Part shown: piece by piece, positions 1 through 64,000 of the stretch
Layout of the letters: each line of letters begins with the position of its first letter
Position numbering within the stretch: position 1 is the first letter of the stretch
From: Alphaproteobacteria bacterium
Lineage (GTDB): Bacteria; Pseudomonadota; Alphaproteobacteria; UBA8366; Aestuariispiraceae
Assembly (NCBI GenBank): GCA_024743195.1
Contig: JANSXE010000005.1
Span: 186,001-250,000, forward strand
DNA: 64,000 nt
Reading direction: 5' to 3'
Position numbers and translations under genes: made by a program
Notes under the pieces: model-generated
What the model was told of the DNA's origin: nothing
What the model saw: only the letters and a program-made list of their open reading frames with translations
The model's database searches: none

Positions 1-255
1 TTGCTGCAGACGGCGCGGCGCATGGCGCGTCGCCTTGCGGTGATCGACCCGATGGTGGTGCGGCGCACCAAGGCGGCGCTCAACCAAAGCCTGGACATCG
101 CCGGCATGACGCAGGCGCTGGAGGCCGCGCTGGAGGCCGACGTCGCGCTGGAGGGCGAAGGCAGCCCGGACAAACGCGCCTTCCTGGCCGAGGCGCGCAA
201 GGGCGGTCTGCGCGCCGCGCTCGCCTGGCGCACCGCGCGCTTCAGCGAAGACTGA
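1..255 (+). CDS. Enoyl-CoA hydratase/isomerase family, C-terminal end (partial)
   Basis: The frame is open at the left edge and ends with TGA at 253-255, giving the last 84 residues of a protein that begins outside the window. The helical tail (LDIAGMTQALEAALEAD, then SPDKRAFLAEARKGGL) looks like the trimerisation helices at the C-terminus of crotonase-fold enoyl-CoA hydratases, often followed by a basic segment that closes the active site. The catalytic glutamates and the oxyanion hole are not in view, so the exact reaction (hydratase, isomerase or hydrolase) cannot be told. Its 3' end overlaps the convergent tonB gene by 14 bases. Confidence 0.65.
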   Translation: MLQTARRMARRLAVIDPMVVRRTKAALNQSLDIAGMTQALEAALEADVALEGEGSPDKRAFLAEARKGGLRAALAWRTARFSED

Positions 256-1393
256 AGAGGACGGGAATGCGGATCGCCGGCGGATCGTCGCCGGCTGCGC
301 CAGGGTGGGCCGCGCCGGGGCCGGCCGCGCCGCCCGGCGGCGGCGGATAGGGCGCAGCGCGCCGGGCGGCCCGGCAGGCGGCGCGGTCCAGCGCCGAGAC
401 CCCGCTCGTCTCCGAGAGCGCGCACCCGACGAGCCCGCCCGCCCTATCCAACCGCAGCAGCAGCACGACCCGGCCGGTCTGGCGCCGCGCCCGCGCCGCC
501 GGCGGATAGCGCAGCGCGGCGCCCACCCGGTCCGAAACCGCGGCCAGAAATCCCGACCAGTCGACGCCCTCGCCCGCGATCGGCGCCGCCTCTTCAGACG
601 GTGAGGCCGCGGCGGGCGATTCGGGGGCGGGCGATTCGGAGGCCGGCGGTTCGGCGCTGGCCGTCGCGGAGACGGGCGGCGGCGCATCGCTGCGCCCCAC
701 GGCGCGGAGGGGTGCGCGCGGCGCGGGCGGGGTCGGCTGCGGCGGGCTTGGCTTCAGCGCGGCGCGCGGGACGGCGGGCGCGTCTTTCGCGCCGTCGAAG
801 GCCACGGGCGGCCCGAGCGGCGGCCCGAGCGGCGGTTTCCGCAGCGGTTCGAGCGGGGGGACGGCCGCCGGTTCGACGGGCGGCGCCGCCGGCTCCTCCG
901 AAGCGACCTGCGGCGTGGGAGTCGCTTGCTCGGGCCGCAAAGCGAGACGACGCGGCGCCGGGCGCTCCCTGGACGACGCGCCGCGGCCCCCCTCTTTCAT
1001 GGCGGCAGAAACCGCCGGCCGCGCGGGCGCCGGCGCCGCGAACAGCACCGCGACGATCCGCTCCGCAGCGGGCGGGGGCGCGGGCGGGGGCGCGGTCGGG
1101 GGCGCGGGCGAACGCGTCGGGGCGAGCAGGACGCCCGCCCCGACGACGACCATATGGACCAGCACGGCCGCCGCCAGGAAGCGCCGCGGCGACGGCGCGC
1201 GAGGCGACGGCGGACCGGCGCGTCCGGCGACCAGTCGGCGCCCGCCGCCGCCGCCGGGCCGACCGCCCGACTTGGCGAGGCGGCGCGGCCCGCGCCGCGT
1301 CCGCAGGCGCATCGGCCCGAGATGCGGCCCGGGGACCGCGCCGGGCCTGGCGGGCGGGGCGGGCGGGGCGGGCGCGCCGGACGTCACGGGCAT
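242..1393 (-). CDS. tonB: TonB energy-transducing protein, dedicated to the adjacent receptor
   Basis: A 383-residue protein that would couple the inner-membrane ExbBD motor to the outer-membrane receptor encoded just upstream. After a long basic and proline-rich N-terminus it has one membrane segment (about residues 72-91), then a Pro/Ala/Glu-rich periplasmic spacer, then a TonB C-terminal domain (about 296-383, starting YPPAARARRQTGRVVLLLRL). The start chosen is ATG at 1393, five bases after the receptor stop codon; the roughly 70-residue cytosolic extension is unusually long, so a start nearer the membrane segment is possible. The spacer contains a three-unit 15-bp DNA repeat at 611-655. 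No exbB or exbD is in the window, so it presumably borrows them. Confidence 0.82.
   Translation of the reverse strand: MPVTSGAPAPPAPPARPGAVPGPHLGPMRLRTRRGPRRLAKSGGRPGGGGGRRLVAGRAGPPSPRAPSPRRFLAAAVLVHMVVVGAGVLLAPTRSPAPPTAPPPAPPPAAERIVAVLFAAPAPARPAVSAAMKEGGRGASSRERPAPRRLALRPEQATPTPQVASEEPAAPPVEPAAVPPLEPLRKPPLGPPLGPPVAFDGAKDAPAVPRAALKPSPPQPTPPAPRAPLRAVGRSDAPPPVSATASAEPPASESPAPESPAAASPSEEAAPIAGEGVDWSGFLAAVSDRVGAALRYPPAARARRQTGRVVLLLRLDRAGGLVGCALSETSGVSALDRAACRAARRAAPYPPPPGGAAGPGAAHPGAAGDDPPAIRIPVLFSLR
611..655. repeat. Three tandem 15-bp units inside tonB
   Basis: Units at 611-625, 626-640 and 641-655; the first two differ at one base and the third is more diverged. They stay in frame and encode part of the Pro/Ser/Glu spacer of TonB. 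One of several 15-bp tandem repeats in this window. Confidence 0.75.
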
Positions 1394-1398
1394 GCGCC

Positions 1399-3531
1399 TC
1401 AGAACCGCGCCAAGACGCGCAGATAGAAGGAGCGCCCCGGCTCGTTCACCTGCACTTCCGTGTTGTCCAAGGCGTTCGCCCGGTTGAGGTGGCCTGCATA
1501 GGTGGCGTCGAACAGGTTGGTCACGCCGAAGCCGAGCTCGATCCGGTCCGTCGCCGCGACGCCGCCATAGAGGTCGAGGACCGCATGGCCGGGCGTCTTC
1601 CGGATGTCGCGCCCGCTGCCCTCCGAGGCGTCGAGATCGACCCGGTTCTGCGTCGCCGCAAGGCGCAGGCGGGAGCCGAGCGTCCAGTCGCCGGCCGCCC
1701 ATTCCGCGCCGAGCGCGCCCTCGAGCGGCGGGGTCTGGGCGAGCGGAATGTCGTCGCTCAGATTCTGGCCGTAGATTGTGTCAACGGCGGCGGTGAGCCG
1801 CCAGGCCTCGCTTGCCTGGAAGGCGGCCTGCAGGCCGCCGCCGGCCAGCAGCGCGTCGATGTTGGTGTAGACGTCGGCCCCGAGCGCGGTGATCTGAACC
1901 CCGCGCTGGGAGCGGGCCGAGTCCCGGAAGATGTAGTCCGACACATAGTTTGCGTAGAGCGCGCCGCCGAGCGACCAACGCCCCGACGCCCAGTCGAGGC
2001 CCGCTTCGATCTGGTGATGCGCCTCCGGGTCGATCGCCGGGTTCCCGACCCAGCTCGTCAGGTTCATGTTGTTGGCGAGCCCGCGCTCGGTCGCGTCGGC
2101 CGTACGCACGCTGCGGCTGGCGCCGAGCGAGAGGTCGAGCCCCTCGCGCAACGCCGCCTCCCAGCGCAGCAGACCGCCGAGATTATGTTCGCTGACATCG
2201 TCGGCCGTGACGCCGTAGAAGCGCCGATAGAGTTGGTTCGCCGTCGAGACCCCGCCCATGGCGATGTCGGTCGCCCGGTCCGCGCGCCCCCAGTCGACGG
2301 AGACGTGATCGTAGCGCGCGCCGATCACGAGCGTGTTGCGGGCGTCGAGCGCCCAGCGCTTCTCGGCGGCCAGACCGGCCTGCAGCGTCGCGATATCGGG
2401 CCAGAGGATCGCGTTGGTCGCGGTCGTCGTCGCCCGCGTGTTCCCGACGTAGCGGGTCGCGTCGCGCCGGTTCGAGGAGGCGTCGAGCCGCAGCGTCAGC
2501 GGGCCGCCCTCGCCGTCCAGATCGGCCTCAAGTGAAAAACCAACCGTGTCGGAACCCGACTCCGCGCGCCGGAATCCGGCCGTGCGCTCGCGCAGGGAGT
2601 AATTGTCCATCCGGTGATCCACGAGAGCGCCGAAGGCTTCGAGGCGCAGGGCCGTCACGGGGCCGGCGTCCACCGGGGTCTCCATCTTGAGACGCAGCGC
2701 GTCGCTCTTGGAATAGGGCGAGTCCATGCCCGCGCCGGCGAACAGCGCATCGTCGATCCGCGTGTAGTCGTAGCCGGCCTCGACGGCCCCGTCGCCGGCG
2801 CTTGCATCCCCGGTCCAGCCGAGCGTCAGACCGGCGCTGTAGTCGCTGAAGCCGCTGCGCACCTCGCGGCCCGCCCCGTCCTCGTAGTTGCCGGCCTGCT
2901 TCCAGGCGCCGACGGCCCGGGCGAAGGCGCGATCGTCCCCGACCGCCAGATCGGCGTGGGTCGAGCGCGCCGAGGCGTTGGAATCGAACCCCGCGCCGAC
3001 GGCGCCGGCGAAGGGCGCGTCGTCAGCGACCGGCGGCCGGTCCCGCTCCAGCGAGACCACGCCGCCGGGCGCGCCGGGGCCGTTGAGGACGCTTTGATAG
3101 CCGCGGGTCACGACGATGCGGTCGGCGCCCTCGGCGGCGCCGTAGACCGTCGGCGGGTCCATCCGGTTCGGGCAGGCGCCGAGCGCCTGCACCCCGTCCG
3201 TCAGAACGGTGAGCTGGTTCTGCTGCAGCCCCCGGATCACGGGCTCGAGGCCGTGACCGCCCATGCGCCCGGCGCTGACCCCGGGCAGACTGCGCAGATA
3301 GTCGCCCGCATCGCTCCAGGGCGCGCGGGTCGGGTCGGCGGGAAAGCTCTCGCTGACCGCGGGAGAGGACGGCGCCGTCCCAAGGATCGAGACCGCCGGG
3401 GCGGTCAGCGGCTCGTCCGCGAGGGCGGGCGGCGCGGCCGCGGCCGCAGTCGCCGTCACGGCCAGAAGCGCAAGACGGAAGGCGGCGGGACGCGCGCGCA
3501 GCGCGTCCCGGTGGGATCGTACAAAAGACAT
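1399..3531 (-). CDS. TonB-dependent outer-membrane receptor, OprC/NosA copper type
   Basis: A 710-residue outer-membrane receptor: signal peptide to about residue 39, a plug domain (DYLRSLPGVSAGRMGGHGLEPVIRG region, 78-101) and a beta-barrel ending in the usual terminal Phe (RVLARF). In the plug the sequence GACPNRMDPP puts C120 and M124 in a CxxxM arrangement. Established knowledge: Pseudomonas OprC binds copper with a CxxxM site in the same region, and NosA of denitrifiers is its relative. ATG 3531 is preceded by AGGTGA at good spacing; a longer frame reaching 3627 lacks this. It lies between a DUF2946-like gene and tonB on the same strand, apparently one operon. Copper specificity is inferred from the motif and the neighbours. 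Confidence 0.85.
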   Translation of the reverse strand: MSFVRSHRDALRARPAAFRLALLAVTATAAAAAPPALADEPLTAPAVSILGTAPSSPAVSESFPADPTRAPWSDAGDYLRSLPGVSAGRMGGHGLEPVIRGLQQNQLTVLTDGVQALGACPNRMDPPTVYGAAEGADRIVVTRGYQSVLNGPGAPGGVVSLERDRPPVADDAPFAGAVGAGFDSNASARSTHADLAVGDDRAFARAVGAWKQAGNYEDGAGREVRSGFSDYSAGLTLGWTGDASAGDGAVEAGYDYTRIDDALFAGAGMDSPYSKSDALRLKMETPVDAGPVTALRLEAFGALVDHRMDNYSLRERTAGFRRAESGSDTVGFSLEADLDGEGGPLTLRLDASSNRRDATRYVGNTRATTTATNAILWPDIATLQAGLAAEKRWALDARNTLVIGARYDHVSVDWGRADRATDIAMGGVSTANQLYRRFYGVTADDVSEHNLGGLLRWEAALREGLDLSLGASRSVRTADATERGLANNMNLTSWVGNPAIDPEAHHQIEAGLDWASGRWSLGGALYANYVSDYIFRDSARSQRGVQITALGADVYTNIDALLAGGGLQAAFQASEAWRLTAAVDTIYGQNLSDDIPLAQTPPLEGALGAEWAAGDWTLGSRLRLAATQNRVDLDASEGSGRDIRKTPGHAVLDLYGGVAATDRIELGFGVTNLFDATYAGHLNRANALDNTEVQVNEPGRSFYLRVLARF

Positions 3532-3639
3532 CGGGTCACCTGTCTGAAGAGTTGGACGCGCGGCGCGACGACGCACCCGGTCGCGCAAAGCGACGGGGCG
3601 CGGCCCCAAGGCCGCGTCGGAACGCAAGCTGGCTTCAGA

Positions 3640-4077
3640 TCAGGCGGGCGGCCCCCGGCCAGGCGGGCGGTCCCAGAGCGTCGGATCACGCGGCGCCGCG
3701 CCGTCCTGCACGGGCCGCCGCGACGCCGGGGCGACGGCGCGGGGCGCCCAAAGCGCGACGCCGTCCGGCCGATCGAGCGCGACGAGCTTGGCGAGCGTGC
3801 AGGCCGGGCACTCGGCCGGCTGCGCGCCCTCCTCGTCCGCCGCCGACTCGGGCAGGCAGAAGGCGGGATCGATCCCCGCCGCCTCGTAGAAGGCCAGCAG
3901 GGCCGTCTGGGAGGACCGGGCGACGTCCTGCCCCCCGCCTGCCGCCCAGGCCGCGCCGGGGGCGTGGAGGTAGGGCCACAGCAGCGAAAGCAGCAGCGGC
4001 GCCAGCGCCAGCGCGCGCGCCGCGCGCACAGCATGGTCGCGCACTCTCCAGCGCCGCACTGTCCCTCTCCCGCTCAT
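3640..4077 (-). CDS. DUF2946-like exported small protein with CxxC
   Basis: A 145-residue protein with a hydrophobic N-terminal segment (about 18-46, likely signal peptide), then C74 and a C90-P-A-C93 pair in a PAECPACTLAKL context, ending in the RGPP-type tail usual for DUF2946 proteins. Members of this family are commonly found beside copper-type TonB-dependent receptors and cytochromes; their biochemical role is not established, and metal binding by the cysteines is an inference. It is the first gene of the leftward operon with the receptor (108 bp downstream) and tonB. Two dyad sequences lie directly upstream (4082-4093 and 4105-4129). Confidence 0.7.
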   Translation of the reverse strand: MSGRGTVRRWRVRDHAVRAARALALAPLLLSLLWPYLHAPGAAWAAGGGQDVARSSQTALLAFYEAAGIDPAFCLPESAADEEGAQPAECPACTLAKLVALDRPDGVALWAPRAVAPASRRPVQDGAAPRDPTLWDRPPGRGPPA

Positions 4078-4081
4078 GCCG

Positions 4082-4129
4082 GGTCTATAGACCGGCGGCG
4101 GCGGGTTTGCAAAGTAGCCCTACGCAAAC
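4082..4129 (-). promoter_or_regulatory. Two dyads upstream of the copper-receptor operon
   Basis: A perfect 12-bp palindrome GGTCTATAGACC is at 4082-4093. At 4105-4129 a nested dyad has outer arms GTTTGC/GCAAAC and inner arms GTAG/CTAC. Both lie within 55 bp of the start codon of the DUF2946-like gene, in sequence richer in A/T than its surroundings. Position and symmetry suggest a repressor operator, perhaps metal-responsive; no regulator gene is adjacent, so the protein is unknown. Confidence 0.45.
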
Positions 4130-4145
4130 TGCGGCAATACGCCTC

Positions 4146-4976
4146 TCAGCCCGCGCGGCGCACGTCGGGCACAAAGGCCTGGCCGGCGAAATGCTCCTGC
4201 GCGCCATCGGAGAATTTGAGGCCCGCGCGCAGGATCGCGCCGTCGTCGACCATCTCCAGCGGCACGTAGGAGCGGTCGTCCTCTTTCACGTACGCGTCGT
4301 TGCTGACGGCGTTGTAGCAGATCAGAAGCGTCCAGCGCCGCTTGTCGGACGCGTTGCGGTCGGAGCGGTGCAGCGTGTTGCAGTGGAAGACGAAGACGTC
4401 GCCCGGCTCCATCACCGCATCGACCACCTCGTGGCGCTTCAGGATTTCCCTCATGCGGGCGGGGTCGGCCTCGTTCTGCTTGTCGGTCAGCGGGACGTGA
4501 TCGATGCGGCCCATCTTATGGCTGCCGCGCACGACCTTCAGGCAGCCGTTCTCCGGCGTCGTCGCGTCCAGCGCGATCATGCAGCTCAGCATATCGGGGC
4601 GCAGGCAGCCATTGTGGTACCAATAGCCGTAATCCTGGTGCCATTCCCAGGCGCCGCCCTCATGCGGCTCCTTGGCGGTCAGCTTGCTCTGATAGTGATA
4701 GACCGGCTCGCCGATCAGGCGTTCGGCCGTATCGACCATGCGGGGGATGCGGGCCGCCAGGCCGTAGACGCTGTCGCCGGCGCGGTTCCACAGCGCGATC
4801 TTGGTGCCGAAGCCTTGCTGGTCGGCGCGGACCAGCATGTGCTCGGCGATCGCCGGGTCCTCGGCCATCGCGCGATTCAGCAGCGCGACCTCCTGCGCAT
4901 CGAACAGTCCCTTCAGGGTCACGAAGCCGTCGGCGTGATAGGCCGCCTCCTGCTCCGGCGTCAGGATCGTCGCCAT
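4146..4976 (-). CDS. Phytanoyl-CoA dioxygenase (PhyH) family Fe(II)/2-oxoglutarate oxygenase
   Basis: A 276-residue cytosolic protein with the PhyH fold signature. WEWHQDYGYW gives the HxD iron ligands H113 and D115, and FHCNTLHRS supplies the distal histidine (H203 most likely); the following KRRW holds the basic residue expected to bind 2-oxoglutarate. Such enzymes hydroxylate small molecules; the family includes phytanoyl-CoA hydroxylase and ectoine hydroxylase. Length and motifs are complete, so it should be active, but the substrate cannot be read from sequence. It sits between two divergent copper gene sets. The gap of 68 bp to the next leftward gene carries dyads, so it is probably transcribed separately. 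Confidence 0.8.
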   Translation of the reverse strand: MATILTPEQEAAYHADGFVTLKGLFDAQEVALLNRAMAEDPAIAEHMLVRADQQGFGTKIALWNRAGDSVYGLAARIPRMVDTAERLIGEPVYHYQSKLTAKEPHEGGAWEWHQDYGYWYHNGCLRPDMLSCMIALDATTPENGCLKVVRGSHKMGRIDHVPLTDKQNEADPARMREILKRHEVVDAVMEPGDVFVFHCNTLHRSDRNASDKRRWTLLICYNAVSNDAYVKEDDRSYVPLEMVDDGAILRAGLKFSDGAQEHFAGQAFVPDVRRAG

Positions 4977-5039
4977 GGCGCGCGCCCTCCCGTTTTTCGT
5001 TGTCCGTCGGGTCCGGCTCCCAGCGCCGGCCCTGGTGCG

Positions 5040-5053
5040 TGCAGTCTACTGCA
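5040..5053. promoter_or_regulatory. Perfect palindrome in the divergent promoter region
   Basis: TGCAGTCTACTGCA (6-bp arms, 2-bp centre) lies between the PhyH gene (start 4976, leftward) and the cytochrome operon (start 5170, rightward). It is a candidate operator for either side. It does not match a copper-regulator consensus I can recite with confidence. Confidence 0.35.
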
Positions 5054-5169
5054 AGCGGGCGCCCTGCGCAAAAGCGCGCAGCGCGCCGCCGGCCCCTTTG
5101 CGTCGGCCCGCTTCGCAGCTAAGCTACCCTCAGATCGCCGCTTTCGGCGGACCGACGGTGAGAGACGAC

Positions 5170-5559
5170 ATGGTCCGACCCGACCCCTGCGCGTCGAAAC
5201 GACCGCCCGCCCGCCGCACCGCCGGCGGCGGTTTGCGGCGCATTCTGGCGTACGCGGCGATCGCGCTCGCGCTCGTCGCCGGCGGACTGGCAGGCCATTC
5301 GGACAGCCATGCGGCGGCGCATCACGGTCCCTCGGGCTGGCTGGACGGGGCGGCGGCCGCCCATGACGCCGGCGCCTGCTGCGCGCCGGCGCCCGCCAGC
5401 GCCGGCTGCGTCGCGCCGGCGGTGAGCGCCGGCTCCGCCGGGCTTGCCCCGCCGTCTATCGGATCCGCGGCGCTTCTGGGTCCGCCACGCCGCGCGACCC
5501 GGCCAGACGGGCTCGAGCGGGCGCCGCCGACGCCGCCTCCGCAGGATCTCGCGCTCTGA
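5170..5559 (+). CDS. Small exported Cys/His-rich protein, first gene of cytochrome/copper operon
   Basis: A 129-residue protein I cannot assign to a named family. It has a basic N-terminus and a hydrophobic segment (about 24-41) that looks like a signal peptide or membrane anchor, then a His-rich stretch (GHSDSHAAAHH) and clustered cysteines (C70, C71, C80), and ends in a Pro-rich tail. That layout resembles the small DUF2946-like proteins found with copper genes. ATG 5170 follows GGTGAGAG and is preferred over the in-frame ATG at 4975, which lies inside the PhyH promoter region. It heads a rightward operon with cytochrome c', a diheme cytochrome and a CopG-like protein; 67 bp separate it from the cytochrome. 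Confidence 0.6.
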   Translation: MVRPDPCASKRPPARRTAGGGLRRILAYAAIALALVAGGLAGHSDSHAAAHHGPSGWLDGAAAAHDAGACCAPAPASAGCVAPAVSAGSAGLAPPSIGSAALLGPPRRATRPDGLERAPPTPPPQDLAL

Positions 5560-5626
5560 CTTCGACACGCGGGCGGCCCTGAGCGGTCCGCCCCTCAGAG
5601 ACGACGAGACGGAGACGAGGATCATC

Positions 5627-6238
5627 ATGACCGATCATCACAGGCGGCCGCGCTTGGCGGCGTTGGGGCTTTGGGCGGGCGCAGGCGGGGCGGCGGCCGT
5701 CCTTGCGGCGGGATTGGGCGGCGGCGCCGTCGCCCATGTCGGCGCGACCGGCGTGGTCAAGGAGCGTATGGATCTGATGATGGAGATCGGCGACGCCACC
5801 AAGGCGATCGCCGACATGCTGCGCGGAACGCAGCCCTACGACGCCGAGCGGATGCGGGCCATGGCGCGCCGGATCGAAGGCCATGGCGGGGAGGCGATGA
5901 CCAGCCTGTTCCCCGACGGCAGCCTCGATCACCCGAGCGAGGCGCTGCCGGCGATCTGGACCGAGTGGGAGCGTTTCGAGCGGCTGGCCGACCTGATGGC
6001 GGATCAGGCCGGCGCGCTCGCCCGCGCCGCCGACAATCCGCGCGGCCCGATGCAGCGAGGCGGCGGCATGATGGGCGGGTCCGGCATTATGTCCGGGTCC
6101 GGCATGATGGGCGGGGGCATGATGGGCGGCGGCGGGCCGAGCGCCGAAGACCTCGCCGCCATGCCGCCGGACGCGGCCTTCCGACATCTGGCGCAGACCT
6201 GCTCGGCCTGCCACGAAGCCTATCGCGAAGAGCAATAG
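5627..6238 (+). CDS. Cytochrome c' family protein with Met/Gly-rich insert
   Basis: A 203-residue periplasmic protein. A hydrophobic N-terminus (about 9-37) is followed by a helical body with a heme-c site near the C-terminus, CSACHEAYR (C192, C195, H196), the layout of cytochrome c' four-helix bundles. Between helices, residues about 142-170 are a Met/Gly-rich run (repeats of MMGG) not present in ordinary cytochrome c', which could bind Cu(I). ATG 5627 follows GGAGACGAGG. It is second in the operon and ends two bases before the diheme cytochrome gene. Cytochromes c' bind NO and respond to nitrosative or metal stress; the copper link here is inferred from the insert and neighbours. Confidence 0.82.
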   Translation: MTDHHRRPRLAALGLWAGAGGAAAVLAAGLGGGAVAHVGATGVVKERMDLMMEIGDATKAIADMLRGTQPYDAERMRAMARRIEGHGGEAMTSLFPDGSLDHPSEALPAIWTEWERFERLADLMADQAGALARAADNPRGPMQRGGGMMGGSGIMSGSGMMGGGMMGGGGPSAEDLAAMPPDAAFRHLAQTCSACHEAYREEQ

Positions 6239-6239
6239 G

Positions 6240-7142
6240 GTGCGGCGGACGGGATGGATCGCCGCCGCGGTCGCGCTTGCGATCGCGGCCGGCGGCGCGG
6301 GGACGTGGCTGATCGGCGGGCCGACGGCGCCGCCGCGCGACCTGACGGACCTCACGGGCGATGTGAACCGGGGCGCCTATGTCGCGCGGCTCGCCGGCTG
6401 CATTCCCTGCCATACGGATTCGGAGGCCGGCGGCGCGGTGCTGGCCGGCGGCGGGCCGCTGAAGACCGAGTTCGGGATCTTCTACGGCCCCAACATCACG
6501 CCGCACGAAACCGACGGCGTCGGCGCCTGGACGCTGGAGCAGTTCGCCGCGGCGGTGACGGAAGGGCGGGCGCCCGACGGGTCGCATTACTATCCGTCCT
6601 TCCCCTATGCCTTCTACACGCGGCTCAGCGATCAGGACATCGTCGACCTCTGGGCGGCGGTGCGCTCCGTCCCCGCGGTGGAAGGCCGCGCGCCGCCGCA
6701 TGATCTCGCCTTTCCCTATACGGTCCGGGCCGGGCTTGGCGCATGGAAGCGGCTCTATCTCGATCCCGAGCCGGCGCCGGCGGACTGGCCGCGCGGCCGC
6801 TACCTGGCGGAGGTCGCGCATTGCGGGGCCTGCCACACGCCGCGCACCGCGCTGGGCGGGCGGGACGCGGACCGGCGCTTCGCCGGCGCCCCGACGCCCG
6901 GCGGCGGGACGATCCCGGCGATCACCGGCGCGGCGCTGACCGAGGCCGGCTGGACGGTCGAGGATCTGGCCTATTCGCTGGTCAGCGGGGTGAAGCCCGA
7001 CGGCGACGTCTATGGCGGGGCGATGGCCCGCGTCGTCCAGGGCGGCACGCAATTCTGGAGCGCGACAGATCGCGACGCGCTCGCCGTCTATCTGTTCGAA
7101 GGCGCCCTCGGCGCCCCGATAACCGAAGGAGAGACCCAATGA
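6240..7142 (+). CDS. Diheme cytochrome c
   Basis: A 300-residue protein with a single N-terminal hydrophobic segment (about 6-26) and two heme-c sites, CIPCH (C54, C57, H58) and CGACH (C195, C198, H199). The two domains, each with NITPHETDGVGAW- or TIPAITGAAL-like sequences after the heme motif, are typical of the membrane-anchored cytochrome subunits of alcohol or aldehyde dehydrogenases and related diheme proteins. It begins with GTG two bases after the cytochrome c' stop, so translation is probably coupled, and ends in an ATGA overlap with the DUF411 gene. No dehydrogenase subunit is nearby, so it more likely passes electrons in the copper/periplasmic redox module. Confidence 0.83.
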   Translation: MRRTGWIAAAVALAIAAGGAGTWLIGGPTAPPRDLTDLTGDVNRGAYVARLAGCIPCHTDSEAGGAVLAGGGPLKTEFGIFYGPNITPHETDGVGAWTLEQFAAAVTEGRAPDGSHYYPSFPYAFYTRLSDQDIVDLWAAVRSVPAVEGRAPPHDLAFPYTVRAGLGAWKRLYLDPEPAPADWPRGRYLAEVAHCGACHTPRTALGGRDADRRFAGAPTPGGGTIPAITGAALTEAGWTVEDLAYSLVSGVKPDGDVYGGAMARVVQGGTQFWSATDRDALAVYLFEGALGAPITEGETQ

Positions 7143-7612
7143 ACCGACGGAGTTTCCTCAGCCGCCTGGCCGCCCTTCCCGCGGCGCTCGCCGCCGGACC
7201 GGCGCTAAGCGGCCGCGCCGCCGCGCGGGACCTCCCCAAGCTCGTCGTCGCCAAGACGCCGACCTGCGGCTGCTGCGGCGCCTGGGTCGAGCGGATGCAG
7301 GCCGCCGGCTTCACCGTCGAGGCGCATGACGTGACCCAAGAGGCGCTCAATCAGATCAAGGCGCAGCTCGGCGTTCCGCAGCCGCTGCACTCCTGCCACA
7401 CCGGCCAGATCGACAGCTACTTCATCGAAGGTCACATTCCCGCCGAAGACATCAAACGCCTGATCGCGGAGCGGCCGGACGGCGTCGGGATCGCCGCGCC
7501 CGGCATGCCGGCCGGATCGCCGGGCATGGAGATGGGCGCGATGCGCGATTCCTATCAGACCCTGCTGCTGCGCCCGGACGGGTCCGTCGACGTCTTCGCC
7601 CGGCACGGCTGA
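7139..7612 (+). CDS. DUF411 metal-binding protein, CopG-like
   Basis: A 157-residue exported protein with twin-arginine-like N-terminus (MNRRSFLSRL) and the DUF411 hallmarks: TPTCGCCGAWVERM (C43, C45, C46), LHSCHT (C86), EGHIPAEDI, and GMPAGSPGMEMG near the end. Established knowledge: CopG, a periplasmic copper-resistance protein of this family, holds a cysteine-bridged tetranuclear copper cluster; the same cysteines are present. It is the last gene of the rightward operon, overlapping the diheme cytochrome by ATGA, and it ends 17 bp from the convergent PEBP gene. This is the strongest single argument that the operon concerns copper. Confidence 0.88.
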   Translation: MNRRSFLSRLAALPAALAAGPALSGRAAARDLPKLVVAKTPTCGCCGAWVERMQAAGFTVEAHDVTQEALNQIKAQLGVPQPLHSCHTGQIDSYFIEGHIPAEDIKRLIAERPDGVGIAAPGMPAGSPGMEMGAMRDSYQTLLLRPDGSVDVFARHG

Positions 7613-7629
7613 CAAGCGGCTCGGGCGGG

Positions 7630-8160
7630 TCAGTAGCGGCCGAGGCTGATCTCGCCTTCGGCGATCTCCTCATAGGCGCCGTCCGCAGCGCGGACGACGG
7701 CGTAGACCTCGGCCTCGTAGCGGTTGTTGCGGCCGCCGGAGCAGGGCGGCAGATAGCCGGGCGAGCGCCAAGCGCCCTTGGCGCGGTTCTTCTTTTCGAG
7801 CCACACGCCCTCCGGCATCTCGGCCGCGCCGCCGGGCACGGCCGGCAGCACCGTCTCGCCGACGCCCGGCTCGATCACGAAGCCGATGATCCCATGCCCG
7901 CCGTTCCTGGAGAGCGGCTGGTAGCTCTTGTCGTTGAACTCGACGACGAGGGCGTTGGCCTCGGCCGGGATGTTGGAGACCCTGAGCGGCGGCGTCGCGC
8001 CGTCGCCGCCGAACTTCTTGCAATGCTGGCCGTCCGGAATCCTCTCCCCGTCCCAGGCCGGGTCCGCGAAGGTCACGGTCAGGTCTTGCGCCTGGGCGGA
8101 CCCGCCGCTCATCGCGAGGGCGAGCGCAAACAGCGCGCCGGCAACGGGTGCACGGAGCAT
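7630..8160 (-). CDS. PEBP (YbhB/YbcL-like) family periplasmic protein
   Basis: A 176-residue protein with a clear signal peptide (about 1-24, cleavage after SAQAQ) and a phosphatidylethanolamine-binding-protein fold: the FGGDGATPPLRVSNIPAEANALVV stretch and the later GYLPPCSGG region are conserved in bacterial PEBP proteins, whose ligand is generally unknown. ATG 8160 is preceded by a perfect AGGAGG. It follows bchJ by 40 bp on the same strand and may be carried on the bchEJ transcript, though a role in photosynthesis is not known for it. Confidence 0.8.
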   Translation of the reverse strand: MLRAPVAGALFALALAMSGGSAQAQDLTVTFADPAWDGERIPDGQHCKKFGGDGATPPLRVSNIPAEANALVVEFNDKSYQPLSRNGGHGIIGFVIEPGVGETVLPAVPGGAAEMPEGVWLEKKNRAKGAWRSPGYLPPCSGGRNNRYEAEVYAVVRAADGAYEEIAEGEISLGRY

Positions 8161-8200
8161 CGGGGTCCCTCCTGTCTTGGCCGCCGGTCGGCGGAGCGCG

Positions 8201-8815
8201 TCAGTCGAGCGCGATCTCGAACCGGCACAGCGGATCGCCGGCGCGCGCGCAGGCGGGGTGCGTAACCCGCGCCCGGCGGCTGACCAGCGCCTGGAACAAG
8301 CGGCTGAAGACGCCGACATGCCAGACGCAGCCGGGCATGGCGAGCGGGTTGCCTGCGATCTCGACCCGGCTGGGCGCGCCATAGGCCGCCCGACAGACGC
8401 CGGAGCCTGCGAAGGTCCAGGCGTTGCGCTGGATCGCCTTGAGCAGCAGCCGGGCGGCCAGCGGCGCCGGCAGGGCCTTCAACAGCGCCTTCACCGGGCC
8501 CGGGATGCGGTGCGCCATGACGTAGTCGGCGGTGCGCCGGCCGGCCTCGGCCGCGATCTCCGACGCCGCATCGTGCGGATAGGCGGCGAACAGGGTCTCG
8601 AACAGCGCCGCGGGCACGGCTTGCGGGATCATGGCGTCCAGGCGCGCCTCGGCCCAATCGGCCAACCCGGCGCGCAGGAACAGGCCGAGGGCCGCCGCCT
8701 CGCCGGCTCGTTCCGCCAGCGCCGCGCGCAGTTGGATCACCGCGTTGGGGCCGATCAGCCCGTCCGGGTGGGCGGCGGCGCCCGCCGGCGGCGCGAGCGG
8801 GTCGGCGAGCGCCAT
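8201..8815 (-). CDS. bchJ: Bacteriochlorophyll biosynthesis protein BchJ (V4R domain)
   Basis: A 204-residue cytosolic protein matching BchJ: an N-terminal helical part (IGPNAVIQLRAALAERAG) and a C-terminal V4R (4-vinyl reductase) domain with AGNPLAMPGCVWHVGVFSRL and the closing cysteine-bearing HPACARAGDPLCRFEI. BchJ was first proposed as the 8-vinyl reductase; later work suggests it instead helps deliver intermediates or affects flux, so the catalytic label is uncertain. It starts six bases after the bchE stop and is clearly co-transcribed. The bchE-bchJ order is the same as in Rhodobacter photosynthesis clusters, but the next bch genes do not follow here. Confidence 0.88.
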   Translation of the reverse strand: MALADPLAPPAGAAAHPDGLIGPNAVIQLRAALAERAGEAAALGLFLRAGLADWAEARLDAMIPQAVPAALFETLFAAYPHDAASEIAAEAGRRTADYVMAHRIPGPVKALLKALPAPLAARLLLKAIQRNAWTFAGSGVCRAAYGAPSRVEIAGNPLAMPGCVWHVGVFSRLFQALVSRRARVTHPACARAGDPLCRFEIALD

Positions 8816-8821
8816 CGTCCC

Positions 8822-10519
8822 CTACTCCGCCGGGATGCGGTCGCCGGGTTCCGGCGTCGCGGCCGCTGGCGAGCCGTCCGCCAGCGCCTCGTCCATCTGC
8901 TCGCGCCCGCCGCCGCAGGCCATCGCGGCCTCGGCCCCGCTCGCCGCCGACGCGGCGGCGGCCTGACCCTTGCGCGTCTTGTCCGCGGCGGCGACCCAGT
9001 CGCTCGCCTCCACCGGCGCGATGCGCTTGGTGCGGTCGAAGTGGAAGTCGACCTTCTTCTTCGACTGCGGCCCCCAGTAATTGACCTTGCCCAGATCGTA
9101 GAACTTGCGCTGGAAGCCGGCCTTCAGGAAGGCCTTCAGGCAGCCCAACAGATAGCGCCGTCGGAAACCCGTCCCGCGCCAGGGATAATGGAACAGCGCC
9201 TTCTGCATGTAGAAGCGGCGATAGTTGTTCATCACGCGGTCGAGCAGTTCGCCGCGCTCCATCGCCTCCGGCTTCATGATCGGCGTGACGAAGTTGTACT
9301 TCTCGAAGTCGAAGATCTCGACCTTGTCGCCCAGCTCCTTGAACAGGTTGGAGAAGGGCCAGGGCGTGTACATGGCCCAGTTGGCGAGGTCCGGCTGCCA
9401 GTCCCAGGCCATGCGGTAGGTCTCTTCCAGCGTCTCCGCCGTCTCGTTCTCCAATCCTACGATGAATTGGGCCTCGACGAAGATGTCCGCTTCGCGCAGC
9501 AGTTGGACCGCGCGTTTGTTCTCCTCGACCCGGGTCTCCTTGTTGAAGCGGTCGAGCTTGAGCTGCGCCGCCGCCTCGGTGCCGAGCGAGACGTGCACGA
9601 GCCCGGCCTCGCGATAGAACTTCAGCAGCTTTTCGTCGCGCAGGATGTCGGTCACGCGGGTGTTGATGCCCCACTTGATCTTGTCGGGCAGGCCGCGGGC
9701 GATCAGCTCCTCGCAGAACTGGATGAACTTCTTGCGGTTAATCGTCGGCTCCTCGTCGGCGAGGATGAAGAAGCCTACATCGTGCTCGTTCACGAGCCGC
9801 TCGATCTCGTCGACCACCTTCTTGGGATCGCGGATGCGGTAGTCGCGCCAGAACTTCCATTGACTGCAGAAGCTGCAGGTGAAGGGGCAGCCGCGCGCCA
9901 TGTTGGGGATCGCGACGCGCACGCCCAGCGGCACGTAGATGTACTTCTCCCACTCCAACAGCGACCAGTCGGGGTCGATCGCGTCGATGTCCTTGACCGT
10001 CGGCGCGGCCTCGTTGGCGACGATGCGCCCACCCTCGCCGCCGTCCGGATCGGGCTCGAGATAGGCGAGCCCCTTGATCTCCGCCCGGTGTGCGGGCCAG
10101 AGGCCGGCGTCGATCACCTGGATCAGCTCGCGGAAGATCTCCTCACCCTCGCCGCGGACGATCACGTCGATCCAGGGCGCTTCGGCCAGCACCTGCTTGT
10201 ACATGAAGGTGGCGTGGATGCCGCCCAGCACGCGCACCGCGTCGGGGCAGGCCTCGCTCGCCACGCGCAGGATCTCCTCCGCCTTGTAGATCGACGGCGT
10301 GATCGCCGTCGTGCCCACCACGTCGGGCTTCAATTCCGTCAGCCGCGCGGCCACCTCCTCCATCGGAAGGTCGTTGGTCATCGCGTCGATGAAGGTGACG
10401 TCGTCATAGCCCGCCGCCTTCAGATGGCCCGTCAGATAGGCGGCCCAGGCCGGCGGCCAGTTGCCCGCGATCTCGGCGCCGCCGGAATGGTAGTTCGGAT
10501 GGATGAGCACGATGCGCAT
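8822..10519 (-). CDS. bchE: Anaerobic Mg-protoporphyrin IX monomethyl ester oxidative cyclase BchE
   Basis: A 565-residue B12-binding/radical SAM enzyme that forms the isocyclic ring E of bacteriochlorophyll without oxygen, using water as the oxygen donor. The N-terminus [19 protein letters not shown] and the cobalamin-binding-like domain (1-145) are highly characteristic, and the radical SAM cluster motif is C211-C215-C218 in [15 protein letters not shown]. The end has an Ala-rich, poorly conserved extension after about residue 510. ATG 10519 follows GGGAG at nine bases. Upstream lie a PpsR/CrtJ-type site and an FNR/FixK-type box, which fits the known oxygen control of bchE. This gene is the main evidence that the host is an anoxygenic phototroph. 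Confidence 0.95.
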
Positions 10520-10537
10520 GGCTGAAATCTCCCGTCA

Positions 10538-10580
10538 TGTCCAGTTATCCTGACACTACGGACGTCACTAAGATTTGACA
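10538..10580 (-). promoter_or_regulatory. Tandem PpsR/CrtJ-type sites upstream of bchE
   Basis: TGT-N12-ACA is matched exactly at 10538-10555. A second copy at 10563-10580 reads CGT-N12-ACA (one mismatch). The sites are 7 bp apart, close to the spacing reported for cooperative CrtJ/PpsR pairs. They cover the presumed -10 region and start point of bchE, so binding should repress under aerobic conditions. No ppsR gene is in the window. Confidence 0.72.
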
Positions 10581-10588
10581 TATGTCAA
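10575..10588 (-). promoter_or_regulatory. FNR/FixK-type box upstream of bchE
   Basis: TTGACATATGTCAA is a perfect 14-bp palindrome (16 bp with flanks) of the TTGAC-N4-GTCAA type. Its centre is about 62 bp from the bchE start codon and 33-34 bp upstream of a -10-like GGATAA on the minus strand, roughly class II activator geometry. FnrL is known to activate bchE in Rhodobacter. The box is also 131 bp upstream of the divergent RND operon. Confidence 0.72.
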
Positions 10589-10712
10589 ACAGGGCGCGCT
10601 TCCGTGCGATCCGACCGCCTTTCGTCGCGGACGCCTTGCGAATCGCGGTAGCGATGGCGTGTGGGTCGAGGGTCCGGGCGTCCGCCCGCGCCCACTGGAG
10701 GCGTAACGGGTT

Positions 10713-11837
10713 ATGTCCATCTTACGGCAGCTTCTCGTGATCGCGGCGCTCGCCGCGGCCGGTTACGCGCTATGGAACGCGGACGAGCTGGGGTTGCTCG
10801 ATCGCGCCGGGCGCGACTCCCCGGCCGACAGCGGGGTCGAGGCGCGCCTCACGCCGGAAGCCGACGGCGTGCCCGTCACCGTCGCGGCGATCGGCCTGGC
10901 GCGCGACGATGTGCGTCTCGAGGCGGTCGGCGACGGCTTGGCGCTCAAGGCGGTGACGCTCTTCCCCGCGGTCTCGGGCGAGGTGGAGGCCCTGTTGTTC
11001 GAGGCCGGCCAGACGGTCGCCGCCGGCGAGACGGTGGTCAGACTGGACGACCGGCGCGAGCGCGTCGCGCTCGATCTGGCCGAGGTCGCCGTCGCCGACG
11101 CAGAGCGCACGCTGGCGCGCTTCGAGCGCGCGGTCGGCTCCGGCGCCGTTTCGGAGACCGAGGTGGACGCGGCGCGCACCGCGCTGGAGCGCGCGCGCCT
11201 GGAGCGCGACCAGGCGCAGATCGCACTCGACGACCGGACGGTCGAGGCGCCGTTCGACGGCGTCCTCGGCATCCCCAGAATCGAGATCGGCGACCGCGTC
11301 GACGACGAGACCGCGCTCGCCACGCTCGACGACCGGTCGGTGCTGCTGGTGGATTTCGAGGTCCCCGAAGCGGTCGCCGGGCGGATCGCCCCCGGCGATG
11401 CGGTCGAGGCGCGAACCTGGAGCCTGCCGGACGCGCGATTCACGGGCCGGATCAGCGCGCTGGAAAGCCGCATCGACGCCGCCACCCGCTCGATCCGGGT
11501 GCGTGCGCGCCTGCCCAACGACGGCGACCGGCTGCGCCCGGGCATGTCCTTCGCGATCGCGCTCGACCTGCCGGGGCGTCTCTACCCGGCGGTTCCGGAG
11601 GTCTCGCTGCAGTGGGGGCGCGAGGGCGCCTATCTCTGGCGCGTGCGGGACGGCCGGGCCGAAAGGCTGTTCGTCGCCGTGAAGAAGCGCGGGGCCGGGC
11701 GCATCCTGGTCGACGGACCGCTGGCCGAAGGCGACGAGATCGTGGTCGAAGGCGTGCAGCGCATGCGCGAGGGCGTGCGCGTCGCGATCGTCGGCCGGGC
11801 GACTCCTCCCGCCGCAGGGTCGGGGGCGCCCCAATGA
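10713..11837 (+). CDS. RND efflux periplasmic adaptor (membrane fusion protein)
   Basis: A 374-residue HlyD/MFP-family protein that links the inner-membrane RND pump to the outer-membrane channel. It has an N-terminal membrane anchor (about 4-20, no lipobox), a first half-lipoyl motif (FPAVSGEVEALLFEAGQTVA), a helical hairpin (about 115-170), the second lipoyl half (VEAPFDGVLGIPRIEIGDRV) and beta-barrel and membrane-proximal domains to the end. It is the first gene of a tightly coupled operon: its stop overlaps the pump gene start (ATGA at 11834). Substrate class cannot be inferred. Confidence 0.9.
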   Translation: MSILRQLLVIAALAAAGYALWNADELGLLDRAGRDSPADSGVEARLTPEADGVPVTVAAIGLARDDVRLEAVGDGLALKAVTLFPAVSGEVEALLFEAGQTVAAGETVVRLDDRRERVALDLAEVAVADAERTLARFERAVGSGAVSETEVDAARTALERARLERDQAQIALDDRTVEAPFDGVLGIPRIEIGDRVDDETALATLDDRSVLLVDFEVPEAVAGRIAPGDAVEARTWSLPDARFTGRISALESRIDAATRSIRVRARLPNDGDRLRPGMSFAIALDLPGRLYPAVPEVSLQWGREGAYLWRVRDGRAERLFVAVKKRGAGRILVDGPLAEGDEIVVEGVQRMREGVRVAIVGRATPPAAGSGAPQ

Positions 11838-14800
11838 CCGCGACCTCCGAGCCGCCGCCCGACAGCCCGAGCGCGCCACCGGCAGGCCCTCGCTTGCCGG
11901 CGGCGGAGCGGCTGCTGGGCGGTCTCCCCGGCCTGTCGATCCGGCGGCCGGTGCTGATCGCCGTGGTCAATCTCCTGATCGTCATCGCCGGCGTCGCCGC
12001 GGTTCTCGGCGTCGAGGTGCGCGAACTGCCGGACGTCGACCGGCCGACCGTCTCGATCCGCTTCGTCTGGGACGGCGCCGCGCCGGAGACGGTGGACACC
12101 GAGGTGACCAGCGTCGTCGAGGACGCCGCCGCCCGCACCCCGGGCGTCCGCGCCATCGCCAGCTCGAGCGAGGAGAACAACGCCCGCATGCGGGTCGAGT
12201 TCGACCCCGGCGTCGACCTGACGGAGGCCGCCAACGACCTGCGCGAAGCGGTCGCCGGAATCGAGCGGGACCTGCCGGACGGGGTCGAGGATCTCGTGAT
12301 CGTCAAGGCCGACGCGGACGCCGACCCGATCATGCGGCTCGCCGTGAAGAGCGAGACCTTGAGCGAAGCGGCGCTGACCGAGCTTGCCGACGAGGAGGTT
12401 GCGCGCGAACTCTCAACCGTGCCCGGCGTCGCGGAGGTGCGTCTGTTCGGCGACCGCGAGCAGGTGCTGCGCGTGGTGGTCGACCCGCTGCGGTTGGCCG
12501 GTTACGATCTTTCCATCGACGAACTCGCCGCGGTGTTGGAGCGCGCCCGCTTCGACGTCCCGGCCGGCAGCTACAAGTCGGACGATCAGATGCTGATCGT
12601 GCGCGCCGACGCCTCCGTCTGGCGGGCGGAGGAGGTCGACCGTCTGATCCTGCGCGACCCCATCCGCCTCGGCGACGTGGCGGAGGTGTTCTACGGACCC
12701 GCCGACGCGGAATCCTACGTGCAGGCGGACGGGCAGCGGGTGATCGGCCTCGGCGTCGTGCGTCAGGCGCAATCCAACACGATCGCGATCTCCGACGGGG
12801 TGCGCGAGGCGGTGGACCGACTCAACCGCCGACTCGACGACGCGCAGGTGGTCGTGATCTCCGACGACGCGGTCTTCATCCGCAGCGCCATCAAGGAGGT
12901 GCTGACCAGCCTGGGTCTCGCCATTCTGGTGGTGATCGGCGTGATCTATCTCTTCATGGGATCGATCCGGCCGACCCTGATTCCGGCGGCCGTAATCCCG
13001 GTCGCCTTGATCGGGGTGGTCGCGGCGATCTGGCTCGTCGGCTTCTCGATCAACATCCTGACCCTGCTGGCGCTGGTGTTGGCGACGGGCCTGATCGTCG
13101 ACGATTCCATCGTCGTGCTGGAGAACATCCAGCGCCGACGGGCCCAGGGTCTCGCCCCCTACGCCGCCGCCGCGGTGGGCGCGCGCCAGGTGTTCTTCGC
13201 GGTGATCGCGACCAGCGCGACGCTGATCTCGGTCTTCGTGCCGATTTCCTTCCTGCCCGGCACGGCGGGGCGGCTGTTCGTGGAGTTCGGCTTCGTGCTC
13301 GCCATTGCGGTGGCGCTCTCCTCCTTCGTGGCGCTGACGCTTTGCCCGATGCTGGCGGCCCGCCTGCCGGACGTACGCGTACGATCGGCGGATGCGCGTA
13401 CGGCGCAGGGGCGCGGGCTCGGGGTCCTGGGGCGACCGGTGGTCCGCGCCTATGAGCGGCTGCTGGATTGGTCGCTGCAGGCCCCGCTCGTCGTGCTGGC
13501 GCTCGCGGTTGCGGCCGCGGCCGGCTCCTTCCTGCTGTTCCAGAACATCGAGCGCGAATTGACGCCGCGGGAGGACCGCGGCGCCATCCTGGTCTGGCTG
13601 TCCGGGCCCGACGGGGTGGGGCTCGACTACACGGCCCGGCAGGTGGAGCAGGTCGAGGCCGCGCTGCGCCCGCTGCGCGCGGCCGGCGAGGTGGAGACCA
13701 TCTTCTCGATCGTCGGCCGATACGACATGCATCGCGGCTACACCGTCGCGCCGCTGAAGCCCTGGGACGAGCGCACCCGCGGCCAGCAGGAGATCGCGAA
13801 CGACCTGCGGGACGCGCTCGCGGCGATTCCCGGCGCCAATGCGCGCATCATCGCGCCGAACAGCCTCGGCCTGCGCGGCGCCGGCGGCGGGCTGGAGGTG
13901 GCGCTTCTGGGCGACGACTACGCCGAACTGGCCGACGCCGCGGACGTCATGATGGCGGCGATGCGCGAGCGCTATGACGGCCGGATGGAGGATCTGCGGC
14001 TCTCCTACCAGGCGACGCAGCCGGAACTGTCGCTGGCGATCGACCGGCGACGGGCCTCGGACCTCGGCGTCGAGGTCGAGGCGATTTCCGACGCGCTGCG
14101 CGTCATGGTCGACGGGTTCGAGGTCGCCCAGGTCGCGGTCGCCGACGAGTCGGTCCCGGTGATGCTGCAATCGACCGCAGGCGCGATCGACGGGCCGGAC
14201 GACCTGCGCAACCTGTTCGTGCGCACGGCGGGCGGCGCGATGGTCCCGCTCTCGGCGCTCGTGACGGTGGAGGAGACGGGGGTCGCCACCGAACTGGACC
14301 GCCACGCGCAGAAGCGCGCGGTGGAGATCGACGCCGGCCTCGCCCCCGGCTATGCGCTGAGCCAGGCCGTTGCGGACGTCGAATCGCTGGCGGACGAGCT
14401 GCTGCCGCCTGGGATCTCGCTCAAGCTGCTGGGCGAGGCGGAGACGCTGGAAGAGACCTCCTACGATGTCGCCATCACCTTCGCGATCGCGATCCTGGTG
14501 GTGCTGCTGGTGCTGGCCGCCCAGTTCGAGAGCGTCAATTCCGCGGTCGTCATCATCCTGACGGTGCCGTTCGGCGTCTCGGCCGCGATCTTCGCGCTCG
14601 CCGCCACCGGGACCAGCATCAACATCTACAGCCAGATCGGCCTCATCATGCTGGTCGGGCTGATGGCCAAGAACGGCATTCTGGTGGTGGAGTTCGCGGA
14701 CCAACTGCGCGACCGCGGCTATTCGGTGCGCGCCGCCGTGCGCAACGCGGCGCTGATCCGGCTGCGGCCGGTGATGATGACGATGCTGTCGACGGTGCTA

Positions 14801-15094
14801 GGCGGGGTGCCGTTGATCCTCGGCGGCGGAGCGGGCGCGGAGGCGCGCGCCGCCATCGGCTGGGTGGTGTTCGGCGGGCTTGGGATCGCGACGCTCTACA
14901 CCCTGTTCCTGGCGCCGGTGATCTATCTCGGCCTCGCCCGCTTCGCCAAACCGCGCGCCCATGGCGGGGAGCGTCTGGCGGCCGAGCTGGACGAGGCCGG
15001 CGCGGCCGTCGAGCGCGACGCCGACGTGCTGGAGGAGGCGGGCGCCGCCGGCCCGAACGCCGCGCCCCAGCCCCGGCCGGAGGGGCGGGCGTGA
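11834..15094 (+). CDS. RND multidrug-type efflux transporter (HAE1 family)
   Basis: A 1086-residue inner-membrane proton antiporter, normal length for the family. Its first membrane helix is near residues 36-60, two large periplasmic loops follow helices 1 and 7, and the proton-relay aspartate pair lies in helix 4 (LATGLIVDDSIVVLENIQRR), as in AcrB/MexB-type pumps and not in the metal-type CusA pumps. Helix 10-12 sequences (LIMLVGLMAKNGILVVEFAD) are also standard. It overlaps the adaptor gene by ATGA and the outer-membrane factor gene by GTGA, so all three components are made from one message. Confidence 0.92.
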   Translation: MTATSEPPPDSPSAPPAGPRLPAAERLLGGLPGLSIRRPVLIAVVNLLIVIAGVAAVLGVEVRELPDVDRPTVSIRFVWDGAAPETVDTEVTSVVEDAAARTPGVRAIASSSEENNARMRVEFDPGVDLTEAANDLREAVAGIERDLPDGVEDLVIVKADADADPIMRLAVKSETLSEAALTELADEEVARELSTVPGVAEVRLFGDREQVLRVVVDPLRLAGYDLSIDELAAVLERARFDVPAGSYKSDDQMLIVRADASVWRAEEVDRLILRDPIRLGDVAEVFYGPADAESYVQADGQRVIGLGVVRQAQSNTIAISDGVREAVDRLNRRLDDAQVVVISDDAVFIRSAIKEVLTSLGLAILVVIGVIYLFMGSIRPTLIPAAVIPVALIGVVAAIWLVGFSINILTLLALVLATGLIVDDSIVVLENIQRRRAQGLAPYAAAAVGARQVFFAVIATSATLISVFVPISFLPGTAGRLFVEFGFVLAIAVALSSFVALTLCPMLAARLPDVRVRSADARTAQGRGLGVLGRPVVRAYERLLDWSLQAPLVVLALAVAAAAGSFLLFQNIERELTPREDRGAILVWLSGPDGVGLDYTARQVEQVEAALRPLRAAGEVETIFSIVGRYDMHRGYTVAPLKPWDERTRGQQEIANDLRDALAAIPGANARIIAPNSLGLRGAGGGLEVALLGDDYAELADAADVMMAAMRERYDGRMEDLRLSYQATQPELSLAIDRRRASDLGVEVEAISDALRVMVDGFEVAQVAVADESVPVMLQSTAGAIDGPDDLRNLFVRTAGGAMVPLSALVTVEETGVATELDRHAQKRAVEIDAGLAPGYALSQAVADVESLADELLPPGISLKLLGEAETLEETSYDVAITFAIAILVVLLVLAAQFESVNSAVVIILTVPFGVSAAIFALAATGTSINIYSQIGLIMLVGLMAKNGILVVEFADQLRDRGYSVRAAVRNAALIRLRPVMMTMLSTVLGGVPLILGGGAGAEARAAIGWVVFGGLGIATLYTLFLAPVIYLGLARFAKPRAHGGERLAAELDEAGAAVERDADVLEEAGAAGPNAAPQPRPEGRA

Positions 15095-16605
15095 CGGGCC
15101 GGCGCGCCCTTCTGCTCGCCGCGCCGCTGCTGCTCGCCGGCTGCTGGAGCGGTTTGGGAGACTGGGGCGACTGGTCGCCCTTCGGCGATCCGGTCGGCCC
15201 CGACTATGCGCGCCCCGCCCAGCCGGATCTGCCCGCCGGCTATCGCGGGCCGGCGCCGGATTTCGTCGCCGCGTCGGCCGCATCCGACGCGGACCGGCGC
15301 GCCGCGTCGCGCTGGTGGACGCGCTTCGAGGACCCGCTGCTCGACCGGCTGGCGGCGCGGGGGCTGACCGAGAACCCCGAGGTGGCGCTGGCCGACAGCC
15401 GGGTGCGGGAGGCCCGTGCGCTCCTGACCGGCGCACGCGCCGGGCGCCGTCCGACGCTCGACGCCGAGGCCGAGGCCGGCGTCGAGGGCCGGCGCGACTA
15501 CGCCGAGCGGGAAGCGGACGAAGAGCGCGATCTGGGCGGCGCGCTGGGCCTCGCGGGCCTGTTCGACTGGACGCTGGACGTCTTCGGCGGCGTCGAGCGC
15601 GAGGTGGAGGCCGCCGAGGCTGGCCTGCGCCTCGTGGAGGCGGAGCGGCGCGACGCCGCGCTCGCCGTCGTGGCCCAGATCGCCCGCACCTACGTCACGC
15701 TGCGCGGCGCGCAGACGCGCCTCGACCATTCGGACGAGGCGATCGCGCTGCAGCGGGAATCGCTCGCGCTGGTGCGCGGCCGCGTGGAAAGCGGTCTCGC
15801 CTCCGAGCTCGACCGCGCCCGCGCGGAGGCGGAGCTTTCCGCCCTGGAGGCCGACCGGGCGCCGATCCGCACGGAAATCCAGCGCGCCGCAAGCGCGCTC
15901 GCTGTGCTGACGGGCGCGCCGCCGGGCGCGCTGCCGGACGAAATCGACACGCCCGGCCCGCCGCCGCATGTGGCGGACGGCCCGCCCATCGGCGCGCCCC
16001 TCGACCTGCTGCGCCAGCGCCCGGACCTGACGGCGGCCGAGGAGGCCCTGATCCGCGCGACGGCGGAGATCGGGGTCGCGGAGGCCGCCCTCTATCCCAG
16101 CTTCACCCTGCCCGGCCGGCTGGGTTTCGAGCTCTCCGACGTCTTCACGGGCGAGCTGGTCGCCTCTGTCGTCGGCTCGCTCTTCCTCGCGATCGACGCG
16201 CCCTTGTTCGACGCCGGCGCGCGCGAGGCGGCGCTGGAGGCGGCCTATGAGCGCGCCGAACAGGCGTTCCTCGCCTATCGCGCCGCCCTGCTGACGGCGC
16301 TGGAGGAGGTCGAGAGCGCGCTCGACGGCTACGCCGGCGCGCAGCGGCGCGTGCGGCTCCTCGCCGCCGCGGTGGAGGCCAACCGCCGCGCCTTCGAGCA
16401 GGCGGAGCAGCGCTACAGCCAAGGCCTCGCCAACTATCTCGACGTGCTCGACGCCCAGCGCACGCTGACCGACCGCCGCCTCGACCTCGCCGTCGCGCAG
16501 ACCGATCTCGCGCTCGAAGCCGTCGCGCTCTACGAGGCCGCCGGCCTCGCCCCGCTCCTCCCCGACGTCCCGCCCCGGCCGGCGCGCACGGCCGCGCGCT
16601 CGTAA
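15091..16605 (+). CDS. Outer-membrane efflux lipoprotein (OprM/NodT family)
   Basis: A 504-residue outer-membrane factor. It begins with GTG inside the stop of the pump gene and carries a lipoprotein signal LLLAAPLLLAGC with C18 as the lipidated residue. Two TolC-type repeats follow, with the usual markers NPEVALADSRVREARALL, LFDWTLDVFGG and YPSFTLPGRLGFELSD, and a final AEQRYSQGLANYLDVLDAQR segment. It completes the tripartite pump. The next gene (parD) is 93 bp away and separately controlled. Confidence 0.9.
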   Translation: MTGRRALLLAAPLLLAGCWSGLGDWGDWSPFGDPVGPDYARPAQPDLPAGYRGPAPDFVAASAASDADRRAASRWWTRFEDPLLDRLAARGLTENPEVALADSRVREARALLTGARAGRRPTLDAEAEAGVEGRRDYAEREADEERDLGGALGLAGLFDWTLDVFGGVEREVEAAEAGLRLVEAERRDAALAVVAQIARTYVTLRGAQTRLDHSDEAIALQRESLALVRGRVESGLASELDRARAEAELSALEADRAPIRTEIQRAASALAVLTGAPPGALPDEIDTPGPPPHVADGPPIGAPLDLLRQRPDLTAAEEALIRATAEIGVAEAALYPSFTLPGRLGFELSDVFTGELVASVVGSLFLAIDAPLFDAGAREAALEAAYERAEQAFLAYRAALLTALEEVESALDGYAGAQRRVRLLAAAVEANRRAFEQAEQRYSQGLANYLDVLDAQRTLTDRRLDLAVAQTDLALEAVALYEAAGLAPLLPDVPPRPARTAARS

Positions 16606-16632
16606 GCCTCCAAGAGCCTAGGCGGGGGCGGC

Positions 16633-16651
16633 ATTGTCAAATTTTGACAAT
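16633..16651 (+). promoter_or_regulatory. Perfect inverted repeat upstream of parD, likely antitoxin operator
   Basis: ATTGTCAAATTTTGACAAT has 9-bp perfect arms around one central base and lies 47 bp before the parD start codon, in AT-rich sequence unlike its surroundings. ParD-type antitoxins repress their own operon by binding such palindromes; the assignment is by position and symmetry. Confidence 0.6.
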
Positions 16652-16698
16652 CTCAATACCATCAGGCGCCGTTGGCGATCTGATGAGAGGAGTCCGCT

Positions 16699-16980
16699 AT
16701 GCCGACCCGCAACATCAATCTGACCGATCATTACGCCCAGTATCTCGAGAAGGCGTTAGCCTCCGGACGCTACAAGAACGCCAGCGAGGTCGTGCGGGCC
16801 GGTCTTCGTCTCCTGGAGCGTCAGGACGCGGAAGACGCCGCGAAGATCGACGCGCTGCGGACCGCTTTCACAGAAGGCGAAGAGGCCTATCGACGCGGCG
16901 ACGCCATGGCCCTGCGAAACGACGGAGAGATCGACCGCCTGTTCGAGACGATCGCCGACGAGGTCGACCGAGCCCGCTGA
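16699..16980 (+). CDS. parD: ParD-family antitoxin
   Basis: A 93-residue protein with the ribbon-helix-helix DNA-binding start of ParD/CopG-type antitoxins (NINLTDHYAQYLEKALASGR, then YKNASEVVRAGLRLLE) and an acidic, helical C-terminus that would wrap the toxin. ATG 16699 is preceded by GAGAGGAG. The gene is followed after one base by the parE reading frame, and its stop codon lies in the first of three 15-bp repeats spanning the junction. It should neutralise ParE and autorepress the operon through the palindrome at 16633-16651. Confidence 0.88.
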   Translation: MPTRNINLTDHYAQYLEKALASGRYKNASEVVRAGLRLLERQDAEDAAKIDALRTAFTEGEEAYRRGDAMALRNDGEIDRLFETIADEVDRAR

Positions 16981-17014
16981 AATGGAGCCCGCTGAATTGG
17001 AGCCCCTTGAAGTG
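16970..17014. repeat. Three tandem 15-bp units across the parD/parE junction
   Basis: Units at 16970-16984, 16985-16999 and 17000-17014 share GAGCCC-N3-TGAA-N2. The first contains the parD stop and the apparent parE ATG; the repeats encode the extra N-terminal residues MEPAELEPLE of ParE, which ParE homologues usually lack. The duplication has therefore probably moved or duplicated the translation start region. Confidence 0.78.
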
Positions 17015-17392
17015 GGACGGCCCTACGCGCTCACGCTCGCCGGTCCCGCCCGCACCGATCTTCGGGAGATCAGGGCCTACACACTTGAGACGTTCGGCCG
17101 CGCCGCCGCCGACGCGTACGACGCGCTGCTGCGCCAGGCGTTCAAAGACATCCGCGAAGATCCCTATCGCCCCGGCAGCAAGGCGCGCCCGGAGATCGGC
17201 GAGACCGCGCGGAGTTTTCACAGTTCACTGAGCCGCAAACGCGCGTCTTCGGATGTGAAGACGCCGCGCCATTTTGTGCTCTATTTCTTGCCGCGGGAGG
17301 ATGAGGTCATTGTCAGCCGCGTGCTGCACGAGGCCCGCGATCTGGCGCGCCATGTTCCGAGCGACCCTATCAATCCTGACCGAGACCCGTGA
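16982..17392 (+). CDS. parE: ParE/RelE-family toxin
   Basis: A 136-residue toxin of the ParE/RelE superfamily: YALTLAGPARTDLREIRAYTLETFG is the usual N-terminal strand-helix, EDPYRPGSKARPEI the conserved turn, and FVLYFLPREDEVIVSRVLHEARDL the C-terminal beta strands. ParE proteins act on DNA gyrase, RelE-like ones on ribosome-bound mRNA; the pairing with ParD favours the first. It is longer than the usual 95-105 residues because of an N-terminal repeat-encoded extension and an insertion near residues 80-92 (SLSRKRASSDVKTP). The real start may be the GTG at 17012, which would begin VGRPYALTL. Confidence 0.85.
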   Translation: MEPAELEPLEVGRPYALTLAGPARTDLREIRAYTLETFGRAAADAYDALLRQAFKDIREDPYRPGSKARPEIGETARSFHSSLSRKRASSDVKTPRHFVLYFLPREDEVIVSRVLHEARDLARHVPSDPINPDRDP

Positions 17393-17574
17393 AGGGCTCG
17401 GCCCTCCAAGATCTACGCGGGCCGCCCCTATGACTGAAGCTGTCAGCATTTCGATACGCGTATTTGCCCTCGGGCTTTCAAGGACGCCCGCCGGCGAAAA
17501 TCGTGGGCAGCCGACATCCCATAAGGTTAGCCCGCATACGTGTGACGATCGATATCGAGCAAGGCGACGCGCCG

Positions 17575-17919
17575 TCAGCGCGCGGCGGTGATGATGATCT
17601 CGACCTGATAGTCGGGCGTCGCCAGGCGGGCTTCGCCGCAGGCGCGGGCCGGCGCCTGTCCTTCGGGAACCCACGCGTCCCAGACGGCGTTCATCGCCTC
17701 GAAATGGGCCATGTCGTCGAGCCAGATGACGGCCTGCAGGATCCTGCTCTTGTCGGTCCCGGCCTCGGCGAGCAGCGCGTCGATCTTATCCAGAATACCG
17801 CGCGTCTGGTCGGGGACGGAGGCGCCCGGCTCCCCGACCTGGCCCGCCAGATAGACCGTGTCGCCGTGAATCACGATCTGGCTCATGCGGCGGGTGGTGT
17901 GGCGGCGCTCGATGCTCAT
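17575..17919 (-). CDS. RidA/YjgF-family protein (enamine/imine deaminase type)
   Basis: A 114-residue protein of the Rid family: IVIHGDTVYLAGQVGEP and the trimer-interface segment VWDAWVPEGQAPARACGEARL are typical, including the arginine that binds carboxylates in active members. Rid proteins hydrolyse reactive enamines and imines released by PLP enzymes or amine oxidases. It is the last gene of the polyamine-type operon, 34 bp after the amidohydrolase, and would be expected to clean up imines from the aminotransferase step encoded upstream. The 182 bp between it and parE hold no recognisable gene. Confidence 0.83.
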   Translation of the reverse strand: MSIERRHTTRRMSQIVIHGDTVYLAGQVGEPGASVPDQTRGILDKIDALLAEAGTDKSRILQAVIWLDDMAHFEAMNAVWDAWVPEGQAPARACGEARLATPDYQVEIIITAAR

Positions 17920-17953
17920 GGCAGGTCCGTGTCCTTTCGAGGAGAGAGGCGCG

Positions 17954-18985
17954 TCACGCGCCGTGGGCGGCGCGGAATCCGGTCAGGAAGCTGGTCAGGT
18001 TAGGGCCCAGATCGTCGGAGAGATAGCCCCCCTCCTGCACCAGCACGGTGGGGAGTTTGAGCGCGCCGATCCGCTCCGCGATGCGCGCGAAGCCCTCGGT
18101 CGTGATCCCCAGCCCGGCGAACGGGTCGCCGACATAGGCGTCGAGGCCGAGCGCGATCACCAAGGCGTCGGGCGCGAAGGCTTCCACCCGCCGGATCGCC
18201 TGGTCGAGCACGGGCAGATAGTCCGCGTCCGCCGTGCCGCGCGGAATCGGCAAGTTGAGATTACAGCCGAGGCCCGGCCCCTCGCCCCGCTCGTCCGCAT
18301 GGCCCCAGAAGAAGGGGTAGTAGCGCACCGGATCGGCGTGGATCGAGACGGTCAGCACGTCCGCCCGGTCGTAGAAGCAGCCTTGCGTGCCGTTGCCGGC
18401 GTGCAGGTCGACGTCGAGGATCGCGACCCGCGGATGGGTCGGCTTGAGCGCCTCCGCCGCGACGGCGCAGTTGTTGACGAAGCAGAAGCCGCCGGCGAGA
18501 TCGCGGAAGGCGTGATGCCCCGGCGGACGGCACAGCGCGTAGGCCGCCCCCTCGCCCGCCACCACGCGCGCCGCCGCCTCGGCCGCGCTCATCGCGCTCC
18601 AATAGATCGACTCCCACGTGTGCTCACCGATCGGGCAGGCCGTGTCGGCCTGATGGTAGCCGGCCTGACCCACGGCGGAGGCCGGATAAGCGCCGCCGCG
18701 CCGGTCGGGATGCACGTTGGGGATCACCTCCTCCGACGCGCCCTCGATGCGCCGCCAGCGCGCGTAGATGCCGGACAGGAAGGCGACATATTCCGGCGTG
18801 TGGACGCGCGCGATCGCGCCCAGGCCGTGATCTGCGGGCGCGGCCTCCTCGCAGCCGGCGGCGCGCGCGCCCGCCAGCAGGCGCTCGGCGCGCTCGGGCT
18901 GCTCCGGGCTCGGCTGCGGGGCGCCGTTGACCAGGAACATCTTGGGGTCGTGGCGGGTCTGCGCCGGATGGAAGATCGCTTTCAT
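17954..18985 (-). CDS. Histone-deacetylase-fold amidohydrolase (acetylpolyamine amidohydrolase type)
   Basis: A 343-residue zinc hydrolase of the arginase/deacetylase superfamily. RPPGHHA gives the catalytic H157-H158 pair, ILDVDLHAGNGTQ the zinc ligands D193 and H195, and LGLDAYVGDP the third ligand D282; VHTPEYVAFL near residue 61 is the usual N-terminal signature. Bacterial members remove acetyl groups from acetylpolyamines or similar amides. The genomic setting, an operon with a Pot-type transporter and an aminotransferase, supports an N-acetylated amine as substrate. It follows the BKACE gene by 31 bp. Confidence 0.87.
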   Translation of the reverse strand: MKAIFHPAQTRHDPKMFLVNGAPQPSPEQPERAERLLAGARAAGCEEAAPADHGLGAIARVHTPEYVAFLSGIYARWRRIEGASEEVIPNVHPDRRGGAYPASAVGQAGYHQADTACPIGEHTWESIYWSAMSAAEAAARVVAGEGAAYALCRPPGHHAFRDLAGGFCFVNNCAVAAEALKPTHPRVAILDVDLHAGNGTQGCFYDRADVLTVSIHADPVRYYPFFWGHADERGEGPGLGCNLNLPIPRGTADADYLPVLDQAIRRVEAFAPDALVIALGLDAYVGDPFAGLGITTEGFARIAERIGALKLPTVLVQEGGYLSDDLGPNLTSFLTGFRAAHGA

Positions 18986-19016
18986 GGTGGAGCCGTTTCC
19001 TGAATTTGAAGGATCG

Positions 19017-19946
19017 TCAGAAGCCGACCGCGTCGCCGCCCTTGAGCGCCAGGCGCTCGCGCGCCTCGGCCGGGCTGGCGATGTCGCGGGACAGGCCGTC
19101 TGCGATCTTGCGCACCTGCAGCACCTGGTCGGCGTTGCGCTCCGCCAGTTTGCCAGGGCCGATCGTCAGACTGTCCTCCAGCCCGACGCGCACATTGCCG
19201 CCGAGCGAGAGCGCGATCGCGGCCAACGGCATCTGATGGCGCCCGGCGCCGAGGACCGAGAACTCGTAGTCCGAGCCGAACAGCTTGTCGGCGGTTTGCT
19301 TCATGAAGACGAGGTTATCGGGATCGGGCCCGATCCCTCCCAGCACGCCGAGCACGAACTGCATGAAGAAGGGCGGCTCTACCAGCCCGCGTTCGACGAC
19401 GTGCTTCAGATTGTAGAGATGGCCGACGTCGTAGCATTCGAACTCGAAGCGCACGCCCTCGTCGCGGCCGAGACGCTGCAACGCGGTCTCGATGTCCTTG
19501 AAGGTGTTTTTGAAGATGAAGTCGCGGGTGCCCTCCAGGAATTCGGGCTCCCAGGCGTGCTCGAACTGCTGGATGCGATCGAGCGCCGGATAGAGCGCGA
19601 AATTCATCGAGCCCATATTGAGCGAGCACATCTCCGGCCGATGGACGAGCGCCGCCTCCATGCGCTGCTCCACCGTCATGGTGGCGCCGCCGCCGGTGGT
19701 GATGTTCACCACCGCATCCGTCGCCTGTTTGATGCGCGGCAGGAAGCGGCCGAAGACGGCCGGGTCGGGCGACGGCCGCCCGTCCTTCGGATCGCGCGCA
19801 TGGAGATGCAGGATCGCGGCGCCGGCCTCGGCCGCCTCGATCGCGTGGGTCGCGATCTCGTCCGGGGTGACCGGCAGGTGCGGGCTCATGCTCGGCGTGT
19901 GGACGGAGCCCGTGACCGCGCAGGTGATGATCGCCGACTTGCGCAT
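19017..19946 (-). CDS. Beta-keto acid cleavage enzyme (BKACE, DUF849)
   Basis: A 309-residue TIM-barrel enzyme of the BKACE/Kce family, which reacts a beta-keto acid with acetyl-CoA to give acetoacetate and a new acyl-CoA. Visible hallmarks are IITCAVTGSVHTPSMSPHLP at the start, AILHLHARDPKDGRPSPDP (zinc-binding HxH), NITTGGGATMTVEQR, PEMCSLNMGSMNF, and the late GNVRVGLEDSL with the conserved Arg and Glu. The founding member cleaves 3-keto-5-aminohexanoate in lysine fermentation. It starts six bases after the aminotransferase, which could make its beta-keto substrate. The substrate is not determined by sequence. Confidence 0.9.
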   Translation of the reverse strand: MRKSAIITCAVTGSVHTPSMSPHLPVTPDEIATHAIEAAEAGAAILHLHARDPKDGRPSPDPAVFGRFLPRIKQATDAVVNITTGGGATMTVEQRMEAALVHRPEMCSLNMGSMNFALYPALDRIQQFEHAWEPEFLEGTRDFIFKNTFKDIETALQRLGRDEGVRFEFECYDVGHLYNLKHVVERGLVEPPFFMQFVLGVLGGIGPDPDNLVFMKQTADKLFGSDYEFSVLGAGRHQMPLAAIALSLGGNVRVGLEDSLTIGPGKLAERNADQVLQVRKIADGLSRDIASPAEARERLALKGGDAVGF

Positions 19947-19952
19947 CGCTTC

Positions 19953-21320
19953 TCAGCCCCCGATCGGCAGCTTGTGGCGCGCCGCGAAGGCGTCGAGCGC
20001 GCCGGTGAGCTTTTCCAGGATTTCCGCGATGTGGGCGTCCTCCAGGATCATCGGCGGGCAGACCAGGAAATGCTCCCCGTCCAGCCCGCCGCGGGTGCGG
20101 CGCGAATAGAGGATGAGCTTGCGGGCGTAGGCCTCCTCCACCAACTCGACGAAGCCGTTCATCGCCTTGGGCAGCGGGGCCATGCTCTCCCGGTCGACGC
20201 CCAGCTCGAAGGCAAGCAGCAGCCCCTCGCCGCGCACGTCGATGATGAAGGGATAGCGGCTCTGCAGCCCTTCGAGCTCGGCCTTCAGCTTGGCGCCCAT
20301 GGCAGCCGCGCGGGCGACCAGCCCTTCGCGCTCAATCTCCTCGATGACGGCCAGTCCCGCCGCGCAGGCCAGCGGATTGCCGGCGTAGGTGTAGCCGTGG
20401 ATGAAGCCGCCGGCGTCGAGCACGGGCTCCACCAGCCGCCGGTCCGCCGCCATGGCGCCCAGCGGCGCATAGCCGGCCGCGAAGCCTTTCGACAGCGCCA
20501 CCAGGTCCGGCTTCGCCTCCGGCCAATGGTCGCCGCCGAGGAACTTGCCGGTGCGGCCGGCGCCGGTCATCACCTCGTCATAGATCAGCAGCACGCCGTA
20601 TTCGTCGCAGATCTCGCGGATGCGCTTCAGATAGCCCGGCGGCGGGACCAGCGCGCCGGTCGAGGCGCCGCCGATCGGCTCGACGATGAAGGCCAGCACG
20701 GTCTCCGGCCCCTCGCGCCGGATCGTCTCGCGCAGCGCCTCGGCGTAGCGCAGGCCGCGCGCCTCAAGACCGACCGCCCCGCGGTCGGCGTCCAGATAGC
20801 AGGTCGGCGCGGGGATTTTCGGCATCTCGCGCATCATCGGCGCGAAGGGCGCGGTCATGCTGGCCATGCCGGTCACCGACAGCGCGCCCAGGGTCGAGCC
20901 GTGATAGGAGGGGAAGCGCGAGATCACCTTCCAGCGCTGTCCCTCGCCAACGGCGATGGCGTATTGCCGGGCGAGCTTTAGGCAGCTCTCCACCGCCTCC
21001 GACCCGCCGGAGACGAAGAAGATGCGGTCCAGCCCGTCGGGCATGCGCGCCGCCGTCTCGGCCGCCAGCCGCTCCGCCGGCTCGTTCTCGAAATGCAGCC
21101 GGTAGCCGAAGGTCGCCTTGTCCATCTGGCGGCGCATCGCCTCCAGCACGCGCGGGTTGGAATGGCCGATATTGGCGACCATGGCCCCCGACGAGCCGTC
21201 GAGATAGGCGTTCCCGTCGACATCGTAGAGATAGACGCCCGCGCCGCGGTCCAGAAGCGGGCGCCGTTGGCGGGTCTGATAGAAGAGATGGGAGGGGGGA
21301 CGTTGCACGGGTTCGCTCAT
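19953..21320 (-). CDS. Class III PLP-dependent aminotransferase
   Basis: A 455-residue fold-type I aminotransferase of the omega-amino-acid/polyamine group. FVSGGSEAVESCLKLARQY binds the cofactor phosphate, LLIYDEVMTGAGRTG holds the cofactor-ring aspartate (D248), and LVALSKGFAAGYAPLGA carries the Schiff-base lysine K278; the C-terminus includes the usual RGEGLLLAFEL. It would move an amino group from the imported substrate to pyruvate or 2-oxoglutarate. The start is ATG 21320, 35 bp after the transporter ATPase gene. A beta-amino acid or diamine substrate is inferred from the adjacent BKACE. Confidence 0.9.
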   Translation of the reverse strand: MSEPVQRPPSHLFYQTRQRRPLLDRGAGVYLYDVDGNAYLDGSSGAMVANIGHSNPRVLEAMRRQMDKATFGYRLHFENEPAERLAAETAARMPDGLDRIFFVSGGSEAVESCLKLARQYAIAVGEGQRWKVISRFPSYHGSTLGALSVTGMASMTAPFAPMMREMPKIPAPTCYLDADRGAVGLEARGLRYAEALRETIRREGPETVLAFIVEPIGGASTGALVPPPGYLKRIREICDEYGVLLIYDEVMTGAGRTGKFLGGDHWPEAKPDLVALSKGFAAGYAPLGAMAADRRLVEPVLDAGGFIHGYTYAGNPLACAAGLAVIEEIEREGLVARAAAMGAKLKAELEGLQSRYPFIIDVRGEGLLLAFELGVDRESMAPLPKAMNGFVELVEEAYARKLILYSRRTRGGLDGEHFLVCPPMILEDAHIAEILEKLTGALDAFAARHKLPIGG

Positions 21321-21355
21321 TGGGCGGAGGCTTTCAGGAAGGACCGCGGAAGCGG

Positions 21356-22462
21356 TCAGGCCGGCAGGATCACACAGTCCCGAGCGCGCACGCGGATCGA
21401 GACCTCGGCGCCTTCGGGCAGGGGATGCTCGTCGATCGCGTTCACGGACTGGAGTTGGCGCTGGCCCGCCTCCAGAAAATAGCGCGCGACCTGACCCTGA
21501 TAGTCCACCGTCGCGATGCGCCCGGCAAGCGCCGCGGCGTCCGGGCCGGGCGCCTCGGCGCCAATGGCGGGAGAGAGCGCGAGCTTCTCCGCGCGGATCG
21601 CGAGCTTGACCGTCTCGCCGCGCGCGAGCGGGCGCGGATCCTGCGGCTCGACGGTGGCGAGAAGCGCGCCGAGGCCCTCCACCTCCACCTCCGCGCGCTC
21701 GCCCTCGCGGGCCAGGATGCGCGCCGGCAGGATGTTCGAATTGCCGAGAAACCCGGCGACGAACTCGGAGGCGGGGCGGTTGTAGACGGCCTGCGGATCG
21801 CCGACCTGCTCGACGCGCCCGTCGCTCATCACCACGATGCGGTCGGACATGGCCAACGCCTCCGACTGGTCGTGCGTGACGAAGATCGTGGTGATCCCGA
21901 GCGTGTGCTGGATGCGCTTCAGTTCGACGCGCATATCCTCGCGCAGGTTCGCGTCGAGCGCGGAGAGCGGCTCGTCGAGCAGCAGCACGTCGGGCCGGAC
22001 GACGATGGCGCGGGCCAGCGCGATGCGCTGCTGCTGCCCGCCGGAAAGCTGGCTCGGCGCCCGGTCGGCGGCGTGCGGCAGTTGCACCAGCTCCAGCGCC
22101 TCGCCGACCCGCCGCTTGGTCTCGTCCGCCGGCGTCTTGCGGTACTTCAGCCCGAAGGCGACGTTGTCCCACACCGTCTTGTGCGGGAACAGCGCGTAGT
22201 TCTGGAAGACGACGCCCAGATTGCGCTTGTGGATCGGCAGATCGTTGACGCGCCGCCCCTTGATCGCGACTTCGCCTTCCGTGATCGAGGTCAGGCCGGC
22301 GATCATGCGCAGCGTGGTCGTCTTGCCGCAGCCCGACGGCCCGAGCAGCGTCAGGAACGAGCCCTCCTCGATCGACAGATCGGTGCGGTGCACGGCGGTG
22401 AAGTCGCCGTAGCGCTTCACGACGCCGCGCAGGTCCACCGCATGGTGGTCGGTTTCGCTCAC
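21356..22462 (-). CDS. potA: ABC transporter ATPase, PotA type
   Basis: A 368-residue ABC ATPase: Walker A GPSGCGKTTT (41-50), Q-loop near VVFQNYALFPH, signature LSGGQQQR (139-146), Walker B LLLDEPLSALD, and H-loop TIFVTHDQSEAL. A C-terminal TOBE-like domain follows, as in PotA and other import ATPases of the CUT1/polyamine class. The start is GTG 22462 after GGGAG. It energises the two permeases encoded upstream. Four-gene PotABCD systems import putrescine, spermidine or related cations; the exact substrate is uncertain. Confidence 0.9.
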   Translation of the reverse strand: MSETDHHAVDLRGVVKRYGDFTAVHRTDLSIEEGSFLTLLGPSGCGKTTTLRMIAGLTSITEGEVAIKGRRVNDLPIHKRNLGVVFQNYALFPHKTVWDNVAFGLKYRKTPADETKRRVGEALELVQLPHAADRAPSQLSGGQQQRIALARAIVVRPDVLLLDEPLSALDANLREDMRVELKRIQHTLGITTIFVTHDQSEALAMSDRIVVMSDGRVEQVGDPQAVYNRPASEFVAGFLGNSNILPARILAREGERAEVEVEGLGALLATVEPQDPRPLARGETVKLAIRAEKLALSPAIGAEAPGPDAAALAGRIATVDYQGQVARYFLEAGQRQLQSVNAIDEHPLPEGAEVSIRVRARDCVILPA

Positions 22463-22538
22463 TGGCCCGCTCTCCCGTCAGATGCGGCCGGGGCCGGAGC
22501 GACGCGCCCTATTGCGCCGCCCCGGCCCGCGCCGTCGA

Positions 22539-23693
22539 TCAGTAGCCCTTCTGAACCCGGCCGAAGGTCTTCGACCACTCGGCCTCCTTGCTGTTCCAAT
22601 AGGGCGGATCAAAGAAGTTGAGGCCTTCCAGCGTGCCGCTCGGGTCGAAGGCCGGCAGGGCCTTGACCTGATCGCTGAGCGCGACCTTGGTCGGGTCGAG
22701 CGACGGCGGATAGTTCTGGCCCTCCGCGACCGCGATCGCGACCTCCGGCTCCAGCATGAAGTTCAGCAGTTCCTCGCAGGCCGCCATCGGGCTGCCCTTG
22801 ATGACGAACAGGCACTCCTGCCAGCCGAGACCGCCCGGCGGGTCGTAATAGCCGATGTCATGGCCCTGATCCTGCAGCGCCTTGACGCGGCCGGACCAGC
22901 CTTCGGTGACGTAGATCTCCTCCTCGGCGAGCAGGCTCATCAGTTCCGCGCCGGACCCCCAATACTTGAGCGCCAGATCGCGATGCTGACGGATCGCGTC
23001 CCAGACCGCGTCCATGTCCTCGATCCCGTTCGGGTTCTGGCCGGTCTGCAGCGCGCCGTACCAGACGCGCGTCTTCCACTCGCCCCAGCCGCCGATCTTA
23101 CCCTCATAGGCGGGGTCGATCAGGATCCTGGCGCCCTTCTCCCGCATCTCCTCGTCCGAGATGTACTTTCGGTTATAGGCGAGACTGGTCGTGCCGTAAT
23201 CGTAGGGAACCGCCGACAGCGAGCCGCCGGTCACGCTGCGCAGAACGTCCTGCAGCGCGGTGATCACGTTGGCGAGGTTCGGGATGTTGTCCTCGTTCAG
23301 CGAGGTCGAGAGGTCCAACCCGTCATAGCGCACATAGTCGAAGACGCCGGACAGGTGGGCGATGTTGAATTCCCCCGGCTGGCTGGCCTTCACGCGCGCC
23401 AGATACTCGTCCGCACCGCCGAAGGTGCCGTCGACGACGTCGATCCCGGTCTTCGCCGTATAGGGCTCGAAGGCGTGCTTGCGGAAGGCCTCCGAGACCA
23501 CCCCGCCCCAGCCGTCGAAGCGCACCTGGTCCGGCGTCGCGGCCAGCGCCTGGCGCTTCAGCGCCGAGAAGGGGCCGCCGGTGACGCCGGCGGCGACCCC
23601 GGCCGCGCCGATCAGGCCCAGAAATGTCCGCCGGTCCAGATCGCCGTTGCGGTAGCGATCCAGCAGGCGTTCGTAGCGTTTCGTATCATCCAT
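22539..23693 (-). CDS. potD: Periplasmic solute-binding protein, PotD-like, Tat-exported
   Basis: A 384-residue extracellular solute-binding protein. Its N-terminus has a twin-arginine motif (LDRRTFLGLIGAAG) about 20 residues in, then the mature domain beginning near DQVRFDGWGGVVSEAFRKHAF, a form usual for polyamine-type binding proteins. NIAHLSGVFDYVRYDGLDL and VPYDYGTTSLAYNR are family markers of the ligand cleft. ATG 23693 is preceded by AAGGAG at seven bases, so I prefer it to in-frame ATG 23714 and GTG 23720. A 145-bp gap separates it from the permease gene upstream, long for this operon; a small hairpin (AGGGCG/CGCCCT) lies in it. Confidence 0.88.
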   Translation of the reverse strand: MDDTKRYERLLDRYRNGDLDRRTFLGLIGAAGVAAGVTGGPFSALKRQALAATPDQVRFDGWGGVVSEAFRKHAFEPYTAKTGIDVVDGTFGGADEYLARVKASQPGEFNIAHLSGVFDYVRYDGLDLSTSLNEDNIPNLANVITALQDVLRSVTGGSLSAVPYDYGTTSLAYNRKYISDEEMREKGARILIDPAYEGKIGGWGEWKTRVWYGALQTGQNPNGIEDMDAVWDAIRQHRDLALKYWGSGAELMSLLAEEEIYVTEGWSGRVKALQDQGHDIGYYDPPGGLGWQECLFVIKGSPMAACEELLNFMLEPEVAIAVAEGQNYPPSLDPTKVALSDQVKALPAFDPSGTLEGLNFFDPPYWNSKEAEWSKTFGRVQKGY

Positions 23694-23838
23694 CGGTCTG
23701 CTCCTTGCCTCCATGTTCACGGGTCAATCAGGGCGTTCCGCGCCCTCGGGTTCTATCGGTCCTCGTTATTGGGCCGCCTCCTCCATTACGTCGCCGACGG
23801 GGTGCGGCCCGCTCCCGCCGGCGTCCGCCCCGCCGCCG

Positions 23839-24633
23839 CTAGCCCGTCCGCCCGCGCGCCGACAGCCAGCGCGCCAGCGCCGCGCCGAGCAGCGGGACGG
23901 CAACCGTGATCACGATCATCACCGCGCCGAGCGCATTGATCTCCGGCGAGATGGAGTTGCGCAGCATCGCGAAGATCTGCGTCGGCACCGTCTCCACCCC
24001 GCCAGGCTTCCAGAACAGCGTGCCGGTGATGTCGTCGAAACTGATGGTGAAGGCGAAGAGCGCGCCCGCCAGCACCGCCGGCAGGATCAACGGCAGGGTG
24101 ATCTGGAAGAAGGTCTCCACGGGGCCGGCGCCGAGGCTCATCGCCGCCTCCTCGTACTCGCGCTTGACGCCGACGAGGCGCGCCTGGACCACCAGAATGA
24201 CGAAGGGCAGGGTGAAGATGACGTGGCCGGCGAGCAGAAGCGGGAAGCTCTTCGGCACGCCGATCGCGCCGAGGAACAACAGGAGCGCCACCGCCAGCAC
24301 CACTTCCGGCACCAGGATCGGCGCGATCAACGCGGCCGCGATCAGGTTCTTGCCGGGAAAGTCGTAGCGGACCATGGCGAGCGATGCGAGCACCCCCAGC
24401 GTCGTCGAGATCACGGCGGTCAGCAGGCCGAGCAGCAGCGAGGTCTCGAAGGCGCGCACGATCGCGTCGTTTTCCCACAGGGCTGCGAACCAGCGCAGGC
24501 TCAGCCCCTCCATCGGGAAGGCGCCGAACTGGCTGGCGTTGAAGGCGAGCAGGATCACCACGGCGACCGGGGCGAACATGAACAGGTAGACGAGGACCGT
24601 CCCCAGACGGATCAGGCTCCAGCCGCTCGGCAT
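23839..24633 (-). CDS. potC: ABC transporter permease, PotC type
   Basis: A 264-residue inner-membrane permease with six predicted membrane segments. The EAA loop that contacts the ATPase reads REYEEAAMSLGAGPVETFFQ, followed by the conserved LPLILPAVLAGALFAFTISFDD typical of PotC. It begins 15 bp after the partner permease gene and forms the translocation pathway with it. Confidence 0.9.
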   Translation of the reverse strand: MPSGWSLIRLGTVLVYLFMFAPVAVVILLAFNASQFGAFPMEGLSLRWFAALWENDAIVRAFETSLLLGLLTAVISTTLGVLASLAMVRYDFPGKNLIAAALIAPILVPEVVLAVALLLFLGAIGVPKSFPLLLAGHVIFTLPFVILVVQARLVGVKREYEEAAMSLGAGPVETFFQITLPLILPAVLAGALFAFTISFDDITGTLFWKPGGVETVPTQIFAMLRNSISPEINALGAVMIVITVAVPLLGAALARWLSARGRTG

Positions 24634-24648
24634 CGCGCGCGCCCTCCC

Positions 24649-25524
24649 CTATCCGAAGCTCTTGGCGATCTGGCTCATCCCCACGAAGCGGTTGTAGAGG
24701 ATGACCAGACCGCCCAGCAGGATCAGCAGGACGAGCGACAGGGCCGAGCCGAGCGGCCAGTTGAGTTGCGTGATGATCGCGTCGAACACCAGGTTCGCGA
24801 ACATCGCGTCCGTCGGCCCGCCCAGCACCAAGGGCGTGATGTAGGTGCCCGCCGCCAGGACGAAGCAGAGCAGCGACCCGGCCGCGAGCCCCGGCAAGGA
24901 GAGCGGCAGCGTGACCTCCCGGAAGGCCTGCCATCCCGTACAGCCGAGCGAGCGCGCGGCGTCGACCAGATTCCGGTCGATCCCGTAGAGGCTGACATAG
25001 AGATTGAGGATCATGAAGGGCAGCAGGAAATGCACCAGCCCGACAATGACCGTCCACTGGTTGTAGAGCATCTGCAGCGGCTCGCCGGTCAGGCCCACCC
25101 ACTGCAAGGCGACGTTCACCACGCCGCTGACCCCCAGGATGTTGATCCACGACATCGTGCGGATGATGTAGCTGATCCAGAAGGGCAGCATCAGCAACAG
25201 CAGCAGGAACGCCTTGTGCCTGTACTGCGTCGTCGCGATGAAATAGGCGGGGACGTAGCCGACCAACGCGCAGATCACCGTCGTCGCGAAGGCGATCCAC
25301 AGGGTGAAGAGCAGGATGTCCCGATAGAAGGAATCGGTCAGCACCTCCGCCCAATTGTCGAGATGGAAGCCCGCGACGTCGGCCCCCGTCGCCGTGCGCA
25401 GCCAGAAGGAATAAACCGCGATGAAGCAGACCGGGATCACCAGCAGCAGCAGTATCGCGGTCAGCGCCGGGGACAAGAGCGTCCACGGCCGCGACGGATT
25501 GTCCTTCGGATCAAGCGACGCCAT
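24649..25524 (-). CDS. potB: ABC transporter permease, PotB type
   Basis: A 291-residue inner-membrane permease, first gene of the leftward eight-gene operon. It has six membrane segments and the EAA loop NLVDAARSLGCTGWQAFREV, followed by LPLSLPGLAAGSLLCF. FWISYIIRTMSWINILG is characteristic of PotB/PotH. Between it and the divergent LysR gene is a 146-bp AT-rich control region. Confidence 0.9.
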   Translation of the reverse strand: MASLDPKDNPSRPWTLLSPALTAILLLLVIPVCFIAVYSFWLRTATGADVAGFHLDNWAEVLTDSFYRDILLFTLWIAFATTVICALVGYVPAYFIATTQYRHKAFLLLLLMLPFWISYIIRTMSWINILGVSGVVNVALQWVGLTGEPLQMLYNQWTVIVGLVHFLLPFMILNLYVSLYGIDRNLVDAARSLGCTGWQAFREVTLPLSLPGLAAGSLLCFVLAAGTYITPLVLGGPTDAMFANLVFDAIITQLNWPLGSALSLVLLILLGGLVILYNRFVGMSQIAKSFG

Positions 25525-25640
25525 GCGCCCGTCAACCGCCCCTGTGAGATCGTCCGGCCGTTCTCGGCCGACGCAGTTTTTTGCTCGGATCGGGGATTAG
25601 GGTCGGAGAGCTTCCATCATTTCGCAAATAGATAATGGAA

Positions 25641-25664
25641 ATTCTTATCATAGTTTGAAAGAAT
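25641..25664. promoter_or_regulatory. Dyad in the LysR/potB intergenic region
   Basis: ATTCTT-N12-AAGAAT, perfect 6-bp arms, lies just before the LysR start codon, with a second imperfect dyad (CCATCAT...ATAATGG) at about 25615-25639. The whole 25610-25670 stretch is AT-rich. These are candidate LysR binding sites controlling both the regulator and the Pot operon. Confidence 0.45.
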
Positions 25665-25670
25665 GACTGA

Positions 25671-26636
25671 ATGTCGGACCGTCTGCCCGAAGAGGGCGAG
25701 CGCCTCGCCCGGAATCTCGATTGGAACCTGCTGCGCACCTTCGTCGCCATCGTGCAGGAGGGCGGGATCACGGCGGCGGCCAACCGGTTGCTGCTCAAGC
25801 AGCCGACCGTCAGCAACGCACTGAAGCGGTTGGAGGACCGCTTGGGCAAGCGGCTGGTCGAGCGCGGGCCCAGCCATTTCCGCGTCACGGACGCCGGCCG
25901 GACGCTCTATCGCGAGGCGCTCGAGATACAAGGCACGATCGCGCGGCTGTCCGTCGCGGTGCGCGAGATCGAGGATGCGGTGCGCGGCCAGGTGACGGTC
26001 GGCATGGCGAGCCACGTGGTCTTCCCGCCGCTCGACGAGGCGCTGGGCCGCTTCAGCCGGCGCCATCCCCTGGTGCGATTCGAACTCAACGTCGCGACCA
26101 GCGCGGAGGTCGTCGGGTGGGTCCTGGAGAAGCGCGCAAGCTTCGGGCTCTGTCTGGTGCACGAGCGGCATCCCCGTCTCGACTACACCCATCTCTTCCG
26201 GGAGCGCTTCGGCTTCTTCTGCGGACCGGACCATCCGTTCTTCGGGCGGCGCGATCTGACGACGGACGATCTGCGGGGAGAGCCCTCGGTCTCCTTCGGC
26301 ACCGACCAGTTGAACGACGCGCTCAGACCCGTCGCTCTGGTGCGCGCGCAGATGGGGCTCGACGATACGATTCGGGCCACCTCGCCGCATCTGGAGGAGG
26401 TGCGCCGGCTGATCGTCGCCGGCGTCGGCATCGGGCCGCTGCCGATCCATGTCGTGTCCCGCGACGTGCGCGACGGCCTGCTGTGGCAACTGCCGCCCTA
26501 TCAGGAGCCGCCGGCGATCGACATCTACCTCGTGACCAACCCCAAGACCCGGCTGAACCGGGCGGAAGAAGGGCTGATCGCCTTGCTGCGGGAGCGGGTC
26601 GAGGCGCTGCCGATCGCGGCGCGCACCTATCCCTGA
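25671..26636 (+). CDS. LysR-family transcriptional regulator
   Basis: A 321-residue regulator with an N-terminal winged helix-turn-helix (LLRTFVAIVQEGGITAAANR, then KQPTVSNALKRLEDRLGKRL) and a C-terminal effector-binding domain (about 105-310). It is divergent from the Pot/aminotransferase/BKACE operon and so probably activates it in response to the imported compound or a breakdown product. Its 3' end overlaps the convergent fumarylacetoacetase-family gene by 10 bases. The ribosome-binding site before ATG 25671 is weak. Confidence 0.9.
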   Translation: MSDRLPEEGERLARNLDWNLLRTFVAIVQEGGITAAANRLLLKQPTVSNALKRLEDRLGKRLVERGPSHFRVTDAGRTLYREALEIQGTIARLSVAVREIEDAVRGQVTVGMASHVVFPPLDEALGRFSRRHPLVRFELNVATSAEVVGWVLEKRASFGLCLVHERHPRLDYTHLFRERFGFFCGPDHPFFGRRDLTTDDLRGEPSVSFGTDQLNDALRPVALVRAQMGLDDTIRATSPHLEEVRRLIVAGVGIGPLPIHVVSRDVRDGLLWQLPPYQEPPAIDIYLVTNPKTRLNRAEEGLIALLRERVEALPIAARTYP

Positions 26637-27343
26637 GCGTCTCGATCTCCGATATCGAGCGCGATCTCCGGCAGATCGCCGACGCCTCCGCGCACCGCGT
26701 CGCCCGGCTGCAGCGCGGCGACGCCCGCGGGCGTTCCGGTGAAGATCAGATCGCCGGGCTTCAGCGTCATCGAGCGGGAGACGATCGCGATGATCTCGGG
26801 CGCGTCCCAGATCAACTCCTCGACGCTGGCGTCCTGGCGCGTCTCGCCATTGACGGAGAGCCAGATGCGGGCCCGATCCACCGCGCCGGCGTCGCCGGCC
26901 TTCACGATCGGCGCGCAGGGCGCGGAGCGGTCGAACGCCTTTCCCCAGTCCCAGGGCCGACCCATCTTCTTCGCTTCCGCCTGCAGGTCGCGGCGGGTCA
27001 GGTCGATCCCGACGCAATAGCCGTAGATCAGCTCCCGCGCGCGCGCCTGCGGAACCTCCGCGCCTTCCGCCCCGATCGCGAGCACCAGTTCGATCTCGTG
27101 ATGCAGATCCTCGGTCTCCGGCGGGTAGGGGATCGCGGCCCCGGCGTCGGCGCCGGCGTCGAGAACGGCGTCGGCCGGCTTGGTGAAGAAGAAGGGCGGC
27201 TCCCGGTCCGGATCCTTGCCCATCTCGCGCGCATGGGCCGCGTAGTTGCGCCCGACGCAGAAGATCCGGCGCACCGGGAAGCGCGCGGTCTCGCCGGCGA
27301 CGGCGAGGGTGGGCTGCGGCGGAGCGGGGATGACCGTATCCAT
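26627..27343 (-). CDS. Fumarylacetoacetate hydrolase family protein (fumarylpyruvate hydrolase type)
   Basis: A 238-residue FAH-fold hydrolase: FCVGRNYAAHAREMG at the start, the metal ligands in TEDLHHEIELVLAIG (two acidic residues), YGYCVGIDLTRRDLQ with the third, and DLIFTGTPAGV near the end. The length and sequence match NagK-type fumarylpyruvate hydrolases, which split the ring-opened gentisate product to fumarate and pyruvate. It lies 44 bp after the gentisate dioxygenase on the same strand, which supports that role. No maleylpyruvate isomerase is in the operon, so it may act directly on maleylpyruvate or depend on an isomerase elsewhere. ATG 27343 is preferred over the longer frame from 27415. 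Confidence 0.87.
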   Translation of the reverse strand: MDTVIPAPPQPTLAVAGETARFPVRRIFCVGRNYAAHAREMGKDPDREPPFFFTKPADAVLDAGADAGAAIPYPPETEDLHHEIELVLAIGAEGAEVPQARARELIYGYCVGIDLTRRDLQAEAKKMGRPWDWGKAFDRSAPCAPIVKAGDAGAVDRARIWLSVNGETRQDASVEELIWDAPEIIAIVSRSMTLKPGDLIFTGTPAGVAALQPGDAVRGGVGDLPEIALDIGDRDAQG

Positions 27344-27387
27344 GGGAGCGTCGTTCCTTCTATTGAGCCCATTTATCGGGCGAAGCG

Positions 27388-28455
27388 TCAGGCGGCGCCG
27401 CGGTCCTCGCGCCACAGGCCGAGCGCCTCCTGCACCGGACGGTCGGAGAAACTGAAGAGCACCGCATCGTCAAGCGCTTCATGGCGCACGGGCGCCCAGC
27501 TCGGGACCACGAAGACGTCGCGCGGGCCCCAGTCAAGGATCGTCTCGCCGAGGATCGGCTCGCCGACGATCGTGCGCCCGCGTCCTTCGGTCGCGGTGAA
27601 GACGGTCGCGTCGGTCGATCGATAGGGTTCGGTCTCGCCCCCCTTCGGCAGCAGCTGCAGGCAGGCGGCCATGGTCGGCATCGCCCAGCCGCCGGTCGCC
27701 GGATTGACGTAGCGCAGCTTGATCCCATGGCAGGCGTCCCACTCCTCGGCCGCGCGCAGGCGCTCCAGCGTCTCGCGGCTGCGGGCGTAGGGGTAGCTGA
27801 AGACCGGGCTCGTGCGCGTCTCCCCCGCCTCCCAGTCGACCGGCAGCAGGCCCTGCCCGAAGCGGGCCAGATTGTCGCCCGTCGGCCGGCCGCGCGGGAA
27901 CTCGTCCGCGCCGTAGCCCTCGGCGAAGCTGGCGTCGAGGAACTGCACGAGCGGGATGTCGAGCCCGTCGAGCCAGATCATCGGGCGGTCGCTGTCGTTG
28001 CCGTGGTCGTGCCAGGCCCAGTTGGGGGTGATCACGAAATCGCCCGGCCGCATGATCGTCTTCTCGCCGTCGACCGCCGTGTGGGCGCCCTCCCCCTCCA
28101 TCACGAAACGCAGCGCCGTCTGGGTGTGGCGATGCGCCGGCGCGACCTCTCCCGGCAGCACGAGCTGCAGTCCGGCGTAGAGCGAGCGGGTGACGCGGGA
28201 TTGCCCCGGCAGCCCGGGGTTCTCCAGGATCAGCACCCGCCGCTCCGCCTCTTTCGCGGTGATCAGGCCGCCCGCCTCCATCAACAGCGCGCGCACCGCC
28301 TGGTAGCGCCACAGATGCGGCCGGATCGGGCTTTTCGGCTCGCGGCTCACCAACTCCGGGAAGCGGGTCCAGAGCGCCGCCAGCCCCTCCGGCGCCAGGC
28401 GCTCGTAATAGGCCCGGCGTTCGGGCGTCTCCTCCGGCGCGGTCTCGATGGACAT
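27388..28455 (-). CDS. Gentisate 1,2-dioxygenase
   Basis: A 355-residue bicupin Fe(II) dioxygenase that opens the ring of gentisate (2,5-dihydroxybenzoate) to maleylpyruvate. In the first cupin PAHRHTQTALRFVMEG gives H108 and H110, and NWAWHDHG gives H149, the iron ligands; RPHLWRYQ near residue 45 and the C-terminal cupin are as in known gentisate dioxygenases. ATG 28455 follows AGGAGG. It sits 47 bp after the aryl-CoA ligase gene, in an intergenic stretch made largely of a 15-bp repeat. Confidence 0.92.
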   Translation of the reverse strand: MSIETAPEETPERRAYYERLAPEGLAALWTRFPELVSREPKSPIRPHLWRYQAVRALLMEAGGLITAKEAERRVLILENPGLPGQSRVTRSLYAGLQLVLPGEVAPAHRHTQTALRFVMEGEGAHTAVDGEKTIMRPGDFVITPNWAWHDHGNDSDRPMIWLDGLDIPLVQFLDASFAEGYGADEFPRGRPTGDNLARFGQGLLPVDWEAGETRTSPVFSYPYARSRETLERLRAAEEWDACHGIKLRYVNPATGGWAMPTMAACLQLLPKGGETEPYRSTDATVFTATEGRGRTIVGEPILGETILDWGPRDVFVVPSWAPVRHEALDDAVLFSFSDRPVQEALGLWREDRGAA

Positions 28456-28470
28456 GGGGGAGCCTCCTTT

Positions 28471-28515
28471 CCTCAGCCTTCGGGTCCTCTGCCCTCGGGT
28501 CCTCAGCCTTCGGGC
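28471..28515. repeat. Three tandem 15-bp units at the end of the ligase gene
   Basis: CCTCAGCCTTCGGGT-type units at 28471-28485, 28486-28500 and 28501-28515. The third contains the stop codon and last residues of the CoA ligase, so the gene tail has been copied twice into the gap before the dioxygenase gene. The other two units lie between its stop codon and the AGGAGG of the next gene. Confidence 0.8.
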
Positions 28516-30122
28516 GGCAGCGCCTTCAGGCGCGCCCGGTCGATCTTGCCGGTGCCCGTCTTCGGCAGCGCGTCGAGATACGCGACGATGCGGGGATACT
28601 TGTACGGGACCAGCCGCTCCTTGACGAAGCTCTGCAGCGCCGCCGTCATGGCGTCGTCCGGGACCGCCCCGGGCGCAAGCGCCACATAGGCCTTCAGCGT
28701 CGTGCGGCGGTCCGGCAGCGCCACCGCCAGCACCGCGCATTCATGCACCTGCGGATGGTTGGCGAGCGCCAACTCGACCTCCAGCGGATAGACCCATTGG
28801 CCGGAGACCTTCACGAGATCGTCCGCGCGCCCCTTGAAGACGTAGAAGCCGTCTTCGTCCTCGACGAATCGGTCGCCGGTCACGATCCAGCCGTCGCGCA
28901 TGGTCTCGGCCGTCTTGTCCGGCCGGTTCCAATAGCAGGGCGCGTTGCTGTCGCCGCGCACCCACATGACGCCCTCCGCGCCGCGCGGGACCTCCGCGCC
29001 GTCCGCGCCGACCAGCTTGATCGCGTAGCCCGGAACCCGCCGGCCGGCGGACCCCAGCTTCTTGGCGTCGAGACGGTTCGAAAGATAGATGTGCAGCACC
29101 TCGGTCGAGCCCAGCCCCTCCAGGATCTCATGGCCGAAGCGCGTCTTCCAGGCCGCGAAAATCTCCTCCGACAGGATCTCGGCCGCGGAGACGCAGGTGC
29201 GTACGCTTGCGAAGTCGGCGCGCGCCGCCGCCTCGTGCTTGATCAAGGCGGTGTAGAGCGTGGGCAACGCGAAGAAGCGCGTCGGCCGGCGCGCGGCGAC
29301 CAGGTCGAAGATGCGCTCGGGCGTCGGGCGCTCGGGAAGCAGCAGCGTGGTCGCCCCGACCGCGAAGGGGAAGCTGGCCGAGTTCCCGAACCCGTAGGCG
29401 AAGAACAGCTTCGGGACGGAGAAGCAGACGTCCCCCGGGCCGAGCCCCAGGATCGGCTTGGCGTAGGCCTCCGCCGTATAGGCGATGTCGTGCTGCAGAT
29501 GGACGACGCCCTTCGGCCGGCCGGTCGAGCCGGAGGAGTACATCCAGAAGGCCATGTCGTCGCGCCCGGTGTCGGCGGGCGCCAGCGCCTCCGGCTGGCC
29601 GGCGATGAAGGCGTCCAGGCTCTCCGCCCCCTCGGCCCCTGCGCCGGCGGTCACGACGCGCCGGACGTCGAGGCCGGCCAGCGCCTCCACACCGAAGCGC
29701 GCGCGTTGGGCGGCGTCGCAAAAGACGACGCGCGCGTCCCCATCCTCCAGATAGAAGCGGATCAGATCGTCGGGAGAGAGCGTATTGATCAGCATCGGGG
29801 TGAAGCCCGCGCGGATCGCCCCGAAGACGACGGCCAGATGGTCGCCGTGATCCTCCATGAAGCACAGCACCCGATCCCCGCGCCGGAGGCCCAGCCCGAT
29901 CAGCGCGTTTCCGATCGCGCAGGCGCGCGCACAGAGCTGGCCGTAGGTGAAGTCGCCCGCGCTGCACAGGACCGCCGTCTTGTCCGCCAGCCCGCGATCC
30001 AGGTTGTCGAACAGGATCGACGAGGCGTTGTAGCGCTCCGGGCAGGCGAAGCCGATCTCGGCGGCCTCCCACCCGTCGCGGGGAACCGGGTCGACGAGCC
30101 TGTCGGACGGCGCCCGTGTCAC
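28503..30122 (-). CDS. Aryl-CoA ligase (benzoate/hydroxybenzoate-CoA ligase family)
   Basis: A 539-residue AMP-forming ligase. The phosphate loop MYSSGSTGRPKGVVH, the adenine-binding LEGLGSTEVLHIYLSN, the hinge region GWIVTGDRF and KGRADDLVKVSGQWVYP, and the C-terminal catalytic lysine in LPKTGTGKIDR are all present. The overall pattern, including PERYNASSILFDNL at the start, matches the benzoate-CoA ligase family. It begins with GTG at 30122 in a GTGA overlap with the monooxygenase gene, so the two are coupled. The likely substrate is a hydroxybenzoate such as salicylate, judged from the downstream gentisate genes. Confidence 0.88.
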   Translation of the reverse strand: MTRAPSDRLVDPVPRDGWEAAEIGFACPERYNASSILFDNLDRGLADKTAVLCSAGDFTYGQLCARACAIGNALIGLGLRRGDRVLCFMEDHGDHLAVVFGAIRAGFTPMLINTLSPDDLIRFYLEDGDARVVFCDAAQRARFGVEALAGLDVRRVVTAGAGAEGAESLDAFIAGQPEALAPADTGRDDMAFWMYSSGSTGRPKGVVHLQHDIAYTAEAYAKPILGLGPGDVCFSVPKLFFAYGFGNSASFPFAVGATTLLLPERPTPERIFDLVAARRPTRFFALPTLYTALIKHEAAARADFASVRTCVSAAEILSEEIFAAWKTRFGHEILEGLGSTEVLHIYLSNRLDAKKLGSAGRRVPGYAIKLVGADGAEVPRGAEGVMWVRGDSNAPCYWNRPDKTAETMRDGWIVTGDRFVEDEDGFYVFKGRADDLVKVSGQWVYPLEVELALANHPQVHECAVLAVALPDRRTTLKAYVALAPGAVPDDAMTAALQSFVKERLVPYKYPRIVAYLDALPKTGTGKIDRARLKALPPEG

Positions 30123-31249
30123 GCCTCGGCCCCCGCGTGCGCGCGATAGGCGGAGACGAAGCCCGGCGCCAGCTTGGCCAGACGATCCGGATCGACGCGC
30201 CCGCTGCGGCAGATATAGGACCAGGCGAAGGCGTAGGGCGCCAACTCCATATGCGCCGGGAAATCCTCGTACCAGGCGGCCGAGGCGTCGGCGGCGGCCA
30301 CCAGCTTCTCCACCGCCGGGCGGCGGCGCGCCTCGAACAGCGCGAGCGCGGCCGCGACATCCTCCCCCGCCTCCGCCAGCGCGGCGTCGAGCGCGATGGC
30401 GTCCTCGAGCGCAAGCCGGGTGCCGGAGCCGATGGAGAAATGCGCGGTCCGCAGCGCGTCGCCGATCAACACCGCGTTCCCGACCGACCAGCGCGCGTTC
30501 TTGAGCTTCGGAAAGCGCCGCCAGTGGGATTTGTTGCACAGCAGCGGCCGGCCCTGCAGAACCTCGGCGAAGATTTCCCCGCACAGCGCGGCGGAGCGAT
30601 CCTCCCCCATCTCCTCGAACCCGTAGGCGGCGAAGGTGGTCGGATCGGCCTCGACGATGAAGGTGCTGTGCGTCGGCGAAAACCGGTAATGATGCGCGTT
30701 GAAGGTCCCGCGCGCCGTCCGAATGAAGGTCTGGGTCAGCGCGTCGAACGGCCGGTCGACCCCGAACCAGGCGAAGCGGTTGGCGAGCTCCTCCACCGTC
30801 GTTCCGAAGTCCCGCGCCGCCCGCACGCTGGAGTTCACGCCATCCGCGCCGACGATCAGATCGGCCCCGTCGAAGAGCGCCTCTCCCTCGAACCGCGCCT
30901 CATAGCGCGGGACGACGCCGACCGTCTCGAGCCGTCGCTCCAGAAGCTCCAACAGCCGGCGCCGGCCGATTGCGGCGAAGCCGATCCCGTCGACCCTCAC
31001 CGTCTCGCCGGCGTGGTTGAGCGTCAGGTCGCGCCAGCGCTCCATCTCCGGCGCGATCAGATCGTGCGTCTCCGGATCGTCGTCCTTCAGGAAGCCGAGC
31101 GCCTGATCGGAGAAGACGACGCCAAACCCGAAGGTGGCGCCCTTGCGATTCTGCTCCACCAGCTCGATCGCATGCCCGGCCGACCGGCGCGCCAGCAGAT
31201 AGGCGAGATAGAGCCCCGCCGGGCCGCCGCCGACGATGCGGATGCGCAT
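30119..31249 (-). CDS. FAD-dependent aromatic monooxygenase, salicylyl-CoA 5-hydroxylase type
   Basis: A 376-residue flavoprotein hydroxylase: FAD-binding MRIRIVGGGPAGLYLAYLLA at the start, LIVGADGVNSSVRAA (the DG motif) and VLIGDALRTAHFSIGSGTRL (the GD motif). The KGATFGFGVVFSDQALGFL and AHFSIGSGTRLALEDAI wording resembles the monooxygenase half of salicylyl-CoA 5-hydroxylase and 2-aminobenzoyl-CoA monooxygenase, which in some organisms is fused to an old-yellow-enzyme domain absent here. With the CoA ligase it would make gentisyl-CoA. It is the first gene of the leftward operon and diverges from the IclR regulator. Confidence 0.82.
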   Translation of the reverse strand: MRIRIVGGGPAGLYLAYLLARRSAGHAIELVEQNRKGATFGFGVVFSDQALGFLKDDDPETHDLIAPEMERWRDLTLNHAGETVRVDGIGFAAIGRRRLLELLERRLETVGVVPRYEARFEGEALFDGADLIVGADGVNSSVRAARDFGTTVEELANRFAWFGVDRPFDALTQTFIRTARGTFNAHHYRFSPTHSTFIVEADPTTFAAYGFEEMGEDRSAALCGEIFAEVLQGRPLLCNKSHWRRFPKLKNARWSVGNAVLIGDALRTAHFSIGSGTRLALEDAIALDAALAEAGEDVAAALALFEARRRPAVEKLVAAADASAAWYEDFPAHMELAPYAFAWSYICRSGRVDPDRLAKLAPGFVSAYRAHAGAEA

Positions 31250-31306
31250 GACGGCGCCTCCTCCCTGTACGCCGCCGGTCGCGTCCCGCGGCGATTGTCA
31301 TCGATT

Positions 31307-31341
31307 TCTTATTGTGCAAAGCTTTTCTCATTATGCAAAAC
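31307..31341. promoter_or_regulatory. Direct repeats in the IclR/monooxygenase promoter region
   Basis: TCTTATTGTGCAAAGC (31307-31322) and TCTCATTATGCAAAAC (31326-31341) match at 12 of 16 positions with a 19-bp period, about two helical turns. They lie in the only AT-rich part of the 106-bp gap between the divergent genes and are the best candidates for the IclR operator. Confidence 0.5.
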
Positions 31342-31355
31342 GAGTCAATGGATCG

Positions 31356-32129
31356 ATGACCGCGCCGGAGCGACGCCCGGATCCAGACGGCGCGCGCCGC
31401 GGTCTGCAGTCGGTTCACACGGCGGTCGAGGTCTTGCAGGCCCTGGTGCGCGGCCGGGGGCCGATGACCCTGGGCGAAGTCGCCGAGGCCTCGGGCCTGA
31501 GCGCCAGCAAGGCGCACCGCTATCTGGCGAGCTTCACCGCCAAGGGGCTGGTGGTGCAGCACGGCCGCAGCGGCGCCTATGCGCTGGGCCGGCTCGCGGT
31601 GGATATCGGGCTCGCCGCGCTGGGTCGGATGAGTTTGGTCAACGCCGCGGCGGACGGGCTGCCGGAGCTGTCGGCCAAGACGGGAGCGACCGCGCTCCTG
31701 TCGGTCTGGGGCCCGGACGGCGCGACGATCGTTCGGATCGAGCGCTCGGAGCGGCTGGTCGCCACCGCTCTGTCGCTGGGCGCGCGGCTTCCGCTCCTCA
31801 ACTCCGCCACCGGCCATGTCTTTCTGGCGCATCTGCCGGAGCGGGTCGCGGCGGCCGAGCTGCGGCGCGAGGCGCGGACCGCGCCGGTCGGCCGGGAGCG
31901 GCCGGAGGCGATCCGGGCCCGCGTCCGCGCCGCCGGCTTCGCCAGCGTCGACGGCCAGTTCATCCCGGGCCTCGCGGCGATCGCGGCGCCGGTGCTGGAC
32001 GCGCAGGGCTGGCCGGAGGCCGCGGTCTCGCTGATCGCGACCGACGCTTCGCTGACCGACGCGTCGGGCGCCGCCGTCGCCGCGCTCACGGACTTCGCAC
32101 GCGCCGTCGGGACGGCGCCGTGCGGCTGA
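31356..32129 (+). CDS. IclR-family transcriptional regulator
   Basis: A 257-residue regulator: winged helix-turn-helix near residues 20-75 (GPMTLGEVAEASGLSASKAH, RYLASFTAKGLV) and a C-terminal effector-binding domain (IERSERLVATALSLGARLPL, SATGHVFLAHLP). ATG 31356 is chosen because the in-frame ATG at 31236 would run through the promoter region. IclR proteins often control aromatic breakdown; divergent placement makes the gentisate operon its probable target. Its end lies four bases from the convergent methionine synthase gene. Confidence 0.88.
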   Translation: MTAPERRPDPDGARRGLQSVHTAVEVLQALVRGRGPMTLGEVAEASGLSASKAHRYLASFTAKGLVVQHGRSGAYALGRLAVDIGLAALGRMSLVNAAADGLPELSAKTGATALLSVWGPDGATIVRIERSERLVATALSLGARLPLLNSATGHVFLAHLPERVAAAELRREARTAPVGRERPEAIRARVRAAGFASVDGQFIPGLAAIAAPVLDAQGWPEAAVSLIATDASLTDASGAAVAALTDFARAVGTAPCG

Positions 32130-32133
32130 CGGC

Positions 32134-33201
32134 TCAGAGGCTCTTCGCCGCCTCGACCATCACCTTCAGCTTGGCGCGCGCCAGATCGCGGGTCAGGTGC
32201 CCGAGCCCGCAATCCGGGGCCGCGACCAGCCGGTCCCGATCGAGATGGTCGAGCGCCTTCGCCAGACGCTCGCGCACCCCCTCCACCGTCTCGACCTCGC
32301 TCCTGGCGATGGCGAGGCAGCCGAAGACCACCGTCTTGCGCCCGAACCGGTCGAGCAGCGAGAGATCGTTGTGGCGGTGCGCGTCCTCGATCGAGACCTG
32401 ATCGACGCCGTCGAGCGCGTCGAGCGCGTCCGCCAGCCGGAAATAGCTCTGCGGATCGGCCTTCTTATAGTCCGTCTGGTCGAGATAGTTCGGATAGCCG
32501 CAACAGATGTGGACGACCCGCGTCACCTCGGGACCGACGCCGTGGAAACAGCGCTCCAGCGTCTCCATCCCGAAGGCCAGCGCCTCGTCGACCTTGCGGG
32601 CGAACAGCGGCTCGTCGATCTGGATGACCCGCGCCCCGTCCTCGGCGAGCGCGCGCACCTCCGCATTCAGCGCATCGGCCAGATCGCGCGCCAAGGCGGC
32701 CGGGTCGCCGTAATGCGCGTCGGCCGTGGTGTCGGCGATGGTGATCGGCCCCGGGATCGTGGTCTTGACCGGCCGGTCGGTGAAAGCCTGGGCGGCGCGC
32801 CAGTCGTGCACCAGGAAGCCGGTCTCGCGCGCCGCGATGGGGCCTCGGATGGTGGGCAGCTCCGTCTCATAGGCGCCGTCGCGCAGCACGCGGTTGGTCA
32901 GGGTGTCGAAGTCGAAGCCGGACAGGTGGCGGCAGTGATAATGGATGTAGTTCTCGCGCCGCACCTCGCCGTCCGTGGGGATGTCGATTCCGGCCTCGAT
33001 CTGGTCGTCGATCACCTCCTGCGCGGCGCGGCGGAACAGCGCCTCCGCCTCCTCGCCGGCCCGCGCGAGGCCCTCCTCATAGGCGCGGGTCGCACTGGCC
33101 GTGCTCATCCCGTCGCGGGTGTTGAACCAATCGGCGACGGGAACGTAGTCGGGCTTCGGATAGGCGCCGATGGCGGTGGTGGGGATCGAACGGTCGGGCA
33201 T
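32134..33201 (-). CDS. MetE C-terminal-like methionine synthase family protein
   Basis: A 355-residue protein corresponding to the catalytic C-terminal half of cobalamin-independent methionine synthase, without the N-terminal half of MetE. Zinc-binding residues are visible as VVHICCGYPNY (His and Cys) and AAPDCGLGHL (late Cys), and QIDEPLFA is the conserved acidic site. Such short core-MetE proteins may use methyl donors other than methyl-folate polyglutamate; others may have unrelated roles. It stands alone between the gentisate regulator and the arsenic operon; 47 bp upstream is the end of the arsenite transporter gene on the same strand. Confidence 0.83.
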   Translation of the reverse strand: MPDRSIPTTAIGAYPKPDYVPVADWFNTRDGMSTASATRAYEEGLARAGEEAEALFRRAAQEVIDDQIEAGIDIPTDGEVRRENYIHYHCRHLSGFDFDTLTNRVLRDGAYETELPTIRGPIAARETGFLVHDWRAAQAFTDRPVKTTIPGPITIADTTADAHYGDPAALARDLADALNAEVRALAEDGARVIQIDEPLFARKVDEALAFGMETLERCFHGVGPEVTRVVHICCGYPNYLDQTDYKKADPQSYFRLADALDALDGVDQVSIEDAHRHNDLSLLDRFGRKTVVFGCLAIARSEVETVEGVRERLAKALDHLDRDRLVAAPDCGLGHLTRDLARAKLKVMVEAAKSL

Positions 33202-33248
33202 GCTTGGGCTCCCTGGAGAACGCGCCGACCGGCATCATAGGCCCGCGG

Positions 33249-34313
33249 TCAGTCGGCGGGAAAGAACCGACGCGTGCGGTTGGCCAAGGCGACGAGGGAG
33301 AGCATCACCGGCACCTCCACCAGCACGCCCACGACCGTCGCCAGCGCCGCCCCGGAATTGAGGCCGAACAGGCTGATCGCGACCGCGACGGCGAGCTCGA
33401 AGAAGTTGGACGTCCCGATCAGCGCGCAGGGCGCCGCCACCTTGTGCGGCACGCGCCAGACCCAGGCGGCCAGATAGGCGATCGCAAAGATCCCGTAGGC
33501 CTGCACCAGAAGCGGCGCGGCGATCAGCGCGATCACCGTCGGCCGCTCCAGGATCACCCCGCCCTGGAAGCCGAACAGCAGCGTCACCGTCGCAAGCAGC
33601 CCCATCGCCGACCAGGGCTTGAGCCGCGCGGTGAAGCGGTCCACCGCGGCCGCGTCGCCGCCGGCGCGCCGGACGATCCGCCGCCGGGTCGCGATCCCGG
33701 CCAGGAGCGGGATCACCACATAGAGCCCGACCGACAGCAGCAGCGTCTCCCACGGCACGCTCAGATCGGTGACGCCCAAGAGGAAGGCGACGATCGGCGC
33801 GAAGGCGAAGACCATCACCACGTCGTTGATCGACACCTGCACCAACGTGTAGGCGGGATCGCCCTTGGTGAGCTGCGCCCAGACGAAGACCATGGCCGTG
33901 CAGGGCGCGGCGCCGAGCAGGATCAGGCCGGCGATGTATTGCTGCGCGTCGGCCGGCGCGATCCAGTCGGCGAACAGCCCCTCGAAGAACAGCACGCCCA
34001 GGGCCGCCATGCTGAAGGGCTTGATGAGCCAGTTGACCGCCAGCGTGATGACGAGGCCCTTCGGCTTCTCCCCGATATGGGCGAGGCTCGCGAAATCCAC
34101 CGACACCATCATCGGATAGACCATCGCCCAGATCAGCACGGCGACGACGAGATTGACCTGCGCCACCTCCAGCGCGGCCAGCGCCTGGAACAGGCCGGGC
34201 GCCAAGGCGCCGAGCGCGAGCCCCAAGGCGATGGCCCCCGCGACCCAGAGGGAGAGCCCCCGCTCGAACCGCCCCATCGCCGGGGCGTCGGCCTTCGCAT
34301 CGACTGCGCTCAT
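33249..34313 (-). CDS. acr3: Arsenite efflux transporter ACR3
   Basis: A 354-residue inner-membrane carrier with ten predicted membrane segments. [20 protein letters not shown] carries the conserved cysteine C138 essential in ACR3 transporters, and [15 protein letters not shown] near the end contains the conserved Glu. It exports arsenite (and possibly antimonite) by ion exchange. It is the last gene of the arsenic operon, overlapping the inner arsR by ATGA. Confidence 0.92.
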
Positions 34314-34675
34314 CCGCGCTTCTCCTCATCGCCGGGCCAGGGCCCGCACAGCTCGGGCCGGCCGCCGCAACAATCCTCCAGCAGGAATGCGAGCAACCCG
34401 CTCACCCCCTCCAGGTCGGCGGCGTAGAGTATCTCCCGCCCCGCCCGCCGACGCGCGATCAGCCCCGCCCGCACCAACCGGTCGAGATGCGGCGACAGCG
34501 CGTTCTCGCGCACGCCGAGCGCGACCGCAATCCGGCCGGCCGGCAGCGCCTCAGGCGCGCGCGCGACCAGAAGGCGCACCGCCGCCAGCCGCGTCTCGTG
34601 GCCGAGCGCGCCAAGCCGCTCGAGCGCGGCCGCGTCGCGCTCTCCAAGCGGCGCGAGCGTCGCCTCATTCGCCAT
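34310..34675 (-). CDS. arsR: ArsR-family arsenite-responsive repressor (inner copy)
   Basis: A 121-residue winged-helix repressor: [13 protein letters not shown], then the recognition segment [21 protein letters not shown]. Arsenite is probably bound by the C-terminal cysteines C102, C103 and C110 in [12 protein letters not shown]; this places the site at the C-terminus, unlike the helix-alpha3 CVC site of the E. coli protein. It lies in the middle of the operon, overlapping arsJ by 11 bases and acr3 by 4, with no evident promoter of its own. The ending is closely similar to that of the first ArsR at 37466-37816, so the two may bind the same operator. Confidence 0.9.
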
Positions 34676-35936
34676 GCACGGCCTCCCCGGGCTCGCGCGC
34701 CGCCTCGGCCGGGCGGATCAGCATCGCGACGCCGGCCGCGATCAGCAGCATCGCGGCCGAGGCCCACAGGCAGGCGGCGAGCCCCGCCGCCTGATAGACC
34801 AGACCGGAAAGCAACGTGCCCGCGAAACGCCCGACCGCGTTGGCCATGTAGTAGAAGCCGACCGACAGCGCGACCTTGTCGGCGTCCGAGAAGGCGACAA
34901 TCAGATAGGAGTGCAGCGCCGAATTGACCGCGAAGACCGCGCCGAACAGGAACAGCCCGCCGATCAGGATCGCGCCGTGCGCCGGATCGGATCCCGGCGC
35001 CTCGCCCAGCAGCACCGCCAGCGCCGCCGGCAGCGCGGCGAGCGCGAGGCCCCATCCGCGCGCCGCCGCGGTCGCGCGGCCTGCGTCCCGCGCGCCGCGC
35101 AGCAGCCGCGGAACCAGCGCCTGGACGATCCCGTAGCCGATCACCCACAGCGCCATGAAGGCGCCGACCTGATCGAAGCGCCAGCCCAGCACGTCATAGA
35201 GAAAGAGCGGGACCCCGACCACGAACCAGACGTCGCGCGCCGCGAACAGGAAGACGCGTGCGGCCGACAACAGGTTGATCGGCCGGCTCTTGGCGAAGAG
35301 GTCGCGGCGGACGACCTTCTGTTTGGCGCGCCCCAGATCGCCGCGGATGAAGGCCAGGCTGGCGGCCAGCACCAGGGCCAGCGCCCCGGCCATGGCCCAC
35401 AGCGCCGGCGCGAAGCCGATCGTCTGGAGCAGCAGCCCGCCCAGGAAGAAGCCGACGCCCTTCAGCGCGTTCTTCGAGCCGGTCAAAAGCGCCACCATGC
35501 GGAACAGCGGGCTCTGCCCCCGTCCGGCGTCGTCGCGGACCACCAGCTTGACGGCGCTTTTCGCGCTCATCTTGGTCAGGTCCTTGGCGACCCCGCTGAG
35601 CGCCTGCGCGCCCATCACATAGGCGACGGAGAGCGCGAGGGTCCAGCTCTGGTCCACCGCCGAGAGCGCGGCGAGCGCGACGATCTGCACCGCCAGTCCG
35701 GCGTAGAGCGTCAGCCGCAGGCCGAAGCGCGCGCCGATCCAGCCGCCGGCCAGATTGGTGACGGCCCCCATCGCCTCGTACAGCAGGAACAGGAAGGCGA
35801 GGTCCAGGGGCGTGAAGCCCAACGCATGGAAGTGCAGCAGCACCAGCATGCGCAAGGCGCCGTCGGTCAGCGTGAAGCCCCAATAGGCCGCCGTGACCGC
35901 CGCATAGGTGCGCCCGTCCCCGGCCGCCGCGCTCAC
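34665..35936 (-). CDS. arsJ: ArsJ organoarsenical efflux transporter (MFS)
   Basis: A 423-residue major facilitator protein with about twelve membrane segments, matching Ars[21 protein letters not shown] at the start and [23 protein letters not shown] next to it (quoted in part), with [18 protein letters not shown] in the central part. ArsJ exports 1-arseno-3-phosphoglycerate made by the arsenical GAPDH; that gene is immediately upstream with a GTGA overlap. The start is GTG 35936. Together they remove arsenate without reducing it. Confidence 0.9.
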
Positions 35937-36949
35937 GCCGCCAGCCCGTGCGCGATCAGGACCGCCAGATCGGCCATCCGGTTGGCGTAACCCCATTCAT
36001 TGTCGTACCAGGCGTAGAGCTTCAGATGCGTGCCGTCGACCACCAGGGTCGAGAGCGCGTCGAGCACCGCCGAGCGCGGGTCGTTCACGAAGTCGGCGGA
36101 GACCAGCGGGCGCTCCTCGACGCCCAGCACCGCGCCGAGCGGGCCGGCGACGGCCTGCCGGAACAGCGCGTTGACCGCCTCCGCCGTCGTCTCGCGCTCC
36201 AGCTCGAAGGCGCAGTCGGTGAGCGAGGCGTTGAGCAGCGGGACCCGGACCGCGTGCCCGTCGAGGCGCCCGGCGAGGTCGGGATAGATCAGGCCGATGG
36301 CCGCGGCCGAGCCGGTGGTCGTCGGGATCAGGGAGTTGAGCGCCGAGCGGGCCCGGCGCAGATCCTTCTTCGGCGCGTCGACGATCACCTGCGTGTTGGT
36401 GACGTCGTGGATCGTGGTGATCGAGCCGCGGCGGATACCGATCCCCTCATGCACCACCTTCACCAGCGGGGCGAGGCAGTTGGTGGTGCACGACGCCGCC
36501 GTCACCAGCGCATGCGTCGCCGGATCGTAGAGATGCTCGTTCACCCCGACGACGAGGTTGAGCGCGCCCGCCGTCTTCACCGGCGCGGCCACCAGAACCT
36601 TGGCGACGCCGCCGTCGAAATAGGGCTGCAAGGCCTCGGCCGTCTTGAACTTGCCGGAGCATTCGAGGACCAGATCGACGCCCGCGCCGGCCCAATCGAC
36701 CGCGCCCGGCGTCCGCTCATCGCTGAAGCCGAGCCGCCGGCCCTCGATCTCGATCGCCCCCTCGTCCCAGGCGAGCGCGCGATCCCAGCGGCCGTGCACG
36801 CTGTCGAACTCCAGCAGATGCGCCGCCGTCTCCGGCCCGCCCTCCGGCTCGTTCAGATGGACGATCTCGACCTCCGGACGGTCCCACAGCGCGCGCAGCG
36901 ACAGCCGCCCCATGCGACCGAAACCGTTGATCCCGACGCGAACGCTCAT
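35933..36949 (-). CDS. Glyceraldehyde-3-phosphate dehydrogenase, arsenic-operon type
   Basis: A 338-residue NAD-dependent dehydrogenase: Rossmann start [19 protein letters not shown], catalytic cysteine C154 in [14 protein letters not shown], and the partner histidine in [10 protein letters not shown]. In arsenic operons this enzyme couples arsenate to glyceraldehyde 3-phosphate, giving 1-arseno-3-phosphoglycerate for ArsJ. It lies 13 bp after arsC and overlaps arsJ. I judge it the arsenic-specific paralogue and not the glycolytic enzyme because of this placement. Confidence 0.92.
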
Positions 36950-36962
36950 TCCACCGTCTCCG

Positions 36963-37469
36963 TCAGGCCGGCGCCGAGGCGCGGCCGATCTCGTCGAGGC
37001 GGCGCTGCAGGGTCAGGCGGTCGAGGCTTTCGATCGGCAGCTCCGTGAAAACACTGATGCGGTTGTTCAGCATGCGGAAGACGTCGGCCAGGAACGCAGC
37101 CCTTTCCGCCGGCGTCCCTTCGAAGCCGGCCGGGTCCGGAACGCCCCAATGGGCCGACATCGGCTGGCCGGGCCAGACCGGGCATGGCTCCTGCGCCGCC
37201 TTGTCGCAGACGGTGAAGACGAAGTCGAGCGCCGGGGCGCCCGGCGCCGAGAACTCCTCCCAGCCCTTGGAGCGCAACGTCTCGACCGGGAAATTGTGGG
37301 TGCGCAGGAACTCGATCACTTGCGCATCGACGGCGCCGCGCGGCTTGCTGCCGGCGCTGACGGCGTGGAACGCGCCGCGCGGATCGGCGTTCACGATCGC
37401 TTCCGCCATGATGCTGCGCGCCGAGTTGCCGGTGCACAGAAACAGAACCGTGTAGGGCGCATCCTTCAT
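36963..37469 (-). CDS. arsC: Arsenate reductase ArsC, low-molecular-weight phosphatase type
   Basis: A 168-residue reductase of the phosphatase-like ArsC class: catalytic loop [15 protein letters not shown] (C12 and R18 of the CX5R motif), further cysteines C88 and C96 in [17 protein letters not shown], and [10 protein letters not shown] with the general-acid aspartate. It reduces arsenate to arsenite, the substrate of ACR3. It overlaps the upstream arsR by ATGA. Whether thioredoxin or glutaredoxin regenerates it cannot be read with certainty. Confidence 0.9.
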
Positions 37470-37816
37470 CGCCGGTCTCCATTGCTTGGGATGGGCTCGA
37501 AGAGCGCGCCCGCCGGCGCGCAGATTTCCGGCCGGCCGCCACAGCAGTCGGCCATCAGGAAGCGCGTCAGCGCGCGCATCCCGGCGGCGTCGATCGCATA
37601 GCGCCGGGTCCGCCCCCGGTCGCGCGCCGCGGCGAGGCCGGCCCGGCGCAGCACGGCGAGATGCGCCGAGAGCGTGTTGTGCGGAACGTCCAGCGCCGCC
37701 GCCAGATCGCCGGCCGCGAGACCTTCAGGCCCGGCCGCCACAAGACGGCGGAACGCCGCGAACCGCGTCGGTTGGGCGAGCGCCTTGAAGGCGAGAGCGG
37801 CGTTTTTCGTGTCCAT
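37466..37816 (-). CDS. arsR: ArsR-family repressor (first gene of the arsenic operon)
   Basis: A 116-residue winged-helix repressor: FKALAQPTRFAAFRRLV, recognition segment ALDVPHNTLSAHLAVLRRAG, and C-terminal cysteines C91, C92 and C99 in [16 protein letters not shown] 37816 is the only good start; a TTG at 37852 would extend it across the operator. The 16-bp palindrome at 37815-37830 overlaps the start codon, and no ribosome-binding site is seen, so the message may be leaderless or nearly so. It heads the operon arsR-arsC-GAPDH-arsJ-arsR-acr3. Confidence 0.9.
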   Translation of the reverse strand: MDTKNAALAFKALAQPTRFAAFRRLVAAGPEGLAAGDLAAALDVPHNTLSAHLAVLRRAGLAAARDRGRTRRYAIDAAGMRALTRFLMADCCGGRPEICAPAGALFEPIPSNGDRR

Positions 37817-37830
37817 ATTTCGTGAAATAT
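37815..37830 (-). promoter_or_regulatory. ArsR-type operator overlapping the arsR start codon
   Basis: ATATTTCGTGAAATAT has perfect 7-bp arms and a 2-bp centre. It sits on the start codon of the first arsR, in an AT-rich pocket of GC-rich DNA. Binding there would block transcription of the whole arsenic operon. Confidence 0.6.
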
Positions 37831-38004
37831 CGACAGATCGAACGCCGCGCAAGCGCCGAAAGCCGGCGTCACGAACTCTTCATCGCACCGTCATGATGCG
37901 CGCGGACATGCGCCCAGCCGGCGCCGTCCGGATCGCCCGATACGGCGCCGCGCGCCCGAAGCCTTGCGCCGCGGCGCGCGCTGAGGCTCGGGAGCCCCCG
38001 CGGC

Positions 38005-40671
38005 TCAGCGCGAGGGGTCCGGCTTGGCGGCGGAGGGTGCGGCGGCGGGCGGCGGGGACAGCGGATTTCCGGCGGCGTCGCGGGCGCCGGCGTGAGGATC
38101 GGCCGCCGCCGCAGGCTCGCCTGGCGCCGGGTCGGTTCGGGCCGGATCCGGGCGTTGTGGATCGCCCTGGGTCAGATGCAGCACCTGATGGTCGTAGGGG
38201 AGAATCACGCCCTCCTCGCGGAAGCGGCGGAGGATCTCATACCGCAGTTCGCTGCCGATGAAGACGACCCAGAGGATGTCGTCGGTGAAGACGCGCAATT
38301 CGAACTCCAGCCGGCTCGTCCCGAAACTGCGGAGCAGCACCACCGGCTGCGGCCAGCGCACCACGCGCGGGTGGCGGCGCGCGACCTGGAGGAGGATTTT
38401 CTCCACCTGCTTGGGATCGCTGTCGAGCGCGACGCCGACCGGCACGTCGACGCGGCCGTACTTGTCCTTGTGGGTCCAGTTCTTGAGCGCGGAGGAAAGC
38501 AGGTCCGCATTGGGCACGATGACGCTGGCGCGATGCCAGGTCTCGATCTCGGTCGCGCGCATCGAGATCTGCTTCACGAAACCCTCGTTCTGGCCGACGA
38601 CCACCCAGTCGCCGGCCTTGATCGGCCGCTCGATCAGCAGGATCAGGCCGGAGACGAAATTGTTGACGATGTTCTGCAGCCCGAAGCCGATGCCGACCGA
38701 GAGCGCGCCCGCGATGATCGCAATGTTGGAGAGATCGACGCCCATCACCGCGATCGCGAGCGCAACCGCGATGACGAAGCCCGCATAGCCGACGCCGGCG
38801 GTCACCGAATGGCGGACGCCTTCGTCGATGTCGGTTTCCGGCAGAACCCGGTCGGCGAGCATGCGCTTGGCCGCCCCGGTCAGCACCAGCACCAGCGAAA
38901 AGGCGAGCAGCCCGAAGACGATGTCGGCGACGGAAATGGTGACCGCGCCGATCGTGAAGCCGCCGAGAGCCTGGCGCAGCCAGCGCAGGATCTCGCCCTG
39001 GGAGAGCCCCCAACCCGGCGCGATCAGCAGCACGCCGGCGGCGATCACCGCCAGGTCCATCGCCGCGCGGCTCCAGAATTTGAGCCGCGCCCGGCTCTTG
39101 TGCGCCATGCCGGCGGTCTCGCGCAGGAAGCGGCTGGAGCAGGCGATGCCGATCAGCTCGCGGATCATGCCGCGCAGGATGTAGAGCACGCCGACGATCA
39201 ACCCCGTGAAGAGGAGGTTGTTGAGCAGGTAGTTCCCGAATGCGGTGTACCCCGCCATCGGCGCGAAAAGCCCGATCACCGCCAACGTCGCCAGCCCGAA
39301 TCGCAACAGCCGCCAGAATCCGGCGCCGGCCCCCGCGCGCGCCGCCGCGGCCGCCCCATCGAGACCGGCCGGCTGCTCGAACCCGTCCTCATGCGCCTCC
39401 TCGTCCGCCGGCGCCGCCGCTCCCCGGTCGGCCTCGTCGCCGTCGACCGCTTCTTCCGGGCGATCCTCCAGCCGCCAGAGGCTCGGGCGCAGCAGCGCGA
39501 AGACGGCCAGCGCCTGCAGCGTGTTGAAGAGGAAGGTCCAGACAGCGTTCAGGTCGGCGGTCAGCAGCCCGTCCAGCGCCCCAACCTGCCGGGTCGCCTC
39601 GAGCAGATAGACGTCGAGACAGAACATCAGCGCAATCGCCCGGATCAGCGTCAGGATGCGCGCGGCGTTCGCGGGCTCGAGCCGCGTCAGCCGCCATTCC
39701 GGTTGCTCCGGGGAGAGCACCGCGTGCGGCAGCGCCGTCGCCAGGATGTAGAGAACGCCCAGGGTCGCGGCGAGGCCGATCAGCGCGCCGAAATCGCCAT
39801 GGATGGCCGCCCCCTCCATCGTCGCGCGCGCGGCGAGGATGCCGAGCACGGCGGCCGGGATCAGCCCCTTGCCCAGCCCGTCCGCCACCGCCGCGATCAG
39901 CCGCTGGCTGTAGGAGGGCGGCTCCGGCGTGGGACGCGCGCCGAAGCGTCGGCTCAGGATGCGACGGGCGGCGAAGGCGACGGCGAAGGCGACGGCGATG
40001 AAGCCAAGCAGGACGAGGGCGACCCGTTCAGGGACGCGCTCTTCGCTGGGCAGGCCGCGCCACCAAGCCGGCGCGGTCCCGACCGCCGCGCGAACGACCG
40101 TCAGAAGGTCCGCGGCGGCGGCCTTCACGGTGTCCGGCGCATAGGGGAGGGGCCCGCGCGTCGTCAACCGCTCGATCAAACGCGTCCGCTCGCTCCGGCT
40201 CAGCTGCTGTTCGAGCGAGCGCGCGCGCGTCAGCGCAAGATCGGCCAGCGAACTGCGCGACCGATAGAGCCCGATCTCCTCGTTGATGTCCGCGCGTTCG
40301 CGACGAATGTCCGACGGTTCGGGCGGCTCGCCTTCGACCGGCGGCGGGCCGAGCGTTTCCAGACGCCGGGTCGCGTCGGCGAGCGCGCTCTCAGCCTCCG
40401 CCTTGGCGGCTTGCGCCTCTTCCTGAACCGCGGACAGGGTCTCAAGCCACTGGGGCGTCCGGTCGCCGACATCGGGGCCGCCTTGCGACAAGAGCCGGTC
40501 GATCCGGTCGAGGCGGCGGTTCCAATCCGCCAGGGTGACGCTGAAAGCCTGACGTTGAAGATCGGGGCCGCCGGAGCCGGATTGTTGCGCCGCCGCCGGC
40601 GACTCGATCGTCGTTAGCGCGGCGAGAAGCAGACCGGCGGCGATCGAAAGAAGGGCGGTCGCACGACGCAT
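38005..40671 (-). CDS. Large MscS-family mechanosensitive channel with N-terminal periplasmic domain
   Basis: An 888-residue membrane protein. It has a signal peptide (1-28), a helical periplasmic domain of the DUF3772 type (about 35-200), many membrane segments (about 215-600), and a C-terminal MscS core: the pore helix AIIAGALSVGIGFGLQNIVN, then FVSGLILLIERPIKAGDWV and the cytosolic beta and alpha/beta vestibule. The tail is Pro/Ala-rich. Such MscK/YnaI-like channels release ions on hypo-osmotic shock. It is transcribed towards the arsenic operon but is 188 bp away. A 9-bp-arm inverted repeat at 37977-38012 overlaps its stop codon. Confidence 0.9.
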   Translation of the reverse strand: MRRATALLSIAAGLLLAALTTIESPAAAQQSGSGGPDLQRQAFSVTLADWNRRLDRIDRLLSQGGPDVGDRTPQWLETLSAVQEEAQAAKAEAESALADATRRLETLGPPPVEGEPPEPSDIRRERADINEEIGLYRSRSSLADLALTRARSLEQQLSRSERTRLIERLTTRGPLPYAPDTVKAAAADLLTVVRAAVGTAPAWWRGLPSEERVPERVALVLLGFIAVAFAVAFAARRILSRRFGARPTPEPPSYSQRLIAAVADGLGKGLIPAAVLGILAARATMEGAAIHGDFGALIGLAATLGVLYILATALPHAVLSPEQPEWRLTRLEPANAARILTLIRAIALMFCLDVYLLEATRQVGALDGLLTADLNAVWTFLFNTLQALAVFALLRPSLWRLEDRPEEAVDGDEADRGAAAPADEEAHEDGFEQPAGLDGAAAAARAGAGAGFWRLLRFGLATLAVIGLFAPMAGYTAFGNYLLNNLLFTGLIVGVLYILRGMIRELIGIACSSRFLRETAGMAHKSRARLKFWSRAAMDLAVIAAGVLLIAPGWGLSQGEILRWLRQALGGFTIGAVTISVADIVFGLLAFSLVLVLTGAAKRMLADRVLPETDIDEGVRHSVTAGVGYAGFVIAVALAIAVMGVDLSNIAIIAGALSVGIGFGLQNIVNNFVSGLILLIERPIKAGDWVVVGQNEGFVKQISMRATEIETWHRASVIVPNADLLSSALKNWTHKDKYGRVDVPVGVALDSDPKQVEKILLQVARRHPRVVRWPQPVVLLRSFGTSRLEFELRVFTDDILWVVFIGSELRYEILRRFREEGVILPYDHQVLHLTQGDPQRPDPARTDPAPGEPAAAADPHAGARDAAGNPLSPPPAAAPSAAKPDPSR

Positions 40672-40740
40672 TCTGGAACGCTTTCAGCGGCTTGCCATGC
40701 GGGCGGTTTGGGAGGTTGGACTGTACCACAGGCATCGGCT

Positions 40741-42156
40741 ATGAAAACGCCCATGACCGACCCCTCACCCAGCGCGCCCTCGGCGCTCCCGTCCGCCGTT
40801 CGGTCTTCCGAGGCTGACAGGCTGCCGGATCTGTACCGGCAGGACGTCTCCGCCTGTCTGGCCGACCGCATCGGCGGCGGCGGTCTGACGGTCGATGAGT
40901 TGGAGCCTCTGCTGGGGGATCTCACGGGCTCTCTGGACCGGCTTCGGGCGAACGTCGCCGCCGGCCGCCTGCCCTTTCTGGAGTTGGCGCGCCGGCGCGA
41001 CGATCTGGCGGCGCTCGCCGCGCATGCGCAACGCTATCGACGCTTTTCGGACGTGCTGATTCTGGGCACCGGCGGATCCAGCCTCGGCGGCCGGGCGCTC
41101 TATGAGATGGCGGCGACCGAAAGCGACGCCGGCGCGCCGACGCTCCACATCATCACGAACGTGGATCCCTTCGTCTTCGACCGCCTGATCTCACGCCTGG
41201 ATTTCGGCAAGACCGGTGTGATCGTGATCTCCAAGTCCGGCGGGACGACGGAGACCATGATGCAGTTCCTCGCCGTGCTGCCGCGTCTGCGCGCGCAGAT
41301 CGGCGACGCGGCGTTGGCCGAGCACGTCACGCTGATCACCGAGCCGGACCCGCGGCCGCTGCGCGCGCTGGGCGAGCGATTCGGTCTGCCCGTCCTGGAT
41401 CACGACCCGGCGGTGGGCGGACGGTACTCCGTCCTCAGCCTGGTCGGGATGCTCCCCACGATGATTGCGGGGCTAGACGCCGCGGCGGTGCGCGCCGGGG
41501 CGGAGGCGCTGTTGTCTCGGGCGCTGGACCCTACGGCGCGGCCGCAGGATCTGGCGCCGGCGCTCGGCGCGGCGGTGTCGGTCGGCCTGCATCGTCGGCG
41601 GGGCGTCGGGGCGTCGGTGATGCTGGCCTACTCCGACCGGCTCGGCTCGCTCGCCCGCTGGTATCGCCAGCTCTGGGCGGAGAGCCTGGGCAAGCAGGGC
41701 CAGGGGACGACGCCGATCTACGGCACCGGCCCGGTCGACCAGCACAGCCAACTGCAGCTCTGGCTCGACGGGCCGGCGGACAAGATGTTCACCGTGCTCG
41801 GCGGCCCGAAGGAGGCGGTGGGCGCGGGGCTCGACCCCGACCTCGTGATCGATCCCGCCTTGTCCTACATGGCGGGCCGCACCCTGGGCGACCTGATGGA
41901 CGCTTCGCGCCGCGCGACCGCGGAGACGCTGGCCGCCCGCGGCAGGCCCGTCCGCCTGATCGAGATGCAGCGCATCGACGAGGCCGCCATGGGCGCGCTG
42001 ATGATGCATTTCATGCTGGAGACGGTGTTGGCCGCCGACCTGATGGGGGTCGATCCGTTTGATCAACCGGCGGTCGAGCAGGGCAAGGTGCTGATCCGCC
42101 GCTATCTGCAGGAGATGGGCGGCGTGGAGACGGATCGCGCCCGGGAGGGCGGATGA
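40741..42156 (+). CDS. pgi: Glucose-6-phosphate isomerase
   Basis: A 471-residue phosphosugar isomerase. SIS-fold markers are [35 protein letters not shown], and [29 protein letters not shown] (quoted in parts in the family), which holds the catalytic Glu and His. It converts glucose 6-phosphate and fructose 6-phosphate. ATG 40741 is used; ATG 40753 and 40708 are alternatives, none with a strong ribosome-binding site. It overlaps mutL by ATGA, an uncommon partnership. Confidence 0.85.
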
Positions 42157-44126
42157 CCGCCGATCCGGCGCGCCCGCGCGCGGCGGCGGGGCTTGGGGCC
42201 GGGCCCGGGGCGCCGGCGATCCGCCGGCTGCCCGAGGGGCTGGTCAACCGCATCGCGGCCGGCGAGGTGATCGAGCGCCCGGCCTCGGCGGTGAAGGAGC
42301 TGGTGGAGAACGCCATCGACGCCGGGGCCAAGCGGGTCGAGGTCGCGGTGCGCGACGGCGGACGCGCCCTGATCGCCGTCGCGGACGACGGGCGCGGCAT
42401 GACGCCGGAGGAGCTGGAGCTCGCGGTCTCCCGCCACGCCACCTCGAAGCTGCCGGACGACGACCTCTTCCACATCACGACGCTTGGGTTCCGCGGCGAG
42501 GCCTTGCCCTCGATCGGCTCGGTCAGCCGCATGAGCATCACCAGCCGCACGCCAGACGGCGATGCGGCGCATCGCATCCAGCTCGACGGCGGCCGGCAGC
42601 GCCCGGTCGAGCCCGCCGCCGGCGCCCCCGGCACGCGGGTCGAGGTGCGCGACCTGTTCTTCGCGACGCCGGCGCGGCTCAAGTTCCTGCGCAGCGCGCG
42701 CGCCGAATCCAACGCCATTCAGGACGTGATGAACCGGATCGCCATGGCGCATCCCGGGATCGCCTTCACGCTGGAGGATGACGGGCGGCGCAAGCTCGCC
42801 GTGCCGGCGGTCGCGGGCGACCTGCTGGACAGCCGGTTGGAGCGTCTGGGCGCGATCATGGGGCGTGAATTCGCCAGGAACGCGCTCGCCATCGACGCCG
42901 AGCGCGAGGGGGTGCGGCTCACCGGACACGCCGGTCTGCCCACCCTCAATCGCGGCAATGCGCAGATGCAGTTCCTGTTCGTCAACGGCCGCCCGGTCCG
43001 CGACAAGCAGTTGATCGGCGCGGTGCGGGCCGCCTATCAGGATTTCCTGGCCCGCGACCGGCACCCGATGCTGGCGCTGTTCCTGGAGTGCGAACCGCGC
43101 TGGGTCGACGTCAACGTCCACCCGGCGAAGGCCGAGGTGCGCTTCCGCGAGCCCGGGCTGGTGCGCGGACTGATCGTCGGCGCGCTGCGCCACACGCTCG
43201 CCGGCGCCGGCCACCGGGCCAGCACGACGGTGTCGGATCAGGCGCTGGGGGCGCTCGCCCGCGACGCCGGCCCAAGTGGGCGGGGCGGCGGGCGGGGCGG
43301 CGGACCGGGCGGCGGGCTTCCGCCCTACCGACCCGGCGGCGCCGGCTTCGGCCAGCGCCCGCCGGCGGATTGGGGACGTCCGGCCCAGGGGCTGGCGGCC
43401 GCCGCCTATCGTTTCCAGGGGCCGGACGGGGCGGAGGCGTTCCAGCCCTCGGCCCGCGGCGAGAGCGACTGGCCGGCCGGCGGCGCGGTCGATCCCGAGA
43501 CCGGCGAAGTCGCGCCCGACGCCCGAGACGCCCGAGACGCGCGGGCCTATCCGCTGGGCGCGGCGCGCGCGCAGTTGCACGAGACCTATGTGGTGGCGCA
43601 GACCGGCGACGGGATCGTCATCGTCGACCAGCATGCGGCGCATGAGCGGCTGGTCTATGAGCGCATGAAGCGCGCGCTCGAGCAGGGCGGCGTGGCGCGC
43701 CAGGGGCTGCTGATCCCGGAGATCGTGGAGCTGGGCGAAGACCGCGCAGGCCGCATCCTGGCGCGGGCGGGCGAATTGGCGGAGCTCGGCCTCGCCGTGG
43801 AGAGCTTCGGACCCGGGGTCGTCGCGGTGCGCGAGACCCCGGCGCTGCTGGGCGAGGTCGACGCCCAGGCGCTGCTGAACGACCTCGCGGACGAGTTGGA
43901 GGAGCTGGGCGACGCCTTCGCGCTCAAGGAGCGGCTGGAGGAAGTGTGCGGCACGCTCGCCTGCCACGGCTCGGTCCGCTCCGGCCGGCGCCTCACGGTC
44001 GAGGAGATGAACGCGCTTCTACGCCAGATGGAGGCGACGCCCCATTCCGGGCAGTGCAACCACGGCCGGCCCACCTATGTCGAATTGAAACTCGCCGACA
44101 TCGAGAAGCTGTTCGGCCGGCGCTGA
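42153..44126 (+). CDS. mutL: DNA mismatch repair protein MutL (endonuclease type)
   Basis: A 657-residue protein. The N-terminal GHKL ATPase shows [23 protein letters not shown] and [16 protein letters not shown]; a Gly/Pro-rich linker (about 365-440) follows, then the C-terminal dimerisation domain. The latent endonuclease site is present: [12 protein letters not shown] fits DQHA-x2-E-x4-E, with ACHGSVRSG and QCNHGRP completing the metal site. MutL links MutS to strand removal. Translation is coupled to pgi by the ATGA overlap. It contains a short 9-bp repeat encoding [10 protein letters not shown]. Confidence 0.95.
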
Positions 44127-44157
44127 CGGGCGGCGCCGGCTCCGTCCGCGCCAAAAA

Positions 44158-44192
44158 GAAAGGCGCTCAACTCACGAAGAGGAGCGCCTTTC
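44158..44192 (-). terminator. Hairpin with T-run, terminator for the leftward small ORF
   Basis: Arms GAAAGGCGCTC (44158-44168) and GAGCGCCTTTC (44182-44192) pair over 11 bp with a 13-nt loop. Read on the minus strand, the hairpin is followed by TTTCTTTTT, the form of an intrinsic terminator. It may also help end mutL transcription on the plus strand. It overlaps the last codons of the ORF at 44172-44336. Confidence 0.72.
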
Positions 44193-44336
44193 CACATAGA
44201 TGGAGAGGGTCGCCAACCAAGCCGCGAGGCTCGCCGTGATCGTCCAAAGGGTTTCCGCAAACGCGACGGCAATGGACTTCAGCGACTGGCAACTCTGTTT
44301 CACTTGGCTTTGATCGTGATGTTTCGTTGTCCTCAT
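44172..44336 (-). CDS. Possible small single-pass membrane protein
   Basis: A 54-residue ORF with start ATG 44336 after GGAG (seven-base gap) and a strong terminator at its end. The product has a polar N-terminus (KHHDQSQVKQSCQSLK) and one hydrophobic segment, AVAFAETLWTITASLAAWLA, ending in YVERR. It lacks the His that binds bacteriochlorophyll, so it is not a light-harvesting polypeptide. A second, out-of-frame ORF (44167-44481) overlaps it and could be the real gene instead. The RBS, the terminator and the AT-rich, different base composition are the reasons to list it; I do not recognise a family. Confidence 0.4.
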   Translation of the reverse strand: MRTTKHHDQSQVKQSCQSLKSIAVAFAETLWTITASLAAWLATLSIYVERRSSS

Positions 44337-44656
44337 GGGCTTTCTCCTTCTCGATGTCAGCCGCGTTCGGCTGAGGGTTAGAAGAAAGACGAGCGCAACG
44401 AGCCAAGCGGCGGGCTTTGACCCCACACCCATCTCCGAAGCTATTTGAGAAATAGGTAGGCAACTCATTCAAGGTTTTCAAGAGTTACAAGTATTTTCGC
44501 GACCAGTTCTTGAATTCATAGAATTCTACCAACGGGACCGGCGCCTTCTATTAGGCAGGCGCACTGCGTCCTGCCGCAGGCGAGGGCTCCACGAAACGAA
44601 ACGCCCCCTCCCGGCGACGGCCGGAAGGAGGCGTCTGTCGTGCGGGCCGAGGGAGA
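44337..44656. other. AT-richer intergenic stretch between small ORF and chemoreceptor
   Basis: About 320 bases with no convincing gene. It holds a perfect 7-bp-stem hairpin at 44357-44374 (TCAGCCG/CGGCTGA, loop CGTT), two GAATTC sites three bases apart near 44510-44526 and the chemoreceptor terminator at 44601-44634. Its base composition is clearly lower in GC than the neighbouring genes, so it may be a promoter region or imported DNA. Confidence 0.5.
44601..44634 (-). terminator. Hairpin after the chemoreceptor gene
   Basis: On the minus strand a GC-rich stem (ACGCC/GGCGT outer pairs with long inner pairing) lies 23 bases after the chemoreceptor stop and is followed by TTCGTTTCG. This is a plausible, somewhat weak intrinsic terminator. 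Confidence 0.6.
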
Positions 44657-46399
44657 CTAGCCCGCGCGGATTTGCGCCAGGAAGTCCTCGACCTCGCGTT
44701 TCAGCGCTCGGGTGTCGGACGCCAAATCGTCGGAGACGGTCTTCACCCCGCCCGCGCTGTCGCCGAGTTCGGTCGCCGTCTCGCGCAGGCTGGCGACGCC
44801 GTCCGCGGCGGCGGAGGCCCCGGCCGCGGCCTGCGAGGCGTTGGTCGAGATGTTCTCGGTCGCGGCCGTCTGCTCCTCGACGGCGGCGGCGATCGCCGAG
44901 GCGATCTCGTTGATCCGCCCGATCGTGCCGCCGACCGACTGCATCGCGTCGACCGTGCCGTGGGTGTTGGTCTGCATGGCCTGGATCTGGCTGGCGATCT
45001 GCTCGGTCGCGCGGCCGGTCTGTTCGGCCAGCGACTTCACCTCGGTCGCCACGACGGCGAAGCCCTTGCCGGCCTCGCCGGCGCGCGCCGCCTCGATGGT
45101 GGCGTTGAGCGCCAGCAGGTTGGTCTGCTCCGCGATGTCGTTGATCAACTGGATCACGCCGCCGATCTCGTCCGCCGCCTTGGAGAGCGCCGCGACGGTC
45201 TCGCGGGTGCGGTCCACCTCGTCCACCGCGGATTGGGCGACGGCGGAGCTTTCCGACACCTTGGCGCTGATCTCGCGGATCGAGCCGGAGAGCTGTTCGG
45301 AGGCGCTGGCGACGGCGTTCACGCTGTCGGCCGCCTCCTCGACCGCGCCGGCGGTCGCGGTTGTCCGATCCGAGGCCCCTTCGGTCGCCTGGGTCATCTC
45401 GTCCGACGCTTTCTGCAGCGCGCCGGCAGACGCCGACAGCCGTTCCGCGATGCCGCCGACCGACACCTCGAACCGCTCGGCGAGGTCGGCCATGGCGCGC
45501 CGCTTCTCCGCCTCGGCGGCGCGTTCGGCCTCGACCTGTTTGTCGCGCAGGGCGGCGTTCTCCTCCGCCTGGCGGGCGCTCTCGGCCATGCTCTCGCGGA
45601 AAACCTTGAGCGCTCGGGCCATGTCGCCCGTTTCGTCCGCGCGATCCTGATAGGGAATTGTCACGTCCTTCGACCGGTTCTCGGCCAGATCGGTCATCAG
45701 TCCGGCCAACACAGGGATCGGCCGCAGCATGCGTCGGAAGGCGAAGAAGCCGATCAGGCCGCTCAGCAGCACCACGGCCAGCGCGGCCAGCGCCAAGGCG
45801 CCGGAGAGCTTGGTCATCAGGTGCTGCAACTCCGACTTGAGGACGCCCGCATAGAGTATGCCGATCACCTGACCCGAGGGATCGAAGATCGGCTCGTAGA
45901 TCGTGTAGTAGGCCTCGCCGAGGATCACCGCCTCGCCGAGAAAGGTCTCGCCCCGCGACACCACCGGATGCACGGCGCCGTTCACGCCGAGCTGGGTGCC
46001 GACGGCTCGGGCGCCGTCCGGCTTGATGATGTTGGTCGTGCGCCGCCAGAAATCGCCGTTTTCCGGCTCGAAGGCGAAGACGGTCGCGGTCTCGCCGGAG
46101 ATCCGGCCGATCTTGTCGATCATCTCGTGCGAGGCGAAATGGGGGATCGCCGGCAATTCGAGCCGCGTCACGTTCCCGTCCCTGTCATAGCTCACCTTCA
46201 GGTCGGGAAAGGCGTCGCTCATGACCGAGGCGGCGGCGCGCAGGTTGCCGGCCTGGCGGTCGATCACCTGCTTCTTGATCTCTTCGGTGATGAAATAGAA
46301 CGTGACGGCGCTGACCAGCGCGATCGAGCCGACCAGCAGCCCGATCGTCACGGCGATCGTCTTGGGCGCCAGCCGGATGGCGGACAGTCGGATGCTCAT
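44657..46399 (-). CDS. Methyl-accepting chemotaxis protein with periplasmic Cache domain
   Basis: A 580-residue chemoreceptor: first membrane segment (about 12-37), a periplasmic single-Cache-like sensor (about 40-190, with [20 protein letters not shown] and [21 protein letters not shown], quoted as the family features), a second membrane segment (about 197-220), a HAMP domain, and the cytosolic coiled coil. The kinase-contact hairpin tip [20 protein letters not shown] is fully conserved. It should signal through CheA/CheW, which are not in this window. It lacks a C-terminal pentapeptide for CheR/CheB tethering. Confidence 0.92.
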
Positions 46400-46650
46400 T
46401 TTCGCGTTTCCCCACTGGGCGCGGCGCCTCGTTCTGCGGACTGGGCGCCGGCGGCCGGTTTCTCCAGAGCGCCCCTGCGGATCGGGATATGGGCGCCTCG
46501 ACCTGAAGAGCTTGCCGCCCGATTTATGAAAATCGTGTTAATCGGGTCTCCCCCTTCCCTATGCGTGCAAAGGGCGAGCGGCCGGCCGCCGCGAACGGGG
46601 CGGCGCCCCGCCTCGTGACAGCGCCGTCGGCGCGCGCTAAACCACCGCCC

Positions 46651-47835
46651 ATGCAGAGCGCTCGCCCGATCCTGCCTCTCGCCGCCGCCACCTGCCTTGC
46701 GATCGTCGCCTTGGGGATCGTGATGCCGGTCTTGCCCTTCTATGTCGTGGACCTGGGCGGGGGAATGGACCTGGCGCCGCTGATCTTCTCCACCTTTTCG
46801 GCCGCGGCGCTCGTTTCCGCGCCGTTCTGGGGACGGATCAGCGACCGGATCGGCCGGCGGCCGGTTCTGCTGCTCGCCATCGCGGCGACGGCGCTCGCCT
46901 ATCTCTGGCTCGCGCTCGCACAAGAGATCTGGGAGCTGTTCGCCAGCCGCGCTTTCGCCGGCTTCACCGCCGGCTGGATGGCGGCGAGCCAGGCCTATGT
47001 CTCCGACGTCACGGACGAGGAGAACCGCGCCCGCGGGATGGGGCTTCTGGGGGCCGCCTTCGGCGTCGGCTTCACGGTCGGTCCGGGCGTCGGCGGGCTC
47101 GCGGTCGGCGACGGGTCCGGCGCGGCGGATTACGTGCTGCCCTCGCTGCTCGCGGCGGGCTTCGCCTTCGCGGCGCTTCTGGTGACCCTGTTCTTCGTTA
47201 AGGAGCCGGAGCGGCGGAGCCGCGGCCAGCTTCCGGAAGTGCGCTTCGAGGCGCTGCGCAATCCGGCGATCGCGCGGCTGTTGCTGCTCTATTTCCTGGT
47301 CGCGCTGGTCTTCACCGCACTGGAGGGGGTCTTCGCGGTCTGGGCCGCGGATCAGTTCGGCCTCGGCGCGCAGGACGTGGCCTGGTATCTGGTCTTCGCC
47401 GGTCTGGTGACCGTCGTGGTTCAGGGCGGACTGGTCGGCGGCCTGGCGCGGCGGGTGGGAGAGGCGCGGCTGACGACGGCGGCGGTGCTGATCCTCTTCG
47501 CCTCCGCCATGGCGTTGATCGTGGTGACGACGCCGTGGCAGATCTACCTGCCGATGGGCTTGCTGGCGCTCGGGATGGGGCTCAACAACCCGGCCTGCCA
47601 GTCGCTGCTGAGCCGCACCGCGCCGGATCACCTGAAAGGCGCCGTCCTGGGCGCGGCGCAAAGCGCGCAGAGCCTGGCCCGAATCGCCGGGCCCGCTTGG
47701 GCGGGCGCGGCGTTCGGGGCCTTCGGGCCGCAGAGCCCCTTCGTGATCGCGGGCGTGTTGCTGGTCGCGGCGCTCGTGGTTTCGCTGGGCGTTGTGCGGC
47801 GGTTCCCGCACCCAACTCCCGCCGCCGCTGAATAA
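46651..47835 (+). CDS. MFS transporter (drug:H+ antiporter type)
   Basis: A 394-residue major facilitator with twelve predicted membrane segments. Motif A between helices 2 and 3 reads FWGRISDRIGRRPVLLL and the helix 5 motif C is GLLGAAFGVGFTVGPGVGG, which marks antiporters of the tetracycline/multidrug group. ATG 46651 is chosen over ATG 46561 because the first membrane helix starts a few residues later and the upstream part is not membrane-protein-like; neither has a good ribosome-binding site. It stands alone, so the exported compound is unknown. Confidence 0.82.
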   Translation: MQSARPILPLAAATCLAIVALGIVMPVLPFYVVDLGGGMDLAPLIFSTFSAAALVSAPFWGRISDRIGRRPVLLLAIAATALAYLWLALAQEIWELFASRAFAGFTAGWMAASQAYVSDVTDEENRARGMGLLGAAFGVGFTVGPGVGGLAVGDGSGAADYVLPSLLAAGFAFAALLVTLFFVKEPERRSRGQLPEVRFEALRNPAIARLLLLYFLVALVFTALEGVFAVWAADQFGLGAQDVAWYLVFAGLVTVVVQGGLVGGLARRVGEARLTTAAVLILFASAMALIVVTTPWQIYLPMGLLALGMGLNNPACQSLLSRTAPDHLKGAVLGAAQSAQSLARIAGPAWAGAAFGAFGPQSPFVIAGVLLVAALVVSLGVVRRFPHPTPAAAE

Positions 47836-47917
47836 CCCCTAAAGAAATTATTGGGATTACGGGTTCCATCGCGGACGCACCTGCGCGATAGTGCTCGTCG
47901 CGTCGCCGCCGTATGCG

Positions 47918-47936
47918 GGCGCCCGGACCGGGCGCC
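47918..47936 (+). promoter_or_regulatory. Tight hairpin in the leader of the universal stress protein gene
   Basis: GGCGCCCG-GAC-CGGGCGCC forms an 8-bp perfect stem with a 3-nt loop about 43 bases before the start codon. No T-run follows. It could be a leader stem or a remnant terminator of the MFS gene. Confidence 0.35.
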
Positions 47937-47978
47937 GTACGCGTCGGGGACGCCGGCCCCCAACGATGCAGGAGCGCG

Positions 47979-48515
47979 ATGATGTTCAAGACCATTCTGG
48001 TTGCGGTCGACGGCTCCGATTCCGCGACCAAGGCCTTCCGGATCGCCCTCGATCTGGCGGAGACGTACGGGGCGAGCCTGTCGCTCCTCTATGTCGCCAC
48101 CGCCGAGCGCATCACCGCCGAAGAGCGCCGCTTGGCGGAAACCGAACATCTGGTCGACATGGCCGACGTCGAGCGCGGCCTGAAGCCGCAGGGGCCGATG
48201 GACGGAACCTATCCACTCGCCACCTTCCTGAATCGCAGCCACGAGGTGGGGCTCGCCGTGCGGGTCGCGCTCGGCCAGAGGATTCTGGAGAGCCTGCGCA
48301 AGGAGGCGGAGGGACGCGGCGTCGCGGTCGCGCATGTCGATGTCGCGGAGGGCGACGCCGCCCAGAAAATCCTGGAGAAGGCCGAGGCCGTCGGCGCCGA
48401 CGCCATCGCGATGGGCAGCCGCGGCTTCTCGGACCTCAAGGGCGCGTTCCTCGGCAGCACCAGCCACAAGGTCTCAAGCCGCGCGCCCTGCAGCGTGCTG
48501 ACGCTCGCCGCCTGA
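47979..48515 (+). CDS. Universal stress protein family (single UspA domain)
   Basis: A 178-residue UspA-fold protein: FKTILVAVDGSDSATKAFRIAL at the start, and the ATP-binding loop GADAIAMGSRGFSDLKGAFLGSTSHKV near the end (G-x2-G-x9-G-S type). A charged insertion lies near residues 45-90. The start is one of two adjacent ATGs (47979 or 47982); GGAG at 47971 is spaced better for the second. Such proteins help survival under starvation or oxygen limitation. Confidence 0.85.
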   Translation: MMFKTILVAVDGSDSATKAFRIALDLAETYGASLSLLYVATAERITAEERRLAETEHLVDMADVERGLKPQGPMDGTYPLATFLNRSHEVGLAVRVALGQRILESLRKEAEGRGVAVAHVDVAEGDAAQKILEKAEAVGADAIAMGSRGFSDLKGAFLGSTSHKVSSRAPCSVLTLAA

Positions 48516-48609
48516 GCGGCGCCCCTTGCGTCGGACGCGGGGCCGGATCACATAGCGTCGCACCGCAGGGCCGGCTTCCGGCTCGGACGCGCGCACGGGG
48601 CTCTGGATC

Positions 48610-49566
48610 ATGACCATATTTTGGATCGCCGTCGGCTTGGTCTGTCTGGCCGTCGGCGGGGACGCGCTGGTGCGGGGCTCGGTCGCGCTGGCGCGCCGGC
48701 TCGGCGTGTCGCCCCTGCTGATCGGGCTGACGCTGGTCGGCTTCGGCACCTCGACGCCGGAACTGACGACCAGCCTGGCGGCGGCCTTCGCCGGCTCGCC
48801 GGGCGTCGCGGTCGGCAATGTGGTCGGCAGCAACATCGCCAACATCCTGCTGATCCTCGGCGTGACGGCGCTGGTCGCAGCCGTGCCGGCGGCGCGCGCG
48901 GCGCTGTGGCGAGACGGAACGGCGCTCGCCGTCGCCTCGCTCGCCGCGCTGGCGGCGGTGCTGTCGGGGCATCTGGGACGGCTTACGGGGGCGGCGCTGG
49001 TCGCGCTGCTCGCCGCCTATCTGATCTACACCATCCGGCGGGAGCGCCGGGTCAGCGACGCCGCCGCGGCCCTGCACCGGGCCGAGCCGGCGATCGTCGA
49101 GCCGGGCCCGCGCGCGACATGGCTGGCCGCGCTGATGACGCTCGGCGGGCTCGTCCTCATCATGCTGGGCGCGCGGCTTCTGGTCGCGAGCGCCATCGAG
49201 CTGGCGGCCGCGGCGGGCGTATCGGAGACGGTGGTCGGCCTGACCCTGGTCGCCTTGGGCACGTCGCTGCCGGAACTGGTCGCCTCGATCATCGCGGCCG
49301 TGCGGCGCCAGACGGATCTGGCGCTCGGCAACATTTTCGGCAGCAATCTGTTCAACATCCTGGGCATCCTCGGCGCGACGGCGTTGGTCCACCCGATCCC
49401 GGTCCCGCCCCAGATCGCACAGGTCGACATCTGGGTGATGCTGGGCGCCACAGCGGCGCTCCTGCTCTTCGCGGTCACCGGCGGCGGACTCAGCCGACGC
49501 GAGGGCGCCGCGCTGCTCGCCGTCTACGCGGCCTATATCGGCTGGATGGCGGTGCAGGCCGCCTGA
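48610..49566 (+). CDS. Calcium/sodium antiporter (CaCA family, YrbG-like)
   Basis: A 318-residue inner-membrane exchanger with two inverted repeats. Each repeat has the ion-binding motif pair: GFGTSTPELTTSLAAA with VGNVVGSNIANILLILG, and ALGTSLPELVASIIAA with LGNIFGSNLFNILGILG. The length and ten membrane segments match YrbG-type exchangers. It follows a universal stress protein gene by 94 bp. Its stop is followed in frame by a short cyclase-like remnant (49585-49665). Confidence 0.92.
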   Translation: MTIFWIAVGLVCLAVGGDALVRGSVALARRLGVSPLLIGLTLVGFGTSTPELTTSLAAAFAGSPGVAVGNVVGSNIANILLILGVTALVAAVPAARAALWRDGTALAVASLAALAAVLSGHLGRLTGAALVALLAAYLIYTIRRERRVSDAAAALHRAEPAIVEPGPRATWLAALMTLGGLVLIMLGARLLVASAIELAAAAGVSETVVGLTLVALGTSLPELVASIIAAVRRQTDLALGNIFGSNLFNILGILGATALVHPIPVPPQIAQVDIWVMLGATAALLLFAVTGGGLSRREGAALLAVYAAYIGWMAVQAA

Positions 49567-49584
49567 GGCCCGCCGGGGGCGCCG

Positions 49585-49665
49585 AACGGATTCCAGGATC
49601 TGGGCGAGATCGCGGTGCGCGGCGTGGCGGCGCCGGTGCGGGTTTTCGGCCTCGCGCGCGCCTGA
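49585..49665 (+). pseudogene. Remnant of a class III adenylate/guanylate cyclase C-terminus
   Basis: The 26 codons before TGA at 49663-49665 read NGFQDLGEIAVRGVAAPVRV then FGLARA. This resembles the conserved end of class III cyclase domains (DLGE...KG...PVRVY pattern). There is no start codon and nothing else of the domain is present; the antiporter stop codon lies seven codons upstream in the same frame. The likeliest reading is a deletion scar from a lost cyclase gene. The match is short and by eye only. Confidence 0.45.
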
Positions 49666-49702
49666 ACGAGGCTCGGACGCGGCGGATGCGGGCGGGCCGC
49701 GC

Positions 49703-50293
49703 TCACGCGCCGTCCTGCGCGTCGTGGGTGAGGATTTCGGCTGCGTCCTGCGCCAGCAGAACCAGCCGCGCCGCGCCGTAGCGCCGGTCGGCCAGCACGG
49801 TCATGTCGGCGGGCGGCGCGAACCGGTCCTTCGGGTGCAGCTGCACCGCCGCGACGCCGTCCGGCGCCAGCCAGCCGCCGGCGCGCGCGCTGGCCAAGGC
49901 CGGGCCCGCCAGATCCTGGCCATAGGGCGGGTCCAGGAAGACGAGCCGGCAGGCGGCCGGCGCGCGCGGCAGGCGCGTCGCGTCGACGGCCAGAACCTGC
50001 GCCCGGTCCGCGAGCTCGAGCCGGGCAATGTTCGCCCGCAGCGCCGTCAGCGCCGCGCGATCCGTCTCCACGAAAAGCGCGCGCGCGGCCCCGCGGCTCA
50101 AGGCCTCGATCCCGACCGCGCCGCTGCCCGCGAACAGGTCGGCGACCGTCGCGTCGGGCAGCAGGTCGCGGAAGCGCCCATTGGTCAGGATGTTGAACAG
50201 CGCCTCGCGCGCCCGCTCGGAGGTCGGGCGCGTGGCTTCGCCCGGCGGCGCCTGGAGGCGTTGATTGCGCAAGCGGCCGGCGACGACGCGCAT
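49703..50293 (-). CDS. rsmD: 16S rRNA (guanine-966 N2)-methyltransferase RsmD
   Basis: A 196-residue methyltransferase: MRVVAGRLRNQRLQAPPG and RPTSERAREALFNIL at the start are diagnostic of RsmD, DLFAGSGAVGIEALSRGA binds S-adenosylmethionine, and LVFLDPPYG is the catalytic motif of amino-methyltransferases acting on a base. It modifies G966 in the 30S subunit. It begins 17 bp after the rluB-type gene on the same strand; this pairing of rRNA modification genes is common in alphaproteobacteria. Confidence 0.93.
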   Translation of the reverse strand: MRVVAGRLRNQRLQAPPGEATRPTSERAREALFNILTNGRFRDLLPDATVADLFAGSGAVGIEALSRGAARALFVETDRAALTALRANIARLELADRAQVLAVDATRLPRAPAACRLVFLDPPYGQDLAGPALASARAGGWLAPDGVAAVQLHPKDRFAPPADMTVLADRRYGAARLVLLAQDAAEILTHDAQDGA

Positions 50294-50310
50294 CGGGACG
50301 CGCTCCGCCG

Positions 50311-51291
50311 TCAGCCGCGCGCGGGCTTGCGGCCCGCCGGGCGCTTCGACCCCGCCTTGCGGGTCGGCGTCTTGCCGGACGGCCCCTTACCCGGCCCGCC
50401 CTTACCCGGCCCGCCCTTCCCCGGAGCGCCCTTCCCCGGAGCGCCCTTCCCCGGCGCGCCCTTCCGGTAGCCGGGTTTGACCGGCTTGGGCTTGGCCTTG
50501 GCCGCGCCGCCCTTGCCGGGGACGATGCGCTTCGCCTCGCCCAACTGTTCGCGCAGGATGCGGGGGCTGACCTCCTCCACCTCGCCGGCGTTCAGCCGGC
50601 CGAGCTGAAAGGGCCCATAGGCGACGCGCATCAGCCGGTTCACGGTGTAGCCGAGATGCTCCATCACCCGGCGCACCTCGCGGTTCTTGCCCTCCTGGAG
50701 GGAGACCGTGACCCAGGCGTTGCTCGCCTGCTGCGCCTCCAGCTCCGCGCGGATCGGGCCGTAGCGCACGCCCTCGACCGTGACGCCGTCGGCGAGCGAG
50801 GCGAGCCGGTCGGCGTCGACCCGTCCGTGCACGCGGACGCGGTAGCGCCGCACCCAGCCGGTGCTGGGCAGTTCCAGCCGGCGGGCGAGCTCGCCGTCGT
50901 TGGTCAGCAGCAGCAGCCCTTCCGAATTGATGTCGAGCCGCCCGATGCTGACCACTCGCGGCAGGCGGTCCGGCAGATTGTCGAAGACGGTGGCGCGGCC
51001 CTGCTCGTCGCGGGCGCTGGTGACGAGCCCGCGCGGCTTGTGATAGCGCCAGAGGCGCGCGGGCTCCGGCGCCGGCAGCGGCTTGCCGTCGACCAGAACC
51101 GCATCCTCCGGCCCCACCGTCAGGGCCGGACTGTCGATCGCGCGGCCATTCACCTGCACGCGGCCGGCCTCGATCCACCGTTCGGCGTCGCGGCGCGAGC
51201 ACAGGCCGGCCCGCGCCATCGCCTTGGCGATGCGCTGGCGCGGCCCGCCGGCGGCGTCTTCGTCTTTAGGGGAAGCGGGGTCTGGGCTCAT
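50311..51291 (-). CDS. rluB: RluB-type rRNA pseudouridine synthase with repetitive basic tail
   Basis: A 326-residue enzyme. The S4 RNA-binding domain (about 17-62, AKAMARAGLCSRRDAERWIE) precedes the RsuA/RluB catalytic core with GRLDINSEGLLLLTNDGEL carrying the catalytic Asp and YRVRVHGRVD after it. ATG 51291 is chosen; a longer frame reaching 51408 is not conserved-looking. The C-terminus, from about residue 250, is a Lys/Gly/Pro-rich tail with repeats of KGAPG or KGGPG, encoded by 15-bp DNA repeats (50384-50458). Such basic tails are common in this family and would bind RNA. Confidence 0.88.
   Translation of the reverse strand: MSPDPASPKDEDAAGGPRQRIAKAMARAGLCSRRDAERWIEAGRVQVNGRAIDSPALTVGPEDAVLVDGKPLPAPEPARLWRYHKPRGLVTSARDEQGRATVFDNLPDRLPRVVSIGRLDINSEGLLLLTNDGELARRLELPSTGWVRRYRVRVHGRVDADRLASLADGVTVEGVRYGPIRAELEAQQASNAWVTVSLQEGKNREVRRVMEHLGYTVNRLMRVAYGPFQLGRLNAGEVEEVSPRILREQLGEAKRIVPGKGGAAKAKPKPVKPGYRKGAPGKGAPGKGAPGKGGPGKGGPGKGPSGKTPTRKAGSKRPAGRKPARG
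50384..50458. repeat. Five tandem 15-bp units encoding the RluB tail
   Basis: Units of CCCTTACCCGGCCCG or CCCTTCCCCGGAGCG type from 50384, the last followed by a partial copy. They encode Gly-Lys-Gly-(Ala/Gly)-Pro pentapeptides on the minus strand. The copy number is likely to vary between strains. Confidence 0.8.
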
Positions 51292-51425
51292 CGGCGACGG
51301 CGTGACTTTCCGGGTGCGAGGGGGCAGATCGGGCGGGCCAAGTCGCGTTCGGCCGGGCAAAATAGGCGAGACCGGGGGCCGACGCCACCTCTTTACCCGC
51401 GCCCCCACGCAGGACCGAGGACGCC

Positions 51426-51914
51426 ATGACCGACCGCCCAGCAGACGCCGACGCCAAGTCCGCCGTCGAAGCCGACCCGATGGCCCGCGCCTTCGCCGAG
51501 GCCGACGCGGCGGCGGCGCGCGGGGAGGCCCCGATCGGCGCCGTGGTGGTCGAGGCCGCGACCGGCCGGATCCTGGCCGCCGCGGGCAACCGCACCGAGG
51601 CCGATCACGACCCGAGCGCGCATGCGGAGCTCCTGGCGATTCGCGAGGCGTGCCGCCGGCGCGGGGCGCCGCGGCTTCCGGACTGCGATCTCTATGTGAC
51701 CCTGGAGCCCTGCACCATGTGCGCCGGCGCCATCAGCTTCGCGCGCATTCGCCGGCTGGTGTTCGCGGCCTACGATCCCAAGGGCGGCGGGGTCGAGCAC
51801 GGCGCGCGCTTCTTCGAACGCGCGACCTGCCATCATGCGCCGGAGGTGGTCGGCGGCGTGCAGGAGCGGCGCGCCGCAAGGATGCTGAAGGAATTCTTCG
51901 CGGCGCGGCGCTGA
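51426..51914 (+). CDS. tadA: tRNA adenosine-34 deaminase TadA type
   Basis: A 162-residue zinc deaminase: HAELLAI gives the zinc-binding His and catalytic Glu, EPCTMCAGAI the two zinc cysteines, and RRLVFAAYDPKGGGVEHG the segment typical of TadA. It converts A34 to inosine in tRNA-Arg(ACG). An acidic Asp/Ala-rich N-terminal extension of about 18 residues is not conserved. It diverges from rluB with 134 bp between start codons. Confidence 0.87.
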   Translation: MTDRPADADAKSAVEADPMARAFAEADAAAARGEAPIGAVVVEAATGRILAAAGNRTEADHDPSAHAELLAIREACRRRGAPRLPDCDLYVTLEPCTMCAGAISFARIRRLVFAAYDPKGGGVEHGARFFERATCHHAPEVVGGVQERRAARMLKEFFAARR

Positions 51915-52369
51915 GTTTGGCCAGCGGGGCGGCGCCTGCCGCGCCGGCGCCCCGACCGACCCGGAAAGGTCGGTCCTGCGGCCCCCGCTTGAGGGTGGGG
52001 AGGGTCAGCGAGAGCCGCAGGACGCCTCACACCGAACCCCCGTGCGGCGAGCCGCGCGACGGTCCGAGTGAACCGGGATGGAGGGGGCGAGCCGGTCGGT
52101 CGACGCCGATCCCCCCATCAACTCTATGGACAAGTATATTTGAACCGTTCGGAAATCTAAAGACGCTAAACGCACGGTCAAGGAGTCATTGCGCTTTCCC
52201 TGCACGGAATGTTCGGCAACGATCTCAAAGCGGTATCCCCGGATGGCATTCGGGCCTCGAGGCCGTCCGGGCTGGCGCCGCGCGGCGTTCTGCGGCACGC
52301 TTGCAGGCGGCGCGACGCTGTTCGTCCGCCGGATTGAGGGCGACTCGAAGGCGAGGAGACGAACCGATC
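51915..52369. other. Intergenic region with clustered stem-loops, then AT-rich promoter-like DNA
   Basis: No gene is supported in these 455 bases. The first part (51954-52119) holds a cluster of four stem-loops listed separately. The second part (52119-52190) is AT-rich and could carry the promoter for the M48 peptidase gene at 52370. The remainder is GC-rich leader without clear signals. Confidence 0.55.
51954..52119. ncRNA. Candidate structured RNA: four stem-loops
   Basis: Hairpin A is GACCGACC-CGGAAA-GGTCGGTC (51954-51975), an 8-bp perfect stem. Hairpin B has 10-bp perfect arms GTCCTGCGGC and GCCGCAGGAC (51973-52023) with a 31-nt loop, and shares 3 bases with A, so the two compete. C is GCGGC-GA-GCCGC (52044-52055). 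D pairs GATGGAGGGGG with CCCCCCATC (52077-52119). The strand is not clear and there is no T-run. It could be a small RNA, a long leader for the peptidase gene, or a tadA terminator region. Not a match to SRP RNA, tmRNA or RNase P. Confidence 0.35.
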
Positions 52370-53854
52370 ATGCACGGCTTCACCCGACGCGGCGTGCTGC
52401 AGGGCTGCGCGTGCGTCGCGGCCGCCGGCCTTGTCGGCGGTTGCGTGACCACCAACCGGGCGACGGGGGACACCAGCTTCACCGGCCTGATGTCCATTCA
52501 GGACGACATCGAGCTCGGCCGGCGCGAACATCCGAAGCTCGTCAAGCAATTCGGCGGTGAGTACGAGAATCCCCGGCTGCAGAGTTATGTCGACCGGCTG
52601 GGCCGCCGCGCCGCCGAGTATGCGGAGTATCAGGAGTTCCCCTACCGCTTCACGATCGTCAATTCGCCGATCATCAACGCCTTCGCGCTGCCCGGCGGGT
52701 ACGTCTACGTCTCCCGCGGGTTGTTGAGTTTCGCCTCGAACGAGGCCGAGCTGATGGGCGTGATCAGCCATGAGATCGGTCATGTGAACGCCCGCCACAC
52801 GGCCGAGCGTTTGAGCACCGCGCAACTGGCCCAGGGGCTGTTGCTGCTCGGGACCGTGGCGACCGGCTCGCGCGAGCTGGCCGATATGGGCGGCGGAATC
52901 GCCGGTCTTGTGCTGCAGAGCTTTTCGCGCGAGCAGGAGTTCGAGGCGGATACGCTGGGCATCCGCTACATGGCGCGCGCGGGATACGACCCGGACGCGA
53001 TGGCCAGCTTTCTCGCGACGCTGCGCGAATACAGCCAGGTGCACGCCCAGATTCTCGGGCGCGATCCGTCGAGCGTCGACGAGACCAATCTGATGGCGAC
53101 CCACCCGCGCACCATAGACCGCGTGCAACGCGCCCGCGCCGAGGCGGTCGGCGCGGCCCCGGGGGCGACCCTCGTCAACCGCGATCCGTTCCTGAGCCAG
53201 ATCGACGGCATGCTCTATGGCGACGACCCCGCCCAGGGCGTGATCGACGGGGAGCTTTTCAAGCATCCGGACCTGCGTCTTTGCTTCCGCGCGCCGGAGA
53301 CCTTCACCCTCTTGAACAGCCCGGATCAGGTGACCGGCTTCAGCCCGGACCGGGAGGCGACGATCCTGTTCGACGGCGCCCGGGTTCCCGAGGGACGCTC
53401 GATGGCGGCCTACCTGCAGGAGGATTGGTCGGGCCCCCAAATCGCGCTCTCCGATCTGGAGCCGATCACGGTCAACGGGATGGAGGCGGCCACCGGCTGG
53501 GCGCGCCTTTTGAGCCGCGAGGGACCGGTCGATCTGCGCGGCGTCGCCATCCGCTTCGAGGGGGAGCGGGTCTATCGCTTCCGCTTCATCACCAAACCGT
53601 CCGCAACCGATCGCTATTCCGAGCCGCTGCGGCGGACCACCTATTCCTTCCGAAAGCTGACCCCCGAAGAGGCGGCGGCGATCCGCCCGCATCGCCTGAT
53701 CGTCGTGCCGATCCAGCCGGGAGACAGCATCGCCGGTCTTTCGCGCAGCATGCCGCACGGCCAGTACAATGAGGCCATGTTCCGGGTGCTGAACGATATG
53801 GCCGGAGACCGCCCGCTGCCGAACAGCGGCCTGATCAAGACGATCGTGAGCTGA
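52370..53854 (+). CDS. M48-family zinc metalloprotease, lipoprotein (BepA/YfgC-like)
   Basis: A 494-residue exported protease. The N-terminus combines an Arg-Arg start (MHGFTRRGVLQG) with a lipobox LVGGC (C25). The zinc site is ISHEIGHVNARH (H134, E135, H138), with the downstream glutamate in SREQEFEADTLG. The N-terminal peptidase domain (about 45-265) is followed by a roughly 230-residue C-terminal part that ends in a LysM-like or uncharacterised module (VVPIQPGDSIAGLSRSM). Related proteins degrade or help assemble outer-membrane proteins. ATG 52370 follows GAGGAG. The next gene starts six bases after its stop. Confidence 0.88.
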   Translation: MHGFTRRGVLQGCACVAAAGLVGGCVTTNRATGDTSFTGLMSIQDDIELGRREHPKLVKQFGGEYENPRLQSYVDRLGRRAAEYAEYQEFPYRFTIVNSPIINAFALPGGYVYVSRGLLSFASNEAELMGVISHEIGHVNARHTAERLSTAQLAQGLLLLGTVATGSRELADMGGGIAGLVLQSFSREQEFEADTLGIRYMARAGYDPDAMASFLATLREYSQVHAQILGRDPSSVDETNLMATHPRTIDRVQRARAEAVGAAPGATLVNRDPFLSQIDGMLYGDDPAQGVIDGELFKHPDLRLCFRAPETFTLLNSPDQVTGFSPDREATILFDGARVPEGRSMAAYLQEDWSGPQIALSDLEPITVNGMEAATGWARLLSREGPVDLRGVAIRFEGERVYRFRFITKPSATDRYSEPLRRTTYSFRKLTPEEAAAIRPHRLIVVPIQPGDSIAGLSRSMPHGQYNEAMFRVLNDMAGDRPLPNSGLIKTIVS

Positions 53855-53859
53855 GGCGC

Positions 53860-54702
53860 ATGGCGGCGGAAGACAAGGCGGACGGGCGGGACGAGGAGAC
53901 GCAGACGGCCGCCCCCTCGCCCGCCCCGCGCTCTCCCACGGCCGCGCGCCGGCTGATCCGCGAGGGGCTGTTCGACGGCCCGACCGGCGCGCTGGCGCCG
54001 GGGCAGGTGCAGGCGGCGCTGGCGGCGGTTCCGGCGGAGGCCGCTTTGGCCTTCGCCGCCTTCTGCCTGCGCAACCCGAAGGCGCTGCCGCTGCTCGCCA
54101 TGACGCTGCCGGGGGAGCGGCGCTGTCCCGCGCTCGGCGCCGACGTCGATCTGGCGCGCGATCTGCCCGCCTATCGGGTGATCGAAGACGGCGGGGTGGC
54201 GGGCGAGGTAGCGGACGCGGCCGATCTCTGGCGCGACGACCTGACCGGTTTTCTGATCGGGACGGGCCATGCGCTCGACGCGGCCTTCGCGGAGGCCGGG
54301 CTGGCGCTTCGCCATCGCAGCGAATCGCACCCGCCGCCGCTGTTCGAAACCAACGTGCCCATGGAGGCGGCAGGCCGCTTCTCCGGCCGGCTCTGGGTCG
54401 GCATGCGCCCGTTCTCGCCGTCGGACGCGGTGCGGGCGATCGAGATTTCCGGCCGCTATCCGATGGCGCACGGCGCGCCCGTGCATATGGGGGAGCCGTC
54501 GGCGATCGGGCTCGACCGGTTGACGACGCCGGACCTCAATCCGCCGTCGCGCGTCGCGGGCGGCGAGACGCCGTTGTTCTGGGCCTCGTCGCGCTCCGCG
54601 GAGCCGGCGCTGCTGGCCGCGGGGCTGGATTTCGCGCTGGTCAGCCCGCCCGGCAAGCTGCTGGTGACGGATCTGCAGACGGAACGGGCGCGCGGCTTCT
54701 GA
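53860..54702 (+). CDS. UPF0317/DUF1445 hydro-lyase family (D-glutamate cyclase type)
   Basis: A 280-residue protein matching UPF0317: REGLFDGPTGALAPGQVQA, FAAFCLRNPKALPLLAM, ADLWRDDLTGFLIGTGHAL, ETNVPMEAAGRFSG, VGMRPFSPSDAVRAIEIS and MAHGAPVHMGEP follow the family in order. Mammalian relatives in this family act as D-glutamate cyclases; bacterial members are often found with 5-oxoproline or lactam genes but are mostly uncharacterised. Here it follows the peptidase gene by five bases and is probably co-transcribed, without a metabolic partner in view. Confidence 0.85.
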   Translation: MAAEDKADGRDEETQTAAPSPAPRSPTAARRLIREGLFDGPTGALAPGQVQAALAAVPAEAALAFAAFCLRNPKALPLLAMTLPGERRCPALGADVDLARDLPAYRVIEDGGVAGEVADAADLWRDDLTGFLIGTGHALDAAFAEAGLALRHRSESHPPPLFETNVPMEAAGRFSGRLWVGMRPFSPSDAVRAIEISGRYPMAHGAPVHMGEPSAIGLDRLTTPDLNPPSRVAGGETPLFWASSRSAEPALLAAGLDFALVSPPGKLLVTDLQTERARGF

Positions 54703-54730
54703 CGCCGCGCGCCTGTCCGGATTGCGGGCG

Positions 54731-55555
54731 TCAGTGGGCCAGGACGACCGGAACGGTCATGTGCTTCAGAATGGACCGGGTGGTGCCGCCCAGCACCGTC
54801 TCGCGCAGCCGCGAATGGCCGTAGGCGCCCATCACGATCAGATCGAAGCCATTGTCGCTGACATGGTTCAGGATCGCATCCGCCGGATCGATGTCGGCGC
54901 CGAAATGCGCCGTCTCGACGTTGACGCCGTGCTCGGCCAGCCAGCGGGCGATGTCCGCGCCGGGCAGAACGCCCGATCCGCCGTCATCCACGGTCAGCAC
55001 GGTGACCGACTTGGCCTGCTGCAGCAGCGGCAGCGAATCCATCGCGGCGCGCGCCGCCTCCCGGGTGTTGGTCCAGGCGACCAGCACCTTCTCGCCGGTC
55101 GTCTTGGGCGCGCCGATAAAGGGCACGACCAGGATCGGCCGGCCGGCGATCATCACCAGATCGTCGGGCAGCGCCTCGATATGCGCCGGATCCTCGCCCG
55201 GCTTCGACTGGCCCAGCAGGATGAGGTCCGTGCAGCGCGCCGCCGCCGCCAGCGCGCGGGCGGGGTCGCCCTCGGCCTGCTGCCACTCGGCGCGATCGTC
55301 CCGTCCCGCCTTGCGGCAGGCCTCCTCGAAGCTCGCCTTCGCGGCGGCCAGCGCGCGGCGGACCTCGGCCGCGATGTTCTCATAGACTTCCGCCGGCACC
55401 TGCGCGCCGACGAAGCCCGGGACGGCCGGGTAGGTCTCAACCCCGCAGCCGATGACATGCGCGTCGTGGGCGTCCGCGAGCGCGAGCGCCATGTCGAGCG
55501 CGCGGCGGCTGCGCTCCGAATCATCATAGTGGACGAAAAGCCGCTTCAAACTCAT
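54731..55555 (-). CDS. Universal stress protein, tandem UspA domains
   Basis: A 274-residue protein with two Usp domains. The first (RLFVHYDDSERSRRALDMAL) has a degenerate nucleotide loop; the second ends with FDLIVMGAYGHSRLRETVLGG and TTRSILKHM, an intact ATP-binding motif. The start is ATG 55555 with GAGAG upstream. About 108 bp upstream is an FNR/FixK-type box correctly placed over a -10 sequence, so it should be induced when oxygen is low. Confidence 0.9.
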   Translation of the reverse strand: MSLKRLFVHYDDSERSRRALDMALALADAHDAHVIGCGVETYPAVPGFVGAQVPAEVYENIAAEVRRALAAAKASFEEACRKAGRDDRAEWQQAEGDPARALAAAARCTDLILLGQSKPGEDPAHIEALPDDLVMIAGRPILVVPFIGAPKTTGEKVLVAWTNTREAARAAMDSLPLLQQAKSVTVLTVDDGGSGVLPGADIARWLAEHGVNVETAHFGADIDPADAILNHVSDNGFDLIVMGAYGHSRLRETVLGGTTRSILKHMTVPVVLAH

Positions 55556-55635
55556 CCGCTCTCTCCTGCCTGTCGCGGGCGCTCGGTTGGGGGCGCGCGA
55601 TCCGGATCGCGTCGCGCGTCTGCGCCGGGGGGTCA

Positions 55636-55676
55636 ACTATAGGGGGCAGCAAATCCCCCTCCTTGACTTGGGTCAA
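55636..55676 (-). promoter_or_regulatory. FNR/FixK-type promoter of the tandem universal stress protein
   Basis: TTGACTTGGGTCAA (55663-55676) is TTGAC-N4-GTCAA. On the minus strand a -10-like TATAGT (55636-55641) has its centre 31 bp downstream of the box centre, which puts the box near -41, the class II position for FNR activators. The predicted start is near 55628, giving a leader of about 70 bases. Confidence 0.68.
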
Positions 55677-55763
55677 GCAAACTCGCCATCCGGCGCTGGC
55701 GCCGGACGGATCGGACTGCTAGGGAACGGTCCGCCAAAGCCATGGAGCGAGGACGGAGCGTCG

Positions 55764-56720
55764 ATGAAGGTGATCCTGATGAGCCGCGCCGACAGCGCGG
55801 CGACCTGGGCCGAGGAGCTGCGCCGCCAGGCGCCGGACTTGGATCTGCGCGTCTGGCCGGACGAGACGGAAGGCGTCGACCCGGCCGAGGCCGCCTACGT
55901 CATCGCGGCCAAACCGCCGCCGGGCGAGATCGCCAAACTGCCCAATCTGAAGGCGGTGCTGTCGCTCTGGGCCGGGGTCGACCACATCACCGGCGACCCG
56001 GACTACCCGCGCCACGCGCCGATCGTCCGAATGGTCGAGGAGGGTCTGACCCGCGGCATGCGGGAGTTCGTCCTGGCCCAGTGCCTGAACGCGCACCTCA
56101 AGACCTACGAGTTCGTCCAGCAGCAGCGCCAGCAGCTCTGGCGGCCGGAAATCCGCGGTCGGCACGGGACCGAGCCGCTGGTCTCGGACGCGCGGGTCGG
56201 GATCCTGGGGCTCGGCGTCCTGGGAAGCGATTGCGCGCGGGCGCTGACGGCCGTCGGCTTCCGGGTCGCCGGCTGGGCGCGCCGCGAGAAGCGGATCGAG
56301 GGCGTCGATTGCCGCTGCGGGCCGGACGGGCTGCAGGCGATGCTGGCGCAGACGGACATCCTGGTGAATCTGCTGCCCCGCACCCCGGAGACCGAGGACA
56401 TCCTGAACGCCGATCTGTTCGCCGCGCTGCCCGACGGCGCCTATCTGATCAACGTCGGCCGCGGCGAGCATCTGGTCGAGGAGGATCTTCTCCACGCGCT
56501 CGATACGGGCCGGCTCGCCGGCGCCGCGCTCGACGTCTTCCGGGAGGAGCCGTTGCCCGGCAAGCACCCTTTCTGGACCCATCCGAAGGTGACGGTGACG
56601 CCGCATGTGGCGAGCATCACGCGCGTGCGCACCGGCGTCGAGCGCCTTGTCGCCGCCATCGCCGCCTTCGAGCGCGGCGAGACCCCGCCCGGCGTCGTCG
56701 ATCCGTCCGCGGGGTACTGA
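55764..56720 (+). CDS. ghrA: Glyoxylate/hydroxypyruvate reductase, GhrA type
   Basis: A 318-residue D-2-hydroxyacid dehydrogenase. The NAD(P)-binding loop is VGILGLGVLGSDCARALTAV, preceded by the substrate loop LKAVLSLWAGVDHI of the GhrA subgroup; catalytic residues lie in LINVGRGEHL (Arg), the following acidic region, and HPFWTHPKVTVTPHVASIT (His, written here as two neighbouring blocks in the family). It reduces glyoxylate and hydroxypyruvate. ATG 55764 follows GGAGCG. It diverges from the oxygen-regulated stress gene, 208 bp between start codons. Confidence 0.87.
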   Translation: MKVILMSRADSAATWAEELRRQAPDLDLRVWPDETEGVDPAEAAYVIAAKPPPGEIAKLPNLKAVLSLWAGVDHITGDPDYPRHAPIVRMVEEGLTRGMREFVLAQCLNAHLKTYEFVQQQRQQLWRPEIRGRHGTEPLVSDARVGILGLGVLGSDCARALTAVGFRVAGWARREKRIEGVDCRCGPDGLQAMLAQTDILVNLLPRTPETEDILNADLFAALPDGAYLINVGRGEHLVEEDLLHALDTGRLAGAALDVFREEPLPGKHPFWTHPKVTVTPHVASITRVRTGVERLVAAIAAFERGETPPGVVDPSAGY

Positions 56721-56737
56721 GGAAAGGCGGCGCGCCG

Positions 56738-56980
56738 TCAGCCCAGCGGCACGTTCTCCTTCGGGTGATACCAGATCTTCTGATTGTGGATCTCGCCGAG
56801 GAGGTCCTTGATCTCGCGCAGCAGGGCCATATCCGCCTTGATGATGGCGCTGTCCTCGCTGTGGATCGTCGCTTCCTGGGCGTCGTGGATGCGCATCGCC
56901 AGATGACTGACCCGTTGGCGCAGGCAGTCCTCGATGATGTCGATCTCACGCGTGTTGAGCCGGAATTCCTTCTTGTACAT
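56738..56980 (-). CDS. Small conserved-looking protein of unknown function
   Basis: An 80-residue acidic-basic helical protein (MYKKEFRLNTREIDIIEDCL at the start, HNQKIWYHPKENVPLG at the end). I do not recognise the family; it is predicted to be nearly all helix with heptad-like spacing, perhaps a dimeric coiled coil, and has no signal peptide or membrane segment. The codon use fits the genome and its amino-acid composition is less Ala/Arg-biased than spurious frames, which is why I accept it. It lies alone, converging on ghrA with a 17-bp gap. Confidence 0.6.
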   Translation of the reverse strand: MYKKEFRLNTREIDIIEDCLRQRVSHLAMRIHDAQEATIHSEDSAIIKADMALLREIKDLLGEIHNQKIWYHPKENVPLG

Positions 56981-57084
56981 GACCGTCTCGCAATCCTTCG
57001 TCCGCTCATGACCGGAACCGGCGGGGGGGGGGAACGGGCAAGATAGCGCGTCCGGCCGCGAAGACAATCGTCCTGCGGCAAGCC

Positions 57085-57789
57085 TCAGCGCAGCGCCACG
57101 TTGGGGTTGTGCTCGATCTCGCGGATCAGCTTGCGGCGCATCGCCTCGGCGAAGTGGTCGAGCGTCGCCGCCGACATGACGAAGGCGCCGAAGCCGGTGA
57201 TCACATGCTCGCGATACCAGCCGTCGAGTTTCGTATCTTCATTCAGGATGGCGAGGCCGTTGATCGTGACGCCGAGCGCGTCCGCCATGGCGCGCGCCTG
57301 CGGCAGTTGGACGACGAATTCGCGCGCCGGCGTCTCGCGTCCGTCGCCGGACACGTCGATCACCTTGCGCGTTCCCTCGTAGCCGTTGCGCCCCATCCAG
57401 CGCGCCGCGAAAGCCACGCCCGAGCCGATGCCGGTGCCGCCGCTGACGCGGCGGGGGAAGCGCTCGACCGATGCTGCGAAGGCCTCCGCGTCGGCCGGGC
57501 CGCGCAGCGCCATCCAGGGGCCGGGGTCCTTCGGGATCGTCGGCTCCGCCCAGACGACCAGGGCGACCGCGATCGCGCCGATCGGTCCGCTGGCGATCGC
57601 GGCCTGCACCTCGGGATCGCGGAAGGCGGCGGCGATCCCGTCCATTTGCAGGCGAAACTCGCGATTGTCGATCGAGTAGGAGGCGTCGACCGCCAGCACG
57701 AGTTCGAGGTCCACGCGCTCCTGCGCCGCCGCCGGGCCGGCGGCGCACAGGGCGAGGCCCGCCATCAGGCCGATCAGCGCGCGCATCAT
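57085..57789 (-). CDS. DUF1194 exported von-Willebrand-factor-A-like protein
   Basis: A 234-residue protein with a signal peptide (about 1-23, cleavage after AAAQ) and the DUF1194 domain: [20 protein letters not shown] carries the DxSxS metal-ion site of VWA folds, [15 protein letters not shown] follows, and [15 protein letters not shown] is the third conserved block. The function is unknown; the fold suggests a metal-dependent adhesion or binding role in the periplasm. The start is one of two adjacent ATGs (57789 or 57786). The G-rich repeat at 57861-57933 lies upstream and could form part of its leader RNA. Confidence 0.85.
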
Positions 57790-57860
57790 GCCTGAGGATA
57801 TGGCGCGGGCGGCCGGAGAGGGAAGGCCGCGCCGACCGGAGCGCGCCCCCGCCGGCCGCA

Positions 57861-57933
57861 CCCTTTCCCCCGGCCCCTTTCCCCCGGCCCCTTTCCCCCG
57901 GCCCCTTTCCCCCGGCCCCTTTTCCCCGGCCCC
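57861..57933. repeat. 14-bp tandem repeat with G-quadruplex potential before leuB
   Basis: Five copies of CCCCTTTCCCCCGG (the last with a shifted T/C) fill the gap between divergent DUF1194 and leuB. On the minus strand each unit is CCGGGGGAAAGGGG, giving about ten G-tracts of four or more with 2-3-base spacers, the pattern needed for stacked G-quadruplexes; the plus strand could form an i-motif. Confidence 0.8.
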
Positions 57934-58006
57934 GGGAGCCGGTAAAAGGCGGGCGATCCGTGTCTCAGGCGCTTGCGCGCCCGCCCTATCGAGAGGAGCT
58001 CCGTCC

Positions 58007-59119
58007 ATGGCGTCGAACAAGAACCTTCTGATGTTGCCCGGCGACGGGATCGGCCCCGAAGTCTGCGTCGAGGTGCGCAAGGTCCTCGACTGGATGGACA
58101 GGCGCCGGGCGGTCTCGTTCGACGTCAGCGAGGATCTGGTCGGCGGCGCGGCCTACGACGCGCACGGCGCGGCGATCAGCGACGCGACCATGGACAAGGC
58201 GATGGCGGCCGACGCCGTGCTGTTCGGGGCCGTCGGCGGGCCGCAATACGACAAACTCGGCTGGGACGTGCGGCCGGAGGCGGGTCTCCTGCGGCTGCGC
58301 AAGGAGATGGATCTGTTCGCCAATCTGCGGCCCGCCGTGACCTTCGACGCGCTGCTCGACGCCTCGACCCTGAAGCCGGAGGTGATCCGCGGCCTCGACA
58401 TCCTGATCGTGCGCGAGCTCACGGCCGGCGTCTATTTCGGCGAGCCGCGCGGCCTGCAGGAGTGGAACGGGGCGGAGCGCTGCATCGACACCCAGGCCTA
58501 CACCAAGGCGGAGATCGAGCGCGTCGCCGAGGTCGCTTTCGATCTGGCCCGCAAGCGCAACAGCAAGGTCACCTCGGTCGAGAAGGCCAACGTGATGAAG
58601 ACCGGCGTCTTCTGGCGCGAGACGGTGACCGCGCTGCATGCGGCGGGCGGCTATTCCGACATCGAACTGGGTCACATGTACGCCGACAACTGCGCTATGC
58701 AGCTTGTGCGCAACCCGAAGCAGTTCGACGTCATCGTCACCGACAATCTGTTCGGCGATCTGCTCTCCGACTGCGCGGCGATGCTGACGGGCTCGCTCGG
58801 CATGCTGCCGTCGGCCTCGCTCGGCGCAATCGACGAGACGGGGCGGCGCAAGGCGCTGTACGAGCCGGTGCACGGCTCCGCCCCCGACATCGCGGGCCAG
58901 GGCAAGGCGAACCCGCTCGCCATGCTGCTGAGCTTCGCCATGGCGCTGCGCTACAGCTTCGACCTGCAGGAGGACGCGGACCTGGTCGAGCAGGCGGTGC
59001 AGGACGTGCTGTCGGCCGGCAAGCGCACCGCCGACATCCTGGGCGCCGGCGAGACGCCGATCTCGACCGCTCAGATGGGCGACGCGGTCTGCGAGGCGCT
59101 CGACCGCCGCGCGGCCTGA
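58007..59119 (+). CDS. leuB: 3-isopropylmalate dehydrogenase
   Basis: A 370-residue NAD-dependent dehydrogenase of leucine biosynthesis: [12 protein letters not shown] at the start, [15 protein letters not shown] (substrate-binding arginines), [13 protein letters not shown] with the catalytic Lys, [15 protein letters not shown] (magnesium-binding Asp residues) and [20 protein letters not shown] (NAD-binding). ATG 58007 follows GAGAGGAG; the frame extends far upstream through the repeat but that part is not protein-like. leuC and leuD are not in view, so it is probably a separate unit or the end of an operon split by rearrangement. Confidence 0.93.
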
Positions 59120-59124
59120 CCCGG

Positions 59125-59781
59125 GTGGACGGGCGCGGCGCGTCGAGCAGCCGAGGCCGCCTGGGGCTCGCCCTGGCGCTCAGCCTCGCCGCCGTCGTCG
59201 CCTGGTCGGCGATCGAGCCGACGGACCGGCTGATCTGGTGGATGGAGGCGGCGCCGGCGCTGATCGCCGCGCTGGTGATCGCGGCGTTCTGGCGGCGCTT
59301 TCCGCTCACCGACCTCTTGTTGGTCCTCGCCTGGGCGCATGCGGCGATCCTGCTGGTCGGCGCGCACTACACCTACTCCCTCGTTCCGCTCGGCGATTGG
59401 GGGCGCGAGGCCTTCGGCTTCGAGCGCAACCACTACGACCGGCTGGGCCATCTGGCGCAGGGCTTCGTGCCGGCGATCGCGGCGCGCGAGCTGCTGCTGC
59501 GGCTGACGCCGCTTCGGCGCGGCGGCTGGCTGGTCGCGATCGTCGCGCTGAGCTGTTTGGGGATCTCCGCCCTCTATGAGCTGATCGAATGGCTGGCGGC
59601 CGAACTGGTCGCCGACGGCGCGGTCGCCTTCCTGGCCGCACAGGGCGACGTGTGGGACGCGCAGAAGGACATGGCGTTCGCCGGGATCGGCGCGCTCGCG
59701 GCGCTCCTGCTGCTCGGCCGGCTGCACGACCGGCGCCTCGCCGCGCTCCCCGCCGCGCCGCGCGCGAACGGCGGCTCTTGA
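59125..59781 (+). CDS. DUF2238/YjdF-type inner-membrane protein
   Basis: A 218-residue membrane protein with about six hydrophobic segments. The conserved blocks NHYDRLGHLAQGFVPAIAAR and GDVWDAQKDMAFAGIGALAA match DUF2238 (YjdF) proteins, whose function is unknown. It begins with GTG 59125 six bases after the leuB stop, with no visible ribosome-binding site, so translation probably depends on leuB. Its C-terminal residues are basic. Confidence 0.82.
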   Translation: MDGRGASSSRGRLGLALALSLAAVVAWSAIEPTDRLIWWMEAAPALIAALVIAAFWRRFPLTDLLLVLAWAHAAILLVGAHYTYSLVPLGDWGREAFGFERNHYDRLGHLAQGFVPAIAARELLLRLTPLRRGGWLVAIVALSCLGISALYELIEWLAAELVADGAVAFLAAQGDVWDAQKDMAFAGIGALAALLLLGRLHDRRLAALPAAPRANGGS

Positions 59782-60154
59782 TTCTTCCAGGCGTTCTCCA
59801 TAGGGTTGCGCTCGACAAGCGGTCGCCGGACGTGGCGCGCCGCCCGTCTATGGAGAGCCTCGGACCATGCGCCAGATCGTCTCGCCGTCGCCGTCCTTGC
59901 GGACGCAGCCGACGCCGAAAACCGGGACGAAGACCACCGGGACCCGTTAGGGGCCTCCCGCGCATCCGACGCTTGCCGCTTCGTTGAGTTGAAGTCGAAG
60001 AGCCGGACCGGGAGGGATCCCGGCCCGCCGACGCCGGCCGCGGATTTCCAAACCCGTTCCAGATCGACGACAAGGGTTGAGCGAACCGCGCCGCCTCGGC
60101 GCATGAGCAGGACAGAGGGCGCGGGACGCGCCCCGGAAAGGACGAGTAAGGACA
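59782..60154. other. Intergenic region before asd
   Basis: About 373 bases without a supported gene; the open frames across it are out of keeping with proteins. A widely spaced 8-bp inverted repeat (59796-59803 and 59848-59855) is the only symmetry noted. The last 20 bases contain GGAAAGGA, the likely ribosome-binding site for asd. I see no other signal. Confidence 0.5.
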
Positions 60155-61171
60155 ATGGGCTATAAAGTCGCCGTCGTGGGCGCCACGGGCAATGTCGGGC
60201 GCGAGATGCTGAAGATCATGGCGGAGCGGGACTTCCCCGCCGACGAGGTCGTCGCGCTCGCCTCCTCCCGCTCGGTCGGGACCGAGATCAGCTATGGCGA
60301 CGACCGCACGCTGAAGGCGCAGAACCTCGCGACCTTCGATTTCTCGGGCGTCGATCTGGTGCTCTCGTCGCCCGGCGCGAAGGTGTCGGCGGAGTATTCG
60401 CCGAAGGCGGCGGCCGCCGGCGCGCTGGTGGTCGACAACACCTCGCACTGGCGGATGGACCCGGATTGCCCGCTCATCGTGCCGGAAGTGAACCGCGCCG
60501 CGCTGAAGGACTGCCGCAAGAAGGGCGTCATCGCGAACCCCAACTGCTCCACCATCCAGATGGTGACGGCGATGAAGCCGCTGCACGATCTGGCGGGGAT
60601 CACGCGCTGCGTCGCGGCGACCTATCAGTCGGTTTCCGGCGCGGGCCGCGAGGGGATGGACGAGCTGTTCAACCAGACCCGCGCGATCTACGTCAACGAC
60701 CCGGTCGAGAAGAGCAAGTTCACCAAGCAGATCGCCTTCAACGTCATCCCGCATATCGACGTCTTCATGGATGACGGCTCCACCAAGGAGGAGTGGAAGA
60801 TGGTGGTCGAGACGAAGAAGATCCTCGACCCCAAGATCAAGGTGCACGTCACCTGCGTGCGCGTGCCCGTCTTCATCGGCCATTCCGAGGCGGTCAATCT
60901 GGAGTTCGCGCGCGAGATCACGGCCGAGGCCGCGCGCGAGGCGCTGTCGAACGCGCCCGGCGTGGTCGTCTTCGACAAGCGCCAGGACGAAGGCTATGTG
61001 ACGCCCGAGGAATGCGCCGGCGAGGACGCGGTCTATGTCAGCCGCATCCGCGAGGACGCGACCGTCGAAAACGGGCTCAGCCTCTGGGTCGTCTCCGACA
61101 ATCTGCGCAAGGGCGCGGCGCTCAACAGCGTCCAGATCGCCGAATGCCTGATCGAGGACGGCTACGTGTGA
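60155..61171 (+). CDS. asd: Aspartate-semialdehyde dehydrogenase
   Basis: A 338-residue enzyme: VAVVGATGNVGREMLKIM binds NADP, SSPGAKVSAEYSPKAA follows, and the catalytic cysteine is C131 in IANPNCSTIQM; TYQSVSGAGREGMDEL supplies the conserved Gln loop, with the catalytic His in VFIGHSEAVN. It makes aspartate semialdehyde for lysine, diaminopimelate, threonine and methionine. The length and motifs are complete. Confidence 0.94.
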   Translation: MGYKVAVVGATGNVGREMLKIMAERDFPADEVVALASSRSVGTEISYGDDRTLKAQNLATFDFSGVDLVLSSPGAKVSAEYSPKAAAAGALVVDNTSHWRMDPDCPLIVPEVNRAALKDCRKKGVIANPNCSTIQMVTAMKPLHDLAGITRCVAATYQSVSGAGREGMDELFNQTRAIYVNDPVEKSKFTKQIAFNVIPHIDVFMDDGSTKEEWKMVVETKKILDPKIKVHVTCVRVPVFIGHSEAVNLEFAREITAEAAREALSNAPGVVVFDKRQDEGYVTPEECAGEDAVYVSRIREDATVENGLSLWVVSDNLRKGAALNSVQIAECLIEDGYV

Positions 61172-61245
61172 GGTCGCGCCTGAGGCGGCGTCGCGCCCTC
61201 CGTGCACCCTCGACCGCGCGAAGCGGCGCGGGTTAGACTGCGCGC

Positions 61246-62769
61246 ATGAGCGATCTCAGCGATGGGGCGCCCCCGGCGGCAAGGTCGGGGGCCGCGCCCG
61301 ATCCCGCCCGCCCGCGCCTCGCGGCGCGCGCCCGGCCCGTCGGCGCGGACGATTTGCGCCGCCGGATCGAGCGCGCGGTGCGTCTGCAAAGCGCCGGCCA
61401 GACGGAGGAGGCGCTCGACATCTATCGCCAGGTGCTGGCGCGCGATCCCTATGTGCCGGCCGCCTGGATCAATCTGGGCGTGCTGCTGCGCCGGTCGGGG
61501 CGGGCGTCCGCCGCGGTCGCCTGCCTCAAGCGCGGCGCGGCCTTGAAGCCCTACGACGCGTCCGCCTGGTCCAATCTGGGCAACGCGCTGCGCGCCGCCG
61601 GGCGGTACGAGGAGGCGGTGCGCGCCCATGGACGCGCGATCGACCTCAGCGGCGGCTCGGCCCAACTCCACTATAATCTGGCGCTGGCGCTGCGCGACGT
61701 CGGCCATCTGGAGAACGCGCTCTCCGCCTTCAAACGGGCGGAGATGCTGGGCTACACCAAGCCGGAGCTGACCTGGGACCGGGCGCTCACCCGGTTGCTG
61801 CAGGGCGATTTCGAGGCCGGGTTCGAGGACTACGAAGCCCGCTGGCGTTTGCCGGAAGCCGCGCGTCGGCAGATCGACGCGCCGATCTGGGACGGCGGCG
61901 CGCCGCCCGACGGCCCTTTGTTGATCTGGTCCGAGCAGGGTTTCGGCGACACCCTGCATTTCTGCCGATACCTGCCGATCCTGAAGGCGCGCGGGGTCGA
62001 GCGGTTGATCTTCGAGGTGCAGGGCCCGCTGGCCCGGCTGATCCAGCAGAGCCCCGCCTTCGCGGGGATCTCCGTCGCGCCGCGCGGCGCCCCGACGCCC
62101 GCCCCCGCCGCCCACGCCCCGCTGTTGAGCCTGCCGCGGCTCCTGGGAACGCGGCTCGAGTCGGCGCCCGCCGGCGTCCCCTATCTTTCCGCCCCGGCCG
62201 ACGCGCAGCGCCCGGCGACGCCGTCGGGCGCCTTGAATGTCGGCCTGTGCTGGGCGGGCAAGCCGAGCCACCGCAACGACCGCAACCGGTCGATCGGCGC
62301 GGCCGGCTTTATGGCGCTGTTCGACCTGCCCGGCGCCTGCTTCCACTCGCTGCAGAAGGGTCCCGGAGCGCGACAGATCGCCGAGCACGGGTTGGAGGCG
62401 TTGGTCGCCGACCTCGGCTCCAGCATGAAGGATTTCGCGGAAACGGCGGCGGCGGTCCAGGCGCTCGATCTAATCGTCACGGTCGACACCTCGGTCGCGC
62501 ATCTGGCGGGCGCGCTCGGCAAGCCGGTCTGGGTGCTGCTGCCCTACGCGCCGGATTGGCGCTGGATGCTGCATCGCGACGACAGCCCCTGGTATCCAAC
62601 CATGACGCTGTTCCGCCAGACCAGCCCCGGCGATTGGGACGAGGTGTTCCAGCGCGTGCGCGGCGCGCTGGCCGAGCGCATCGCGCAGAAGCTGCGCGGC
62701 GGATCGCAGACCGCGCCGGCGGCGGGGGCCGAACCGGAAGCGGAAGCGGACGCGGACGCCCCGGCTTGA
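61246..62769 (+). CDS. TPR protein with glycosyltransferase-9-like domain
   Basis: A 507-residue cytosolic protein. Residues about 38-175 are tetratricopeptide repeats (ALDIYRQVLARDPYVPAAWI and NLGNALRAAGRYEEAVRAHG are two of about four), followed by a C-terminal domain (about 190-480) like ADP-heptose:LPS transferases: LLIWSEQGFGDTLHFCRYLP and DLIVTVDTSVAHLAGALGKPVW are the conserved sugar-nucleotide blocks. Proteins with this layout modify flagellar or surface proteins or glycans in several proteobacteria; the target here is unknown. The last 25 residues are Ala/Glu-rich and likely disordered. Confidence 0.8.
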   Translation: MSDLSDGAPPAARSGAAPDPARPRLAARARPVGADDLRRRIERAVRLQSAGQTEEALDIYRQVLARDPYVPAAWINLGVLLRRSGRASAAVACLKRGAALKPYDASAWSNLGNALRAAGRYEEAVRAHGRAIDLSGGSAQLHYNLALALRDVGHLENALSAFKRAEMLGYTKPELTWDRALTRLLQGDFEAGFEDYEARWRLPEAARRQIDAPIWDGGAPPDGPLLIWSEQGFGDTLHFCRYLPILKARGVERLIFEVQGPLARLIQQSPAFAGISVAPRGAPTPAPAAHAPLLSLPRLLGTRLESAPAGVPYLSAPADAQRPATPSGALNVGLCWAGKPSHRNDRNRSIGAAGFMALFDLPGACFHSLQKGPGARQIAEHGLEALVADLGSSMKDFAETAAAVQALDLIVTVDTSVAHLAGALGKPVWVLLPYAPDWRWMLHRDDSPWYPTMTLFRQTSPGDWDEVFQRVRGALAERIAQKLRGGSQTAPAAGAEPEAEADADAPA

Positions 62770-62846
62770 TCTGCGTCATGCGCACGTCACGCCCGCTCGG
62801 CTAAGCTGCGCCGCACCCCTCCCCTCAGCGCATCGGCGCAATCCCC

Positions 62847-64000
62847 ATGCCCCAGACGTCCGAAAGCACAGGCCTGACCAGCGAGGAAGCCGCACGCCGG
62901 TTGGCCGAAGCGGGTCCGAACCGCCTGCCGGAACCGAAACTCCCCGGCCCGGCGATGATCTTCCTGCGCCAGTTCCGCAACCCGTTCATCTATATCCTGA
63001 TCGTCGCGGCGATCGTCTCGCTGATCATCGGCCAGATCCCGAGCACGGTCTTCATCGTCGCCGTGCTGCTGCTCAACGCGGTGATCGGCGCCATCCAGGA
63101 ATACTCGGCGCAGAAGTCGGCCTCCGCGCTGCGCAAGATGGTGCGCGGCGCAACGCACGTGATCCGCGACGGCGTCGCCCAGACGATCGACGTCGAGGCC
63201 CTGGTTCCCGGCGATCTCGTGCTGCTCTCCTCCGGCGACAAGGCCCCGGCGGACATCCGCCTGACGCTGAGCCAGAACCTCGCCGTCGATGAATCCATGC
63301 TGACCGGCGAGTCGCTGGTCGTCACCAAGAACGCCGACGCCCGCCCGGCCGAGGACGCCCCGCTGGCGGAGCGTTTCAACCAGGCCTTCGCCGGGTCGAT
63401 CATCACCCGCGGGCGCGGGCGGGGCGTGGTGGCGGCGACCGGCCTCGGCACCCAGATCGGCAAGATCTCGAAGGTCGTCGGCGCGGAGCGGTTGAGCGAA
63501 CCGCCGTTGATGATCCGCATCCGACGCTTCACCTATCAGGTCGCCGGCGGGATTCTGGGCGCAATCGCCCTGCTGGTCGGGCTGATGCTCGTGATGGGCG
63601 GCTATGACGGCCAGGAGATGGCGCTGATGAGCATCGGGCTCGCCGTCTCGACCATTCCGGAGGGTCTGCCGGCGGCGCTGACGGTGGCGCTCGCCATCGG
63701 CATGGCGCGCATGGCGCACCGCAACGTCATCATCCGCAAGCTGGTGGCGGTGGAGGCGCTCGGCTCCTGCACCTTCATCTGCTCCGACAAGACCGGCACG
63801 CTGACGGTCAACGAGCTCACCATCCGCAAGGTCGTGCTGCCCGGCGGCCAGGTGTGCGAGGCGACCGGCTCCGGCGTCGCGCCCGGGACCGTCGAGGCCT
63901 ACGGCCAGGAGGAGCGGCTGAAGGACATCTGCGTCACCGGCGTGCTCGCGAACGAAAGCTATCTCGACTATTCCGGCGGCGAGTGGGTCTCGGACGGCGA
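62847..64000 (+). CDS. P2-type cation-transporting ATPase, N-terminal part (partial)
   Basis: The first 384 codons of a P-type ATPase that runs off the right edge. After a cytosolic start (SESTGLTSEEAARRLAEAGP), two membrane helices (about 46-82) are followed by the actuator domain with TGES (153-156), then helices 3 and 4 with STIPEGLPAALTVALAIGMA, and the phosphorylation site CSDKTGTLT (D314). The PEGLP signature marks the P2 group, which moves Ca2+, Na+/K+ or similar ions. The ion cannot be fixed because later helices are missing. ATG 62847 is chosen; the ribosome-binding site is weak. Confidence 0.88.
   Translation, partial: MPQTSESTGLTSEEAARRLAEAGPNRLPEPKLPGPAMIFLRQFRNPFIYILIVAAIVSLIIGQIPSTVFIVAVLLLNAVIGAIQEYSAQKSASALRKMVRGATHVIRDGVAQTIDVEALVPGDLVLLSSGDKAPADIRLTLSQNLAVDESMLTGESLVVTKNADARPAEDAPLAERFNQAFAGSIITRGRGRGVVAATGLGTQIGKISKVVGAERLSEPPLMIRIRRFTYQVAGGILGAIALLVGLMLVMGGYDGQEMALMSIGLAVSTIPEGLPAALTVALAIGMARMAHRNVIIRKLVAVEALGSCTFICSDKTGTLTVNELTIRKVVLPGGQVCEATGSGVAPGTVEAYGQEERLKDICVTGVLANESYLDYSGGEWVSDG

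Follow-up and report, generated by a model that had tools for sequence, protein, structure and literature searches.

Two types of small leader proteins have been described ahead of bacterial copper genes. In Bordetella pertussis, the DUF2946 protein CruR is the leader of bfrG/crtA, and the same report places OprC-type receptors, including oprC of Pseudomonas aeruginosa, behind cruR homologues (PMC9426467). Members of the CruR family are described as carrying a CXXC motif and, 45 residues (plus or minus one or two) further on, a C-terminal RAPP-like motif; RGPP is reported to arrest ribosomes, and CruR arrest was seen in vitro (PMC12992588). The second type is CutF of the CutF-CutO-CutG system of Rhodobacter capsulatus (PMC9973294, PMC8456105). 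As described for this organism, CutF works in cis only, is undetectable in cells and did not behave as a strong stalling sequence by itself (PMC9973294), while CutG is reported to be dispensable (PMC8456105). A published list holds 5,334 CutF-like proteins. Here we describe a 64,000-nucleotide stretch of an alphaproteobacterial genome, in the following referred to as the window, in which leaders resembling both types stand a short distance apart.

Results

Anatomy of the locus

A first-pass annotation had described this region as a nine-gene copper module; its own list comprised eight genes, and eight is also the number that we find, including a gene for PhyH. They form two apparent operons in opposite orientation, with about 1.1 kb between the leader starts and PhyH as a bystander in between. 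Each listed gene could be located as an open reading frame with a matching family or motif. The module had been given a left end at 1393, to the right of the whole of tonB (242-1390). The host is probably a phototroph. Gene anatomy, leader motifs and their recurrence, receptor copper-site residues and the RNA pairing statistics of the leader-cytochrome family were all computed from sequence.

242..1390, minus strand: tonB, placed third in the import operon; TonB_C PF03544 47.1 bits and TIGR01352 57.6 bits, both above cut-off
1399..3531, minus strand: OprC-like TonB-dependent copper receptor; OprC 6fok E 1.3e-70; TIGR01778 452 bits, below cut-off
3640..4077, minus strand: CruR-like (DUF2946-like) leader ORF, 145 aa; CPAC, 47 residues, RGPP-A end
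3646..3657, minus strand: codons for RGPP (residues 141-144), a putative arrest motif in the CruR-like leader
3799..3810, minus strand: codons for CPAC (residues 90-93), where the CruR-like leader may bind copper
4146..4976, minus strand: PhyH, between the two operons
5170..5559, plus strand: CutF-like leader ORF, 129 aa; hydrophobic start, His cluster, CC...C, tail ERAPPTPPPQDLAL
5518..5529, plus strand: RAPP codons of the CutF-like leader
5533..5541, plus strand: PPP codons CCGCCTCCG of the CutF-like leader; CTCC at 5537-5540 is the predicted anti-SD
5611..5614, plus strand: GGAG, possible SD of cytochrome c' at a distance of 12 nt from the ATG
5618..5621, plus strand: AGGA, nearer candidate SD of cytochrome c', not masked
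5627..6238, plus strand: Met-rich cytochrome c' (possibly c-556 type); PF01322 84.8 bits; PDB matches to cytochromes c' and c-556
6050..6135, plus strand: Met-rich insert ahead of the heme motif, bounds approximate; the 60 residues leading up to CxxCH contain 9 Met
6240..7142, plus strand: diheme cytochrome c; PF00034, two CxxCH
7139..7612, plus strand: CopG/CutG-like DUF411 protein; PF04214 86.7 bits; CopG 6wis E 7.6e-33; ATGA overlap with the diheme stop

A CruR-like leader heads the putative import operon

For ORF 3640-4077, earlier labelled DUF2946-like, Pfam yields DUF2946 and no other family, but for this protein alone the match to PF11162 is below significance (E 3.4; 8.9 bits against a gathering cut-off of 23.7), and we therefore call it CruR-like. 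In the aligned leader set, seven of nine members match DUF2946 at E<=5, the best at 2.7e-7. CPAC (residues 90-93) constitutes the CXXC motif of CruR/DUF2946 leaders, and RGPP follows after 47 residues, at positions 141-144 of 145, in line with the published C-terminal pattern. Judged from gene order, the leader is the first gene of the operon, separated from the receptor by a long spacer of 108 nt. A Pro-tailed Cys ORF lies upstream of all eight homologous receptors, in seven cases within 500 nt, with CxxC absent from the leaders in two of the eight relatives and with the receptors of loci L139-L141 all belonging to one genus.

The receptor, previously assigned as OprC/NosA-type, is homologous to P. 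aeruginosa OprC (PMC8610252) over its whole length and shares the CxxxM-HxM copper site, formed by C120, M124, H306 and M308 in register with OprC; these residues are present in nine of nine aligned receptors. Its score of 452 bits against TIGR01778 falls under the curated cut-off of 472.45, and this is why we name it OprC-like. These motifs support the proposed capture of copper at the outer membrane. A further difference from OprC as described is the adjacent, dedicated tonB, which begins 8 nt after the receptor. The arrangement in B. pertussis, as reported (PMC9426467), likewise consists of a small exported CxxC ORF with a terminal RAPP or RGPP ahead of a TonB-dependent copper receptor. The window differs from it in having an OprC-like receptor and not CrtA, a tonB gene and not a PepSY_TM gene after the receptor, RGPP and not RAPP, and a weak match to the DUF2946 model.

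A CutF-like leader heads the cytochrome operon

Compared with the published filters for CutF-like proteins, ORF 5170-5559 measures 129 aa from the start codon that we chose (the reading frame is open from 4975), ends in the tail RAPPTPPPQDLAL and lies 67 nt from cytochrome c'. Its hydrophobic stretch passes a simple hydropathy rule, and its exported character is thus a rule-of-thumb prediction. It contains CC...C without CxxxC, and the next gene encodes cytochrome c', not a multicopper oxidase; for these two reasons we speak of a CutF-like protein and not of CutF. With CutF-CutO-CutG, as described (PMC9973294, PMC8456105), the operon shares a putatively exported Cys protein with a Pro-rich end, a short spacer, SD masking as predicted here at one of two candidate sites, and a CopG homologue at its end. 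It differs from that system in its Met-rich cytochrome c' and diheme cytochrome c, which stand in for the multicopper oxidase, in the missing CxxxC of the leader, and in the position of the anti-SD, which is predicted within the leader's codons, whereas the CutF papers describe an intergenic stem-loop.

Among the 204 ORFs of 60-260 aa in the 64-kb window, three show R[AG]PP within the final 16 positions, and two combine this motif with CxxC or CC: precisely the two leaders at the operon heads. To follow the CutF-like leader beyond the window, we scanned for cytochrome c' with an alignment of eight self-chosen cytochromes, a mixture with and without leader. The best 80 of at least 465 confirmed candidate loci were clustered at about 90%, yielding 51 clusters that still include relatives of each other; all counts out of 51 given below refer to these best 80 loci. 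A strict CutF-like leader precedes cytochrome c' in 32 of the 51 clusters and is missing in 19, compared with 10 of 690 control ORFs, spurious frames included, and 2 of 31 loci of diheme paralogues, five of which do have a cytochrome c' match. A leader was accepted up to 300 nt away from cytochrome c' and, in the diheme control, up to 400 nt away. The strict rule demands Cys and misses the His-only leaders of L164, L166 and L174, so that 32 may be too low; a looser rule finds 36 of 51, of which at least two appear to be false (L161, L227). When the leader itself was searched in plasmids by tblastn, no match was obtained at E<=1.

Taking the two small proteins as DUF2946-like and as an exported Cys/His-rich protein, respectively, described their motifs but overlooked their likeness to nascent-chain copper sensors: both look like cis-acting regulators. 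Their Cys or Cys/His motifs and exported look would also suit ordinary periplasmic copper-binding chaperones whose Pro ends stall no ribosomes, and the first CutF paper left unsettled whether copper is bound for CutO or CutO is an interaction partner (PMC8456105). We consider this improbable, given that the extreme C-terminal Pro motif and the short gap to the next gene recur, that the choice of tail codons matches the SD of the next gene (see below), and that CutF is reported to act in cis only and to be undetectable in cells (PMC9973294) and CruR to arrest in vitro (PMC12992588).

The leader tail is predicted to mask the SD of cytochrome c'

The tests of pairing between leader and cytochrome c' SD left out loci without a recognisable SD: the shuffle test could use 29 of 36 loci (the 32 strict leaders, the window and three more), and the ribosome, partner, synonymous and spacer tests 27 of 33. 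At the 29 loci, the unpaired probability of the SD is 0.17 in native and 0.31 in shuffled sequence, and at the 27 loci a modelled ribosome frees the SD by +0.244 in native sequence compared to +0.044 in shuffles. The predicted partner of the SD lies in the leader's Pro or last codons at 24 of 27 testable loci. Synonymous recoding raises the mean unpaired probability from 0.16 to 0.35 at the 27 loci (0.164 to 0.343 with the window left out, n=26), and the effect is confined to the SD (0.187, against 0.018 in the remaining spacer). As relatives are still present after clustering, they were merged into 20 groups; in this check, carried out on rounded values, the native-codon effect holds in 18. 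The window entered the partner, synonymous-mean, spacer and 20-group tests with a hand-set GGAG. Whole-region folding energies are ordinary (z -0.89 and 0.25). In these models, the family shows a clear trend for the SD to be masked by RNA from which a ribosome on the leader would free it.

In the window, GGAG (5611-5614) pairs with CTCC at 5537-5540 at 0.96-0.98. AGGA is unpaired at 0.40 against 0.31 in shuffles and ranks at the 58th percentile of recodings; one of the two SD candidates is thus predicted to be masked, namely GGAG, the one with the long 12-nt spacing, which we chose ourselves. A modelled ribosome at TPPP, not RAPP, frees GGAG to just 0.04-0.43. On the CruR side, no SD masking is seen in the window, which ranks at the 39.7th percentile among recodings, and one of five testable CruR loci falls at or below the 10th percentile, three of eight loci having been left out as they gave no SD match.

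Could the pairing simply follow from the C-richness of Pro codons and a high GC content, with no switch involved? Pro codons, being C-rich, provide some pairing with G-rich SDs for free, the AGGA of the window is not masked, and the loci are related to each other. Such a side effect, however, does not account well for native codons outperforming synonymous codons of the same protein, across merged groups as well as single loci, nor for an effect that sits at the SD and not elsewhere in the spacer. We regard this explanation as possible but doubtful.

Cytochromes and DUF411 in a copper context

The window cytochrome c' exceeds the PF01322 cut-off by far (84.8 vs 26.5 bits) and carries the family's CxxCH at its C-terminus as CSACH. 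Four residues past the helix-1 Arg it has Met instead of the Leu of cytochrome c' 1a7v, which we take to suggest a closed, c-556-like heme. Its 9 Met per 60 residues before the heme motif compare with a median of 11.5 in the 32 leader-led clusters and with 2 and 1 in two generic relatives; up to 14 Met also occur in clusters lacking the strict leader. The DUF411 protein (PF04214 86.7 vs 27 bits) agrees with CopG, in the 6wis alignment, in its CGCC and SCH motifs and in a Met-rich motif at the C-terminus.

The operon of cytochrome c' and diheme cytochrome c recurs and is often located on plasmids: the diheme cytochrome adjoins cytochrome c' in 44 of the 51 clusters, and a multicopper oxidase is nearby in 27 and a Cu-ATPase in 15, compared to 0 of 31 diheme-paralogue loci. 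Plasmid islands of Rhodobacterales and Thalassobaculum share the order leader, Met-rich cytochrome c', diheme cytochrome c, but continue with a multicopper oxidase and often a Cu-ATPase, where the window continues with DUF411. A complete replacement of multicopper oxidase can be ruled out, as the window's own genome has Cu-oxidase_3 at C10:169-171 kb and C31. A separate leader-cupredoxin-MCO operon is located about 14-17 kb to the left of the window.

Motifs and neighbours in relatives thus support the earlier proposal that the cytochromes and CopG handle copper redox chemistry, from which we infer Cu(I) oxidation. Alternatively, the cytochromes may oxidise no Cu(I); they could take the place of electron carriers, or shield them, under copper damage to cytochrome c maturation, or they could bind a gas, for instance NO, which some cytochromes c' do. 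The Met-rich insert directly ahead of the heme motif speaks against this, as does the Met at helix-1 Arg+4 with its presumably closed heme. On the other hand, the operon on pDSHI03 of D. shibae adjoins ccm genes, and the Ccm pathway is reported to be struck by excess copper (PMC8456105), making such a role a real possibility, if somewhat short of an even chance.

The two operons are not found together in the relatives examined

Receptor homologues (E<=1e-60) occur in 3 of 59 genomes in the search of relatives and in 8 of 387 genomes of the class, the own genome being counted in both. At eight receptor loci (about 6 to 15 kb) from other genomes there are no matches for cytochrome c', the diheme cytochrome or DUF411; a genome of the same genus possesses the CruR-like leader and receptor, with diheme and DUF411 matches absent. 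From the cytochrome side, a TBDT match is present in the flank of 1 of 51 clusters, about 4.6 kb off, with no Pro-tailed leader seen ahead.

PhyH was rejected as a member, having no match in 40 loci fetched from relatives or in the best 80 of at least 465 cytochrome loci; it appears in 4 of 31 diheme-paralogue loci, kilobases distant. In the window it ends 68 nt from the start of the CruR-like leader on the same strand, and the two may be co-transcribed.

The genes are tightly packed in their own genome and both halves contain copper-linked parts, as would be expected if receptor, TonB, cytochromes and DUF411 worked, and were selected, as one integrated system. Conserved adjacency of the nine-gene module was not found, though: the receptor and cytochrome halves occur together in none of the relatives examined, leaving a single module unsupported, and the two leader types would be expected to respond with opposite sign. 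We judge an integrated system to be very unlikely; the other option offered by the first-pass annotation, halves that are regulated apart, fits better.

Discussion

Our preferred reading, which we hold to be probable, is that of two copper operons, each led by a nascent-chain copper sensor, with copper turning import off and detoxification on, the latter by way of a Cu(I) relay. Stalling and the copper response, including its sign, are what we infer. At the head of both operons, the small exported protein would sense copper while on the ribosome. Without copper, the ribosome would arrest at the terminal RGPP of ORF 3640-4077, the operon would be read on, and the OprC-like receptor and TonB would be made; copper on CPAC would release the arrest and shut import. 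In the published CruR case the shut-off is described as Rho termination in the spacer, which measures 108 nt here. With copper, the ribosome on ORF 5170-5559 would pause at RAPPTPPP and cover Pro codons otherwise paired with the GGAG ahead of cytochrome c', and the freed GGAG would open translation of cytochrome c', diheme cytochrome c and CopG. The Met-rich loop of this set is the probable binding site for periplasmic Cu(I), whose electron would then probably travel via the hemes to the electron-transport chain; in effect this would be a heme-based equivalent of detoxification by multicopper oxidase.

In its most specific form, which we put forward tentatively, the proposal gives the Pro tail a dual use: the peptide would stall on bound copper, and in the RNA the Pro and final codons, often CCUCC or similar, would be the anti-SD, such that a ribosome stalled there would itself sit on the lock. 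In operons of this class, the lock would guard a Cu(I) oxidation relay from a Met-rich c-556-type to a diheme cytochrome that, unlike an oxidase, would need no oxygen itself. Both leader types are already known; new are the CutF-like leader on a cytochrome operon and the masking element within the putative stall tail.

What was a list of copper genes thereby becomes a testable regulatory design, with two neighbouring nascent-chain copper sensors of expected opposite sign, one serving import and the other detoxification. That the SD pairs with Pro or last codons of the leader itself is a prediction at codon level, open to testing on the published CutF-like proteins. If true, this would give the recurrent cytochrome c'-diheme operon a part in the handling of copper in the periplasm, possibly an oxygen-free one, which would suit phototrophs.

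Organization of the copper genes

The first-pass annotation had placed these genes in a nine-gene copper module. The genes themselves were found in the window but number eight, and tonB (242-1390) falls outside, to the left of the boundary then drawn.

Genes of the window (G000:C10:186001-250000; contig C10 of the organism's own genome, G000)
242-1390, minus strand: tonB
1399-3531, minus strand: OprC-like receptor
3640-4077, minus strand: small ORF, CruR-like, 145 residues
4146-4976, minus strand: PhyH
5170-5559, plus strand: small ORF, CutF-like
5627-6238, plus strand: cytochrome c'
6240-7142, plus strand: diheme cytochrome c
7139-7612, plus strand: DUF411
7630-8160, minus strand: PEBP/YbhB-like exported protein (PF01161, 25.4 bits, barely above cut-off)
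within 8201-10519, minus strand: V4R/BchJ-like gene (28.1 bits, below the cut-off of 31)
within 8201-10519, minus strand: bchE, anaerobic Mg-protoporphyrin cyclase (TIGR02026, 811.9 bits)

The idea of a single module is not supported, since its halves were found apart in the relatives examined: leader and receptor (locus L144) are present in G001, a genome of the same genus, and no diheme or DUF411 match; a related genome (G004) carries the cytochrome c'-diheme pair, with no leader or receptor detected. The nearness of the import and redox halves in the window may be chance or useful. PhyH, previously counted in the copper set, looks like a bystander.

Import half: an OprC-like receptor behind a CruR-like leader

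The receptor matches OprC (6fok) with an E-value of 1.3e-70, and its C120, M124, H306 and M308 fall at the positions of OprC's four copper ligands (PMC8610252). Both copper-site motifs are kept in 9/9 aligned receptors; we call the protein OprC-like because its score is below the TIGR01778 cut-off.

According to PMC9426467, a TonB-dependent receptor operon of Bordetella pertussis is headed by CruR, a DUF2946 protein of 145 residues in which CXXC is followed by 45 residues and RAPP, a gap constant to one or two residues across the family; copper at CXXC relieves arrest at RAPP, whereupon Rho stops transcription. Genes behind cruR homologues include OprC-type receptors (PMC9426467). RGPP and RAPP arrest ribosomes readily, and CruR arrest was seen in vitro (PMC12992588, in part); for another receptor cluster, crtA, cruR comes first in over 40% of operons, some with tonB genes (PMC12914433, in part). 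The window ORF 3640-4077, likewise of 145 residues, has a hydrophobic stretch, then CPAC, 47 rather than 45 residues, and RGPP-A, with RGPP in place of RAPP, as its extreme C-terminus. DUF2946 scores only 8.9 bits against this ORF alone but matches 7/9 of the aligned leader set (best E 2.7e-7). Of eight receptor homologues from other genomes, seven are preceded within 500 nt by a small ORF that contains two or more Cys and has a RAPP/RGPP end, and the remaining one by a comparable ORF about 1.4 kb upstream; CxxC is absent from two of the eight ORFs.

Redox half: a CutF-like leader before cytochromes

As described in PMC9973294, CutF is exported, carries CxxxC and ends in a Pro-rich stretch; its copper-dependent delay makes the Shine-Dalgarno (SD) sequence of the following gene accessible, here cutO, which encodes a multicopper oxidase (MCO). 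The CutF tail by itself was found to be no strong stalling sequence (PMC9973294); cutG, encoding a CopG homologue, follows cutO (PMC8456105, excerpt). Compared with this cutF-cutO-cutG order, the window has leader, cytochrome c', diheme cytochrome c and CopG. ORF 5170-5559 contains His residues and CC...C and ends in ERAPPTPPPQDLAL. When the 204 window ORFs of 60-260 residues were scanned for R[AG]PP in the last 16 residues, three matched, two of which (3640-4077 and 5170-5559) also have CxxC or CC. The third, 27246-27455(+), is without CxxC and possibly spurious.

A scan with eight aligned cytochromes yielded at least 465 confirmed candidates, of which the best 80 formed 51 clusters at about 90%. 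Within these, the diheme gene adjoins cytochrome c' in 44 clusters, and neighbours include MCO (27), Cu-ATPase (15) and DUF411 (6), with a TBDT match within the flank in one. A strict leader, defined by a hydrophobic stretch, a Cys and a Pro motif among its final 24 residues and lying 15-300 nt ahead of the gene, precedes 32 of the 51 versus 10/690 other long ORFs at the same loci; DPPPPR is a frequent tail. Of 31 loci centred on diheme homologues that the search of relatives had supplied, 2 have a strict leader and none an MCO or Cu-ATPase match.

Among the loci listed, the tail closest by eye to the window's RAPPTPPP is RAPPNPPP on a plasmid of Thalassobaculum sp. OXR-137, from a hydrothermal vent plume, with the order leader, cytochrome c', diheme cytochrome, second leader, cupredoxin, MCO, CopB. 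The same position is occupied on D. shibae pDSHI03 by a leader of 108 residues that ends in DPPPPRRWV and is absent from the gene table shown; further along come MCO, cytochrome c, DsbA, Cu-ATPase and cueR. This operon (L242) is adjoined by ccm cytochrome-maturation genes, a DsbD-domain protein and DsbA. The organism's own genome holds a second CutF-like leader (CICATLC...LKPPRV) with cupredoxin and MCO at C10:168963-171983 (L003:2963-5983), which is some 14-17 kb to the left of the window. Cytochrome c' matches fall on 89 plasmid records, 42 predicted conjugative, and the L176 cluster (25 of the best 80 loci) comprises almost identical leader-cytochrome c'-diheme-MCO-Cu-ATPase islands that recur across many marine Rhodobacterales, a pattern suggestive of recent horizontal transfer.

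Predicted masking of the SD

Across mutually related loci, the cytochrome c' SD is less unpaired than in shuffles (mean 0.17 vs 0.31; 29/36 loci), and removing the RNA that a ribosome at the first PP would cover raises unpairedness by 0.244 vs 0.044 in shuffles (27/33). Because the loci share ancestry, no weight is placed on P-values here. The main SD partner lies in the leader's coding end at 24/27 loci (Pro codons 12, Pro codons to stop 12), otherwise in the intergenic region (2) or undecided (1). Synonymous recoding, which leaves the protein tail unchanged and draws codons from the next gene's usage, gave 0.35 vs 0.16 natively (27 loci), with the native SD at or below the 10th percentile in 13/27; the effect was 0.187 at the SD and 0.018 in the rest of the spacer, and persisted in 18/20 groups once relatives were merged. 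The SD behind the second own-genome leader pairs at 0.80 with that leader's last 30 nt (10th percentile of recodings).

The window's own CutF-like leader gives a mixed picture. CTCC within the PPP codons is the predicted partner of GGAG (5611-5614), with a pairing of 0.96-0.98; this GGAG lies at the 3rd percentile of recodings and rises from 0.02 to about 0.66 unpaired with a modelled ribosome at RAPP, and to only 0.04-0.43 at TPPP. Shuffles and recoding saw no masking of the nearer SD candidate, AGGA. Recoding showed no SD masking in the window's CruR spacer, which agrees with a mechanism different from the CutF type.

Both leader kinds have been described; in the titles, abstract openings and paper passages covered, we found no description of a cytochrome c'-diheme operon headed by a CutF-like leader, or of an anti-SD inside stall codons, and within that scope the arrangement is a new variant.

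Possible function of the cytochromes and genomic setting

Counted over the 60 residues that precede CxxCH, Met has a median of 11.5 among the 32 leader-led clusters and ranges from 1 to 14 in the 19 clusters without a strict leader (both from the best 80 of at least 465 candidates); the window cytochrome has 9, and two generic relatives have 2 and 1. At helix-1 Arg +4 the window protein has Met, versus Leu in cytochrome c' (1a7v alignment); this is the distal heme position, where Met would suit an electron-transferring c-556. Because of the Met data and the MCO, cupredoxin and Cu-ATPase neighbours, we infer that these cytochromes are putative Cu(I)-binding and -oxidizing proteins passing electrons into the electron-transport chain.

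Right of DUF411 follow the PEBP-like gene, convergent with it, the V4R/BchJ-like gene and bchE; right of bchE are an RND-type efflux adaptor and pump (10713-15094(+), translations judged by eye). From bchE and the V4R/BchJ-like gene beside the copper genes, the host is probably a phototroph, and copper toxicity to tetrapyrrole enzymes might tie this pair to the adjoining copper genes.
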